A DNA stretch of 64,000 nucleotides from Tamarix chinensis (Eukaryota > Streptophyta > Magnoliopsida > Caryophyllales > Tamaricaceae): NCBI GenBank assembly GCA_030549775.1, contig CM060174.1:52888707-52952706 (forward strand), written 5' to 3'. Below are positions 1-64,000 of the stretch, piece after piece (position 1 is the first letter of the stretch; each line of letters opens with the position of its first letter). Made by a program: the position numbers and the translations under genes. The notes beneath the pieces are model-generated. The model had not been told where the DNA came from. It saw only the letters and a list, made by a program, of their open reading frames with translations, and did not search any database.

Positions 1-110
1 AGAAGAAGAAGAAGAAGAAGAAGAAGAAGAAGAAGAAGAAGGAGGAGGAGGAGGAGGAGAAGAAGGAGAAGGAGAAGAAGAAGAAGAAGAGGAAGATGGC
101 ACGAGGGATG
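1..110. repeat. AGA/GGA purine microsatellite
   Basis: Uninterrupted AGA triplets at the left edge pass into GGA and mixed purine repeats. The tract lies inside the 3' LTR of element A. Read on the minus strand it is pyrimidine-rich, matching the pyrimidine-rich tracts inside the other LTRs of this window. Confidence 0.9.
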
Positions 111-516
111 GTAGGGTGATGGTAAGAGGAGTATGTGGGAGGCAAGTGGAGAGATGAATGCAGAAGACGAGAAACTCCTTGTGCCATAAAATTGGTGTAG
201 GAGAAGAAAGAAAGGAAAATAAAAGAAAAAAAGCAAGAAATGGAAAGAAAGGAAGAAAAGAAAAGGAAAAGAGAGAAAGGTTAGGGAATTAGGATTATAT
301 TAGGAACTTTGGGATTAACCAAATAATTTAGAATAGCAAAAATTTTAGCAGTTATTGATTTTGGGTTATGAATATTCGGTTGATCTCAATTATGGTTTTG
401 GTTTCGATTAAAGTTTTGGGATTAAGAAATTTAGTTAAGGCTAACAATAAGATTTATTAGGATTAGAATCAAATTAGAATCAAGTTTTAGGTTAAGAAAA
501 ACTTTCGAGTATTACA
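1..516 (-). mobile_element. Element A 3' LTR (partial, runs off left edge)
   Basis: On the minus strand the LTR begins TGTAATACTCG at 516, directly after a purine tract, as expected for the start of U3. The AT-rich text leading up to it resembles the ends of two other A-family LTRs, at 15,405-15,591 and 49,400-49,632. The far end of this LTR lies outside the window, so its length and the target duplication cannot be seen. No gene is present in it. Confidence 0.75.
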
Positions 517-531
517 TTATTACCCCCTTAG
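517..531 (-). other. Polypurine tract of element A
   Basis: On the minus strand CTAAGGGGGTAATAA sits immediately before the LTR start at 516. This is where plus-strand DNA synthesis is primed in Ty3/gypsy elements. Element D has the related AAGGGGATAATGA at the same place before its 3' LTR. Confidence 0.7.
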
Positions 532-639
532 AAGAGACTTCATCCTGAAAGTCAACAAGTCGAGGTTAGAGGCAAAGAGGAAAAATGAAGCAAGGAAAGT
601 GATCTTGCTGGTCAAGTTGTAAGATTCGATACTATACTA

Positions 640-1990
640 CTGGGTACTACTCCCTTAAAAGAGAAAGGAACTCAAAACTTAACACACCTTCAATAAAAAT
701 CTCGGGTTGTAATTCGCGCATATCCTTCTTGGTTTCCCATGTTGCTTTTTATACCCCATGGTGGCTCCAAAGAACCTTCGTGAGTAATGGTGAGCTTGTA
801 TGAGTTTGCCGAATCTTGGTGTCGAGAATCCTTAAAGGCCTCTCCTCGTAGGACAATGAATCATCGAGCTCAATATCATCTGGTTTGATCACGTGTGACG
901 AATCTACTACATACTTCCGTAGTTGAGAAATGTGGAATACATTATGAACTTGGGCTAACTCTGGTGGAAGTGATAGGGGGTATGCAACCTCCCCAATCCT
1001 ATCAAAAATCTCATAAGGACCAATGTATCTTGGGCCTAGCTTACCCTTTCGACCAAATCTTCAGACCCCATTGGTAGGTGAAACCCTCAACAAAACTCTG
1101 CCCCATAGTTCAAATCCATCACTACGACGTCACTAATCTTTGTCGCTTCTGGCGACTCTAAGCTGCCCTCATTATGTCCTGAATCACCTAAACTTTCAGA
1201 TTCATCTCGTTAGTCATCTCTGGTCCTAGTACCATAGTCTCATTGATGTCGCTCCAACATAGAGGTGTCCAATACTTGCATCCATACAATGCCTCAAATG
1301 GTTCCATTCCAATGCTAGCATGATAACTGCTGTTGTATGAGAACTTAACTAAGTGTAGGCAATCTTCTCAACTGCCTTGAAAGTCCAAAAAGCTCGTAGG
1401 ATATCCTCTAGATTCTAAATCATCCTCTCACTCTACACATCTGTAGCCAGATGGAAGGCGGTACTCATCCTCAATCTTGTGCCCATAGCCTCGTACAATT
1501 TCCTCTAGAGGTGCGAACGAAATCTTGAATCCCTATCAAATACTATTTTACTAAGCGCACTGTGCCTACTCACTACAAACCTCATATATGCATCAGGCTA
1601 CTGATCCATACTGCAAGTCAACTTCATCAACACAAATACTGCTGATTTTTTCAACCTGTTGATGACGACCTAAATCATGTCACACCCGCTGGGAGTCCTC
1701 GATAGTCTATAGATAAAATCTATCGAGATGGAATCCCACTTCCACCTTGAAAAATAAAAAGGTTGAACTAACTCTATAGGTCTTCGGTGCTCGATTTTAA
1801 CCTCTTGACATGTCAAAATCCTTGACACAAACTTCACTACTTCTTGCTTCATGTGAGGCTACTAGTAGATCCTTTTAAGGTCTTTATACAACTTATCACC
1901 TCCCAGATGGATAGAATATGGAGTATAGTGACCTTCCTCTAAAATTTTGTGCTTCAGATTAGCATAAATTTGAGGCACACACTAAAGACC
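640..1990 (-). pseudogene. Element A integrase with chromodomain-like tail (broken)
   Basis: Minus-strand reading gives an integrase in order. First come the HHCC-type zinc region and its LTCQ motif (about 1,800-1,990), with an open stretch at 1,670-1,852. The catalytic core follows (about 1,250-1,750), then a GPYEI-type segment and an HNVFH-S-LRKYV segment (about 900-1,100). Last is a tail with EERPLRILD, KVLW-HHGV and a degenerate ATWE motif (about 690-860). This tail is typical of Tekay/Del chromoviruses. Several in-frame stops and frame changes show it is dead. It lies downstream of RNase H, in the gag-PR-RT-RH-IN order of Ty3/gypsy. Family assignment is secure; exact domain edges are estimates. 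Confidence 0.85.
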
Positions 1991-1999
1991 TCGATAGCG

Positions 2000-2770
2000 A
2001 ATGCTACCATCCTTGTGAATCTGAAAACTATCTGCCCCACCATCCTGGAGCTTCTATTGAATCCTCTCAAGTTTAACATCCCCAGGCTGTCCCGCTAGGA
2101 TCTCATTAAAAACCGTTGGAGTGATCGTCGGTGCACTCATTTAAACCTCTAGGTGACCATGCCGTATCATTTCTATTCTCATCTCTCCACATTCCTCCAA
2201 CAACCGACTAGTAATCACTATAGGACTCAAATTGTGTGATGTCTTCCTACTAAAGGCATCTACAACAACGTTAGCCTTACCCTTGTGGTAAGTCAACTCG
2301 ATATCATAGTCCTTCACTAACTCTATCCATCTCCTCTACCTCATATTCAACTCCTTTTGAGTGAATATATACTCGAGCCTCTTGTTGCCGGTTTAGAATT
2401 TTCACTTAGTCCCATACAAATAATGCCTCTAAATCTTCATTGCCGAACACAACTGCAACCAACTTCAAATCATGTGTTGGGTAATTCTGCTCATGCTGCT
2501 TTAACTGATGAAAAGTGTAAGCCACTACCTTACCATGCTGCACCAATACACAACCCAGTCCATGCTTTCATACATCACTCTAGACCTCAAACCTGTTGGA
2601 TCCCAATGGTTGAGTCAAAATTAGTGTTGTAGTCAACTACTACTTCAACTCCTGAAATGCTCCATCACAAGCATCGTCCCACTGAAACTTAGTCATTTTC
2701 TTCAAAAGGTTCATCAAAGGAGGGGCTATCTTCGAGAATTTCTAACAAAGAGTCTATAATACCAGACCAA
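2000..2770 (-). pseudogene. Element A RNase H region (broken)
   Basis: Continues the minus-strand polyprotein downstream of the reverse transcriptase. Recognisable pieces are a finger/connection segment ending in a WDDACDGAFQELK-like stretch, then [40 protein letters not shown] and DYDIELTYHKGKANVVVDAFSR. These are the usual Ty3/gypsy RNase H blocks, which degrade the RNA strand of the RNA-DNA hybrid during reverse transcription. Stops and frameshifts break it. A plus-strand open frame at 2,357-2,632 is only a shadow. Confidence 0.85.
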
Positions 2771-2779
2771 ACCTAGAAA

Positions 2780-3420
2780 ACTACGTACCTCAAGGACGCT
2801 AGTAGGTGCCTTCTACTTAGTAGTTGCTAGAATCATTGTCGGTTCCACAGTGACTCCTCCTACTGACACCACATGACCTAAGAATGTAACCGTTGACAGG
2901 AAAAACTTTGCATTTGGAGAGTTTAGCATATAGCTTGTTCTCCCGAAGGAGTGATAAAATCGTCCATAGATGCTGCTCATTCTCATCTCTACTCCGAGAG
3001 TAAATCAAAATATTATCAATGAAGACCACAATAAAATGATCCAGGAACGGCTAAAAGATCCTCGTCATCAAATCTATAAAAATGATAGGCACATTAGTAA
3101 GCCCAAAAGGCATCACCGTAAAATCATACTGCCCGTATCGTGTCCTAAAGGCCATCTTTATGATGTCTACCTCGGTGATGTGTAGGTGATGATAACCCGA
3201 CCTCAAGTTGATCTTTGAGAAAATCTAAGCACCCCGAAGCTGATCAAATCAATACACAGATGAAGGCTCACATCCTTCTTCTTTACAAATAACACTGGTG
3301 CTCCCCATGGAGACTTACTCGGACAAACGTACCCATGTGCCACTAGATCCTCTAGTTGAGTCTTTAACTCCCGCAACTCTACCGGTGCCATCTGGTAAGA
3401 TGCCTTTGAAACTGGCTCCG
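2780..3420 (-). pseudogene. Element A reverse transcriptase (broken)
   Basis: The N-terminal part, in an open stretch at 3,203-3,706, shows MAPVELRELKTQLEDL followed by the SPWGAPVLFVKKKD block. Further along come VMPFGLTN and the catalytic loop, read as FIDN-ILIYSR in an open stretch at 2,817-3,029. The second aspartate of the usual YXDD box is therefore replaced by asparagine, which alone would abolish activity. A frame change separates the two stretches. The closest relative in the window is the RT of element D at 37,380-38,039. Confidence 0.9.
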
Positions 3421-3560
3421 CCCTTGGTACTAATTCAATGGTGAGGTCTATTTCCCGAACCGTTGACATACCTGGTATCTCTTTCGAAAAAAAATCAAGA
3501 AATTCTTGAGCAATCGAGATATCCTCCAACGCTGATACATCCTTATTCAGATCCTGAACT

Positions 3561-4178
3561 CTATACCAATACATAGGGTAACCCCTTTGGACCAACGAAT
3601 AAAATGCGTGGGCAGATACGATTTTTCGTTGTAGATCTAGGCTTGCATCTCCTATTAGAGACCCTAGCAACCTGTGGTCCCCGCAACACAACTCGCTCCT
3701 GTGCATAATCTATTACGTCTCTATATTTCCCTAGAATATCTATCCCAAGGATAGTGTTAAAATCCTTTAAGTCCAACTCAACCAAGTCCACTAGGAAGTC
3801 TACCTCACTTATCTCTAAGGCCACATCCAAGTAGAGCCTAGTACAATCCATTCTATCCCCATAAGGAAACATCACAGAAATATACACACAAGCAAATGGA
3901 GATATAACAGCTTTAGCAATGAAAGTAGAAGATACTAATGACAAGGATGCTCCCGAATCAAACAACACATATGCTGGTAATAAACGAATGGAAAATGTAC
4001 CTATGACTACATCTATTTGTTGATCAATCTTTGCTTGGCTGATGACATTCAAGCGCCCGATGGCTGTCCTCCCTGATATCCTCCATGATATGCTTTGGAA
4101 CCCTGAGTCTATCCTCCTTCTTTCTGAGAAAAGAGCGAGGTCCTTGCGGTCTCTCCTTAGTCTCCCTAGGTTGTACAC
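3561..4178 (-). pseudogene. Element A aspartic protease and gag-pol linker
   Basis: A 205-codon open stretch, the longest in the element. It contains the retropepsin active site DSGAS (DSGA codons at 3,948-3,959), followed by a DFNTILGIDILGKYRDVIDYAQERVVLRGP block typical of plant Ty3/gypsy protease. Element D has a matching block at 37,150-37,240. The protease would cut the gag-pol polyprotein. The frame overlaps the RT-containing frame at 3,203-3,706 at their junction, so a frameshift separates PR from RT. Confidence 0.85.
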
Positions 4179-4179
4179 T

Positions 4180-5290
4180 GGCTAGGGCTAGTGCCCTCTG
4201 GTGAAACTGCTGCTGTGGCAGTTGGTAGGTTCATTGCTGATATGCCTACTGCTGAGTAAAAATGGTCCCTACTGATGCTGACACTAAAAAGACTCGTGAC
4301 TCAGTTTACCACATGTTCTACACAGAATAGGAGTTCCTTGAATATTTCACCCCGGATGATCCCGATAACAAAAATGACACATGAAGCGCCTAACCAGACC
4401 AAAAGGTCTGCTCTGTCCCCCCAGCTGATAACTCAATGGTACACTCCCCCATAACTGAATCTTGCCTCTAGAACCTTGTATCTCTAGCTTCCTCTTACCC
4501 AAAATAGAAGCCTACTCCTATACCATAGTAGTGGAGACACAAGCCCACTCATACAAGGTGGCTAAGTCTTGAAAAGCCACAATAGCCATCATCCTCCTAA
4601 TGCTAAAGTGAAGCCTCTGCTCGAACTAATACATGACCATAGATGCGCTAGCTGCTATTACTTGTGCAAACATCAATGGCATCGAGAATCTAGCATGGTA
4701 ATGCCTCATGGTCATGCCATCCTAGGTCAATTGCATGAACTCCTTCAATTTATCCTTCTTGAGGCTTTTAGGATAAAACTTGTTGCGGATTGATGTCTTA
4801 AAGTCCTCCTAAGACATATGTGGTCCTTCCTTCACACGATGACTTACCAACCAAGTTTCAACTACTCCCTAGAGAAAGAAAGCTACAATGCTAGCCTTTC
4901 GAGCAGGCGGGTAATCTAGTGCCATGTATGTCATGTCCATATCGTGGATACATCACTCCAAGATAACTAGGTCCTCGTCACTAAAGTAGAGCATCGAGTT
5001 ATGCCTTATAACCCTCCAAAGCCAGTCTTCCCTAATGCACATGGTGACTAACTAGCTGTAAGAAAGAAATTATGTTATGGCCTAAGACTTCCTAGAAAAA
5101 TAACACATAATGCACATAATTCACATTTTCAAGGCCACCTAGGCTACTCGCACTCGGTTCCTCATAAGTTAATTCGGGTCACATATAATAAAACTAGGTT
5201 TTCTTATATGTGAAATAGACCATAGAATTCAGATGAGGGATAGCTGAAAACCAAATTTTGAAAATCAAAACACGATAATCAAAACTAAAA
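4180..5290 (-). pseudogene. Element A gag (broken)
   Basis: Lies between the primer-binding site and the protease on the minus strand. A zinc knuckle of the form C-x2-C-x4-H-x4-C is encoded at 4,281-4,322, with a stop just before its last cysteine. Upstream text has the composition of a retroelement capsid but is heavily broken, and no open frame of useful length remains. Plus-strand frames here, such as 4,569-4,793, are shadows. Confidence 0.65.
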
Positions 5291-5302
5291 GCTTTGATAC
5301 CA
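5291..5302 (-). other. Primer-binding site of element A (tRNA-iMet)
   Basis: Minus strand reads TGGTATCAAAGC, one base different from the plant initiator-methionine primer site TGGTATCAGAGC. It lies three bases after the 5' LTR end at 5,306. This fixes the orientation of element A as minus. Confidence 0.85.
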
Positions 5303-5305
5303 ACT

Positions 5306-6620
5306 TGTAACACCCCCAAATTTACTACTAGAAATTTTTTTTAAGCGAAAGCATATAATCAAATAGTTGGGTGTTACCGCCGTATTGACATAAGTATGGC
5401 TTATCCCACCATCCTTACATCAATCACAAGGAAAAAATATTACAAAATTTAAAATATGATTAGAAAGAGATGAGATAACTTTTAATAACATTAAATTAGA
5501 TTTTGGAGATCAACTCCGATTATAATATAAAATTATAACAAAAAGGGATCCCATGAAACTAAGAGTCTAAAAAGGTATCTGGGTAAAAACTATCATCTGG
5601 ATAACATGACTCTATACTCAAAAATGATATGAATGAATCACTCCTCCACATATATCGCATCAAAAGCTAAAAAATTAGCCACCTGGTCCTCATCGACCTA
5701 CACAAAAACATCTAGATCGTCTATTCATTGGATTGAGCAACACCCATAAAATGGATGATCAGTACGCTACGTACTGAGTAAGGTAACGTTATAGTCAAGT
5801 AGGGATAATAAAAGAATTCTCATCATCAAATCATACGCAAATTAAAGAATGCCAGATAAATACTGATTCCAGGTCTCTCATTACATATACCATATTTCAA
5901 ATCTATTATTTACTTTGAGTTCAGGGACCCCACTATTCTAAAATCGGTGGAACGGTCTGAAACACCTCTTGGGGAGAAAACACCAAAGCCACTATTATTA
6001 TCAGGTGGAATGGAGCCTACACCTCTCCAAAGAAAAATACTCCTCAGTTACTATTTGTTAAACCGTGGAATGGCCTTAAGCACCTCTCGGGGACAACATA
6101 TCCGAACTACTATTACTATTCGATGGAACGGATTCAACACCTTAGTCCTGACTCACATAGACTTCTACTTTAAATGATTAATATCTTTCTATTTAAACTT
6201 TAACTCTTAAATGTATTTGCATTCACACTGAGTAATGGGCCCCATTATTGTTAGTTTGGTGGAATGGACTTGAGCATCTCTCGGGTATAACACACCCGAG
6301 CAATTATTATTATCAGGTGGAATGGAGCCATATAAACACCTTAGCCCGACCCAAGTGATCTTTCACTTTAAATTGTGCCTCATTCAGAGTTGATTGTATA
6401 TTATCATTTCAAACTCATCTAAGTACACAATACATAAAATTAAACATAAGCATAACCACGTAATTATCCTCAAATTACCATAATACCCTCAGGGTAATTC
6501 AAGACAGTTGTATTCTCCCAAGACTTTATAAAACCCAAAATATATACATTTCCAATCATTATCTAAAATACATATCCTTAGTTTTCCAAAGCATTTGACC
6601 CTCCTATCGCATCTAATAAA
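5306..6620 (-). mobile_element. Element A 5' LTR (truncated)
   Basis: On the plus strand it starts TGTAACACCCCC, the LTR end in element orientation. It runs through text shared with the A-family LTRs at 7,358 and 38,040, including the segments near CATCCTTACATCAATCACA and GTACTGAGTAAGGTAAC. It carries copies of a CCACTATT..GGTGGAA..GG subrepeat at about 5,930-6,340. Similarity fades near 6,600, about 1.3 kb in, whereas complete family members are about 3 kb. The U3 half is therefore missing. No gene inside. Confidence 0.75.
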
Positions 6621-7357
6621 CTATGCGGCGGAATGTGACCGCATCAAGGATATTGAGGTCGCTATACTGGCATAATGGAGTAGCCAGAAAGCCTATGAGA
6701 TTAACATGGAAATATTAAATAATGCACATGATAAGTGATCCATATCCTAAGGCTACCTGGTTATATCTAACCATATGTGACACATGCCTAAAGATGTTAG
6801 CTCTGAAGCAAATGGTAGTGGAAGAGAGGATGTGATCCACCATTTACCAATCATTTAGAGTCATATCAACCCCAAACCCTATGCGAGGGAACAAAATAGA
6901 GGACACTATGTAGTGGCACACTCGTTTGAAGGATGGGAGACAATAGGAGCTCATGCTACCTCTGTATATAATGTGACGATGGTACATATCCATCAAGATC
7001 TCATCTAGAATGAGAGCATGCATCCACTCAACATAATTAATGTCAGTCTCGATGTTTTTAGGAATCTCATTTATATGAGCCAGCCTAGATTCATCGAGAG
7101 TGATGAGAACACCCAAGACATGTGTGGTGATTGTTTATCCTTGAACATGGACATTGATTTGTACATAGAATAAATGAACCAAGTCTGGATGGACTAGCTC
7201 TTGGAGAGTAAAGAGAGGGAGTAGGTGAAGGCCGGTAAGAGATTGTATGAAAGGAAGTTTAAATTGATTTGTTCAAGAATGGGCATAGATGCATTTTTTA
7301 GATTCGCTTTTTATCATCCATAGTCTGAAAAAATGAGTGGAGTGAGGAGATGACTCA
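6620..7357 (-). pseudogene. Fragment of a plant transposon-like protein (downstream half)
   Basis: On the minus strand, coding-like text runs from about 7,340 to 6,844, with 90 open codons at 6,844-7,116. It includes TLQELVHPDLVHLFYVQINVHV, then VLGVLITLDESRLAHINEIP, and later LPSFKRVCHYIVSSILFPRIGFG. This pattern (a strand-rich block, then V-G-V-ITLDE-RLA, then a C-HYI-ILFPR segment) resembles the putative plant transposon protein family (Pfam Transposase_32 as I recall it). That family is common in retroelement-derived loci. The upstream half appears to lie at 15,592-15,963, separated by LTR A2. Assignment is tentative. Confidence 0.4.
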
Positions 7358-10300
7358 TATAACACCCCAAAACTTACAAATTAAAATTATTTTTTTACAG
7401 TAGAAACTTATAACCAAAATACTAGGTGTTACTACCATAATAGATTTAAGTCTGGCTTACCATACCATCCTCATATCAATCATATGGCCAAAACCATTAC
7501 AAGTAAAATAGAGTAAGCTGAAATAAGAGAAGCTTTATAATGTGAATATGCGTTTGGAGATTATCTCCTAGTATAATATCTAAAATGTAGACAAATGGGA
7601 TACCAGGGATCAACGAGTCCAAAAAGGTATCCGGATAAAATAACACCTAGACAACATGACTCTTCTCCCAAACAACCAGTACAGATAAAGGTCACACTTC
7701 CTTATAAAATGCATTAAAGGAAGCAAAATCATCAACTGTGTCCCCAAAGACCCGCACAAAGCCATCATGGTATTCTACTTGTGGGAATGAGTAGCACCCA
7801 TATAAAGGATGATTATTATTCTATGTAATGAGTAAGGAAATAATATAGTTAAAATAGGGAAACATATGATTTTAGGCATTCATAGAGGAAAGTAGCATAC
7901 ATGCGAGGTACAAACAACAATACAAGATAAGTACTAGACCAGATTCATTTAATGAGATTATAACATGACCCATTCTTTTATTTACGTTGAGTTTAGGGAC
8001 TGCACTATTCTTAAATCAGTGGAATAGTTTGAAGCACCTCTTAAGGACAACACACCTAAGCTACTATTATCGTCCGGTAAAATGGATCAAACCACTCTTA
8101 AGGCAAAATGCTCCTAAGCCAATATTCTTAATCGGTGGAAAGGTTTGCATCACCTCCCTGGGATGATGCACAAGAGTCACTATTAACATCCAATGGAATA
8201 GACCCAACAGTTAGTCCTGGCTCACGTAATCGTCCATTTTAAATAATTAGTATTTTATTCATGAATGATTTATAAGGAAAAACATAATTAAGGTGAGAGA
8301 GGCTTCACCAAATAGGTAACAAGATTGTTCTCAAAGGTTGAGATGACTATTTTTCTCAAAAACCCTAAATTCAAATTCGAGATAAAACTCTTTTCGCAAT
8401 AATCTTCTATCCACTAAATTTAGTATATCTTCCTCAAATATTTTTACTATTATTAACATACTAGAAATATAAGGTCTAACTCCCATGTATTATACATGCA
8501 GTAATAGCCCTATCTGAAGAGTTACTATTTACAAAGCTCCTAAAGCTCTAATTTCATAAGTAAGCAATAATTTTTTTGAAAAGGCTCATTTAATTACCAA
8601 TTTTATTAAAAAAATTGTAGATTACCAATATCAACAACGTATCCAAAATTTGTGGCCTAACTCTAACATTTTACACATGTGATAATGATATTATCGCTTA
8701 AGGTTACTATTCTCAACTTATACTATTCTCTCATATGAAGAATTTATAACACTCATAACCACTCCCAAACACTTCACATGATATTATTAGCATATCATAA
8801 TCTTTCCAACCTAATAAAATACCAAAATACCAAAATACCAAAATTTCCAAAATAACCCTTATTAACTAAAATGCCCTCAAAATAGTCGATAACCTTTATT
8901 TTACAAAAAACTTACAATTTACTATAACATTATTTCGTACTTATCATAATTTATTAGGCCCATATTATTCTCCCATAATTTATACTTATTCATAAGAAAT
9001 ATGACTAATCATAACAACGTCATATCCACACCTCTTTTGTCATTCTTGCTCTTTCTCTAGCATATAATCCAAATTATCATAACATATCGTTAACAACATG
9101 CATTTAAAAATATAATAACAATAACATGATAATGCAAATAGCCATTCAAACATTTAGCACAAATCAGTAAACATTGACTAGTATCCTTCGTGAAAAGGCT
9201 CTGGTCTCTAAGCATGCTTATTCTATTTTGGCTCTTCTAGTACTCCTAGTAATTCACCTAAGAACAAATACCAAAACCATAATTACCAAATTAATATTTG
9301 ATAGATAAAATCATAATAATAATAATAATAATATATTCATTTTTGAAACTACCGAAACAACCTTATATATACACATTAAATAACACTTACTAAAGTGTGT
9401 GTATTTTTTTAACACATCACAACTCAATCACACTGCATGCACAACATGAGGACTATGCATGAAGACAGGGGGGTTGGTTGGTTTGAGGCAGTAGTGTGAG
9501 TTAGTGGTTGGTGGTGGATGGGTGTGCTGTGGGAAGGTTGGTGATGGCTGTTGGATGCTACAATGGAGGGTGGCGTTAGCTTGGTGGTGTAGAGTTGCTA
9601 TAGGGGAAGGGTTGTTGGATTAGAACTATAGTCAATTGGTTTGCATCGATGGTGGCAGTTGGCTGGGATATGCTGAGGTTGGTGCTACAGGAGAGGGTGC
9701 TCCATTGGGGTAGGAAAAAGAAAGGGGTTGGGCTCGGTGTAGTTACTAGGTGGTTGTAGCAAAAGGCTGTAGGTTGCGTTTGGTTGAGAAAGGGAGGCGT
9801 AAAGGAGGATGCAGGGGTTGGAGCATAGGTTGTTGGCGATGATGGAGTAGGGTAAAGAGACATAGGAGACATGGCTAGAGGCTGCATTTGGTTGGTGGAT
9901 TTTCTATAGAACAAATGAGGGAGGGAGAAGGCTATCAGTAGTGGCGATACTAGCAACTGCAGAATGGTTACTCCTTGGGTTGGTGTGTGATGGGCTAGAG
10001 GTAGAAGAGGTTGGAGGCTACCAAAAATTGTAGAAAACAAGTGGGGGACAAAGGGCATTTGGGGGAATTTATTGCTACAGGAACATATATATACAAATGT
10101 ATATACAAGGGAAGTAAGGGGTTGGGAATGGATGTGCAATGGAAAATGATAAAGAAAATAATAAAATAAAAATAAAAGAGTCCCTAACCCATAATCTCAG
10201 GTGTCAGACAAGATCGGGGTATAGGAGGCAAAGAAAAACAAAGATATGCACGCAAGGGTAAGGGAAGGGAAGAAAAAGGAAAAAAGAAAATGAAAGATAG

Positions 10301-10369
10301 TCAGTTTAAATAAATATAATATAGGTTAGGGTATTAGGTAGATTAATTAAATATTTATTAGAGAATAAA
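7358..10369 (-). mobile_element. A-family LTR A2, left part (interrupted)
   Basis: Starts TATAACACCCC, a TG-to-TA change of the family end TGTAACACCCC. It aligns along its length with the LTRs at 5,306 and 38,040. The right part, about 8,600-10,369, aligns with 47,675-49,500. It holds four subrepeats at about 8,000-8,220, a short AAT run near 9,312-9,333, and a low-complexity stretch at 9,430-10,140 whose minus-strand proline/serine-rich frame is not a convincing gene. The LTR is cut at 10,369 by B1 and continues at 15,405. No matching target duplication is visible around the whole LTR. Confidence 0.75.
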
Positions 10370-11364
10370 TGTAGCACCCCCAAAATTCACTCTAAATTTT
10401 TTTTTGAAAGAATAAAGTGGAAGCTAAAATAGAATTTGGGGAATGTTACCGCCACATCTAACACAAGATAAATGTCCACCATCTATCTCATGCTAGATGC
10501 AAGGCTAAAACCTGTCAAACAAAATTTCAAACATCCATGTCGTGAGGATAAACTCCCACTAGGAGATATCCACAGACAAATGGCAAGTGAGAATAAAATC
10601 ATCGCTGAATGAATCAGCGGAACTTATGAAATAAATCCGAATATTAAAAGCTTATCAGAGTATGAGAAAATTAAAAGACAATTACAACACCCCTAAATTT
10701 TATATACAATACTTTAAACTTCCAAAAATAAATACAGTACTGAAACCCAAGATAAAAAATAAATACAGCGGAACAAGATAAAACCCAACGGGTCAAATTC
10801 CAAATTGCTTACACTCTCAAGTCAAGCCTTCCACCCAAATACAATATTCGATCTCAAACCTACACAAGAGGTCTGCTCCCCACCATCGGTGGATCATCAT
10901 AGGACCCATTTAAACAAGGTAGTATCACAAGTGCATATTAAATTATAGTACACTACTGAGTAAATCTCACTACCCTACCTTATGGGACAGACGTAAACTA
11001 TAACATCAAATGCATATTAAATTATGGTACAATACATTGATACATTATTAGGCATACTCAAAACATACATCACAAGTCCTACCATACACATATAATAACA
11101 TGTGAAACATATGTAACATCCTATTTAAACATATAAGGGTGGTATGACCGAGGTATAAAGTAGCTCGAGCGCCTTGAGTAGGAATAATCCATATAATTGA
11201 TAATTCATTACATGGCCACACATAGAGCATATAACATAAGAATGAGCATGTAGATAACATACAACGATACATGTAATAAGGCCTGGTTACCTTTCAGGTA
11301 ACTTATTATTTATTCTCCTTAATAATATGTTCATTCCACACATACTCTTTAATAGTCAATGTGA

Positions 11365-11760
11365 GTGCAGGAACCCCACTATTATAGTCGATGGACCGAA
11401 AAACATACACACAAGGCAAAACACACCTAACCACTATTATTCGCCGGTGGACCGGTCTTCAGGGCAGAACGCTCCTCGCTACTATTATTCGCCAGTGGGC
11501 CGGTCTGGCCCCGACTCACATGGTGTTTCATTGGAAGTTATTAGTATCTTCCCCATGTCTTATCGATTTTACATTTGGTTTGCTGAGCACGGAATCCTCC
11601 ACTATAATAGCTGGTGGTCCAGAAATATATACAGGGCAAAACGCTCCTGGCCACTATTATTCGCCGATGGAACGGTCTCTAGGGCACCCCGGCTCCTGGC
11701 CACTATTATTAGACGATGGACCGGTCTGGGTCCAGCTCAACATCTTCGTCTTTAAGTGAT
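11365..11760. repeat. LTR subrepeats with CCACTATTAT..CGGTGGACCGGTC core
   Basis: About six copies of a unit whose core reads CCACTATTATTCGCCGGTGG followed by ACCGGTC, spaced irregularly at about 50-130 bases. The same core recurs in B3 at 39,765-40,100 and, more diverged, in A-family LTRs at 5,930-6,340, 8,000-8,220 and 38,680-38,850. Its reverse complement lies in the D LTR at 34,400-35,010. Confidence 0.8.
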
Positions 11761-14229
11761 TAGTGTCTTATTTGAAAGTATTTTACCCTTGACATACATG
11801 GCTAACTATGCCACACTTATCCTCCCAGGAGGGCCCGTCCCATATCTTGGGACTCTGGTGCCCCTTATCACACCTCGATATCCATTCCCTTTTACACTTA
11901 CACATAATGAAAACCAACTCCTAAGGGTGTGGGTTAAGGCCTAACACCTTGTGACATCAGACTCCACCCGCTATTAGCCTCTAGGGTTTCACTTGAAACC
12001 CTTATTGGACCTATGTGGCCTAACTTCTTCTTACTTCACTATCATTAATTCATTTATCCTCAAACACCTCATCTCATTTAGGTTCAATCTTAAATCATAT
12101 CACTTTACTCATTGATTTCGTAGGTGATCGAAAACCCTAGTTAGGCTCTCCTAACCCTAGCACATTTCTTCCCCCAGAAATAATCTCTCTACTTTTCACC
12201 TAACATTACTTACTTCCTATGGCACCCATACTCATCCTTCTTATATTAAATTTCCACTCTTAACTCATTACTCTACTCTTCCTTAATTGTTTTTACTTCC
12301 ACATTTTCCCCCATTTTATCCTTTTAGCACACATCATATTATTAATATCTTAGCATGCTTGTCCTAGAGGGTCACGTCATAAGATATTATAAACACAGTA
12401 GAACAATCATTACACAAATGTCGTAAGGAATACATATAAGCATACCTCAGCTCCAAGCTGCGCTACAAGTAATTGGTCATTAAAAACATAAAGTATACAA
12501 CATGGAGTAACACATGGTACACAAGGCACATAACACACACATAGTTGTTCTTAGCCACATTCTTACGAAACACCCATAAGTGGAGGTAAGTAGAGACTTA
12601 GCTAAATCTGAAGCTAGCTAAGTGACATAAGAGGGAGAGAGAAGATTACTAGCTCAAGGATCCACAATAAAGCTTTCCTAGATCGCCAATAGAAATCAAA
12701 ACTAGGTTAGAAACCATCTTATCAATTAATAAATCACATATTATAATTAAACAAATGAAAACAAACATATCTATCTATCTTGGAAAACGTGTCCAAAACT
12801 TAGGACTCAAAAGTATAGCTCTATCAAAATTTAAGATTAAATGTAAATCAAAACGGATTAATACAAATACCACTTGGGGCATTTCCAATTAATTTGGAAA
12901 GACCGAGAAGGAATAATCGATCATAAGTTAATTTATCGAAAATAACCTATTCATTAGGTTTTACAACTAAATAGGTAAACCAACCATTTACATAGAACCG
13001 AATCCAAACCGATTAGATTAAAACTTAATTTAAATGATTTAAAACCCAAAGACATAAATCGATTAGATAAAAGACGCATAGCCAAAAATCAATTTTATAA
13101 AACCATCCCCGAAGATTAGGATTTTTAATGCCTAAACTATGAATTAACCAAACCACTTCGATTACCTCAAATTGATAGTTTTAAAACACAATTAAACTAA
13201 TTTTACATAAATCTATATAATTAATTTCAACAAAACAATCTTTCTAGTAGCCAATTTAAGACTATCCATTTTCAAAATTAAGGTTTTAAAGCCCACAATA
13301 GAAACTCAGGTAAGTCAAATCAATTGATTCCAATTAAGGGAATTAAAAAGAAATTAGGATCATTTCAACTATTTCTACAAATTTAGTTTGAGAAAAACAA
13401 TTATACACATGATCAATTTCAAAATCTCACTTGAAATCTAGGATTTTAGGCCCGAAACTACAATTTGGTTGAATTCTATTAATTTAATCAAATTGAATGT
13501 TTAGAAATGTAATTAAACACATTTTATAGCATATCAAATAATCAATTGATCAAAAAAAAAGAAATACCCAACTTATTACAATTAGAGTTATTGAGCCCGA
13601 AATGGAAATCCGATCAATTCTTACTAAAATATATAAATTGACGGTTCGGAAATGTAATTAAATATATTCTAATATAAATTATATAGTCAATTGAATAAAA
13701 CAACCCGATTACACAATCCAATTTAGTCCCGCAAGAGTTTTGATCCAAAAATACAATTCCGATTAATTACGCACAATTTTCCCAAATAAACACTTCCATT
13801 ATGAAATTAAATACATTTCAAATGATATTATAAAATCAATTGAGTAGAACGACTCAATTATGCGACCCAATATTATTACACACGAATTTTGACCTAGGAA
13901 TCAAATTTTGATAAATTTTGCATAAATTTCTTAAATTGACGGTTCTGACATGAAATTAGATGCATTTTAAAACATATTGTATAATCAATTTATCAAAAAT
14001 AGCTAAATCGAACAAATTCGAAAAATTCGGGCATAACCCGGCCAAAAATTCAATTTTCCAGAATTCCAACCTAAATCATACAATTAACTTATCCAAAACA
14101 GTCTCACAACACATATATACATTATCAAACAATTAATTTAGCTTATCACAAGCTAAATCATACTCAATTAAATCAAATCAATGTTAGGGTTTTTCATAAA
14201 ATTATACCAAACGAAAATCAACGAATCGG

Positions 14230-14560
14230 GACAAGGGAAGGCCGAAGAAGTTTAATCGGGGAACGGGAGTGGCTCGCCGGTAATCGGGTGGTGGCGAGAG
14301 CTGCGCGGCTGGTCCCTATTACGGTCGCTGCTCCCGCGCTGCTTCGATGGTTGTTGCTGTAGTGGTTATTGCTGCGGGTTGTGGCCGACGAGGGCTAGGG
14401 CAGTTGGCCAGAGCGGGATTGAGCTAGGGCGAAGGAGGTAAGCTGGGGTTTCCACGCAGAGGGTAGGGTTGGGAGCAGAGGAGATGGGAAAATGAAAGAG
14501 AAGAGAAGGGAGAGGGGAGAAAAGGAAAAGAAGGGGGGTCCGACGGGTTGGTCTCGTTTT
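14230..14560. other. GC-rich and purine-rich patch inside B1
   Basis: A locally GC-rich block with GGTGG and GCTGCGG-type text passes into GGAGA/GAAGGGA purine runs, in an otherwise AT-rich LTR. B3 (42,480-43,560), B2 (17,580-17,930) and B4 (44,340-44,690) have comparable blocks at the equivalent LTR position. It is therefore part of the LTR, probably the transcribed leader, and not a host exon. Confidence 0.6.
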
Positions 14561-15404
14561 TTTTAAAAAAAGTAAAAATAAAATATTAAATATAAAAAAT
14601 TATTATTGGAGGAATTTTATCTAAAATTTATTTCGAAAGGATCTGAAGGCTAAAAATTAATAAAAAGCTATATAAAGAATTTCGGAAACATTTTCGAAAG
14701 AATTTACCAAAGAACATAAAAATTTATATTATTTACGAAAATATATTATAAGACCTCGAAGAATTATTTAAAAGTCTATGGTAACATATTTAAGTCAAAT
14801 TCTAATAAATAGAGAATAATTTAAATAATTTCCGAAATCGGTTTTCCATAAATCAAAGAGTGTAAAACAGAAGAAAATTAATGTTGGAAAGAAATTCATA
14901 AATAATCTCCGAAAAACCTTTTTTATTTAAAACTTCCTGAAAATATTAACAATTTCTGAAAGTGAATAAATTTAAAGTCAAAAATATTTTCTACGGATAA
15001 AATTATTAAAATAAATTTAACTATTTAAGCAGAAATTTAATTATTAAAGAATATATTTTGTTAACGAAATATAACTCCAAAATAAAGTCAAAATCACACG
15101 ACGAAGTTATAATCGAGAACGAATCTAAAGTATTAAAGTTAAAATATGAAAAAGAATGGGAATACATTTTTTTAACCGAAAATCGAATTCATAAGAATAT
15201 AATAAAATCATTATTGTGAACGAATTTATCTTGAATGATTCGCAAGGACAACGATTAATTAAATTCAAATATGAATTTGAAATCATCAATAAATCCATAA
15301 AGCAAATCAAAATTAAAATAATTAATTGTTTACATCAAATTACGCTAAAAAAATCATTAAAATTAATAAATTTAGATTTTAAAAATACGGGGTATTACAA
15401 TAAA

Positions 15405-15591
15405 ATTAGGTTAGGAAAAGAAAAGAAAAAATAAATTAACAGCCTAAAAAAATATGAAATTTAGGATTTGGTTAAGCTTTAGGATTAAAGAGTTAGAGTA
15501 AAATAGAAAGAATACATTTTTCCGAGGTTAGAATTTTGTTACGATATTAATTACCTGAGATTAAGGTTAGCCAAAATTTTGGTGTATTACA
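15405..15591 (-). mobile_element. A-family LTR A2, right part
   Basis: Text after the ATAAA duplication continues A2 and ends GGTGTATTACA at 15,591, the U3 start in element orientation. It resembles the termini at 516 and 49,632, including AGGATTTGGTTAAG and ATTAAGGTTAGCCAAAATTTT-type words. Confidence 0.75.
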
Positions 15592-16350
15592 CCTTAATGG
15601 TCTTGGCAAGGTGGTTACCCAATAGCAAGGAGGATCCTATAATTGATGAGGGTGGGTGAGTGGAATGGCTAGGATAAGGCGAAGAAGGAGGGTTGGTCTC
15701 TTCCAAAGAGGACGGGATAAGAAGGACATCAAAGAGGGAGTATGGGTAGGTGAAATAGTTAGTTCCTCAAAACGAACTGAGGTTTGAGAGGGATGGGTAA
15801 GTTGAGTACGGGCCCATTTCGGGGGAGGAGCACCAACACTCTCATGAAGAGTTTGTGAGGTTGTGGATTTGTGTTTTGTCATTATTGAGTCACAACAAGG
15901 AAGAATGGAGGAAGGGTGGAGCACAAGTTGGGGACTAACAAGGGCAAATAAGATGAACTGCAATCATTGCATAAGGAGTGTTAGAATGAATTAATTGTGA
16001 CCTAAGAAGCTCGAATAAGAATAATAAGAAGGAAGGGAGACACATTTTATATATTGAAAGTTAGGGTTAAAGAACAAAATTACCTTAAATATGGTGAGTT
16101 TGAGGGAAATCAACTAAGTGGGGAAAAAATAGTGATGTTTTGGTGTCGATTGGAGCAACAGAAGAGAGATTTGATGGGTTTTGATAGTGATTTGCAAATT
16201 TTTTAAGGAGATTATATGAGGGAGCTAATAAGGATTCGAATGGTCTGGGGAAACTAGGGTCTACGGTTTGAAGATTAGGAGATGGGGTATTTATACCTGC
16301 GATGAACTTGTTATCTAATTATAGAAAGTAGTCAACTATTCTTGCACCAA
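15592..16350 (-). pseudogene. Upstream half and promoter of the plant transposon-like gene
   Basis: A 108-codon minus-strand open stretch at 15,637-15,963 is rich in serine, threonine and proline (for example KHKSTTSQTLHES, RFEELTISPTHTPS). It has the look of the low-complexity N-terminus of plant transposon-like genes. Coding-like text continues past a stop to the LTR edge at 15,592 and would resume at 7,357 if LTR A2 were removed. About 325 bases upstream of its first ATG lies a minus-strand TATAAATA. The protein is not recognised with confidence. Confidence 0.35.
16288..16295 (-). promoter_or_regulatory. TATA box upstream of the split transposon-like gene
   Basis: Minus strand reads GGTATAAATACCCC across 16,284-16,297, a consensus plant TATA element followed by a C-rich stretch, as is common in retroelement promoters. 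It faces the open stretch at 15,963-15,637. Confidence 0.5.
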
Positions 16351-16880
16351 TTGAATGGTATAGAGTGACCAACTAACTGGTTATGTGTGTTGACATAAGT
16401 TAGTAAAAGGGTGACTACCCTAATTTTAACCCACCAGCTAGCTGGTATATCAATCGATTGACTAGTTTTGTGAACTAGTCGACTGGTCCCATCAGTCATG
16501 TTCTATTTCACTTTTTTGTGTGGTTTTTAATATTTATTTTGACTTTGTACAATAAACCAATAGATATAGAATTCATTTTATTCCACATATCTTAGTGATC
16601 AAGAATCACAAGGGTTGTGTTTGGATTTGAATCTATGTTGTGGACTTAAGGACATGATTAGCCCCTTAGCTTAAAATTTTCACAATTATGAGAGAGTTAT
16701 ACTTTTATCATAAAATTTTCATCCTAAATTCTCTCATAATTGCTTTGAATCATTATTCATTTAAGGGATTAGTGAATATGCCTCCTCGTTCATGTAAAGT
16801 ATCCACAAATTCTACACATACATCACTTTTTTTAACATGGTATCTTACAAATTGATGTCTTATTTTTATGTGTTTATATA
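16350..16880. other. Non-coding stretch with an inverted repeat
   Basis: No gene seen. Near 16,360-16,500 there are repeated words of the type GACTAGTCGACTGGT/CCAGCTAGCTGG; similar text occurs at about 62,130-62,300. A near-perfect 16-base inverted repeat lies at 16,683-16,698 and 16,727-16,742 with a 28-base loop. Confidence 0.5.
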
Positions 16881-17575
16881 TTGAGTGTTGAACAGGTTTT
16901 TTTTTTGAGACGTATAGCACTTGCGATATCACATTTTATCGGAATAATATCAAGTTTAAGGCTAAAGTCACTTAATTTATATTTCATCCAAATTAATTGG
17001 ACACAACAAGCATTCGCAACATTTTATTTTACTTCATCCATAGAAAGTGTAATAATAGATTATTTCTTGCTATGCCAACTTACTAGGGATTCTCCTAAAA
17101 ATTGGAAGGTACCCGAAGCTTGCAAAATATGCATTAGAATACCCTATTAAATATATAATAGTATCACGAGGATAAAATAAGCCTAGATTATGAGTGTCAA
17201 GTAGATATCTGAGGATTCTTTTGATAGTAGTCATGTGAGATTCTTTGGAACTACAATGAAACCTATCCCAAAGGCATGCACTAAACTTGATATCATGCCT
17301 AGAAGCTATTAGATAGAGAAATTAGCCTATCATACCTCAATCTCACTTTTGATCAATAGGCTTACTTTTCTCATCCATATCAAACTTTGTGGTAGTCGCC
17401 ATATGAGTTATGCATGATTTTCTTTCATGCATCAAGAATTTATTGAATAGTTCTTTTATGTATTTTTTTTAGTTGAAAAATATGCCGCCTTTTGATTACT
17501 TGATTTGGAATCCAAGAAAATAAGTCAGCTCCTCTATCATTCTCATTTCAAACTCACTACATATTAGAGTACAAA
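16880..17575 (-). pseudogene. Ty1/copia RT end and RNase H fragment
   Basis: Minus strand reads, in order: a TYFLGFQIKQ segment, KYIKELFNKF, MATTTKFDMDEKSK, a GMIG-LYLIASRHDIKFSACL block, HMTTIKRILRYL, LIGYSNAYFA, and ending near SKLA-QEIIYYY. These are the C-terminal RT and RNase H blocks of plant Ty1/copia. Several stops and substitutions show it is dead (the aspartates of GYSDADF are replaced). Integrase and gag are absent, so it is a fragment. The plus-strand open frame at 16,881-17,150 is its shadow. Confidence 0.85.
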
Positions 17576-20131
17576 AATTCCCGACCGGCCCCTTTCTTCC
17601 CTCTTCCTCTTCCTTTTTTCTCTTCTTCTCTACCATATTTTCTTTCCCCTTTCCCGTTCGTGTTCCTCTACCAAAGCGAAAACCCTACCTGCTTCTTTCT
17701 CTCAACTCCTCCATTGTCAACTGCCAATTAGCTAACCGCCAGCCACCATCGATACTGTCAGCACCACCGCATGTTCGCAGCAAGCAGCAACCATCGCAAC
17801 AACCATAGTAATGAAGCAATAGCTGCAAGAAATAGTGACATGCACAGCAGGTCACACTGCCATGTCAGGTCATAGCGAGCTCAGGTGATGGCTGGCGAAC
17901 ACTAGTCGACCTCCGACTAAGCTTTCCTAACCTTCACTTGTCAGGATTTGTAAATTTTGCTTGGTATAAATTTCCAAAAACCCTAACCCTTGCTTTGATT
18001 AATTGAGTATGAATGAGCTTATGATAAGCTAAATTGATTGTTTGATTATGTATATATGTGTTGTAAGATTGATTTGGATAGGTTAATTGTATGGCTTATG
18101 TTTGAATTCTGGAAATTTGATTTTTTGTTGGGTTATGCCTGAAATGTTGTAAGATTCACCTAATTAAGCTATTTTAGGTAAATTAATTTTACAATACGCT
18201 TTAAAATGTATCTAATTTCATGTCAGAACGATCAATTTAAGAAATTTATGTAGAATTAATCGGAATTGACTTTTGAGGTCAAAATCTATGTGTTATGAAG
18301 TTGGGTTGCATAATTGAGAAGTTTCACTCAATTGATTTTATAATATTGTTTGAAATATATTTAATTTTATATTAGAAGTGTTGATTTGGGAAGATTGTGT
18401 GAAATGGATCGGAAATGGATTTTGAGGTCAAAACTCTTGCAAGTTTAAGTTGAATCGTGTAATCGAGTTATTTTATTGAATCGATTATATAATTTACATT
18501 ATAATACATTTAATTACAATCTTGAACCATCAATTTATATACTTTAGCAGGAATTGATCACATTTACATTCTGTGCTCAAAAACCCTAATTATGCTAAAT
18601 GAGGTATTTGTTGTATTAGTTTTGAGCAATTGATTATATGATATGTTATAAAAATATGTCTAACTACATTTTTAAAATTCAATTTAAATAAATTAATGAA
18701 ATTTAACCAAATAGCATTTTCGAGCGTAAAACCCTAGATTTTAAGTGAAATTATGAAGTTGGTCATTTGTATAATTGTTTTTCTAAAATCAAATTTATAG
18801 AAATAGTTAAAATGATCCTAAGTGCATTATTATACCTTCAATTGGAACTAATTGATTTGAATTATCCGAGTTTGTGTCTTGGGCTTGGAAACCATAATTT
18901 CATAAACCGATTGTCTTGAATTGGCTACTCAGAAGATTATTTCATTGAAATTAATTATATAGATTTATTTAAAATTATTTTAATTGTACTCCTACGCTAT
19001 CAATTTGAGACAATTAAATTTAATTAGTTAGTTTGTAGTTTGAGCATTAAGAATCATGATTGTCAAAGATGGTTTTATAAAATTCATGGCGCTATGCATC
19101 TATTACCTAAACAATTTTCGGCTTTGATTTTAAAATATTTAAAATATATTTTTCCTTTTCTAGGTTGGATTGGTTTTCTTAAAATGGTTGGTTTGTCATT
19201 TAGGCTGTAAAACCTAATGAATTAGTCATTTTCAATAAAATTAACTTATAATCTATTATTCTTTCCTTGGATTTTCAAATTAATTTAAAATACCCAAGTG
19301 ATATATGTTAAACTGAATTTGATTAATATTTAATCTTAAATCTTAATAGAGCTATGCTCGTGATTCCTAGGTTTTGGACACATTTTTCTAAAAAGAGAGT
19401 TCTCCTTGTTGATTAAATTTTAATAAAATAATTGTTGATCTGTAAGGTGGTTTCTAACTTAGTTATATGATTCCTAGTGGCGATATAGGAAAGCATTATT
19501 ATGGATCCTTGAGCTAGTGATGTCCGTCTCCTTCTTATTTTGCTTAGCTTGCTTTAGACCTAGGTAGGGTGTTTCGTGAGGATAGATCATTGTGCATGTG
19601 TGTTAAGAGGTGAAAGTATTGTGACTCACATGGGTTGGTATGTCAAAAATGTAATATGCCTTATATGATGCTTTGTATAATCATGAGGTTTAAGTAATTC
19701 ATACTTTGGTTTACTGTTGAGCATACTAGGGTAAAAATATGCATGATAGGGCTATTTGAGTCTTTTAGGGAGGATGAATGAAAAAGAATGTGCTTATACA
19801 TGTTGGAATGGGATTGCATTTTCTGTTTAGGAGTATAACTAAGTAAAAGATCATGTTAAAAGCATGATTAAGTAACAAAGCATGTTAATCTTGTTACCTT
19901 TAATCATGGACAAGTGAAAGACATGTTAAAAATTGTAATATATATATCCTAATTAATTGACTAGAAAGCATTTTAATGTGTGGCATGAAATTTTTGCCAA
20001 GAGATTGAGCATAGTTTAGGGTTTTCTAGTTGCATGATGCTTTATGAAATTATATGAATGAATGTTGATAATTTAATGCCTCTCTCAGCATAACAAAGTA
20101 TTGAATGTGTTTGGATCATGGTTCGTGATTG

Positions 20132-20218
20132 GACATGTTCCTAAGTAATGTCCTTGGCTGAGCATGTCCCTAAGTAATGCTCGGGGCTGGACATGTCCCT
20201 AATTAATGTCTGGGGGAT
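20132..20218. repeat. Three tandem ~30-bp repeats in B2
   Basis: Three diverged copies of a unit with core ACATGTCCCTAAGTAATG lie directly before the 34-bp array. The two arrays are not obviously copies of each other. Confidence 0.75.
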
Positions 20219-20438
20219 GAATGCCCAATTGGCTTGGTTTGGCTTTATCCATAAATGCCCAATTGATTTGGTTTGGCATTGTCCATAAATGCCCAATTTT
20301 TTTGGTTTAGCATTGTCCATAAATGCCTTATTGAATTGGTTTGGCATTGTCCATAAATGTTTAATTGGTTTGGTTTGGCATTGTCCACAAATGCCCAATT
20401 AGTTTGGTTTGGCATTGTCTATAAATGCCTAGTTGGTT
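20219..20438. repeat. 34-bp tandem array in B2
   Basis: Six to seven copies of a 34-base unit with core CATAAATGCCCAATTG and TTGGTTTGGCATTGTC. Unit length is constant and divergence is low compared with the surrounding LTR. The minus-strand frame at 20,141-20,398 simply translates the array and is not a gene. Confidence 0.88.
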
Positions 20439-21519
20439 TATTTGAATATCTTATTTGATTAAGATATTTGTTTATGAAATTGTGTGGTCATGTAATGAGT
20501 TATCAATAATATGGATTATTCCTACCTGAGGCGCATGAACTACTTTACATTTCCATCATATCACACTTATACGTTTAAGTAGGATGTTGCATATGTTTCG
20601 TATGTTTTTATGATGTGGTTATTGAGTATGCATAATATTGTATCAATGTAATGCACCATGATTCAATATGCAATTAATATTGTAGTTTATGTCTCTCCTC
20701 TAAGATAGGGTAGTGGGATTTACTCAGTATTAGACCTATACTGATATTACGTTTGTTGTTTGGGTCCTGTGATGAGCCACTGATGGTGGTGGGCAGGCAA
20801 TTTGTGCATTTTTAGTATTGAATGTCTTCTACTCGGGAGGAATTTTTTCCTTGGATTTTGAGAGTAGGTTATCCGATAATTCAATTTGGTGAATAAAGTT
20901 GGATCCATTGTTGGGATGCCCCTTGATTCTCTTTTCATATTTTATTATATCTCAAATGTATTACTTTGGTGTGTAAATCATTCACTTTATTTGTATTTAG
21001 TTGGTTTGTGATTTTGTTGGTTATGTATTTGGATTTTATATCCTTTTTCTTTTTAAGCTTTGAAAATCCAAGGTTATATCATATGTTTTCCGTCCACTTT
21101 ATCAGCGATGTTTTGGTTCTGAGAAACCATTCTCCTCTTGCTAAATTGGGAAATTTATTGTGGGACTTTACTCCCTTGGTTTGGATGAGGTTTAAATTTT
21201 GATTGGACAAGTTTAGCCTTGTATCTGGCATAGGTTAGGTGAATGCTCACACCTCTCCTTATGTTAGATTTGGCGGTTTCATCTACATTCTTATTTTAGC
21301 TTCCGCATTTTCCTTTGTAAAACAAAAATTGTTAGGAGTGAAAAATGGGCTTGTTACAATTATTGCTTTTTTACACATTGCTAGAATTATTTGATTCATA
21401 GAAACAATCAAGAACGTACTAATATGTGAAGATTTGGTAGTATTTTGAACTAGATTTTGTTATACCTAGTTTGATAAATGTCATTTGAGTTTGTATTGCA
21501 TTTTTGATCAAAACAACAT

Positions 21520-22640
21520 GGATGATGAATAAAAATTCAAAGCCCTTTTTGACGCCATCTTAAATGCTTGAAAGAATCTAGATCTTGCTAATGCTAAACT
21601 CAAATAACTCCTTGCAATGCAAACACAACTACAGTGCATGGAGTTTAGGTTTATCAATAAAGAGTTGGTCCGCAACATGCAACAATAAGGAGAAGTTAAC
21701 AAATAATTAATAGACAGTATGCTAATACAAGTACATTAATAACAAGGAGGATGGTTTAACTTATGTGTGGAGTATGAAGAGGATTCATAAGGGAGTATAA
21801 ACCATTGACGATTTTATGAGCATCAACCATGTTATAACCATAGAGAAGAAAAGTTTATAATGATTGATCTCCCTAATTTTGATGTTAAACTTGATGTTGA
21901 GTTATTTCTTGAGTGGCTACATAAAGTAGAGGATATATTTGAATTCAAAGAATATCATGATAAGTAAAAATGTAAACTAGCCACTTTTAAATTTAAGAAT
22001 TTTTTTCTAGAATATGGTATGGTAAATTGAAGATGTGCCAATAAAGGAAAGAGTAATTAGAAATAAAATCTTGGAATAAGTGTAAAAAACACTAAAGGAA
22101 AGAATTTGTACCTAAGGATAATGATCAAGATAATTATATGAAACTAACTACTCTTAGGTAAGGATATATAATAGAAAAAACAACTTATATGTTACATCAT
22201 GAGAAAAAAGAACAAAATTTTGCTAGATTTCTAGAATTCCTTAATATGATGATTAGAGATAAAGTTGAAATTTGCTTTTATAACTCTATTAATAATATGA
22301 TTTATCTATCTTTGACCTTAGGAAAGAAAATCAATTCCACCAAACCTCATGCCAATATATGTACCTCTTCTACAAAGTACAACTCAAATGCATATCCTAA
22401 AATTTATGGACTCAATGCCTCAAGTGCTTAAATTGTTGATAAAATGTAAGGTCTAACTCATGAAGAAAAACTTAAATCAAAGGTCAATGAAGTCCCTATA
22501 TATTAATTTTTTAAAAACCATGGATATATACAATTTACTAGAGAATGTCCCGATCCAAGATTGTTATCCATACAAGATATTGAAACTAGAAAAACTTGTG
22601 ATGAAGACCTTCAATTTGAGTGAAGTAATTTCAATTTAAT
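21520..22640 (+). pseudogene. Element C gag (broken)
   Basis: Starts with a plausible MDDE at 21,520, then FKALFDAILNA. Near 21,860 comes MIDLPNFDVKLDVELFLEWLHKVEDIFEFKEY, a typical plant Ty3/gypsy capsid block. Further on an open stretch at 22,189-22,431 gives FARFLEFLNMMIRDKVEI. Numerous stops interrupt the frame. It is followed by protease and RT remnants in the same orientation. C's 5' LTR is not found: B2 ends at 21,358, only 160 bases upstream. Confidence 0.8.
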
Positions 22641-22679
22641 AAAAGGATGAGGTAAATGATTGTTTTACGCTATAAATAT

Positions 22680-24186
22680 TTATACAGTTTCAAGCTAATA
22701 GGAAACCTAACATATGAGAGAAGATATTTAAGACTAATGGAAGAGTGGAAGATACAGTTTATTGAGTCATAATTGATAGTTGTTTGTGTAAAAATGTGGA
22801 AAATGAGGGGATGATGATGGATCTAGGATTTAATAAAACAAAACATATAAATCCCTATTCTCTTTAGTGGCTTAATAAAGATATATGAGTCAAGGTAAAC
22901 AAAAAACCATAACCTCCTTTTGAATTAGTAATTATCATGATGAGGTGCTATGTGATATTTTTTCTATGAATGCATGTGGAATATTATTAGGTAGAACATG
23001 GAAATATGATAGATGTGTAGCTCATATTGCTATTACTAATGAATATCTTGTTGTGAAATATATATAAAAAAACATCAACTAAAGCCTTTTAAGTATGATA
23101 ATGCTAGCATTGATAAGAATGAAAAGAGTTTGATTTTACATGAAATGGATATTATAGAATATATTTTAAAAGAGGGTAGTTGTTATGCTTTTATTATCAA
23201 TGAAACCCTATAAGGGGAGAAAAATTGTGATAATCCTTGATTACATGATATTCTTGATGAATTTAATTTTGTTTTTTGTTTCTTATGACCTGCCACCCAA
23301 AAGAGGTATAGATCATATCATAGATTTAATGCCTAGTGTGTCGCTACCTAATAGACGCGCATATAGATGTAATGTGAAAGAGGATAAGGAACTAAAAAAC
23401 GAAAATAAAACTGCTTATAGGAAGGGGATATACAAGAGAGAACACGAGCCAATGTTGTGGATCGAAATTCTTATTCCAAAAAAGATGGCACATGGCATAT
23501 TTGTAACGACTCTCATGCTATATATATAATAAAACTTTTGAATATTAATTTCCTCGACCTATATTATATGACATGTTAGATGAATTGTGTGGATCAAAAG
23601 TTATTTCTACAATGAATCTAAGGATTGAGATATCATTAAATGAGGATAAAAGAAGGGGATAAATGGAAAACAATGATCAAAACTAAATATGATCTTTACA
23701 AGTTGAATGCGATACCTTTTGGTTTGTGTAATGCACCTAGTTCATTTATGAGACTTATGAATGAATTTGTTCATCTTTTTCTTTGAAAATTCATTGTGGT
23801 GTACTTAGATCATATACTTGTATATAGTAAAAATGAGCATGATCATCTTAATCATTTAAGGAAATTATTTGATAAAGTAAGAGACTCCAAACTCTACAAA
23901 AAAATGGTAAATTATGACTTTATACTTTCAAGTTTTGTTTTCCTATTTTATAATGTAAGTATTGAAAAAATAAAAGTGGATCTCATGAATATTTAAGCTT
24001 CTTAAGATTTGCCTATACCTAAAGACATTTAAGATTTGTGTAGTTTTTGTGGACTAGTGCATTTTTATAACAAGTTCATTAAATACTCCTCAATTTTTGC
24101 TTCTCCAATTACTTATGTCGTAAAGAAATGCAATAAAATATGGGGAGATAAACCAACTCAAGACTTCGATACTTTGAAAGCCAAGT
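22680..24186 (+). pseudogene. Element C protease and reverse transcriptase, first part
   Basis: The protease remnant near 22,750-23,060 reads VIIDSCLCKNVEN, a variant of the I-DGGS-CTN type site, then WLNKD and an LLGRTW-like block. RT begins with DLPPKRGIDHIIDLMPSVSLPNRRAYR (about 23,290-23,370) and continues through a PFGLCNAPSSFMRLMNEFV block to an open stretch at 23,796-23,996. There the catalytic box reads YLDHILVYSK, so the second aspartate is histidine. The frame runs into LKAK at 24,180 and is cut by element D; it resumes at 53,195. It is a Ty3/gypsy lineage distinct from A and D. Confidence 0.88.
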
Positions 24187-24302
24187 TGTAACACCCTAAA
24201 ATTTTTCTTATGAATAAATATTAAAATAATATATTAATAAATGAGATAAAATATAGGTACATATAATAAAAATAATATTAATAATAATAATATTTTATTG
24301 AA
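24187..24302 (+). mobile_element. Element D 5' LTR, left fragment
   Basis: Starts TGTAACACCCT directly after target duplication CAAGT (24,182-24,186). It matches the start of the 3' LTR at 51,998 (ATAAATGATATAAAATAGAGG-like text). After an AAT/ATA-rich stretch it is broken at about 24,302 by the pararetrovirus and resumes near 31,705. Confidence 0.85.
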
Positions 24303-24755
24303 GGAGGTATTTTCTTTTAAAACATGAAGAAATTTTCCTGAAATTAATTCGTTTAAGTCCTCACCGGTGTTTTGATCATCTTTAGATTTTTCGTTTTCAC
24401 TGGATTCTGGAGATGGGTTGGAGACTTGTTTTGCCAATATTATTTGGATAGTTTGCATGTCAGATGCTTGTTTTGATTTTAACTCTTTTAGTTCTTTTTT
24501 GACTTCTTTAATTTCCTGTTGGAGTTCAGAAGTGGTCGGAGTTAAAACTTTTGATTTCTTTTGTTTGCTAAGAATCTTTGTCAAATCATAAGCATTTGCT
24601 GGTTTTGAAGGAATGTTCTGTTTTAATGGTGCAGGTGTTTCATTTTTCTCAATTGACTCCATTAATTTTTTCAAGTATTCAGCTTGTTTTAATGGGTCTG
24701 GGATTAAATGAACTATGCCTAAAACCATTTTTTGTTGTTTGGTCAAAACATTCAT
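24303..24755 (-). pseudogene. Pararetrovirus: C-terminal coat-protein/linker segment
   Basis: A charged, lysine/glutamate-rich stretch with a predicted coiled-coil-like block (LQQEIKEVKKELKELKSK). It lies between the zinc knuckle and the break of the circle. The open frame runs past the viral edge into LTR sequence at 24,302 down to 24,234; those last residues (a leucine/isoleucine-rich tail) are host-LTR readthrough, not virus. Function beyond a spacer between coat protein and protease is unknown. Confidence 0.7.
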
Positions 24756-24833
24756 TTGGTTTTCTACAGGCTCTCCTTCTGTGTCAGAAGAGCTGCTAGA
24801 AGAGGAAGATGACTCTGTTTGGAGTTCATCTAA

Positions 24834-26195
24834 CTATGGGTTTTCGTTATCATCCTTAGAAGATACTAGGAGGTTTTGAATCTTTTCCCTAGTTTCATCG
24901 TCTAAGTCTAATTCACGAATTTGTTTTGCAGAATTTTGATGTGTGTCCCATTTTACCACATTTGTAGCATCTATAGTTTCTGTATCTTTTTCCCCAATCC
25001 GGGTTTTTTGAAGATGAAACTGTATTTTTGCTATTCTTAGGTTTTGTCTTTTGGTAATAGGGTATCTGTTTTTGATTCTGCAGAGCAGGCAAATATTTTT
25101 GTTTTGTCTTTTTGTGGTGACTAGGTCTACAATTTCCAAAACATTATTTGTTTGTTACACCTACAATGTCAAATTGTTTACAAAAAGATCCTAGTTATTG
25201 TTTGGTTTGATTTAATTCCTTTTTGAGTTGTTTTTGGAATTTTAAATCTTGACAAATTTTTAAAGCTTCCTTTTGTGTGAAACTTATTAATTCGCCATAA
25301 GTGAATTTGTTGTAAGGAATTTGATTGTTATGCATTTCTTTAATTTTGTTCCTTACTTTTCCTCCTAACATGGGCGGTAGACCATCTAAGAACTTTTCCT
25401 TCCAAAACGGTTGGTTTGAATCTTCCCTAAGCATGACTCTAGTTACGAAAGTATTTTTGTACCACTGGAATTCATTAAGTCTTTTACACCTAAGGTTTGA
25501 CAATAGTTCGCCATTTTTGTCCTTAAGGTGTGAAGGGTCTCCTACGAAGTGTAAGGAAGGGATGCTACAGCATCAGATATGGGTTCTCCATTATCTAAGA
25601 TGATTTCGTCATTTTCATCTACCTTAATGGCGTCTAAAATATCTATTTGTTCGTTTGAAGTTAAATGAAAATCCCACCATCCTTTTAACTGTCCTGAGAA
25701 CCCTGCTATCAGGAGTTCTGCTATAGTTTTGTCGGATGTGTTCATTTGGGCTTTGTATGCGTTTGCTGCCATAGTCATTTGTTGTAAAAGGCCTAAAATT
25801 TGGTATTCCGACAGTCCATCTATGTTCCATTCATAAAGTGAATTGGCTTTATAGCTGGGCTGAACTAGTTTGTTGGGCCTTACTTCTAGACTAAGGTCAG
25901 GTGCAGTTTGTCTAGGTACTATGGTCCTAGATGTTGATGGTATGTCTAAACGGGCTACTACAGGAGTTTCAGGTTCTTGGGCCTCATCACTCTCTGTTTG
26001 TTCCGTTTGGTTAACCATGTTAATTTGGGATGTTTGGTCAGGTGTGTGTGGAACCTGATTCTGGTTTTGACTAGACGAAGTTGAAGTGGTAATTAAATTT
26101 AATTTTTCCTTAATTGCGGTTACAAATTCATCTTTTTCATTTTTGATTTCTTTTTTGCTGGATTTTGATAATTCAAAGGGTTTGAATACAAGCAT
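24834..26195 (-). pseudogene. Pararetrovirus coat protein (broken)
   Basis: Three open stretches in different frames. The first, 25,542-26,195, holds NIDGLSEYQI and a GFSGQLKGWWDFHLT block, the conserved capsid core shared by plant pararetroviruses and related gag proteins. The second, 25,195-25,503, holds WYKNTFVTRVMLREDSNQPFWKEKF and YGELISFTQKEALKICQDL. The zinc knuckle follows at 24,928-24,969. The protein would form the virion shell and bind viral RNA through the knuckle. At least two frameshifts and one or more stops separate the stretches, so no single coat protein could be made. Confidence 0.85.
24928..24969 (-). other. Coat-protein zinc knuckle, C-x2-C-x4-H-x4-C
   Basis: Fourteen codons on the minus strand give C-YK-C-GKMG-H-TSKF-C. 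All four metal ligands are present. It lies in a different frame from the charged open stretch 24,834-25,139, so a frameshift is close by. This motif is diagnostic for retroelement and pararetrovirus capsid proteins. Confidence 0.9.
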
Positions 26196-26358
26196 TTTCT
26201 TTGGTTCAGTTTTCTCATTTTCTGAAATAGTTTGAATTGCCGTGAGTATTGTCTTTTAAATTTTCTTATCCAGTTTTGTTAATTGGTTACCGATTGTGTT
26301 TAGATGAACGTTTGTGAAATTATTTTGTAACACAATATTTTTGGTGTTTTCAAGTTCA

Positions 26359-27354
26359 TCATCTTTTGGCAATCTTAAGGGTTTTAGTTTCTACAGTGTT
26401 TTCTCCTGCAGGCATTTGAATATTTTGAAGAGGCGGATGTTCTGTTTCCATAGTTCCTCTATCAGTTTTCCAAGTTTTGGTTTTTTGTCGACTAGTTATG
26501 GATTTTGCAGATTTAAATGGTGAGTTTTTTAATTTCTTTAAATTTACACCATTATTTTGCATTTTCATTTCTAACCAATCAAAAAACATTATTTTGCATT
26601 TGTTGTCAGCAATGAATTTATAGAATTCTTCCTGAAGTTTGCGACTTTATTTTGCCAGATTTTTTATGAACCAATTTCTTTTATCGGTATTTTTATCTGA
26701 GTAAAAGTTAGCTCTAAAGAATTCTCTATCTATGACAAATTCCTTTTCTAGGACGTTTAACTGGTTATCGGTTATGTCAGAAAGGCTAGGAGAATGTGGA
26801 GGTGATTCTATTTCATCATCACTAGTTTGTTCCGATTCTTTTTCTTTCTGTTTTTGATAATTTGCCTTAGGAATTCTAGTTTGGTAGTTTGCACCTTTAA
26901 ATGAAGTTTTAGTTGTTTCATCTATGGAATTCCTATTTTTTTGAGTTTTATCTTCCAGGTTTATATTTTTAGGAAGGTTCAAAACGTTTCCTAAACTAAT
27001 TGTGGAAGAGGTCGAGGCATCATCCTTAATTCTAAGGCTTGGATTCCTCCTGAAACTAAGTTTGACAGTTCCGTCATCGAACTGGGCTATCCTATTTAGG
27101 TTTGTATTTGGTTTCGGAATTTCCGGTTTGTTGATTTGAAGGTCACGTTCTTCCGTTTTGATTATATAGTTTGTGGGGAGAATATGCCAGTTTGAGGTTC
27201 TATAAACCATTTCCTTTTGAATTTTGGGAAGTTTCCACGTATCTATGGATCCTTTAAAGTTTTCAAATTCATATTCTTCAGTTTGTCTGTTTGAGTCTCT
27301 AGGTCCTATGTCATGCCTAGAACCAGAAGAACTAGATGATCGAAATAAATGCAT
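26359..27354 (-). pseudogene. Pararetrovirus polyprotein N-terminal region (movement-protein position)
   Basis: First long open stretch after the leader: 235 codons at 26,647-27,354 from an ATG, followed by a second stretch at 26,359-26,589 in another frame. The start is serine/arginine-rich, then a W-KLPK block, a DDGTVKLSFRRN block, then a charged disordered part. In florendovirus-type genomes this position holds the movement protein followed by a linker to the coat protein. I can see the flanks but no clear 30K-type movement-protein core, which suggests an internal deletion or strong divergence. The function of the remaining part is unknown. Confidence 0.6.
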
Positions 27355-27365
27355 GTCCCTATCCT

Positions 27366-27487
27366 ATTTGTTTGTAAACGGCTTTCACCCACCTACAAGT
27401 ATTAGGAACCTTACTGCCTCCCTCACAACGGGTCTTACGGCCTTACTGCCTAAACATAGGTGCTTACCTCACGGCCTACAAACAAAT
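27366..27487 (-). other. Leader stem with uORF-like text
   Basis: An 11-base perfect inverted repeat (27,366-27,376 with 27,477-27,487, core ATTTGTTTGTA) encloses about 100 bases of leader, between the primer site and the first long ORF. Large leader hairpins are a known Caulimoviridae feature, used for ribosome shunting and packaging. Only the stem is seen; the role is inferred. Confidence 0.45.
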
Positions 27488-27536
27488 AAAGAAAATGACC
27501 AGATACACTTACCCCTCTCAAGAGCTAATCTCGTTA

Positions 27537-27549
27537 GGCTCTGATACCA
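27537..27549 (-). other. Pararetrovirus primer-binding site (tRNA-iMet)
   Basis: Minus strand reads TGGTATCAGAGCC, an exact plant initiator-methionine tRNA primer site. It lies about 230 bases downstream of the TATA box and 180 bases before the first ORF. In Caulimoviridae this marks the start of minus-strand DNA synthesis and position 1 of the genome map. Confidence 0.93.
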
Positions 27550-28198
27550 TGTACGCCAAGGATCTCGGGATGCAGACGGGCAACCTGAAGAATATAAAAA
27601 AGAAAGCAATAAAGGATAGATGGATAGCTAGGAAAACAGCGGAAATAAAAAAAGGGAAATGGATAGATGAGATAGAATTTTATTTGGTAACACTCATCTC
27701 GAGTACAGAGGAAATTTTTCTAAGGGTGGATTTGCCTCTCCAAATACCGACCCCGAAAAATGAAGTCCTAAGGTCCCTTATATAGAAGAAGGGGTCCGGT
27801 ACTTACAAATTTGAAAAGTGGATTCGGGAATCCACCAAAAAGTAAACAAAAAAAAGTAAACAGTAAAAGTCGTACTGTCTACAGTACTGTCTACAGGAAA
27901 AGTTTGGATAGTACAAGGTAAAAGTACAAATAGTAAATGTTAACCCTAGAAAAACTACAGTAATCCGCGTGATTGTACTTTGCCGCAGATTCCTTTGTCA
28001 TCTTTCTCTTTTGCTTTTACTTTATTCTTTTACCATGGTAAAACGCCAATCGCCGAAAGTAGATTCCTACTTCTTTTGAGGTCGGCACTTTTGACTTTGA
28101 CACGAAGTTTGGGCTGGTAGGAATATTCTTTGTCTGTAACGATCTTTGACGCATGTGGATGCGTAATCCTCCACAGGTGATACCCGTATTTGTACTCT
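27550..28198 (-). promoter_or_regulatory. Pararetrovirus intergenic region and promoter
   Basis: Non-coding stretch between the end of ORF2 and the primer site. The TATA element CTATATAAGG (TATA core at 27,778-27,785) lies where the full-length RNA promoter is expected, so transcription would start near 27,750. Upstream there is AT-rich text with an AGTACTGT-CTACAG direct repeat near 27,872-27,898. The plus-strand open frame 27,495-27,785 across this region is a shadow. Confidence 0.75.
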
Positions 28199-29624
28199 CT
28201 ACCGGATAGGAGGTAGTATCCCATAACAGTCGTCTTCGTTCTCATCACAAAAGTCTATCTCTGGAATGGCAAATGAGGCTTCAGACTCTCCTTGTTTGGT
28301 TTGAGAGAGTACTTCATTCATGATGGCGAGGTACTCATCTTCACTTTTTGCGGCTGTGAGCTTGGCTGCCGTGACTGATTTTTGAGCCAGAAATTTTGAA
28401 TCTTTAGATCTGGCTAGGACCTTGTTTGTCGTAGAAGAGGCCGGTTGCGTGCTGATGTTTGCGAACGGCCTGCTCTGATACTTTCTCGAACGTTTGATAC
28501 TTTGACCACCATTTGACTTTGAAGCGGCGGACCAAAGTAGGGACTCCTTCAATCTCGTGGATTTCTGTTGTCCAGGCGAACACCCACGAGCAAAATAGTT
28601 TTAAACAAAAGGCAAAGATAGGGGGAAAAACCCTATCGTCTTTTGTGGGTTTGTAAAGGGTTTTGAACAGGTCAAGGGATTTTGATACCTGTTCCGGTAG
28701 GATTTCTGGGATGGCGCCAAAATCTCTCCACCATCGGATGAACCAGACAGGGTAATGCGTTTGGTTGAAATTTTTGAAAAACAATAATTAGGAGTGTGAC
28801 TTTTTGGAATTTTCTGTAAAGAAATTATTCCACCAAGCCTGTTGATAGTCCCAGTAGTTGAAATTTAGTTTGACGTTTGGGCTAAATTTGTACGAATCTG
28901 GGAGCCTTCGAGGCAATTCGAGGCTTTGTCCCCAGTCCGCAGGAAGGATAACCCTGTGCAGTTGATAGGTTGAGTAGGCGGCTTCGTTTTTGGTTTGGGG
29001 TAATTTGAAGGTTCGAAATGAAGCTGAGCCTGTAAACTCTAAAATTTATTTATAGTACGCATGGGGTGCAGTCACGTCCCATGGTTTGAAATCCCAACCA
29101 AAAAACATTTTCTGAAGGGAAACGAAGGGATCCTGACAATGGAATCCATCTTCGAGGTTTGAAATGATTTGAAAATTCTGTTTTGTAAAATATTCAGCTT
29201 TTTTCTCGAAAGCTGGTTTTATTTCCATAACATTTTCGAGTCTTGAAATTCTTGATCTCAAGGCCAGAATTTTACAAATCTGTTTGTCAGAAGACAATTT
29301 TGAAATCGCTTTTGAAGGAGTCATAGGGATTAAAATACCTCCTTCAGTTTTGTAAACAGGGTTTGAGGAACACATACCTTTGCTTTCAGGTTGAGAACTC
29401 TGAACTTGTTTTGAGATTTGCTGAAGTGCTTTGAGGACTTCAGGAGACTAGGTAAGATTTTCTACCCACTTTTGAACATCCGAGTTTGAAGAAGCTTGTG
29501 CTTCTTGGTTTGGTGAAGCAGCTGCTACTGCTTCGTCCTCCATGGTTGCTTTATACCATGATTTGATTGGCTTCGCAACCAATATTTCTTGGACCTTCTC
29601 TTTTCCTTTCTTTCGAGGAGGCAT
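28199..29624 (-). pseudogene. Pararetrovirus ORF2, function unknown (broken)
   Basis: Starts at an ATG at 29,624 with a basic MPPRKKGKEK-type N-terminus and an alanine-rich acidic part, then a stop near 29,450. An open stretch at 29,046-29,375 ends in a GWDFKPWD motif. After a frame change come 28,404-28,784 (tryptophan-rich, WFIRWWRDFGAIPE and FKVKWW) and 28,199-28,552 at the end. A second ORF downstream of RNase H and before the promoter is a hallmark of florendovirus-type genomes; its role is not established. The frame is broken by stops and at least two frameshifts. Confidence 0.75.
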
Positions 29625-29733
29625 GGTTTGGTAGAGGGTGTCCTTGAAGAAATTCTCTTGTGAGAAAATCTAGAAGTGAGTTGTCATCACCCTTTAAGTA
29701 CTCGATCTTGAAATCGAATACGGATAGGATCGC

Positions 29734-31629
29734 TTACCATCTGGCATAGATCTGTTTGCTAGCGACATTCTGTACGTCCTTTTTGAGAATTTTCTTTGCA
29801 GATTTGCAGTCGACGTGTAACAGGAATTTTTGGTTAAGCAGATCAGACTGGAATTTGGTTATGGACTGAACTATTGCGAATATTTCTTTTTTGACAGTCG
29901 AATAGTTCTGTTGAGATTGGGTCCAGTGTCCGGATGTATATTGGATCACTGTTTCGGATTTGGGTTGAGAATGTTTGGTTTGGGCCAAATACTGTTCAAG
30001 TTTTTGGGCTTGGGACTGTTTAAGAATACCACCGTATCCAACCTCGGAGGCATCTGTCTCAACAATTTTGAAAAGGTTTAGGTTGGCCAAGGTCAGACAA
30101 GGGATGGACTGGACTTGGGCTTTGATATATTTGACGACATCCGTATGGGCTTGAGTCCAAGGTTTTGGGCTCTTTTTGAGTCTGTTGTGTAACGGTTTGG
30201 CAATCTATTTAAGATTGGGGTAGAAGTCTAAGACATAGTTTAGGCTTCCTAGGAACCTTTGGAGTTGGATTTTGTCTAGGATTTGGTCTGGAAACTTAGA
30301 CGCAATTTCTATGGACCTCTCGATGGGCCTAATACTACCCGATTCGATGAAATGTCCTAAGAATCTAATCCTAGTTTGGGCTAATGCAATCTTGGGCTTA
30401 GATACTACTAGTCCATTACGCCTAGCGACACTAAGGAAAATCCTAAGATGTCAAAAATGCTGATCAAGACTGTTTGAGTAAACTAAGACATCATCAATAT
30501 ACACTAGACAAAAGTTTGAATACGGATTAAAAATCTCATTCATTATTCTCTGAAACTCAGAAGGAGCGTTTTTTAATCCAAAGGGCATTACGTTCCATTA
30601 AAAGTGTCTGAAAGGAACAATAAAGGCAGTTTTGTATTGGTCATCTGGTTTAATCTAAATTTGCCAAAAACCCGATTTTAAATCAAATTTTGAAAAGATA
30701 ATTGCTGAGTACAATCTTTGAAGCAAATCTTTTTTGTTTGGTATGGGATACCTAATCCATTTGAGAGCGTCGTTTAAAGGTTTGTAATTAATTACTAACC
30801 TAGGGGTTCCACGCTCTATTTCAGAATTTTTATTAACATAAAATGCCGCACATGACCAAGGCGATCTAGACTTAGAAATTAAACCTTTTGTTTCTAAATC
30901 TTTTATCTCTTGTTTGCAGTGTTCAATCAAGTCTGAATTCATTTGAATTGGTCTAGCTTTTGTTGGTATCTGTCTCTCGTCGAATTTTTCCTCATACGGG
31001 AGATCTATCATGTGATGTTTTCTAGACCAAAAGGCGTTTGGGAGATCAGAGCAGATCTTTTTTTCGATTTGATTTCTAATTTGGTCAATCTTGTCTTTAA
31101 TCAGTTTTGTTTCCAACTGGTTTTGGATTCGTGACAATTTGACATTTTGTTTTAAGAAATCTAAATCATTTTGTTTGCCTTTGATTAGAAGATTAATTTG
31201 ATCTTCATAAATTAAGTTTGCTTTTAAGAGGTTCAGGTTTCGAGTCCTAGGGATTTCTAAAAAGGATAAATTATTCTTTTTCCCTTTTGATTTGAAAGAA
31301 ATTTCGGACAAACCTACTTTGTAAGGGGTTATCAAATTAATGAAGGGAGTACCTAGGATAACTGACTGACTAATATCGGGAGTTATCAAATAGGTTGTTT
31401 TGATTTGTAAGTTGTTACAAATTAAATCCGCTTCACATTTGTATTTGATTTTTAATCTGGAGCTGTTGGCTGCAGATAATTTTTCGTTTGACTTTGAGAG
31501 GTATTTTCTTGGAATAATTCCCTCTTTGATACAGTTTAAGTCAGCACCGGTATCAAATAGTATGACTGTATTTATTTGAAAACCATCCTCTAACCTAAGG
31601 GTTATACTGATGATATATTTGCGGGAGGT
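29734..31629 (-). pseudogene. Pararetrovirus protease, reverse transcriptase and RNase H (few stops)
   Basis: One reading frame can be followed almost without a shift from 31,629 to 29,734. The protease site FDTGAD lies near 31,545-31,560. RT begins around 30,960 with KARPIQMN, SPWSCAAFYVNK and RLVINYKPLND, then KFDLKSGFWQI. The catalytic box YIDD is intact at 30,490-30,501. RNase H follows with ETDASEVGYGGIL (29,734-30,090), FAIVQSI and a VDCKSAKKIL block. Only about three in-frame stops are seen (near 30,655, 30,596 and 30,206), two of them TAG/TAA where CAG/CAA is expected. This is far better preserved than the polyproteins of A, C or D. The enzyme would copy the viral RNA into DNA. It is not functional as it stands. 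Confidence 0.9.
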
Positions 31630-31704
31630 TATTTATTTTTATTATTTGAAAACCATCCTCTAACCTAACGGTTTGTCTGTTTGAGTCTCTAGGTCCTAAG
31701 TCAT
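31630..31704. other. Filler DNA at the right pararetrovirus junction
   Basis: Between the end of the viral body and resumed LTR lie two templated copies. 31,642-31,668 repeats 27 bases of the adjacent protease region (31,572-31,598) exactly. 31,671-31,704 repeats 34 bases of the polyprotein N-terminal region (27,291-27,324) with one mismatch. Both copies are in the same orientation as their sources. Such patchwork is typical of end joining with template switching. Confidence 0.85.
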
Positions 31705-32463
31705 TTCTTTATTTACGGAATAATAATAATAATATTATTATTATTATTTAATTTAAAATTTTATTTTTTAGACTTATTCTAATTCCTTATTTTAATTATT
31801 TAGCCTAAAATCATTATAGGTAAATTATAACAAATTTTATTTATTTTTATTAATTTCCCAAAAACACAACCTAAAAATCCCATAATATTTTTCATTTTCT
31901 TTCTCCATTTTTTCTTATCTACTTCCTTTTCTTTTTCTTTTCTTTTGTTCCTTCTTCTTCTTCCTTTTAACCTCCTCCTTTTCTAGCTTGGGTTGTGCTA
32001 CAACGGTCCAAGCACCCCCTTCTCCTCTTATCTCTAATCTCCCTTGACAAGCCTAACTCCTTTCCCCTTCCCTTCTTACTTTTCCCCATAGGAGACGACC
32101 CAAACCCCTCCATTATTTCATTCTTTTCCTTTTTTCTCCCTCCCTTCTCTCCATTTTTCCTTTTTCTCTCCTCATCTCCTACCTTTTACCCAACAGACTC
32201 TACACAACCCCCAATTCAATTTTCGCACCCCCACAACTAGCAACCTAGCTACCTCCCCTCACTCTTTCCCTTGTCATCTATGGAAGGCATGCACGCTGGC
32301 ATGACCCTCCATGAGCCATGCACACACCTTGTACCCATTATACCCATTAAACAGCACGACCCTACATTTGTATGCGTTGTCCTTCCCCTGCCATGGATGT
32401 TCAGCCCAGTGACTGGCCACCCTTGTTCTTTTTCTTCCTTTTCCTCCTCCTCCCCTTATAGCC

Positions 32464-32471
32464 TATAAATA
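32464..32471 (+). promoter_or_regulatory. TATA box of element D 5' LTR
   Basis: GCCTATAAATACCTCC, a consensus plant TATA box, followed by a C/T-rich stretch where transcription would start. It lies inside the pyrimidine-rich zone of the LTR. The equivalent stretch is deleted from the 3' LTR. Confidence 0.65.
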
Positions 32472-34389
32472 CCTCCAAATCTACCCTCTCCTCTCTTCAC
32501 CCTCGTTGACCTTACCTTGCACCCCCTACACCAGCCTTTTGTTGTTGCCACTATTGCAACCAAGTCAAGCTACTACCCAACTTCCTCCCCTCTCCCTTCC
32601 TTCCACCTCCTTACACCTACTAAGCCCATCATTACCCTCTTCCTACCCTTCCATTCGTCTCCCGGAGCTTGTAAAGTTTGTAGGTTGCGCCACCCTATGC
32701 TACCCTGTACCACCTCACAACATCACAACCATCAGCCCATTCCCCCTTTGCTACACCGCCTCCACACCTTAACCTCCTACATATGTGCCCAACCTAGGAC
32801 TCTAGCCCTCTCCACCACTTTTCCCTCTTATTTTCCCTCTTTCCACCTTCCTTCCTCTCGGTCATGCCATGGGCACAGCCATGACCCACCTCCCTCCCAC
32901 TGGCCTACCTAGTGCCAACTGCACCATCTACCCCCAAAAGACTAACTGCACTCTTTTCTTAACCAACAACTATTTTCCACCTTGCGCTGCTACTACTGTT
33001 GTGTTTGCCTCCATGCCGCTCTCCAATTCTCTTACCTATTCTAGTCACCACCACTTTATTTTCCTCTATTTTGATTTCTATTTAATTAAATTTATTAATC
33101 TTATTATTTTTGTAAGGAAAAAAGAAAGGGGAAAATGAAGGAAAATGGATACAATAGCCTAAGTTTTGGTTTTTTGATTTTTAGGTTATTTTCTTCTGAA
33201 CAAAGGAGATGAGGTGTAGGTTTTTCTTGCTTCAACTTAGCCAGGGCCTTGTGTTTATGTGACTTTTTTATGTGTTAAGTGAGTACTTACATGAAATGTT
33301 ACATGTTCTAGAATTTGTAGTGAATCTTAGCTTGCAAGTATCTAAGGTAGGAATATGTGTGGAACTAACTAGTTCATATGTTGATATATACTTCTATTAT
33401 ATGGTATTGCATGTTTTGAGTATTTTTGATAAGTTATTGTATTTTATGATATGGGGATTAGGCAGGGTTTTAGACACTCGAGGGCATTTTGGTCACTATT
33501 ATGGAAAATGGCATATGGGCAAATCCTTGGGAAAGTTTAGTTAAATATTATTTGATGGCGTTAAACAATAACTATGGTAATTATAAAAGTGGATTAGGGT
33601 AGATATTGCATGGATTGGGTTAACCATACATGGGGTGAGTCAAACCCAATACGGGTCATGTCAAGTAGTGACTAAGTAAGGGGTTGTAGCTAAGTATGGA
33701 TGTAGGGGAGATGATAACTTTGTTTGGTGGCTTGAAAACAAAAATGGGGGAGTCCTTGGATGCTAACGAATAGGAGGTTACTAGGTAGGTGAAGCTAGGG
33801 TTTTAGTTGTATAAAACCCTAAGGGTAGGTCATTATCACATGTAGAAAATGGGTGTTGGGTTGTACCTATAAACTATGATGTTAATATGCTATTGGGGGA
33901 TTATGTACTAAGTTTGATGGCTAGGTGGGATAATTGAGAGGAAATACAACTACTAGAGGGAAATTAGGGTTTTAAGAGGAGCCCATTGGGGAGGTTGTTA
34001 TCATATGAGAAAAATGATGGAGGTAGGCTATAAAATGTTAGGAGAAGGATAATCATATTAATATATGCTTGTTTGTGGAAGTTTAAGGTTCAATAAGTAG
34101 TAGAGAAGGGGCTAGTCTCATCTGGGTAAAACTAGGGCTTCGTGGAGTAACCCTAGGGGCTAATTGTTATCATATATGAGGAATGAGGGATGTAGGTTAT
34201 GACTCATGAATAAAATGGGTTTGTAATGGTAGGTTCGGGTTGATGGATAAATTGGGGACACAAAGGATCATTAGGGGTGAGGATGTACTAGGCTTAAGAA
34301 ACTAGGGTTTCTAAGGGGCTTGGTTAGCTTAAGGTGGTAGTAGGATAGGAGCCATAATTGAGTTGTTCATGGGTTTTTGTAGTATCTAA

Positions 34390-35010
34390 TTAAATAAGAC
34401 ATGAATAAGACACTAATTACTAATATTAGAAGATCACTTGAGTCAAGGCTGGTTATACCCTATTAACTAATCCACCGATGTGACCAAGTGTGTACTGCCC
34501 TACGGTTATATCTTATTTACCAATCAACCTGTGAGAATATTGGGATCTTGAACTCAAGTAATTAATACCATTGGATGATAATAACTATAGGAAGACACTA
34601 ATTACCTAAAGTGGAAGATCACAAGAGTTAGGGCCAATTATACCCTATTAACCAATCCACTAGTGAAAATAGTGTCCAGGTAAGTGCTTCCTTGGGGTTG
34701 GACCTTATTTACCAATCCACTGGTGATGATAGTGAGTTCCTAAACTCAAGTAATAAAACCCTTGAATAATAATAACCTATGGGAAGATACTAATTATTTA
34801 TAGTGGAACACCACATAGGCTGGAGTCAATAGTACCTTATTTACCAATCCACCAGTGATAATAGTAGCTAGGAGCGTACTGTCCTAGGGTTGTATCTCAT
34901 TTACCTATCCACCGATGAGATTAGTGGTAAAGAGTGTGTTGTCTTACGATTTTATCTTATTTTCCAATCCACGAGTGAGAATAGTGGGGTCCCGAGACTA
35001 TGTGGACATA
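34390..35010. repeat. ~190-bp tandem subrepeats in D 5' LTR
   Basis: Three units starting at the words GACACTAATTAC or GATACTAATTAT (34,408, 34,595 and 34,786), plus a partial one, each about 190 bases. Each carries the core ACCAATCCACTGGTGA followed by GAATAGTG, once or twice. The 3' LTR keeps roughly one unit at 52,410-52,560. The core is the reverse complement of the CACTATT..CGGTGG motif in the A- and B-family LTRs. Confidence 0.8.
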
Positions 35011-35629
35011 ATTCATGAGTTGATTATTTATGGCACAATTATCATGATTCAAAATAACAATAATGAACAAACTATTATGTTCTACTTATGCAAATTTTTA
35101 TTTCTTGCTTATCATGTCATTAGTTGATTTATTCTTTCTTGATTGTATTTTTATCTTACTCATTACGTAGTGTACTAATCACCAATTTTATGGGTGATGC
35201 TCATTCCTATGAGTAGTGTCCCCTCCTAAGCCTATGTAAGTGACTGAGGATTCCCTATATGAATTTTCTTCTTATGATGACATGATCGAGGAAGAGTGAT
35301 GTTGTAGTAACCTAGGGTTGGGGCTTGGAGAGAGTGAAATCTGAATATTAACCATTTCAACTTTCTAGTTTATTATTTTATTGTACTTAAACAATGTTTC
35401 TACATTTCAGTATTTTCTTGGTGACAAACATTTAACCTTCATTATGTCATGAAATTCTTTCCTTGCTATGTTTATCATGGTTGCCCTTTTTTCTACCATG
35501 CATTTTATTTCATATGAGGATGGTCTCAAACCAGACTTATACCAATTATGGTTGTAACATCGCCTCTTATGGTGTATGTTTTTACGTTTAAAAAAATTTT
35601 CAATGGTCATTTTTGGGGGTGTTACAAGT

Positions 35630-35642
35630 TGGTATCAGAACC
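35630..35642 (+). other. Primer-binding site of element D (tRNA-iMet)
   Basis: TGGTATCAGAACC, one base off the initiator-methionine site, starts three bases after the LTR end at 35,626. It fixes the plus orientation of D. Confidence 0.9.
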
Positions 35643-35759
35643 TTGGTTTTGATAACCACATTTTGCTTTCAGAAAACTTGGTTAATATGTTGTTTTCTTG
35701 AGTTTTAAAATGACTTTGTACCTTGAAAAATATTAATTTTGTTAATACATCCAGATCCA

Positions 35760-36990
35760 TTAACGAGGAAACGTAATGCGTTGCTTAGGAAATCCCCAAG
35801 GGAGGGAATGTATGAATAGGTTTTAGTGAACCAAAAAGTTCAAACCTAACCCATCTCTTCTTTTACAACTAGCTTTAAAAGATGAATGGATGAGGAGGTA
35901 CTTGAAGGAGGCCTTTGAGGCCTTCATGGAGTTCATACAACTCTAGCCTTAGCTTTAGCCACCACCGCACCTCCAATTCATCATTAGGAGGGCATCAAGG
36001 AGGACTAGCTCTAGAGGGTCATTGGACACCACCTCCACTATATGTAGGTGAGGAGGACCTCATGATTTTGAAGGGGTTTATTTGAGACATGGAACACACC
36101 TTTGAGGTAGTCGAATGCCCCTTGGCTGGTTAGTCTACCATCACGACATTATTCCTTAGAGATGTTGCAGATGCTTGGAGGGTCAGGTGTTGTACTAAGG
36201 ACAGTCCATAGATGTCTTGGGAGTCTTTCAAGACAACCATACATGCCTAATTCTACCCAAAGATTCCACCATGGTCTACTAGTTTGAGTTATGGCTCTAT
36301 TTCAATATCTTCTAGGTGAGGGGGTAGTGGCTTTCCTTAACTTGGCCACTCTATATGATCATGCATGCATTAAAACCATCATGGTTTAGGAGTAGGCATC
36401 AATCTAAGGCAAGAAAAGGCTAAAGACTTAGGGTTTTGGAAGTAGGACCCCTAAAGTATCAACAAAGGGGACCAACCAGGAATGAGGGTCCATTGTGGAA
36501 TTTTTTCCTACAACCATTATGGCAAGAACTAGCTGGGGTGAGATTATGGGGGAAGACCATCTCATTGTAGGATCTGTGGCAGGCCAGTCCATTGACCTGT
36601 AAAGTGCCAGTGCCAAGGCGGCTTCCATCTGCCCTAGGGATATCAGTTCCAGTAGAGGAGGCCATTGAAGCTATAGCAGCAGGCCTACCAACAACAGAGC
36701 TACTAAGCACCGCCTCAATAGTTCCAGCAAAGGGCATATGCCCCCGCTGGTGCACAAAGCTGATATATTAAGGGTAGACTTTAGGCATCTTATCCTTTTC
36801 CTCAAAGAGTGGTTAGGCTATCAAGGAGGTCAACCAGGCAGATACCTGAACATCATTAGCCAAATAGAGGCTAATAGATAGCTAGATGTGATTAGGGGTA
36901 TGTTTATCGTCCTCTATGTACTAGTACATGTATGTTAGATTCAAGTACCTATTTGTCATTCATGTCTACTTCATTGTTACGAGGGCTGAC
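35760..36990 (+). pseudogene. Element D gag (broken)
   Basis: Capsid-like text downstream of the primer site, interrupted by many stops. At 36,566-36,607 a zinc knuckle C-RI-C-GRPV-H-(stop)PVK-C is encoded: all four metal ligands are present, with a stop after the histidine. The corresponding knuckle in element A also carries a stop, but at a different position, so the two mutations are independent. Minus-strand frames at 36,428-36,755 are shadows. Confidence 0.75.
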
Positions 36991-36999
36991 CTATCATCA

Positions 37000-38039
37000 T
37001 CTGCTAGAGTATATATGTATCTATTATGTTACCCTTGGGAGATAGGATGGATTACACTAGGCTCTACTCAAGGGTGGCCTTAGTGATAGGTAGGGTAGAC
37101 TTCCTAGTAGACTTGGTCGAAATGGATCTATGAGACTTTGATGTCATATTAGCGATGTAAATGCTCGAAAGATATCATACAATGATAGATTACACACAAC
37201 AATGTGTAGTGTTGCATGGATTGAAGGGTACTAGGGTTTTATATAGGAATCCCAAGCCTAATCCCACCATAAAGGTGGTGTTTGCTACCACACTACACTC
37301 ATTGATCCAAAAGGGGTACCTGAAGTACCTTTGTAGTGTCTAGGAATTGAAAAATGATCTAATAGACTTATGTGAAATTCTTATGGTTCATGAGTTCCTT
37401 GAAGTGTTTCTATAGGACATCCCAAGTATGTTGTTGGTGCGCAAGATTGGCTTTACCATCATCCTAGTGCCAGGGGACAAAATGGTCCCATGGGCCCCTT
37501 ACGAGATGACACCAGTGGAGTTAAAAGAGAAAAATACTTAGCTAGAGGAGTTGCGAGACCACAAATAGTTCCAACCGAGTGTATGTTCATACGGAGTACC
37601 CATTCTATTTATGAAGATAAAGGATGAGAGCCTCTGCCTCTATAATGACTACTCAGGGTTGAATTAGTTAATAATCAAGAATCGGTATCCACTTTTAAGA
37701 ATCAACAACCTTTTAAATTAGCTACAAGGTGTTACTATCATCTCCCAGGTTAACTTGAGATCAGGATACCACCATTTATGCATTGCAGATGTTGACATCA
37801 TGAAGACAACATTTCAGACTCAATATGGGCATTATAAGTTCATGGTGATACCTTTTGGCCTCACCAATACACCTCTTGTCTTGATAGAAATGATGACTAG
37901 GATCTTTAGGCCATTACTCGACAAGTTTATATTGGTGTTCATCGATTATAATTTGGTGTATTCTCTAGGAAAAGAAGAGCATGAACAACACCTTCGCACT
38001 ATCCTATCCCTCCTTTCAGAGCACCACTTGTACGCTAAG
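37000..38039 (+). pseudogene. Element D protease and RT, first part
   Basis: The protease tail MLERYHTMIDYTQQCVVLHGLKGTRV (open at 37,161-37,343) matches element A's. The linker, RT fingers (MTPVELKE-like, then a C-YGVPILFMK-like block) and RSGYHHLCIADVDIMKTTFQTQYG follow, with FGLTNTPLVLIEMMTRIF. The catalytic box is FIDYNLVYS in the open stretch 37,755-38,126, where the second aspartate is tyrosine. The frame stops at HLYAK at 38,039, where LTR A3 inserts, and resumes at 49,638. Confidence 0.88.
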
Positions 38040-38956
38040 TGTAACACCCTAGATTTTACTATGCAAAAATGTTGTTTCATAGTGGAACCATATAAAACAA
38101 ATATTGGGTTTTACAGTCCTTATTGACATAATTCTTGTTTGTCTAACTATCCTTACATCAATCACAAGGCTAGAACCATTCATAGTTAAATAATGAAATT
38201 GGAAATGGAAGATACTTTTATAAATACAATATGAGTTTGGAGGTTAAATTTAAATTACAAAATATAAACCAAGGGATACCATGGATCAAAGAGTCCAAAA
38301 ATATATCTGAGTAAATACATCAATCGGATAGCATAACCCTTAGCCCAAAAATCTAGTGTAGATAACAACTCACTCATCCCAATATAGTGCATCAAAACTA
38401 GCAAAGTCATTTAGCTGGTCTTTAAAGACCTACACAATAGAATTAGTGTCCCTTGCTCATGGGAATGAGAAACATCCATAAAAGGGTGGTGAGTATGCTA
38501 CTTGCTAGGTAAGGTAACAATGCTATTGATTCAAGGATACAGACAAAACATGCATTTACACCTAGTGATGAGTACACATTCAATCTATGAAAAAAAATCT
38601 CATAAGATAAAATACTAATCCAAGTCTCTTTATTAGGTATAACCATCTTTATTCTTTTATATGTGTTAAGTTCAGGATTTCCACTATTCTTAAACCATTC
38701 CAATAATCTAAGGTACTTTCTCAGGGAAAACACACCTAACCCACTATTATCATCCAGTGGAATGGATCTAAAAACATCACCTTATTGTAGCAAAATGCTC
38801 CCGAGCCACTATTATCATCCTATGAAATGAATATAAAAACATCACCTTAGTCCCGACTCATGTACTCTTCCACTTTAATTCATTAGTGTATTATTCATAA
38901 GTTGCACAATTTATATTTTCTTTCACAATGAGTAGGGACCCCACTATTTACAATTA
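38040..38956 (-). mobile_element. A3: A-family solo LTR, left part
   Basis: Starts TGTAACACCCT right after CTAAG (38,035-38,039). It aligns with the A LTRs at 5,306 and 7,358, including CCTTACATCAATCACAAGG and GGTATAACC..ACTATT subrepeats (38,680-38,850). It carries no internal coding region. It is interrupted at about 38,956 by B4 and resumes at 47,675. Confidence 0.82.
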
Positions 38957-39092
38957 CAATTTTTTTAGTTTCACGTAATTTAATTTTCATTTAAAATATA
39001 TTTCTATTTAGGTTGTGTATTTGATTTTAATATTTTTTGTTCATTTTCTAGTAAATTATCATCATGAAATTATGACTTTACTTTAGGGTTAT
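38957..39092 (+). mobile_element. B4: B-family LTR, left part (5' end trimmed)
   Basis: Text such as AATTTTTTTAGTTTCACG and GAAATTATGACTTTACTTTAG aligns with the reverse complement of B1's right end, starting about 40 bases inside the LTR. The true TGTAATACCCC start is missing. It ends at the GTTAT duplication flanking B3 and resumes at 43,943. Confidence 0.7.
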
Positions 39093-39764
39093 TGTAACAC
39101 CTCCCAAATTTACTACTGAAAAATTTCGTTTAAATCAAATGGTTTAGCGGAAGTGAAAGAATTAAAACCGTAAACTTGGTGGTATTACCGCCACACTTAG
39201 TACCAGACCGGTTCATTCTTACCGTTCCGATACTAAGTGCTAAGGCTAAACTAAACAATCATTAAGTAAGAATCATCAAAATATAGGTTCATAGTTAACA
39301 TAGATCATTCACAAAAACACGAGTCAACAACAGTTAGGATATAGTTTAAGAATACAACTTAAGAGTACGGTTTCAAAGCAAGAAGCACAGTATAAAATAT
39401 AGCTAAATAAAATAGATCCCAAGGGACCAATATCCGGATCGCCTACTCACTCAAGTCAAGCCTTCCAGCCCAAACTAGTAACCGATCAAAACCTGCATAG
39501 GAGGTCTGCTCCCCACCATCGGTGGATCATCACAGGACCCATTCAATCAAGGTAGTATCAGTACGGGTCCAATACTGAGTAAGGGCGCAGGTGCGCTAAG
39601 GCCAATCATACAATCATACCACATAGCATACATAGCACAATCATATAGAAAACATGTGATAACCCGCAAGATAAGGCCTGAATACGTTTCTGGTGACTTA
39701 TTCTTATTTCTCATTAATAATACGTTCATTCCACACATATTCTTTAATAGCCCATGTGAGTGTG

Positions 39765-40100
39765 GGAACCCCACTATTATAGCCGGTGGAACGGTCACGA
39801 GGGCCATGCCCTGCCACTATTATAGCCGGTGGAGTGGTCATGAGGGTAACATACCCTTCCACTATTATTTGCCGGTGGACCGGTCTGGCCCCGACTCACA
39901 AGGTGTTCCACTGTAAATATTTATATCTTTCCCATGTCTCTTACCATTATTCTGATTAGTTGTTGAGCACGGAATCCCCCACTATTATAGCTGGTGGAAC
40001 GGTCATGAGGTCCATGCACTGCCACTATTATAGCCGGTGGATCGGTCACGAGGGTAACATACCCTGCCACTATTATTTGCCGATGGACCGGTCTGGGTCC
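39765..40100. repeat. B3 subrepeats with CCACTATTATAGCCGGTGG core
   Basis: About six copies of a CCACTATTATAGCCGGTGGA core with ACGGTCA following, equivalent to those in B1. Between copies the fillers CATGAGG and CACGAGG recur. Confidence 0.8.
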
Positions 40101-40661
40101 GGCTCAACATCTTTCTCTATAAGTGGTTAGTGTCTTAACATGTCTTATTCAAAAGATCTTCACCATTGATATGCATAAATCATTCTCTTTATGCTGTACA
40201 CATCACAAACAATAAAAATCCACATTCATAACTACACTTTAATCAATAATACACATGATAACACCAAACAACTCTAAGTAGCCATAACCAACCCTAATTG
40301 TCCATACCAAATCGTGGTTAACCACTCTTAACCCTATATTACCATAACAACCATTCTTAGCCATCCCAAACCTTAATTATCCTCAACAACTCACAATTAG
40401 CTACTCCAACCCTACTTAATCACAACGACCCAGAGTTAATCACTCCAAAACCCTAATTTTGTCTCCTCCATACCCTTATACTACTCCACGTACTATTTTC
40501 CGTCCAAAACAGCTAGGCACCTAAATAATTCTTGCATTACCTCCCTTGCGCCCCAAATCGACCTTTCATACGTAAATTTTGCTCTCACGCAAACGTTACA
40601 CATCCAGTGCAACCTCTCGAACTTTTCACACAAACCCTAAATCCCATACAATCATTAACTC

Positions 40662-41015
40662 CCATGCAAAACCCTAACTCCACCATGCAAACCCTAATAC
40701 CACCATACAAACATTAATACCACCACACGAACCACAACACCACCATGCAAGCCCTAATACCACCATAAGCCATTAATATCACCATGCAATCATTAATACC
40801 ACATACAAAAATTAATGCCACCACACAAACCATAACACCACCATGCAAACCCTAATACCACCATAAGCCATTAATACCACCATGCAATCATTAATACCAC
40901 CATACAAACCCTAATACCACCATGCAAACCATAATACCACCATGCAAACCCTATTACCACCATGCAAACCATAATACCACCATGCAACCATTAATACTAC
41001 CATGCAACCATTAAT
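40662..41015. repeat. ~20-bp tandem array in B3
   Basis: About 17 diverged copies of a unit close to ACCACCATGCAAACCCTAAT. CCCTAA words arise from this unit and are not telomeric repeats. B1 lacks a comparable array at the equivalent position, so it expanded in this lineage. Confidence 0.85.
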
Positions 41016-42049
41016 TAAACTCTCCCACGAAAAACCATAAAAATCATAAATCAGATTCTCCCATACAAACCCTAGCATTCTCATTTTATTCTTCCACCCA
41101 TGATTCATTAAAATATTTAGATCCACTCACTCCCCTTGGTCAATCTCCTTCCCCATCCTCCTTCCTAATACATCAATTCCCTCATATGCATGTCTTACAG
41201 GATCACGACACATATCATCACATATACATAATACACATGCCATGTAAACATACGACACATATTTCATCTCCATGTCATACACACGCAACATAATTGATAA
41301 TGATAAACGTAGGGTACATAGCATGCGAAACACATAATACATGTAGATACACAAGAGGCCTTAGTTACGTCCTTACCTAAGGCGACGCCGGGCTTGGAGC
41401 ACGCTCCTATAAATCCTTAGGGCTTTGGTCGGGGTTACCTATAAAAGGGGGAGAAGCTAAGTATTAGTTTCCCTTGTAAGTACCATCAACCCTTATTCTA
41501 GTTTAGGATTATGCTTTTTATTACTAAAAAGGGTATTATACAAAAACTAAGGTTTTTACTTTAGAATTAGTATACTAAATATTATTAGTCAAAATATATT
41601 TATTTTTTTGATACTTATTGTTACACTTATTTTATTAAACCCATTAGTTCTAATCTTGTAGTAATAGAGTTTATGCTAGCTATAGGAAAATAGTGTTAGT
41701 ATTAATAAAATAGTGACACTAATATCTAGTGATAGAAACCCTAGCATTTTAAGGCCAAGTCTATTAATGGCGTTATATTTGAAATAATAATATTATAAGG
41801 TCACAATATTACAAGTAACTATTCCTAAGGGTGATAATGATAATAGTTGTATATTCTTGAATAATACAAGGGTTCAAATGCTTTTGGTTACAATAATAAG
41901 GTAGTGATAGTAGTAATAATAGTAATAGCTAATAATAGTGTCCTAGTAATGAGGTTAGGGTTAATGTTAAATGGTATGGTAATAAGGTTCAAGTACTCTA
42001 CTTAGTTAACAACCACATGATATATACTAGCTTGAGTAAAGTAACATGG

Positions 42050-42440
42050 ATAAGAACAAAAGTAGTATTATTATTAACAATAGTGATAAATGTGTTAAGT
42101 ATAATAATATTAATAATAATAATAATAATAATACTACTACTAATAATAATAATAATAATAACAATAATACAACCAAGTAAGGTTAAGAAATAATAATAAT
42201 AACCATAGTAAGGATAATAGATATAATAATAATAAAAATGTTAATACTAATAATTATAAAAATAAGACCAAAGTTAAGTATAATACAAGTTAGGGTTTAA
42301 AAGGGATGTTAGTATTAGTAAGAAAATAAGAACATTAATGATGGAGACAATAATAATGATAATAATGATAATAATGATAATAATAATAATAGTAATAATA
42401 ATGAAAGTAATAATAATAATAATAATAATAGTATTAATAT
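42050..42440. repeat. AAT/ATA microsatellite cluster in B3
   Basis: Several runs of AAT/TAA triplets (about 42,108-42,165 and 42,345-42,435) within AT-rich LTR text. No gene. Confidence 0.85.
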
Positions 42441-42479
42441 TGGTAGAAAATAGTAGCAGTTATATAAAAGGGGTATTAG

Positions 42480-43560
42480 GGTTTGGATGAGTGGAGAACC
42501 ACCTAGGGTCGGTGGTGGTCCGGCGGCGGCGCGTGGCGGTGACGGCGGCGGCGGTGGAGGAGGAGAAGAGGGGGAAAGATGGAGGTGGTGGTTAGATGGG
42601 AGGAGAAAAGAAGAAGTTTGAGGTGGGGGAAGAAACAACAGATGAAGGGGAGTGGAATGAGGGTGGCGGCGTTGCAAGGGGTGGCAGCGCGCGGTGGTTG
42701 GCGCGGCGGCCGAGGGTGGTGGAGAGAGGTGGAAGATGGGGAAGGAAGGAGGAGAGGGAGGCAGGGGGAGTTGAAGGTAGAGGAAGCTTCCCTGGGTGTT
42801 TTGGAGGGTGGAGGAGGTGCCGGCAGAGGCGGAAATGGGCAGCGCGAGGGGTGGCGAGGGCTGGAATAGGTTGTTCAAGGAGGCACTTTTGCACACCCCG
42901 AGCGGCTTGTGAAAGGCAAGGGAAGGGGTGCTGGTGGTCTGGTTTCGTAGAGGGAAGTGCAGGGATGGTCTAGGTGGGAGGAGTTGGTTGCGGTGGTCGC
43001 CGGAGATGGCGGAATAGAGAGTTGTTTGGGCGGCGGCGAGCGGCTGGGGTTTCTGGGCTGCGAAAGAGGGAGCTCAGTTACAACTGCTAAGACGGGTATT
43101 TATAGGCTAATTGAGGAGGAAAAGGACAAGAGAAGAAGAAGACAAACGGGCAGGTGTGCTAGGACCACCGGCCGACGGTGCAGTCCTGCCATGGTAGATT
43201 AGGTCGGGGAGGGGGAAGAAAAGGAAAGGAGATGGCACGCATGAAGGGGATAGAGGGAATTTTTCAGGATCGAAAAGAGGAAAGAAAATGGCAGGGAGGG
43301 TAGGGGAGGACGTTCGACGCAGGTGGCTGCCGGCGAAGATCGTGTTTGCAGGTCGGGGTGCAAGTCGGGGAAGAAGAGGACTGGACCGGTCGGTCCAGAG
43401 GGGAAAAGAAAAAAAAAGGAATAGGGCCGGTTCGGTTGCTGGCCAAGAGGAGATGGGCGAGGGGGAGCAGGCCGCGTGGCTTGGGCCGCGCGGGACGGGG
43501 TAGAGGTAGGGGGTCAAGGCCGACGGGCTGGCCCAACCAGGGGGGAGATGGAAATAATGT
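42480..43560 (-). other. GC- and purine-rich leader region of B3
   Basis: A kilobase of GGCGGCGG, GGAGGA and GGGGAG text, the most GC-rich stretch in the window. It lies around and downstream (minus sense) of the TATA box, so it is probably the transcribed leader of the LTR. Both strands contain long open frames (for example 42,315-42,896 minus and 42,596-42,973 plus) of proline/serine/leucine or glycine/arginine. These come from composition and show no family motif. Confidence 0.6.
43097..43105 (-). promoter_or_regulatory. TATA box of B3 LTR
   Basis: Minus strand reads AGCCTATAAATACCCG, a good plant TATA element in an otherwise GC-rich setting. It lies about 840 bases from the U3 start at 43,942. 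Confidence 0.65.
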
Positions 43561-43942
43561 AAAGGAGGAAGAGAGAAAAAGAAAAGAAGGGAAAAAAAAG
43601 AAAAATGGAAAATGGAAAAATGATAAAATGGTTGTTTTGGGGGTATTTGGGTCTTTATTTATTTATATATTTAATTTAGATATTTAATTTAAATAATAAT
43701 TATTTTAAGAATAATAATTAAATTTATTTTTAGATTAATTGGGCTATTTTGGATACATTTTCCTTAACTTCCCTTCTAATTAGTAAAATGTCTAAAATTT
43801 TATAAATAATCTATTTATTGATTTATCTTTATTTTCCTCAATTAATGTCCTCTTTATTTAATGAAGTAATTTATTTTCTTAATTTTCCCTAATAAATCAT
43901 TATTTGCCATAATTTCTAAATTAGGATTTTTGGGGTATTACA

Positions 43943-46900
43943 GTTATGTTTTGTTAATAAAATAAATGAATTTAAAAAAAATTAAATTACAATATTCGTT
44001 TAAAGTGGTCAAATTATTTTAATGATTTTTATCTCTATAAAATATTTTCATCTTTGAATTTATTTAGTTTTATGAGGTTGTTAAAATTTTTGAAACATTT
44101 AAATTAAAATGGTTTCCGTAATATATTTATGATTTTTTAAGTTTATTTTCTTCCCTTTCCCATTTTGGTTTATGAAAAATATTTAAAAACTCTGTTAAGT
44201 TATTTTTAGTCGTTTGATATTCTAATAAAGGAAAATTGATTATTTTATTATGATATTTCCCCAATTATTTTTACTAAATAATTTTTAAATAAAAATCACC
44301 TATTTGTTATATATTTAGATAGTTAAAAAAACAAATGGTCTTGGTCGAACCTAAACTAACCCTTATCCCTTTTTTCTTTCTTCTTCTCTTCCCTCATTTC
44401 TTTCTTCTTCTTTTTGTTTCCTATGGCATCCTCGAACCTACTCCCCATTATCCTTTGTCACCCAACACAACCACTACACTAAGAGACATTGCTTGACCAC
44501 ACTACTATAGTGTCGTGTGATGTCACACCACCATAACATCCACACCCTTCGTTTGTTGTCGATGGTAGCACACGGTAGTAGTTGCTTCGAGCAGCAATAA
44601 TCACCAACAATGCAACTGTCCGGCCACTTCTAGTGTAGCCCGACCACCGTAAAGTGGTCTTTGACAATTAGTGATGCTCTAATAACCCTTATCCCCTCTA
44701 ATTTTGGAGCAATTTTTTTGTATAATTATCCCAAATCCTAACACTTATTTTGATTAAATTTCTATAAATTAGCTTATGAGAAGCTAAATTGGTTATTGAA
44801 TTATCTAGATATATGTTATGTGAGTGATTTGGAGTTATTAATTGCAATATATATGGTTGAGTTGTGAAAATCGGATTTATGACTCGGTTATGTCTGGATT
44901 TATCATATTCGTCTGATTAAGCTATTTTGGTTAAATTTATTATGCAATATACTTTGAAATGCACTTCATTTGATGTTGGAATTGTCAATTTGGGAAAATT
45001 GTGTGAAATCAATCAGAATTAGATTTTTAGGTCAAAGCTCTTGCATATTTGAATTGGATTGTGTAATTGAGTTATTTTATTAAATTGATTATAAAATATT
45101 TTTTGGAATATATATAATTTTAATTCCAAATTTTAAATTTAAATATTTGAATAAGATTTGGTTAAATTTGTATTTCGGGCTGAAATTTTTTAATTATGTT
45201 AAATTGGGTTCTTCCTTTATTGTTTTTAATCAATTGAGTATATAATATGTTAAAAATAGGCTTAATTGTGTTTCCAAACATTCAATTTAAATAAATTCAT
45301 AAAATTTGATTAAGTTTTATTCTTAGGTCTAAAACCTTAGTTTTGAAATGAAAGTTATGAAATTGGTCATTTATATGATTTTTTCTTCTTAAATTGATTT
45401 TATAGATTTTTTTGAAGTGACCTTAATTGTGTACTAAAACCTTCAATTTATATTAGTTGATTTGAATATTCTAGATTTCTATTCTGGTATTTAAAACCCT
45501 CATTTTTTAGCATAGATTTATGGAATGTAGTTGTGTTTGATTCTTTCACATATTAATCAATTAGTTTTGATTTGAAATGAATTAAATTGAGTTTTTAACT
45601 TATTGGTCCGATAAATTTTTTGAAATTGTTTAATTTGACATTTTGAGTGGTGAACCCTAATTGTATAAGTGGTTTTTGATAGAGTTTACTTGTATTCTAT
45701 AATTCTACATTTGGATTAGTTTTCTCTAATTTAGCCCTACCATTTTCAAAGGTGATATAGGAAGGTATGTTAGTGGCTAACTAAGCTAAAGTTTTCCTCC
45801 TTATGCTAGGATATATTAGAAGCAAGGTAAACCTCCAAAACTTCTAGTTAATAAAATATTACATGTTATTATGTATTATTCCATATTTTAGTTATGCTAA
45901 GAACATGCTAGGGTTTGTTAATAAGGTGCGTAGTTTGTAAGACTAAGCCATATGGCTATCTTGTGGTATATATGGTATTGTGTATCTCTTCACATATGAA
46001 CCATGATTCTTCATAGTTGTATTTTATAAGTTTTTATTCTATGTAAGCTATATACATGTACCATGATCTATTATTATGATATCATGTTTGTTAATGCAAA
46101 TGTAAGTGGAATAACTCAATTGTTAATCTTATGTGAAGATGGTTTTTAATAACATTTATCCTTGTGTTATATATGATAGAATGTGTGATCATGAACCCAA
46201 CGTTCGACTAACTCAAGTGATGAGTGAAAGGATTAAATTATGGGAGTTGTTCTATAGGTCACATTTGTTCGTATATCTGGCGGTTTCATTCCACCGATGC
46301 AAATTGTGTTGTAGGTCACATTAGTGGTCATAGCTAGTTGTTGTAAATAGTCCACCTTGAGTAGCCTCGAGATGGCCTCCGAGGTAGGGTTGTGTAGTAA
46401 ATTCCTTCCCTTTGATATCGTTTGTGCTATGCCTATATTGCAATAGTGAGGCCCCTTTCTCTACTCAATAGGTGACCTACAAGCCCTATTGCAGGTATCA
46501 ATAATTAAAGATTGGGGTGTCTTGAGTGGTTGTGTAGGCCACTGACGTACAGGTATAGGTCATAGTTATTGGCATAGCTACAAAGCTATAGGTGATGTGT
46601 TGTTGTGGGTTTATTGTCCATTGTACCTTGGAAGTGGATAATATTATATTTTGGATATAGATATGGATAATATTATGTTTTGGATGTGAGAAGCACTATA
46701 TGTTGGAAATGAATAAATGAAATGAGTGGAATAAGTAGAAAAAGTGAATTATGATAGTGTATATAAGAAAATGGTTAATATTATCTTTTAGAATGTGTGA
46801 TGTGATATCTTTTGATAGTATTGATCAATAAGTGGTTATATGAATTAATGTTGAATGGTTGCATGGAAATCAATGACTGATATAAATGGAATTAAATAGA

Positions 46901-47674
46901 GTATGTGGTGGTATACACTCTTCTATTGATGGCATAATATATTAGAACAATATGTTCTTTTGTGGATCATTCTAAATTAAAATTGTATGTTTTTCTGTGG
47001 GATATGCATGGATATTAGGTCATGTTCTCCTAATACTCTTGTTAGATAGCATATGTTGTTCTTGTATATTTTCCATGATCTTATATGAGAGCATGTCTTT
47101 CATATTTTAGTAGTTATGGCAAGTATATGAATCTATGTGTGTATGCTATTGCTATGAGTTGGGTTGTTTTCTTAGTGTGTCATTGTACTGATACTTTCCT
47201 TCTTTAGGTGTTTATGCCTAGGCAATTTGACTTGAGTTCTAATGTGATTATCAGTTTGGGTTGAGAGTTAGAGCTAACGGAGTTTTTCCCTCGAGGACTC
47301 TTATAATTATTTGTAAATATTTTAGAAACTTTATTGTTGTATTAAAATTTTAATTTGGTGTTGTAAACAACATTTATATTTAACTTTTTTTTTGGTTGAC
47401 ATTTTGGAATCCAGGTTAATCTCAAAGGTTTTTTGTTGTTTTCTTAGTGATGATTATACAAGGTTTCTACTGAGTTTATCAATGAGGATTTTGATTTAGT
47501 TTCAATTTTCAGTTTTGTTCAACAAGTTTTTAGCCTTTAACCTATCAAGATAGAGATGGTAGACATCTGTCTTATTGTTACTATAGTGGTAGCACTCCCC
47601 ATTTCTTGTATTTATATCTGAATTATATCATTTCTAAATGAAAATTTTCACGGGTGAAAATGGGGGTGTTACAC
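43943..47674 (+). mobile_element. B4: B-family LTR, right part
   Basis: Continues B4 after the GTTAT duplication (GTTTTGTTAATAAAAT aligns with reversed B1). A pyrimidine-rich and mildly GC-rich patch (44,340-44,690) and AT-rich body shared with B2 and B1 follow (GCTTATGAGAAGCTAAATTG near 44,770). The LTR ends GGGGGTGTTACA at 47,674. Small frames inside, such as 46,133-46,324, are LTR text. The flanking A3 text is missing a few hundred bases, so B4's arrival or later loss removed both its own start and some A3. Confidence 0.78.
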
Positions 47675-49632
47675 GTATGACTACCAAAATTCAATAAACA
47701 TCCTTAAATTACCAATATTAACAACATATTAAAAACTTATGGCCTAACTTGAGGTTTTTACATATGGAATAATAATATTATGATTTTAAGGTTACTACAC
47801 CCTAATTAAGCTATTTTCTCATTTTGAGGAACCTATAACATTAAATAATTACTCCAAACACTTCTCCCGATATCATTATTATATTTAATCCACCTACCAC
47901 ATTAAAAAACCGAAATTCCATATTAACCATATTGACCAAAATGCTCTTAGTTTATGGAAGTCTTGTATCTTCAACAACCATATTTTTCAAATCATCCATT
48001 GATCATCATATCTTTTATATATACTAATTTCCCATTGATCATAATTTATTTGGCCCATAATATGGTTTCATAAGTTATATTTTTCCACAAATACGATTTC
48101 ACATAATAATATTATATCAACATGTATTGCCCATTGTAGCATCCTTTATATCATATAAATCCATATTATCATAACATATCATTAATAACATACATTCCAT
48201 CATATAACAACAAAATCATGATAATACGCAATAGCCATGCAAGCATTTAACACATAAACCCTAAAACATTGATTAATATTCTTACGAACAAGGACATTGA
48301 GCTTTATGCACATAAATCCTAGACTAACTCCTCCGTGATCAACAAAATATCACCTATGAAAAATAAGATACAACATGATAAGATTCAAAGACTATAATCA
48401 AGGGATAGGAGGGTAAAAATAGAAATAACTAGAGCCAAATAGAAGCTTAAATTGCATGGAAATGTGGTGGAATGTATGGTGGTGCTATAGTGAAATTTTG
48501 GTGGTATTTGGGTAAGCTTTAGAGATGAAAGCGAGGGTTCACGGTAGAAAAGGGGAGGTTACATGGGTGTGCGATAGGTTGTGCACTCTTAGACCAAGAG
48601 CTGAGATCCTACATGGGTAGGTTGTGTGAAGAGGCACAATCGTGCTCGTGCAGCAAATTTTGAGAAAATAAAAAACAAGTGCACATGACAATGTGATGGC
48701 TATGCATGAGTTGTGAGATGGTGCACAATTCATGGGTGTGTGATAAGAAAATTTAGAGGTACGCAATCATACATGAGGCCATGTGCAAGCCGTATGTATC
48801 AAAAAGAGGAGACATATGTGAGGAAAGAAGAGGGGAAAACGAAAGTGGTTAGTGATGATGGATGACAATGATGAGGGGAAGGACATGATGGCTTTGGTGC
48901 TTCACACACTAGGCTTTAGGTGGTGCTTGGTGGTTATGGTGGTGCACAGTGGTGATGGGGTGGTAAAGGCATGCAAAATAATGGATGGTTTCATAAAGAA
49001 GAATAAGAAGAAGAAGAAGAAAACGGGAGGCTCAGGCTATGGTAATGAAAAGATATATGGGGCTATATTGAGAAAAAAAATGAGGGAGAAGGATAGCTGG
49101 ATTAGTGTATATATATGTGTGTGTATAGTGGCATGCTAATGAGTGTGTAGGGAGATGTAGAGGGTGACGATGATTATGGTGATTGTGCAGCTACAAGGTG
49201 ATGATGATGATGGTTGCAGGGGAAGAAGAGATGTAGGGTAAGGGTAGGGATGGCAAGAGCAAAATTTTAATGAAGAAGAGGTTAAGTGATTGTTGTGTGT
49301 GGTAGGGGTAAAACAAAGCACACGTAAGAAAAGGAGTTGGCATTGAAAAGGAATAAAGGAAAAGGAAGAGGGAAAAGAAAAAAAGGAAAAAGTATTATGT
49401 TAGGATTAGATAAATTTGGATTAGCTAAAATAGGTAGGATTAGAGACATAAATTTACTGAAATTAAGATTGGGCTCTAAAAAATAAATTTTCTTGGTTAA
49501 AGATTTGTATTAAGTTAAGATTTCAAGATTAGGAAATTAATGTAAGGCTAAAATAAGGTTTTCTCAAGATTATAATCTGATTAAGGTACTAATGACATGG
49601 GATTTGGCTTAGCAAAATTTTGGGGTATTATA
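47675..49632 (-). mobile_element. A3: A-family solo LTR, right part
   Basis: Resumes A3 text matching 8,590-10,370 (TTACCAATATTAACAACAT near 47,717; TATGGCCTAACTT). It passes a purine-rich zone (48,840-49,390) and ends GGGGTATTATA at 49,632, with CTATG at 49,633-49,637 as a one-mismatch partner of CTAAG at 38,035-38,039. The open frames at 48,539-49,321 are low-complexity LTR text. Confidence 0.8.
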
Positions 49633-50330
49633 CTATGCTATCTAAGTGTGGGTTTTTTCTTCTTGAAGTGGCCTTTCTAGGACACATAATATTAGCTAAA
49701 GGAGTCATAGTGGACCTAACAAAGATAGTATGGGTTACAGAGTGGAAGACCCCCATGAATGTGTTATAGGTTTGTAGCTTTCTGGGTCTGGTGGCATATT
49801 ACACATACTTCTTGTAGAATTTCTCAAGTATTGCTCATCCTTTGATAATTCTATTAAAGAAAACTACCATGTTTCACTAGATGAGACTTACAAAGGGGCA
49901 TTCTAAGAACGGGAGAAATGCTTGAGTAAAGTACCTATTCTAACTCTGCCACCTAGATCTAAGGGATTTGAAGTCTATAATGACTCATCTAAGCATGGGT
50001 TAAGGTTTGTATTGATGCAAAATGGTAGGGTGGTCACTTACGCCTCTTGTAAGTTGAAATGGCACAAACAAAACTACTCAACTCATGATTTAGCATTGGT
50101 CGTAGTGGTTTTCACATTAATGATCTGGAGGAACTACACATATGGGACTAGATACATATTGTTCATTGACCACAAGACCCTTAAATACATAGCCACTAAT
50201 AATTAGTTGAACATGAAACAAAGAAGGTGGCTAGAGCTTGGAAAAGGATTGCAACATCGAGTTAACTTACCGTGAGGGGTAAAGCCAACGTGATTGCATA
50301 TGCCCTATAATGAAAGACCTCACACACTAT
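49633..50330 (+). pseudogene. Element D RT end and RNase H
   Basis: Resumes the frame left at 38,039: after the duplicated CTATG comes CTATCTAAGTGTGGG, giving LSKCGFFLLEVAFLGHII, then VTEWKTPM and FLGLVAYYTYFL. The RNase H open stretch 49,922-50,206 shows FEVYNDSSKHGLRFVLMQ, VVTYASCKLKWHKQNYSTHDLALVVVVF and LFIDHKTLKYI. Stops occur before and after it. The first catalytic aspartate of the DAS motif reads N-D-S-S. Confidence 0.88.
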
Positions 50331-51840
50331 AAACTCCTATATGGTAGCTAACCAGTTTCTAGAGGAGTTCAGTGAAATTGAAATAGATTTGATCCAACAA
50401 GGTGGCCTCAAGGTTAGCATTAGCACCTTGAAAATTACCTCAACGATGTTAGAGGAGATCCTCGCCGAACAGCCTTGAGATATTAAACTTGAGAAGACAG
50501 GGGAAAAGATATAGGAAGGTCAAGCCGAAGGGTTCCAAATACATAAGGATGGTATCATTTTCTACAAGGGTCATTGGTGTGTACTATAGGGTGCTCAACC
50601 CCGAAGCACTAAATTTTGGAAGAATGACATCGCACGCCCTACTCTGTCCACCCAAGCGGAGATAATTTATATAAGGACCTTAATAGGGTTTATCAATGGC
50701 CCTACATGAAGCAGGAGGTAGCTGAGTTTATGTCCCGATGACTAACTAGTCAAAAGGTCAAGTTTGAACACTATAGACCTATAGATTTAGTCCAACCTCT
50801 AGATATCCCAAGATAAAAATGGGACTCAATCTCTATAGATTTTATAAGTAGGATGTCTAGGTATAACACCATCTAGGTTATTATGGACAGACTGACTAAG
50901 TCAGTGGTATTTATACTGATTAAATCAACCTAGAGTATGGACCAATTAGCCAAAACTTATATGAAATTCATGGTTAACCAGCATGGTATAGCCACATATA
51001 TTGTCTCTGACAGAGACTTGAGGTTTCTCTCCCAATTTTAGGGAAAATTGTAGGAGGTTTTGGGAGCAAAGATGACTATGAGTACTACCTTCCATCCACC
51101 CACAGTAATTTAGACAAAAAGGACCATTCTGACACCCGAGGAAATGTTGCAAGCTTATGTTATAGACTTTCAAGTTTGTTGGGAGGATCATTTGCACAAC
51201 ATAGGGATGGCACCCTTCAAGGCATTATATAGACAGCAATACCGGAAACCCTTATACTGGAGTGATATCATAAGGACTATGGTGTTGGGGCTTGAGTAAA
51301 TTGGGAATAGGAATTGACAAGTCCATCTAATCTAGAATAGGATGAAAGCTGCTCAAAATCAACAAAGAATTATGCTAATCGGAGATGCAATGTTACGACT
51401 TTATGCTCGAGGATAAGGTATTATAAGAGTCTCACGCACTAAGGGAGTGTAGAGGTTTGGTAAGAGTGACAAGTTGAGACTGAGATACATCAGATCTTAT
51501 GAAATTCCAGAAAGGATAGTGAAGTTCCTTACTAGTTTGTGCTTTTCCTAGAGTTAGAACATGTCCACAACATCTTCCATGTCTCATTCTTGAAAAAGTA
51601 TCTTGTGAATCCTTCCCACTTGATACTACTCAATGAATTTGAGCTTGATAACTATTTGACCTATTAGGAGAGGACTATGCATATTCTCGATACCATTCTC
51701 TAGCATACCCGAATTAGTGTTGTTCCACTTGTTAAGATTCTCTAGAGATGCCACAAGATGGAGGAAGCCACTAGGGGAGTAGAGAAGAACATGCACGAGG
51801 TGTATCTTGAACCCTTCGCTTTAGGTAAGACGATTTTAGG
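50330..51840 (+). pseudogene. Element D integrase with chromodomain-like tail (broken)
   Basis: Integrase remnants in order: an HHCC-region equivalent near 50,640-50,760 (THSTHPSG-like), IDLVQPLDIPRWKWDSISIDF-like text near 50,780-50,840, core segments to about 51,330, then YEIPERIVK and LELEHVHNIFHVSFLKKYLVNPSHL near 51,550-51,640. Last are LTYEERT-HILD, VVPLVKIL and MEEATR-VEKNMHEVYLEPF (51,657-51,822), the Tekay/Del tail also seen in element A. It is dense with stops. The minus-strand frames 50,946-51,197 and 51,742-52,005 are shadows. Confidence 0.85.
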
Positions 51841-51980
51841 AAAACCATATTTCCTTAAAGGGGGTAATAGCTGGTATTGTGTGTTCTCACATTTAAGGTT
51901 AGCCACTGGGACTACCTTGCTCCCCATTCTTGTACTTTTATTATCGTACCATGGCTTGTGACTTTGGGGATGAAATCTTC

Positions 51981-51997
51981 CTTTAAGGGGATAATGA
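51981..51997 (+). other. Polypurine tract of element D
   Basis: CTTTAAGGGGATAATGA lies immediately before the 3' LTR start, equivalent to the tract at 517-531 in element A. Confidence 0.75.
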
Positions 51998-53189
51998 TGT
52001 AACACCCCACAATATTTCCTAAGAATAAATAATAAAATAATAAATGATATAAAATAGAGGTATATATAATACTAAGAATAATAATATGAGAGTTAAATTT
52101 TATTACTTTGTCTTATTCTGAGCCTTATTTAATTATTTAGCCTAAAATAAATTATAGGTAAATTATAACATTTTTTAATTCCCTAAAAATTCCACAACCT
52201 TTTACTTTTGATTTTCTCCTTTTCTTTCTCTTTTTTCCTTTCTCCTTTATTTTCTTTCTCTTTTCTTTTATTCCTTCTTCTTCTTCTTCTTCTTATTTCT
52301 TCTCCTCGGCAATGCTAGGGTTTCCAATACGACAGGGTTGGCCTGAGGTGGTAATAGGGTGGGATTCATACTTGAGTTAAACATGGTTATGTGTGGTATC
52401 TAAAAAATATGACACTAATTACTTAAAGTTGAAGATCACTTGATTGAGGCCCAATTATACCCTATTAACCAATCCACTGGTGAGAATAGTAGCTAGGAGC
52501 ATGTTACCCTGGGGTTTCACTTTATTTATAAATCCATTAGTGAGAATAGTGGAGTCTCAAGCCCACGTGGTCATAATTCATTAGTTGATCATTTATGGCC
52601 CTATTATCATGTGTCCAAATAATAATAATGAATAAACCATTATGATCTACTTATGCACATCTTTATTCCTTGTTGTGATATCGTTAACTACTTTATTCCT
52701 ACTTGTTTGTATTGTTACATGACTCATTTCATAGCATACTAATCACCCCTTTTATGGGTGTTGCTTAATCCCATAGTCATTCTCCCCTCTTGATCCTTTA
52801 TAGGTGTTGAGGATGCCCTAGATAACTTTGCTGCTTATGATGACATATTCAGGGTAGAGTGATGCTTTAGTAACTCAAGGTTGGAGCCCAAATAGTGTTA
52901 CATCCAGATATTAACCATTTTAGCTTTCTAATTTAATGATTTATTCTACTTGAACAATGTTTCTATTTTTCGGTATTTTCTTGGTAACAAAGATGTAACC
53001 CTTATTATATTATGAAACTCTTTCCTTATGGTGTTTATCATGGTTGCGCCTATTTCTACTATACTTTGTAGTTGGTGTAAGGATGGCCTAGGGCCAAATT
53101 TATACCAATTACTACGGTAACACTCCCTCTTATGGTGTTTGTTTTACATTGAAAATGAAAATTTTTTAATGGTGGTTTTTGGGGGTATT
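51998..53189 (+). mobile_element. Element D 3' LTR (internally deleted, 1.2 kb)
   Basis: Starts TGTAACACCCC and matches the 5' LTR at its beginning and pyrimidine-rich zone. It then jumps near 52,310-52,400 to text equivalent to about 34,300-34,400 of the 5' LTR, so roughly 2.3 kb is missing. One subrepeat remains (52,410-52,560). The tail matches 35,100-35,626 (for example TATACCAATTA and CTCTTATGGTGT). It ends GGGGGTATT, lacking the final ACA, directly before target duplication CAAGT (53,190-53,194). Confidence 0.85.
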
Positions 53190-53194
53190 CAAGT

Positions 53195-54840
53195 TTTTAA
53201 CTTACAAACATTATCCTTACCTATTAAATTCTTGAAGTTTGTAGTAAGGATATGAGGTGTACTCTTATGAGATAAAAATCTCATAACATTATTTAGTAAA
53301 AAATTAAATGGGGATAAATTGAATTATGCCACATATGATAAAGAATGCTTTACCATCATAAGAATCCAAAAAACATGGAGTTATTATTTAAGACATAAAC
53401 CTTTTATTTTGTATTTGGACCATGAAAAATTAAAATATTTGCATAGGGAAATGAAAATTAGTCCTAGGTGTGTAAAAGAGCTTAGCTTTTTATAATGCTT
53501 CATGTTTTCTATCAATTATTTTAATGGTAAAGAAAATGTGGTAGTATATGAACTATTGAGAGGCTCTTTAATTCTTGTCATGATAGATGCTAAGTTATTA
53601 GGTTTTGAAATGTTGGAATAATTGCATGAAAAAGATGAATATTTCATGAAAATTTTTGATACTTGTAAAAAGAGCAGTAGTCCTAGTAATTATGTGATTG
53701 AAGATGAATTTAATTTTATGCTTAATAAATTGTGTATCCCTGGATCTAATGTACATGATTTACTTGTTAAGGAAGTGCAAGAAGGTGTTTGGGTGGTCAT
53801 TTTTGTTAGCATAAAGCTATGGAATTATTAGAAGAATGTTTCTATTGGTGATGAAAGATAAAGTTGTTACAACTATTTTTTGGAGATGTGTGACTTGTGA
53901 AAAGAGTTAGAATTTCTTCTGTAAGGGTGTTTATAGACATTTACCTATTCCTAGTAAAATATGGGAGGATGTTAGTGTGAAATTTATCCTAGGGTTATAA
54001 ATGTAAAAAAGGGGAAATGGTTCTATTATGGTTATGGTAGATAGATTCTAAAAAAATGGTACATTTCAGTTCATGTTAGAAAACAGATGGTGTTACTCAT
54101 GTGGCTAATTTATATTTGAAAGAGATAATAAGTTTGAAAGGTGAACCCTAAAGTATATTGTTGGATAGATATGTTAAAACTTGAAGTTACATTTGAATGA
54201 AACTCTAGTATATGTTAGGCACTAAGTTGTTTTTTGGTGCATATCATCAGCCTTAGATAGGTGGTCAAACTATAGTGGTAAATAGTACATTGGAAATATT
54301 ACCATGAAAGATAGCTAATAAGATTATAAAGGATTTGGAAATAAAACTATCATATGATGAGTTTGCACATAATAAGAGTCTTTTCAGTATAACTCAATTG
54401 AGTTTACTTGAGGTTGTATATGAGCCTAATTTTAATTACCTATTGATATGTTGTATGCTACTATAAAAAGATATATTAAAAAAATTTGTGCTAAATAATA
54501 AGTTGTAGTCTTTAAGATACTTCATGAAAAAATCAAGATTAGTATTGAAAAATCTATTGCTAAATATCTAGCTCATGTAAACAAAATTCAATTTCAACAA
54601 GTATTTCTCCAGTATAATTAGTATGGCTATAATTGAGAAAGACAATATTTCCAAACTTAGGAAAGAAAAAACTAAAACAAAGATCTAATGGAACATTTCA
54701 AATCTAAAGAAAATTTGGAGAAAATGCTTATGAATTAGAATTATCTAAATCCTATGGAGGGGTTTTGAGAAATTTTAACATTGGTGATTTATGTCCATAC
54801 TATACTAATATTAATTAGAGGGAGAATTCTTTTCTACAAG
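53195..54840 (+). pseudogene. Element C RNase H and integrase, second part
   Basis: Continues the frame broken at 24,186. RNase H gives KLNYATYDKECFTIIRIQKTWSYYL, FILYLDHEKLKYL and INYFNGKENVVVYELLR. Integrase follows: an open stretch at 53,622-53,831 (LCIPGSNVHDLLVKEVQEG), then CVTCEKS, a PIPSKIWEDVSVKFILGL block, VMVDRF-K-GTFQF, and a tail near 54,750-54,830 (FNIGDLCPYY). Many stops. The precise continuation across element D and the CAAGT duplication confirms that D was inserted into C. Confidence 0.88.
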
Positions 54841-55680
54841 GGATGAATCTGGAGTATCTAACTCTCCTTGTTAACATTAGATATTTCAAGAATTAGAATT
54901 TTTAAGATAGAGCATATCATTTTTCATGTTCCTAAAACCCATCATCAAAAACCTAATTCTACTGATGGTTTCTTAAAAACTTCTTGTAGGTATATTACAT
55001 GCTTGTACAACGAAGAATTCATTGAAAATACCTAGTGTACAAGAAATAGATAAGTCAAGGATGTACATAAGTGTACAATGAATAGAAATCTACAAGATAA
55101 AGCATTATTATGTGCATAACATATTTGGATTGCGAGGTTTCATTAGTTTTGTTATTTTATGTACACTTTTTAAATATTTGTCTTGTGATTTTTAGATGTG
55201 ATTATATATGTTTTATAAGTGTGTATTAGGGGATTATAGAGGTTATTTACATTATTTACACCTAATTATAATTAGTTATCCTACTAGCTACTAATTTTGG
55301 AGGTTAGGTTAGGTTATGTTATGATTCTAATGGCTAGTTTTGATTGTAAGTGTTAACCAATGTGGTTTTCAACAACAAGATTAGTTATAATAACAACTAT
55401 AATAGTTAGGAAGTTTTTTATTAGTTAGTAGGAAGTTGTAACACCCTAACACCCCATGTATAAATACCCTAATTCGACCTATTGTTTACAATAATAATAA
55501 GTTGTGTAATAAGAATAAGAATTTTTTAATTATCTCTTCCTTTTTAGGTGAGTTAGTGCTTGTGAGTCGGAGTATATTATAGGAAGAAATTTGTGCGTAT
55601 TATTCTAAGAAGTGTTGGTGATTTGTTAGAGAAGAATCAATAACATCAAAGCATAGAGAATTTGAATCCATTCGAGTATC
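54840..55680 (+). mobile_element. Element C 3' untranslated region and probable 3' LTR
   Basis: No coding text. A purine tract TTAGAGGGAGAA at about 54,815 may be the polypurine tract. At 55,459 TGTATAAATACCCTAAT is a good TATA box, followed by an A/T-rich leader, as in the short LTRs of plant Ty3/gypsy elements. LTR edges cannot be fixed because the 5' LTR is missing. Confidence 0.45.
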
Positions 55681-55689
55681 ATTTATAAT

Positions 55690-56950
55690 CTCAAGGAACG
55701 ATTTAAAGATTTTGCATTGTCTTAGTTTGATATCTCCATCAACTTCCACATTAGCAACACTAGATTTTTTCTTACTTTGCCAACTAATAAGGTCTTTTCC
55801 TAAAATTTTAAAATTACCCTATGTGACTTTTCTATTAACCATGTATCTCACAAAATTTGCATTAGAGCAAACAACATGGTCTAATAGGGTATCATTAGGT
55901 TAAAACAAATCAAATGTTATATGTATCAATTAAATACCTAAGAACCAATTTAACATCTATTAAGTGAGATTGCTTAGATTGCATTGAAATAAATCACATA
56001 ATAAAGTAATAAATATGATGCCTGATATAGATGTTGTAAGAAAGAGAAGTGATATAATTATACCTCAATAATATCTTAAATCAATTTCCTTACCTCCTTC
56101 ATCCATGTTAAGTGTAGTGGTAGTTGCCATTAGAGTACTGCAAGGTTTTCTTTCATTCATTTGAAATTTCTTTATCATTTCCTTGGTGTGTCTTTCTTGG
56201 TTGAAAAATATTCATTCCTTGGCTTGTTTAACTTGTATCCTTAGGAAGTATGTGAACTCTCCGATCATTCTTATCTCAAACTCACTATGCATCATCTCAG
56301 AAAATCCTTACACAAGGTTTCATTAGTTGCACAACAGATGATTTCATCCACATAAATTTAAGCTAGAAAAAGATCTTTCTTAGTTTTTATTGAAAAAAGT
56401 TTTATCAATCTTTCCTCTTTCCAATCCTATGTTATATAGAAATTTACTAAGACACTCATACCAAGCCCTAAGGGTTTGCTTTAAACTATAAAGTGCTTTT
56501 TTGAGCCTATAAACATGACAATACTTTAAGTTATATTCAAACACATGGAGATTTCTTAACATAAACTTTATTGTTAATGAAACCATTAAAAAATGAAATT
56601 TTAAGAACCATTTGATTTAAGGTAAAAACACATGGAAGATTCAAATGAAAGAAACATGTCTAGAGCTCGATGTCTAGCCACTAGGGTAAAATCATCTTCA
56701 AAATAAATGCATTCCTCTTTTTTATATCCCTTGGTAACTTATTGAGATTTGTTTCTAACAACAATACCTCTTCATTGAGCTTGTTTCTAAAAATTCATTG
56801 AATACCTTGATGGTTCTGTTTAGAGGCATAAGATTAATTACCATGCTTGATTTTTCTCTAATTGTGTAAGTTCATCTTGCATTTTCGTTAACCAATTTTC
56901 ATCATTCGTCGATTACAAGTGATAATTCGGTTCCATTTGAGATAATAATA
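55690..56950 (-). pseudogene. Copia element E: RT and RNase H (broken)
   Basis: The minus-strand open stretch 56,380-56,586 reads HVYRLKKALYSLKQTLRAWYECLSKFLYNIGLERGKIDKTFF, the plant Ty1/copia RT block. Downstream text to about 55,690 contains the remaining RT blocks and a poor RNase H similar to the fragment at 16,880-17,575. Frameshifts and stops are frequent. The plus-strand frame at 55,712-55,903 is a shadow. Confidence 0.82.
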
Positions 56951-57049
56951 TTAAATGGTTGGAAATATTACCTATCTAGGATCAATTATCCACTCCCTTC
57001 GATAGATCCCCAATGATTAAATCTTAAGGCTACCAATATGCATATATTA

Positions 57050-58217
57050 ATAATATACAGAGATATTCTCCAACTTGATACTCTTGAGTGCAATATGAAG
57101 AGAATATTCCTCTTCTTCTGGTTAATCCTCCTTCTTTTTTGTCTCTCCTTATTCAAGAAAGATATCCACTTGAATTGATGGACCTACTTCATCATTATTT
57201 GTACCCTTCATACTATATGTTGAGTAATCAAAAGCAACATGGACTAATTAATCAACTACTAAACTTATTTTGTTAAAGACTTGGTATGTTTCACTATGTA
57301 ATGAGTAGCCAATGAAGATACCTTCATCAAATTTAGACTCAAAATTACCTAAATAGTTTTTCTTATTATTTAAAAAAAAGTATTTATATCCAAATATATG
57401 GAAATATCTTATATTTGGTTTTTTATCTTTAAAGTCTTCATATGGTGTTTTCCTGAGAATGGCATGAATCAAAATGTGATTCATGAGATAGTTGGTGGTT
57501 GATATGGCTTCAGCCCAAAATTTCTTGGGAAGCTTAAAGTCACACATCCTACTTCCTCTAAAGTCCTACTCTTTTACTTGAAGGCACAATTTTGTTGTGG
57601 AGTTCTTGGGGTCAAAAATTTATGGGAGATTCCATTTTGATCACATAATTTCATGAAGTTAGCACTTTAAAATTCCTTGTCATGGTCGCTTCTTATTACT
57701 TGGATCATTTTTCCCTTTTATACTTAGACTCTCTTATAAAGTACAAGAAATAAATTAAAAACATCATGTTTAGTAAAAAGAAATAAATTATGTTTGTATT
57801 TTGAGTAATAATCCATAATAATTAATTCATATCTACAACATCATAAGCTTGTATATCAAAAAAAATTATGTTGTAGATCAAATGGTTGAGATGTGGTCAC
57901 AAAATATTTTTGTTTGAATGAGATTCTATATTGTTTTCCTTGTTGACATGGATCAAGTAATATATTATTTTTAAAGTTTAACTTAGAAATACCACGTGGT
58001 TAGTCTTTCATTGTCAATTTGTTTAATATATCCATATTGTAGTATTCTATTCTTATATTCCATTACAATGTATCATTATCTAAAACACTTAAGCTTGTAT
58101 TGTGTAGTTTAATAGCTTTCATGTCAAGCATATCAACATTGATAAGGTAAGGACATAAAAATAGTATAAGTTATCTACTCTATTTGAGATCATAAAATGA
58201 AAATGAGATTATTTAAC
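57050..58217 (-). pseudogene. Copia element E: integrase (broken)
   Basis: The open stretch 57,248-57,547 gives LPKKFWAEAISTTNYLMNH, then RKTPYEDFKDKKPNIRYFHIFGYKYF, and FDEGIFIGYSLHSETYQVFN, the C-terminal part of a copia integrase. Upstream text to 58,217 contains a degraded core. The gag-PR-IN-RT-RH order confirms Ty1/copia. Confidence 0.85.
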
Positions 58218-59560
58218 TCAAAATCCCTTAACATAAATTTTTTTAATGATAATAAGATCATTCTTAATACTACTAACCAAGTATGCATCATCATTAAAGG
58301 GATTAGAGTTAAAAATACTGATACTACCCCCTCCAATTATTTTTCCTTTGAATTTGTCGCCAAAATATACACTTCCTCCTTCATTGGGTGTCAATTTTGA
58401 TAACATCATCCAATCACTAGTCATGTGCCTTGAGCACCTATTGTGTAGGAGCCTTTTTTGTCTTCTTATTTTCCCCTTGAGGAAATATTCCAATCACAAA
58501 TTTCCTAGTTTGGGCACCCCTTTAATTGATCCGTGATGGGTTAGTTTTCAATTCTTTAGGGATTGTTCCCATAGGAACCCACATCCCCTTTGATTTTGAA
58601 GCATTTTTAACATTTATATTACAAGATAAAGTAGCATGCCCATTTTTACCACACACATCATAATTAATCATCCTTTTTTTCTGTAGGGATAAATTTTGCA
58701 TTCCTAGCATGTATACACATGGATAAGGAGTTTCCATTTTTCCCATAAGTGCTAGATACATGAGAATTATGTAGTTGATGAGCTTGGAAGGATTTCACAA
58801 TTTGTTTTTCAAAGTTTGGTGTTTCATATCCTTTTTCTCACAAGAACCTAAGCCTTCTTCATCCTTAGTGAATGTATACACTAGTTTTACAAACATATCA
58901 CACTTGACTTATAAATCCGCCAACTTATTTATAAGCTGATCCATATTTTCCTTATTATCAATATTAATGAATATATTATATGCATCAAATATAAGACCTT
59001 TTTCACTTATCATGGTTGTGATGTACAATGTACAAGATTGTAAGATGACATAGTCAAGTTTGTGTGTAGTTGGTTTAAGCGACTATAGAGTTTTCTCACA
59101 TTATCGTGTTGTTTAGTCACTTTGGCAATTTTGTGTAGAGAACTGTGTAAAACACATAGTATATCATCATATAAGTATGTATTCTTCTATTACACCTTAT
59201 TATTATCATCATAATTATCATCAAAGTTGGAACAAGAGTCAAGGAGAAAGAATCATCTTTGAGTGCCATAAAATAGTGGTATGCTAACTCTTATTCTTCT
59301 TATAATGGCTCTCCATCACTTTCTCCATACGTGACTTTGGTGTTTCTAGGATCTTATTTTGCTTGAATTGGGTTCCCTTTGCTCCTTTCCATTTTTTTGA
59401 ATAATCTTATTTATAAATTGGAAGCAGTCCTAAATGGCATGTTTAGACTTCCCATAGTTGTGACATTTGATCTTCTCATCTTTGGATAAGTCCCTTGGAC
59501 TCCATGAATTTTTGGGAATCTATCTTCCTCCTCTTCCACCTTTAGATCAAAGAAGTCTCT
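58218..59560 (-). pseudogene. Copia element E: gag and protease (broken)
   Basis: The protease stretch 58,218-58,493 has NRCSRHMTSDWMMLSKLTP and VYFGDKFKGKIIGGG; the D-S-G active site expected just upstream is degraded to HNR. A zinc-knuckle-like VCGKNGHATLSC lies in 58,522-58,761, with WVPMGTIPKELKTNP after it. A second, damaged knuckle reads C-HN-Y-GKSK-H-AI(stop)D-C near 59,450, its second cysteine replaced by tyrosine. The upstream gag is otherwise unreadable. Confidence 0.8.
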
Positions 59561-59574
59561 TTAATTATCATCTA

Positions 59575-60387
59575 TACCCTTCATTCATGGATTTAATTAA
59601 TCAAAAGCAACATATATAGATTCTTCATTGACTAAAGTTATTTTAATAAATATTTGGTGGCTTTACTTTGTAATGAATATCCAATTAAGATACCTATATC
59701 ATCTTTAGAGTCTAGCTTACCTAAATTGCTTTTCCCATCCATTGGGATAAAGCATTTACTTCCAAATTCATAGAAATATTTTACATTTGTACCTTTTTTG
59801 AGCTTAAATTATTTTCTTGAGAATGGTATGAATCAAAACACAATTCATCACATAGTTAACTGTTGATATAGCTTTCACCCAAAAGCACTTCAGAAGCATG
59901 GAATCACAAATTATGTTTATTTATACTTCCTCCAAAGTCTAGTTTTTTTCTATATGAGACCATTTTATTTTCAAGTTCTTGGAACTAAAAACATTATGGA
60001 AGAATCCATTTTATCAAAGAATTATGTGAAGTTGGCATTTTTTGATTTCCTTTCCATGATTTCTTCTTATTATATTGATCATTTTTCCTTTTTTTACCTA
60101 GATTCTCTTAGCAAGTACAAGAAAAGCATTAAAAACCATCCAAGCTATGTAAACTAATAATTCCAATAATATCCATATGCAATAGCTAAAGTGGTTTAGG
60201 TGTGGCCACACAAATATTTTTTTGCTTGAATGAGACTCTATAGTTTCTTCAATATTGGCACCCATCATATCTATCATTTTCATAATTTATCTTTAGAAGA
60301 CAATGTATTAATCCACTTCTAACCAATTTAATTAATAAATCCATACTACCATGAGATCTTCTTAGATGTCATAACCATGCATCAATA
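59575..60387 (-). pseudogene. Copia element F: integrase fragment
   Basis: Minus-strand text repeats the integrase C-terminal blocks of element E with clear divergence: the region 59,640-59,930 corresponds to 57,270-57,550, including the segments read as GIFIGY-like and TINYVMNCVLIH-like. It is a second, related copia copy directly upstream of E's gag, truncated and cut off at 60,387 by the next LTR. No gag, protease or RT of its own is seen. Confidence 0.72.
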
Positions 60388-62408
60388 TGCAACACCCCCA
60401 ATTTTCCCAAATAAAAAATTTCATTTAAAATAGTGCAGAAACTGAAATACATTAAGGAAAAATTAGGTTTTATTGTCTTACCTAGAATAGGACAAATATT
60501 TACCTCCTACTCAATATAAGATATAAGGCTAAAAACAACAAATACATTTAAAAATAAAAGAGTGTGCGAATGTAGATTATATAAACACTTTGAAAGATGC
60601 TTTACATTGAATTACCTTAACCAAATCATTACAAAATATAAGTAAAAGTACAGGGCTATATTGAAATCATATTAGAATGTGACACCAAAACAAAAATTGC
60701 AATCTACCATGGATAAAATAAAAGCAACGAATGTCCATGATCTCAAGCTCCTAACCCAAGCTGAGGTAGGCCCTTTACTGGCTATCCCCAAAAATCTACA
60801 CATGACCCTTTGCTAGTGGGAATGAGCAGGTGACTGAGCAAATGGGCATATCCTTACACTAATGTAAGCCAAGTTGCAACCTAAATGGAAACATAGTATG
60901 AAAATTCTATCGTACACAAATGTAATATTTAGCATGTAATGCCATATACGTAAAGGTAATAGTACTTCTCAACATGCTATCATGCATAACTCAAATAATT
61001 TAGAATATATCATGCTTGGTTTTACATCATAATCATGTAGGTACTCACACATGTAATAGCAGATGAAATGCAAGAAACCATTAGGGTTTATTTCCCATTA
61101 CTCAATCTGTTAGATTATAACATGTCCTTACTGATACAATGAGAGAGGTCAACATCTAGCTATAATTTCAATCAATAATCAATTAGTCATTTTGGCTCCG
61201 AGAGTACATACCATCTTTTATCCTTACCATTATTTCCATCCTTATCCAATCATTAATCACTCACTTGGTCATCATTCATATTGTATCATCCAATTACTTA
61301 TCATCTGAATATATATTATCAGGTGATGGAGCTTGCATCACCCCATTGTCTCACATACCTTGGAAGTCTATCTAAATAAGGGACATAAATTCTAGGTCAA
61401 AGCTTATCATCAAAGAAGTTATAAGTCCAAGCAGAAGCCAAGCACTAGAATGAACATAGTTATAGGCTACATACAACTCATATGGACATAATTCTAGGAC
61501 AAAGTGAACCACCTAGGTAACTAGACCTTTTAATATCGATACCCCCTAGTTCATCAATAGTTTCTCTAGTAGGTAAGGCACAAAGACCTCTCAGGATCCA
61601 TCCCTAAGGCAAAGCCCAAAGATAAACTTAAACCGGGTAACTAATTGAGGATCAGGTAACCCAAACCCATACATAACTAGATTGTCTTTTGCTTTATGTA
61701 ATTAGTATATTGTTCAAATGGATAGACGATCATACAAGACCTGTACAAAAACAAGAAAAGCATTTCCCATGTTTATTCCATATCAATCCTTTTCTTTCCC
61801 TTATCCTAACCATCTAGAGTTTCCATTTACCCTTTTTAAATATCACTCATGCCCATCATAATACTTTATTCAAGCACATGTTGTACTTCATTGCTCTTTT
61901 CTCAAGGTCCTTCACACTTCAAAAGTGGAATTACCTATTTAGCCCTTAATATGATCATATAGTAGAACATACATTATAATGCATTTAATCATTTCATTAG
62001 GTCATTAATCTATTATAATATCTATATTTTATCACATTAATAATTATAGGATAGTCCCAAACATAGTCTTAAAGCATAACCAAACCAAAAAAAATAAACT
62101 GCACAAACCTTTTGATCGATTTGGCCCTACTAGTTAATTAGTTATACCAATCATTCAATCGGTTTGTTCGACCAGTCAATCGATTTGACTCAACCAGACT
62201 ATGTTTTTCCTCAAACCCATCAATAGGTTAATCGATCAGTTGCACCAATTAGTTTAGGCAAACTTGTATACTGTTGATAGACTTGCTGATCAGCTCTGCC
62301 CAACCCGTTAATAGGTTTAAGTAGACAAAAAGACAAGGTCTTTGCACATTTAGAAATTGATGGGTTGGTTCAACCAATCGAAAGTTCTAGGAAATAATCT
62401 CCCAGTTT
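60388..62408 (-). mobile_element. LTR-like block G
   Basis: Starts TGCAACACCCCC, and its first 150 bases have the layout of B-family LTR ends (TTTTATTGTCTTACC.. in the place of the GTTACCGCC segment, then TATAAGGCTAAAAAC). It has no coding text. Between 62,120 and 62,400 it holds repeated CGATT/ACCAGTCAATCG words. The far end is not clear, since the next LTR begins at 62,409. Probably a diverged solo LTR; orientation is inferred from its start. Confidence 0.45.
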
Positions 62409-64000
62409 TATAATACCCAAAAAATTTAATAAATAATCCTCATTTGGGATAATTTAATTTTTAGCTTTATTTAATTTAATTATTTTGTGGATTTTTGGGT
62501 GTATAAAAATGGATTTCAATATTAAAAAAAATTTAAATAAATATTTTGTTATTTTATCATACTCATTTTATTTAAAAAAATTTCAAAACCCATATTTTAC
62601 TAAAATTACCATATTAAACTAATATATTAAATTTTCATAAATTAAACTATTAAATTAATTTATCTATCTAAATAATTAAATACCTTTATTTCAAAAAACT
62701 ATTTTAATTTTATTTTCCCTATTTCCTTTTTCCTTTTTCTTTTTTCCTTTTTCTTTCTCCTTTTCCTTTCTTTTTCTTTTCCTCCTTTTTTTTCTTCTTT
62801 TCTTCTCCTCTGGGCCGCTGGCTTGCCTCTCCCTCACGTTGGGCTGTTGGGTCTTTCTCTTTTTTCTCTTCTCCTTCCCTACATCGTCTAGCCTAGAATC
62901 CCTCATCTCCTTTCTTTCTTTCTTTATATTCTTCCCCCTAGTTTATCTAGCCCAACCTCTCATTCCTTTCCCTTTCCCTCGTACGCACAATGCCGGCCCA
63001 CTCCTCCTTATTTCCTATCCTTGCCCGACCACCCTACAGCCCAATCATCCTTTCTTCTTCCCTTCTCCTTCCTTCTTCGACGATGAGGCCATGGCAGCCT
63101 GCAACCACCGCCTACAATCACTTGCCTCCCCCTACAACCCTAATCTCTCTCCCTCACTCCCCATCCCTTTCCCTTCTATTTTTGAGTAAAGCACAACCCT
63201 CCTTCGCATGGCCTTCTTTTTTTTTCCTTTTCTTCCCTTGCTTCTCCCTACCACCATGCACCCGTCAACCTACAGCCCCATGCCACCACATAGCCCACCA
63301 CCCCTACCTTCCCTACTCTCCCTCTTATTTTTCTTCCTCTCCCCTACCCATTTTCTTCCCCTAAGCCTTTTCCTTCTCTATCTACCGAGCCCTTTTTTTT
63401 CCTTCTTTCCCCTCCCCTCCTCCTCCTCCTCCTCCTCCTCCTCTATTTTTACTTAGCCACCCTCAATCATTGTTGCTACCACCTAACATACCACCACAAC
63501 CACCCCCTAACACCCCTTCAACCTCCCCTAACACCACCCTTCCTCCCTTTGGATGAAATTCCCCCTACAGTCCTCCTTTCTCCTCTTATTTTACTTTCCT
63601 TCTTTTCCTCTACCCAACCTTCTACCCATCTTTCCAGCCCTATAATCGCTGCCTCCACCACCCTAAGCCACCAACCTTTAATCCCTAACAACCACCTACA
63701 CCTCTACTCCCTCCCTACAACCAATCACCACCCTCACTCCCCTCCACAAGCTCTTAATCCAACCCTTAACCAAACTGTCCGCTTCCCTTCTCCCCACTTC
63801 CCCTCTTCAACCCCTTCTCCTTTATTTTTGTGCATGCAGCATGAGTCCTTCATCCCTCTTAGCAAAATCTTGTTTAATTTTTTGAGGCATAACAATAGTT
63901 CGTGTTAGTGTGTATTAATTAAGAAATTGATAAAAAAATGTATTCTTTTCATTTTCTACTTCTATTATACTAAATTTTGATAATATTTTTAGGTATTAAT
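62409..64000 (+). mobile_element. D-like LTR H (runs off right edge)
   Basis: Starts TATAATACCC (a TG-to-TA change) and follows the D LTR plan: a short AT-rich U3 with TTTAATTTAATTATTTTG, then a pyrimidine-rich zone (62,690-62,970), then C/T-rich text with proline/serine-coding frames (to about 63,900) and a return to AT-rich text. The frames at 62,839-63,908 are compositional, equivalent to those at 31,995-33,138. Its other end and any internal region lie outside the window. Confidence 0.6.
63417..63444. repeat. TCC microsatellite
   Basis: About nine perfect TCC triplets in the pyrimidine-rich part of LTR H. No gene. Confidence 0.9.

What the first reader, a model, noticed from the sequence alone, without database searches (positions are those of the whole stretch)
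24303..31629. Near-complete, circularly permuted endogenous pararetrovirus
One uninterrupted 7.3-kb block carries every main part of a Caulimoviridae genome on the minus strand, but starting at the protease and ending at the coat protein. The ends share six bases (GGAGGT) and line up in frame, so a single genome-length circle opened between coat protein and protease explains the order. No multimer, rearrangement or host filler is seen inside. Most endogenous copies are fragmentary, so a single-copy whole circle is informative about how such DNA enters chromosomes.
Basis: partly seen in the sequence, partly recalled or inferred. Interest (0 to 1): 0.88.

Follow-up and report, generated by a model that had tools for sequence, protein, structure and literature searches.

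The report
Whole virus circle captured with filler
A plant chromosome holds one full turn of a decayed circular plant virus, opened at a single point, and part of the DNA sealing one end was copied from the virus itself, which points to break repair as the way it got in.

Summary
The block is real. Open pieces of 24303-31632 (minus strand) match aspartic protease, reverse transcriptase, RNase H, zinc knuckle and the Caulimovirus coat domain, and an exact tRNA-Met primer site lies at 27538-27549. The viral ends were not joined. Each end piece was aligned alone to relatives spanning the coat-protease boundary. In 4 of 30 testable relatives, the closest testable one included, both ends reach the same residues with a 2-3 residue overlap. 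One circle opened once is well supported.

Two claims fail. No movement-protein domain was found. The right junction is not clean: 31642-31673 copies viral 31572-31603 (31/32) and 31671-31704 copies viral 27281-27314 (33/34), same orientation, overlapping by 3 bases.

The virus lies in the 5' LTR of a retroelement (24187-53189, CAAGT on both sides). The partner 3' LTR lacks it, so the virus came later. Most likely a circle was captured during repair of a break in an AAT/ATT repeat by microhomology-primed, theta-type end joining. It is a new member of a known kind, with unusually informative junctions.

The parts
24303..31629 (-). Endogenous caulimovirid block, one turn of the circle, opened between coat-protease linker and protease
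   Evidence: Pfam matches of open pieces; end test with homologues
30658..31632 (-). Aspartic protease and first part of RT, open piece of 325 aa
   Evidence: RVP 7.3e-05; RVT_1 0.0033, below its cut-off; 589 homologues of 2117 candidates; PDB 8r0s 'Enzymatic polyprotein' 1e-16
30454..30597 (-). RT core piece
   Evidence: RVT_1 6.1e-14
29737..30204 (-). RNase H piece
   Evidence: RT_RNaseH_2 9e-22 and RT_RNaseH 2e-18
28202..29447 (-). Second ORF region in broken pieces, about 415 codons, no family match; position and size like florendovirus ORF2
   Evidence: comparison with passage
27538..27549 (-). tRNA-Met primer-binding site, 12 of 12 bases
   Evidence: consensus recalled
26362..27363 (-). 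Front of ORF1 in two open pieces; DUF7588 only, no movement-protein domain found
   Evidence: no homologue scored
24916..26255 (-). Coat region: DUF7746, Caulimovirus coat domain, zinc knuckle, in broken pieces
   Evidence: DUF7746 1.7e-32, PF22909 7.3e-20, zf-CCHC 1.3e-04
24303..24308 (.). Left copy of the six bases shared by both viral ends
31624..31629 (.). Right copy of the six shared bases
31629..31644 (+). Probable filler patch, identical to host flank 31837-31852
   Evidence: 16/16; of 360 pure-AT 16-mers outside the virus the only one with a copy 50-300 nt away is this pair
31642..31673 (+). Filler patch copied from viral 31572-31603 (protease region)
   Evidence: 31/32
31671..31704 (+). 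Filler patch copied from viral 27281-27314 (ORF1 front)
   Evidence: 33/34
31705..31718 (.). Short stretch of unclear origin; a weak match of 31700-31714 to inverted viral 27484-27499 with one gap
   Evidence: 10 of 400 shuffled words match as well
31719..31748 (.). Perfect 30-base AAT/ATT palindrome next to the insertion
24187..35626 (+). 5' LTR of the host retroelement, split by the virus; followed by a primer-site-like sequence at 35630-35641
51998..53189 (+). 3' LTR of the same element without the virus: paralogous empty site
24182..24186 (+). CAAGT, left target repeat of the retroelement (right one at 53190-53194)

Best explanation
One nuclear copy of a caulimovirid circle with a florendovirus-like layout was broken once, between the coat-protease linker and the protease, leaving ends that overlap by 6-9 nt. 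It was captured as patch DNA during repair of a double-strand break in an AAT/ATT repeat inside the 5' LTR of a resident gypsy-type retroelement. The left end was joined almost directly. The right end was closed by microhomology-primed synthesis that copied short patches (probably host flank, then viral protease region, then viral ORF1 front) with 3-nt overlaps at the switches, as polymerase-theta-type end joining does. The copy then decayed. Shown: permutation, overlap, two viral patches, empty partner LTR. Inferred: a circle as substrate, a staggered break, the repeat as break site, the polymerase.
For: Both ends fall on the same residues of boundary-spanning relatives: 4 of 30 testable with a 2-3 residue overlap; left piece above 30 shuffles in 23 of 30. 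Patches of 31/32 and 33/34 directly between virus and host, and no other DNA match of the viral block elsewhere in the window at E 0.01. AAT/ATT sequence on both sides. The 3' LTR is empty and joined flanks match it (266 identities). Decay estimates place the virus after the retroelement, with wide limits. AT-rich repeats, break repair and filler are the published idea for this family.
Against: In 26 of 30 testable relatives the left alignment stops short of its end, and in 7 of 30 it does not beat shuffles. The left junction shows no patch. The microhomologies are only 3 nt, and 31705-31718 is unexplained. The host-flank patch is AT-rich and was noticed after the fact. No orthologous empty site, sister copy or raw read could be examined, as the window's assembly did not answer (tries). 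The theta signature is recalled knowledge.
Confidence: 0.7

Rival explanations
1. The virus entered as part of a virus-retrotransposon chimera made during reverse transcription and was inserted by the retroelement's integrase.
For: The virus does lie inside an LTR, and this route is proposed in reviews.
Against: The partner 3' LTR carries no virus. LTRs are made from one template and are identical at insertion (established knowledge), so the virus came later. No short target repeat flanks the virus itself; the filler is not an integrase product.
Confidence: 0.06
2. The patchwork at 31642-31704 arose in the virus, by template switching in reverse transcription, before a permuted viral molecule was joined to the host.
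For: Template switching is known or proposed for such elements (passage). Both clear patches are viral.
Against: The patches lie exactly between the permuted viral end and host DNA, and a probable third patch is from host flank.
Confidence: 0.12
3. The unit was cut from a tandem array or concatemer, or is the remainder of one, rather than from a single circle.
For: Tandem arrays of endogenous caulimovirids are often reported.
Against: A unit with only 6-9 nt present twice would need two breaks at nearly the same place; no second copy is in the window.
Confidence: 0.1

Closest known systems
Endogenous florendoviruses (Geering et al. 2014, PMC4241990; passages, section 9 whole)
   Same: Order coat-protease-RT-RNase H in one frame series, a second ORF without known relatives, tRNA-Met site, length within 7.2-8.5 kbp, next to AT-rich simple repeats and transposable elements; short gain or loss of sequence at insertions is reported there
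   Different: No movement-protein domain found here; repeat is AAT/ATT, not (TA)n; the passages read do not describe patches copied from the virus; genus not tested by a tree
T-DNA and transgene insertions in plants (review PMC4274372, passages only)
   Same: Extra DNA taken from the insert or the plant, and microhomology, at junctions
   Different: The insert here is a viral circle and the event is old
Integrated rice tungro bacilliform-like sequences (known here only through passages)
   Same: Insertion at AT-rich repeats
   Different: Different virus; its junctions were not examined here

Membership tests
Caulimoviridae (endogenous) | Caulimovirid coat domain with protease, RT and RNase H | tested here: met
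   PF22909 7.3e-20, RVP 7.3e-05, RVT_1 6.1e-14, RT_RNaseH_2 9e-22
Caulimoviridae (endogenous) | tRNA-Met primer site | tested here: met
   12 of 12 at 27538-27549
Caulimoviridae (endogenous) | 30K movement protein (PF01107) | tested here: not met
   No match in 15 pieces at E 1 or 10 pieces at E 10 (two pieces are in both sets). No positive control was run, and broken pieces lower sensitivity. The fold of the ORF1 front had pLDDT 38.7 and decides nothing
Caulimoviridae (endogenous) | No integrase | tested here: met
   No integrase family among the matches of the pieces tested
Florendovirus | Second ORF of 45-58 kDa without known relatives | tested here: inconclusive
   About 415 codons at 29447-28202 in broken pieces, no family match; no florendovirus ORF2 was at hand to compare
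Florendovirus | ORF1 of 205-216 kDa with movement protein | tested here: not met
   At most 5305 nt even if it began right after the primer site, roughly 200 kDa; no movement-protein domain found
Florendovirus | Genome of 7.2-8.5 kbp | tested here: met
   Block of 7327 bases
Florendovirus | RT falls in the florendovirus clade | not tested
   No genus-labelled references were obtained; relatives include Amborella proteins at about 45-51% identity but carry no genus label
Theta-type end-joining product | Filler copied from insert with microhomology at switches | tested here: met
   31/32 and 33/34 with 3-nt overlap
Theta-type end-joining product | Dependence on polymerase theta | not testable with these tools
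   Needs a genetic test

The most novel reading that the evidence does not exclude
The locus is a readable record of the capture of a whole nuclear viral circle by theta-type repair: break site, overlap, template switches and target are all preserved, the partner LTR is an internal empty-site control, and filler-source pairs act as a built-in clock for the insertion.
Probability: 0.5. Interest if true: 0.6.

Novelty: new member of a known kind. Interest (0 to 1): 0.45.

Why it matters
How caulimovirid DNA enters chromosomes is called speculative in a 2023 review (section read). This locus favours break repair over a retroelement integrase, because the partner LTR is empty and the seal is copied from the virus itself. 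It also suggests a survey: if filler-source pairs are common at such junctions, they would both show the repair route and date insertions, as LTR pairs do for retroelements.

Tried and rejected
The six shared bases as proof by themselves: rejected, 288 of 2000 random window pairs share six bases at some offset. Opening at a polypurine discontinuity: the seven purine runs of 11 or more on the sense strand include none within 300 nt of either end, so rejected. Entry by retroelement integrase: disfavoured by the empty 3' LTR. Relatives in IMG/VR: nothing usable in four scans (one 31-residue match was not used). Rfam and tRNA scans found nothing in the window. Homologue searches of the ORF1 front (320 candidates) and of one second-ORF piece (5 candidates) gave none at E 1e-3; candidates are limited by length, so this is weak. 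NCBIfam gave only weak, unrelated matches. A single-sequence fold of the ORF1 front had mean pLDDT 38.7 and says nothing firm. No claim is made that templated filler at caulimovirid junctions is unpublished: two literature searches answered (the second, on filler and microhomology, listed three papers) and eight failed.

Full report
Observation. The window has no N. On the minus strand, open pieces match in this order: aspartic protease and the start of RT (30658-31632), RT core (30454-30597), RNase H (29737-30204), an unmatched second ORF region (29447-28202), an intergenic region with an exact 12-base tRNA-Met site (27538-27549), an ORF1 front with only DUF7588 (27363-26362), DUF7746 (26255-25545), the Caulimovirus coat domain (25572-25198) and a zinc knuckle (25143-24916). 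In solved structures the best match is an 'Enzymatic polyprotein' (8r0s, E 1e-16), ahead of Ty3 RT.

Is it one turn of a circle? The ends were not joined. Each end piece was aligned alone to the 120 proteins held. Thirty of 120 reach far enough upstream of the protease to test; the other 90 were dropped for too little upstream sequence or because the right piece did not align from its start. In 23 of 30 the left piece scores above the best of 30 shuffles; in 7 it does not. In four (P0044, P0064, P0103, P0105) the left alignment runs to its last residues and ends 1-2 residues past the residue where the right piece begins, so 2-3 residues are shared. P0103 is the closest of the testable ones (55% over 229 aa) and its left score is 158 against a shuffle maximum of 53. 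In the other 26 the left alignment stops earlier, in a poorly conserved linker. So in these four nothing is missing, and 6-9 nt are present twice. The shared GGAGGT agrees with this but alone would be weak (288 of 2000 random pairs of 24-nt windows share a 6-base word at some offset; 13 of 20000 random pairs of 6-mers are equal). A linear replication intermediate would end at the primer site (established knowledge), so a cut between coat and protease points to a circle. That last step is inference.

Beyond 31629 comes a patchwork. 31642-31673 is a 31/32 copy of 31572-31603 in the protease region, and 31671-31704 is a 33/34 copy of 27281-27314 near the ORF1 front, both in the same orientation as their sources and overlapping by three bases. 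They are the only DNA matches of the viral pieces elsewhere in the window at E 0.01; by protein, the RT core piece also matches the three resident gypsy RTs, as expected. Before them, 31629-31644 is identical over 16 bases to host flank 31837-31852, again overlapping the next patch by three bases. Of 360 pure-AT 16-mers outside the virus, the only one with an exact copy 50-300 nt away is this pair itself; this patch is AT-rich and was noticed after the fact, so I call it probable. A further patch, 31700-31714 against inverted 27484-27499 with one gap, is weak: 10 of 400 shuffled words do as well. I found no patch at the left junction.

Where it sits. TGTAACACCC at 24187 begins an LTR; the LTR resumes right of the virus and ends in TGTTACA at 35626, followed by a primer-site-like sequence at 35630-35641 with one mismatch. 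A partner LTR at 51998-53189 aligns to both flanks. CAAGT stands at 24182-24186 and 53190-53194; the last bases of the 3' LTR are altered (TATT instead of TTACA). A degenerate gypsy pol broken at 24186 resumes beyond 53194: weak RT matches at 23640-23993 (below Pfam's cut-off), none for 24033-24185, and RNase H at 53271-53492 (3.8e-15). RT at 37722-38123 and RNase H at 49907-50203, on the same strand, fit an interior of the younger element. Hence I read 24187-53189 as one retroelement inserted in an older one, with the virus in its 5' LTR only. Joined host flanks align to the partner LTR with 266 identities over 315-318 aligned bases. Counting the AAT/ATT sequence on both sides adds 31-33 bases; the 3' LTR has 10-13 bases in small gaps that the flanks lack, so no sizeable host loss is seen. 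A perfect 30-base AAT/ATT palindrome borders the virus on the right (31719-31748). The LTR pair differs by K 0.24 over 1158 sites, unevenly (0.13, 0.18 and 0.27 in three stretches), and 31995-34302 has no counterpart in the 3' LTR.

Timing. LTRs are identical when a retroelement inserts (established knowledge), so an empty 3' LTR means that the virus came later. Decay agrees, with wide limits: 2 differences in 66 compared filler sites (per-copy change 0.015, 95% 0.002-0.055) and five in-frame stops in 693 codons of the protease-RT-RNase H frame (0.05, 0.016-0.12), against 0.12 for each LTR. The upper limit of the stop-based estimate reaches the LTR value.

Mechanism. The most likely course is a single break of a nuclear viral circle, then capture at a chromosomal break in the AAT/ATT repeat by microhomology-primed synthesis that switched template within viral DNA. 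Shown: permutation, overlap, patches, empty partner LTR. Inferred: circle, staggered break, repeat as break site, polymerase theta (its signature is recalled knowledge). A 2014 review passage on transgenes describes added DNA from insert or plant, and microhomology, at junctions. The 2023 review's section on integration calls the mechanisms speculative and names break repair and retroelement routes (whole section); a 2021 review's section on illegitimate recombination and the florendovirus paper's section on genomic distribution were also read whole.

Limits. No movement-protein domain was found: 15 pieces at E up to 1 and 10 pieces at E up to 10, two pieces being in both sets and no positive control at hand. 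ORF1 cannot exceed 5305 nt, roughly 200 kDa, a little below the 205-216 kDa given for florendoviruses (passage), so the length argument is weak. 'Near-complete' thus holds for length, not for the gene set; whether the domain was lost before or after entry is open. The genus is not settled: the layout suggests florendovirus, but a defining feature was tested and not met and no tree was made. The window's assembly could not be searched, so copy number, sister copies and empty orthologues are unknown.

Noticed in passing
24187-53189: A gypsy-type retroelement with CAAGT on both sides sits in an older gypsy pol; its RT (37722-38123) and RNase H (49907-50203) lie about 11.8 kb apart, so something else is probably nested between them.
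   Followed up: partly
31995-34302: About 2.3 kb of the 5' LTR has no counterpart in the 3' LTR: an insertion in one or a deletion in the other.
   Followed up: no
34407-35009: Imperfect repeats of about 190 and 60 bases inside the 5' LTR.
   Followed up: no
20220-20439: Tandem array of a 34-base unit, about 6.5 copies.
   Followed up: no
40662-41015: Tandem array with 20-base and 98-base periods.
   Followed up: no
57251-58794 and 752-4181: Minus-strand pol fragments of further retroelements: SH3_retrovirus and Pol_BBD at the first place, SH3_Tf2-1 and RVP_2 at the second.
   Followed up: no
24187-35626 against 51998-53189: Divergence between the two LTRs is uneven: K2P 0.13, 0.18 and 0.27 in three stretches.
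   Followed up: no
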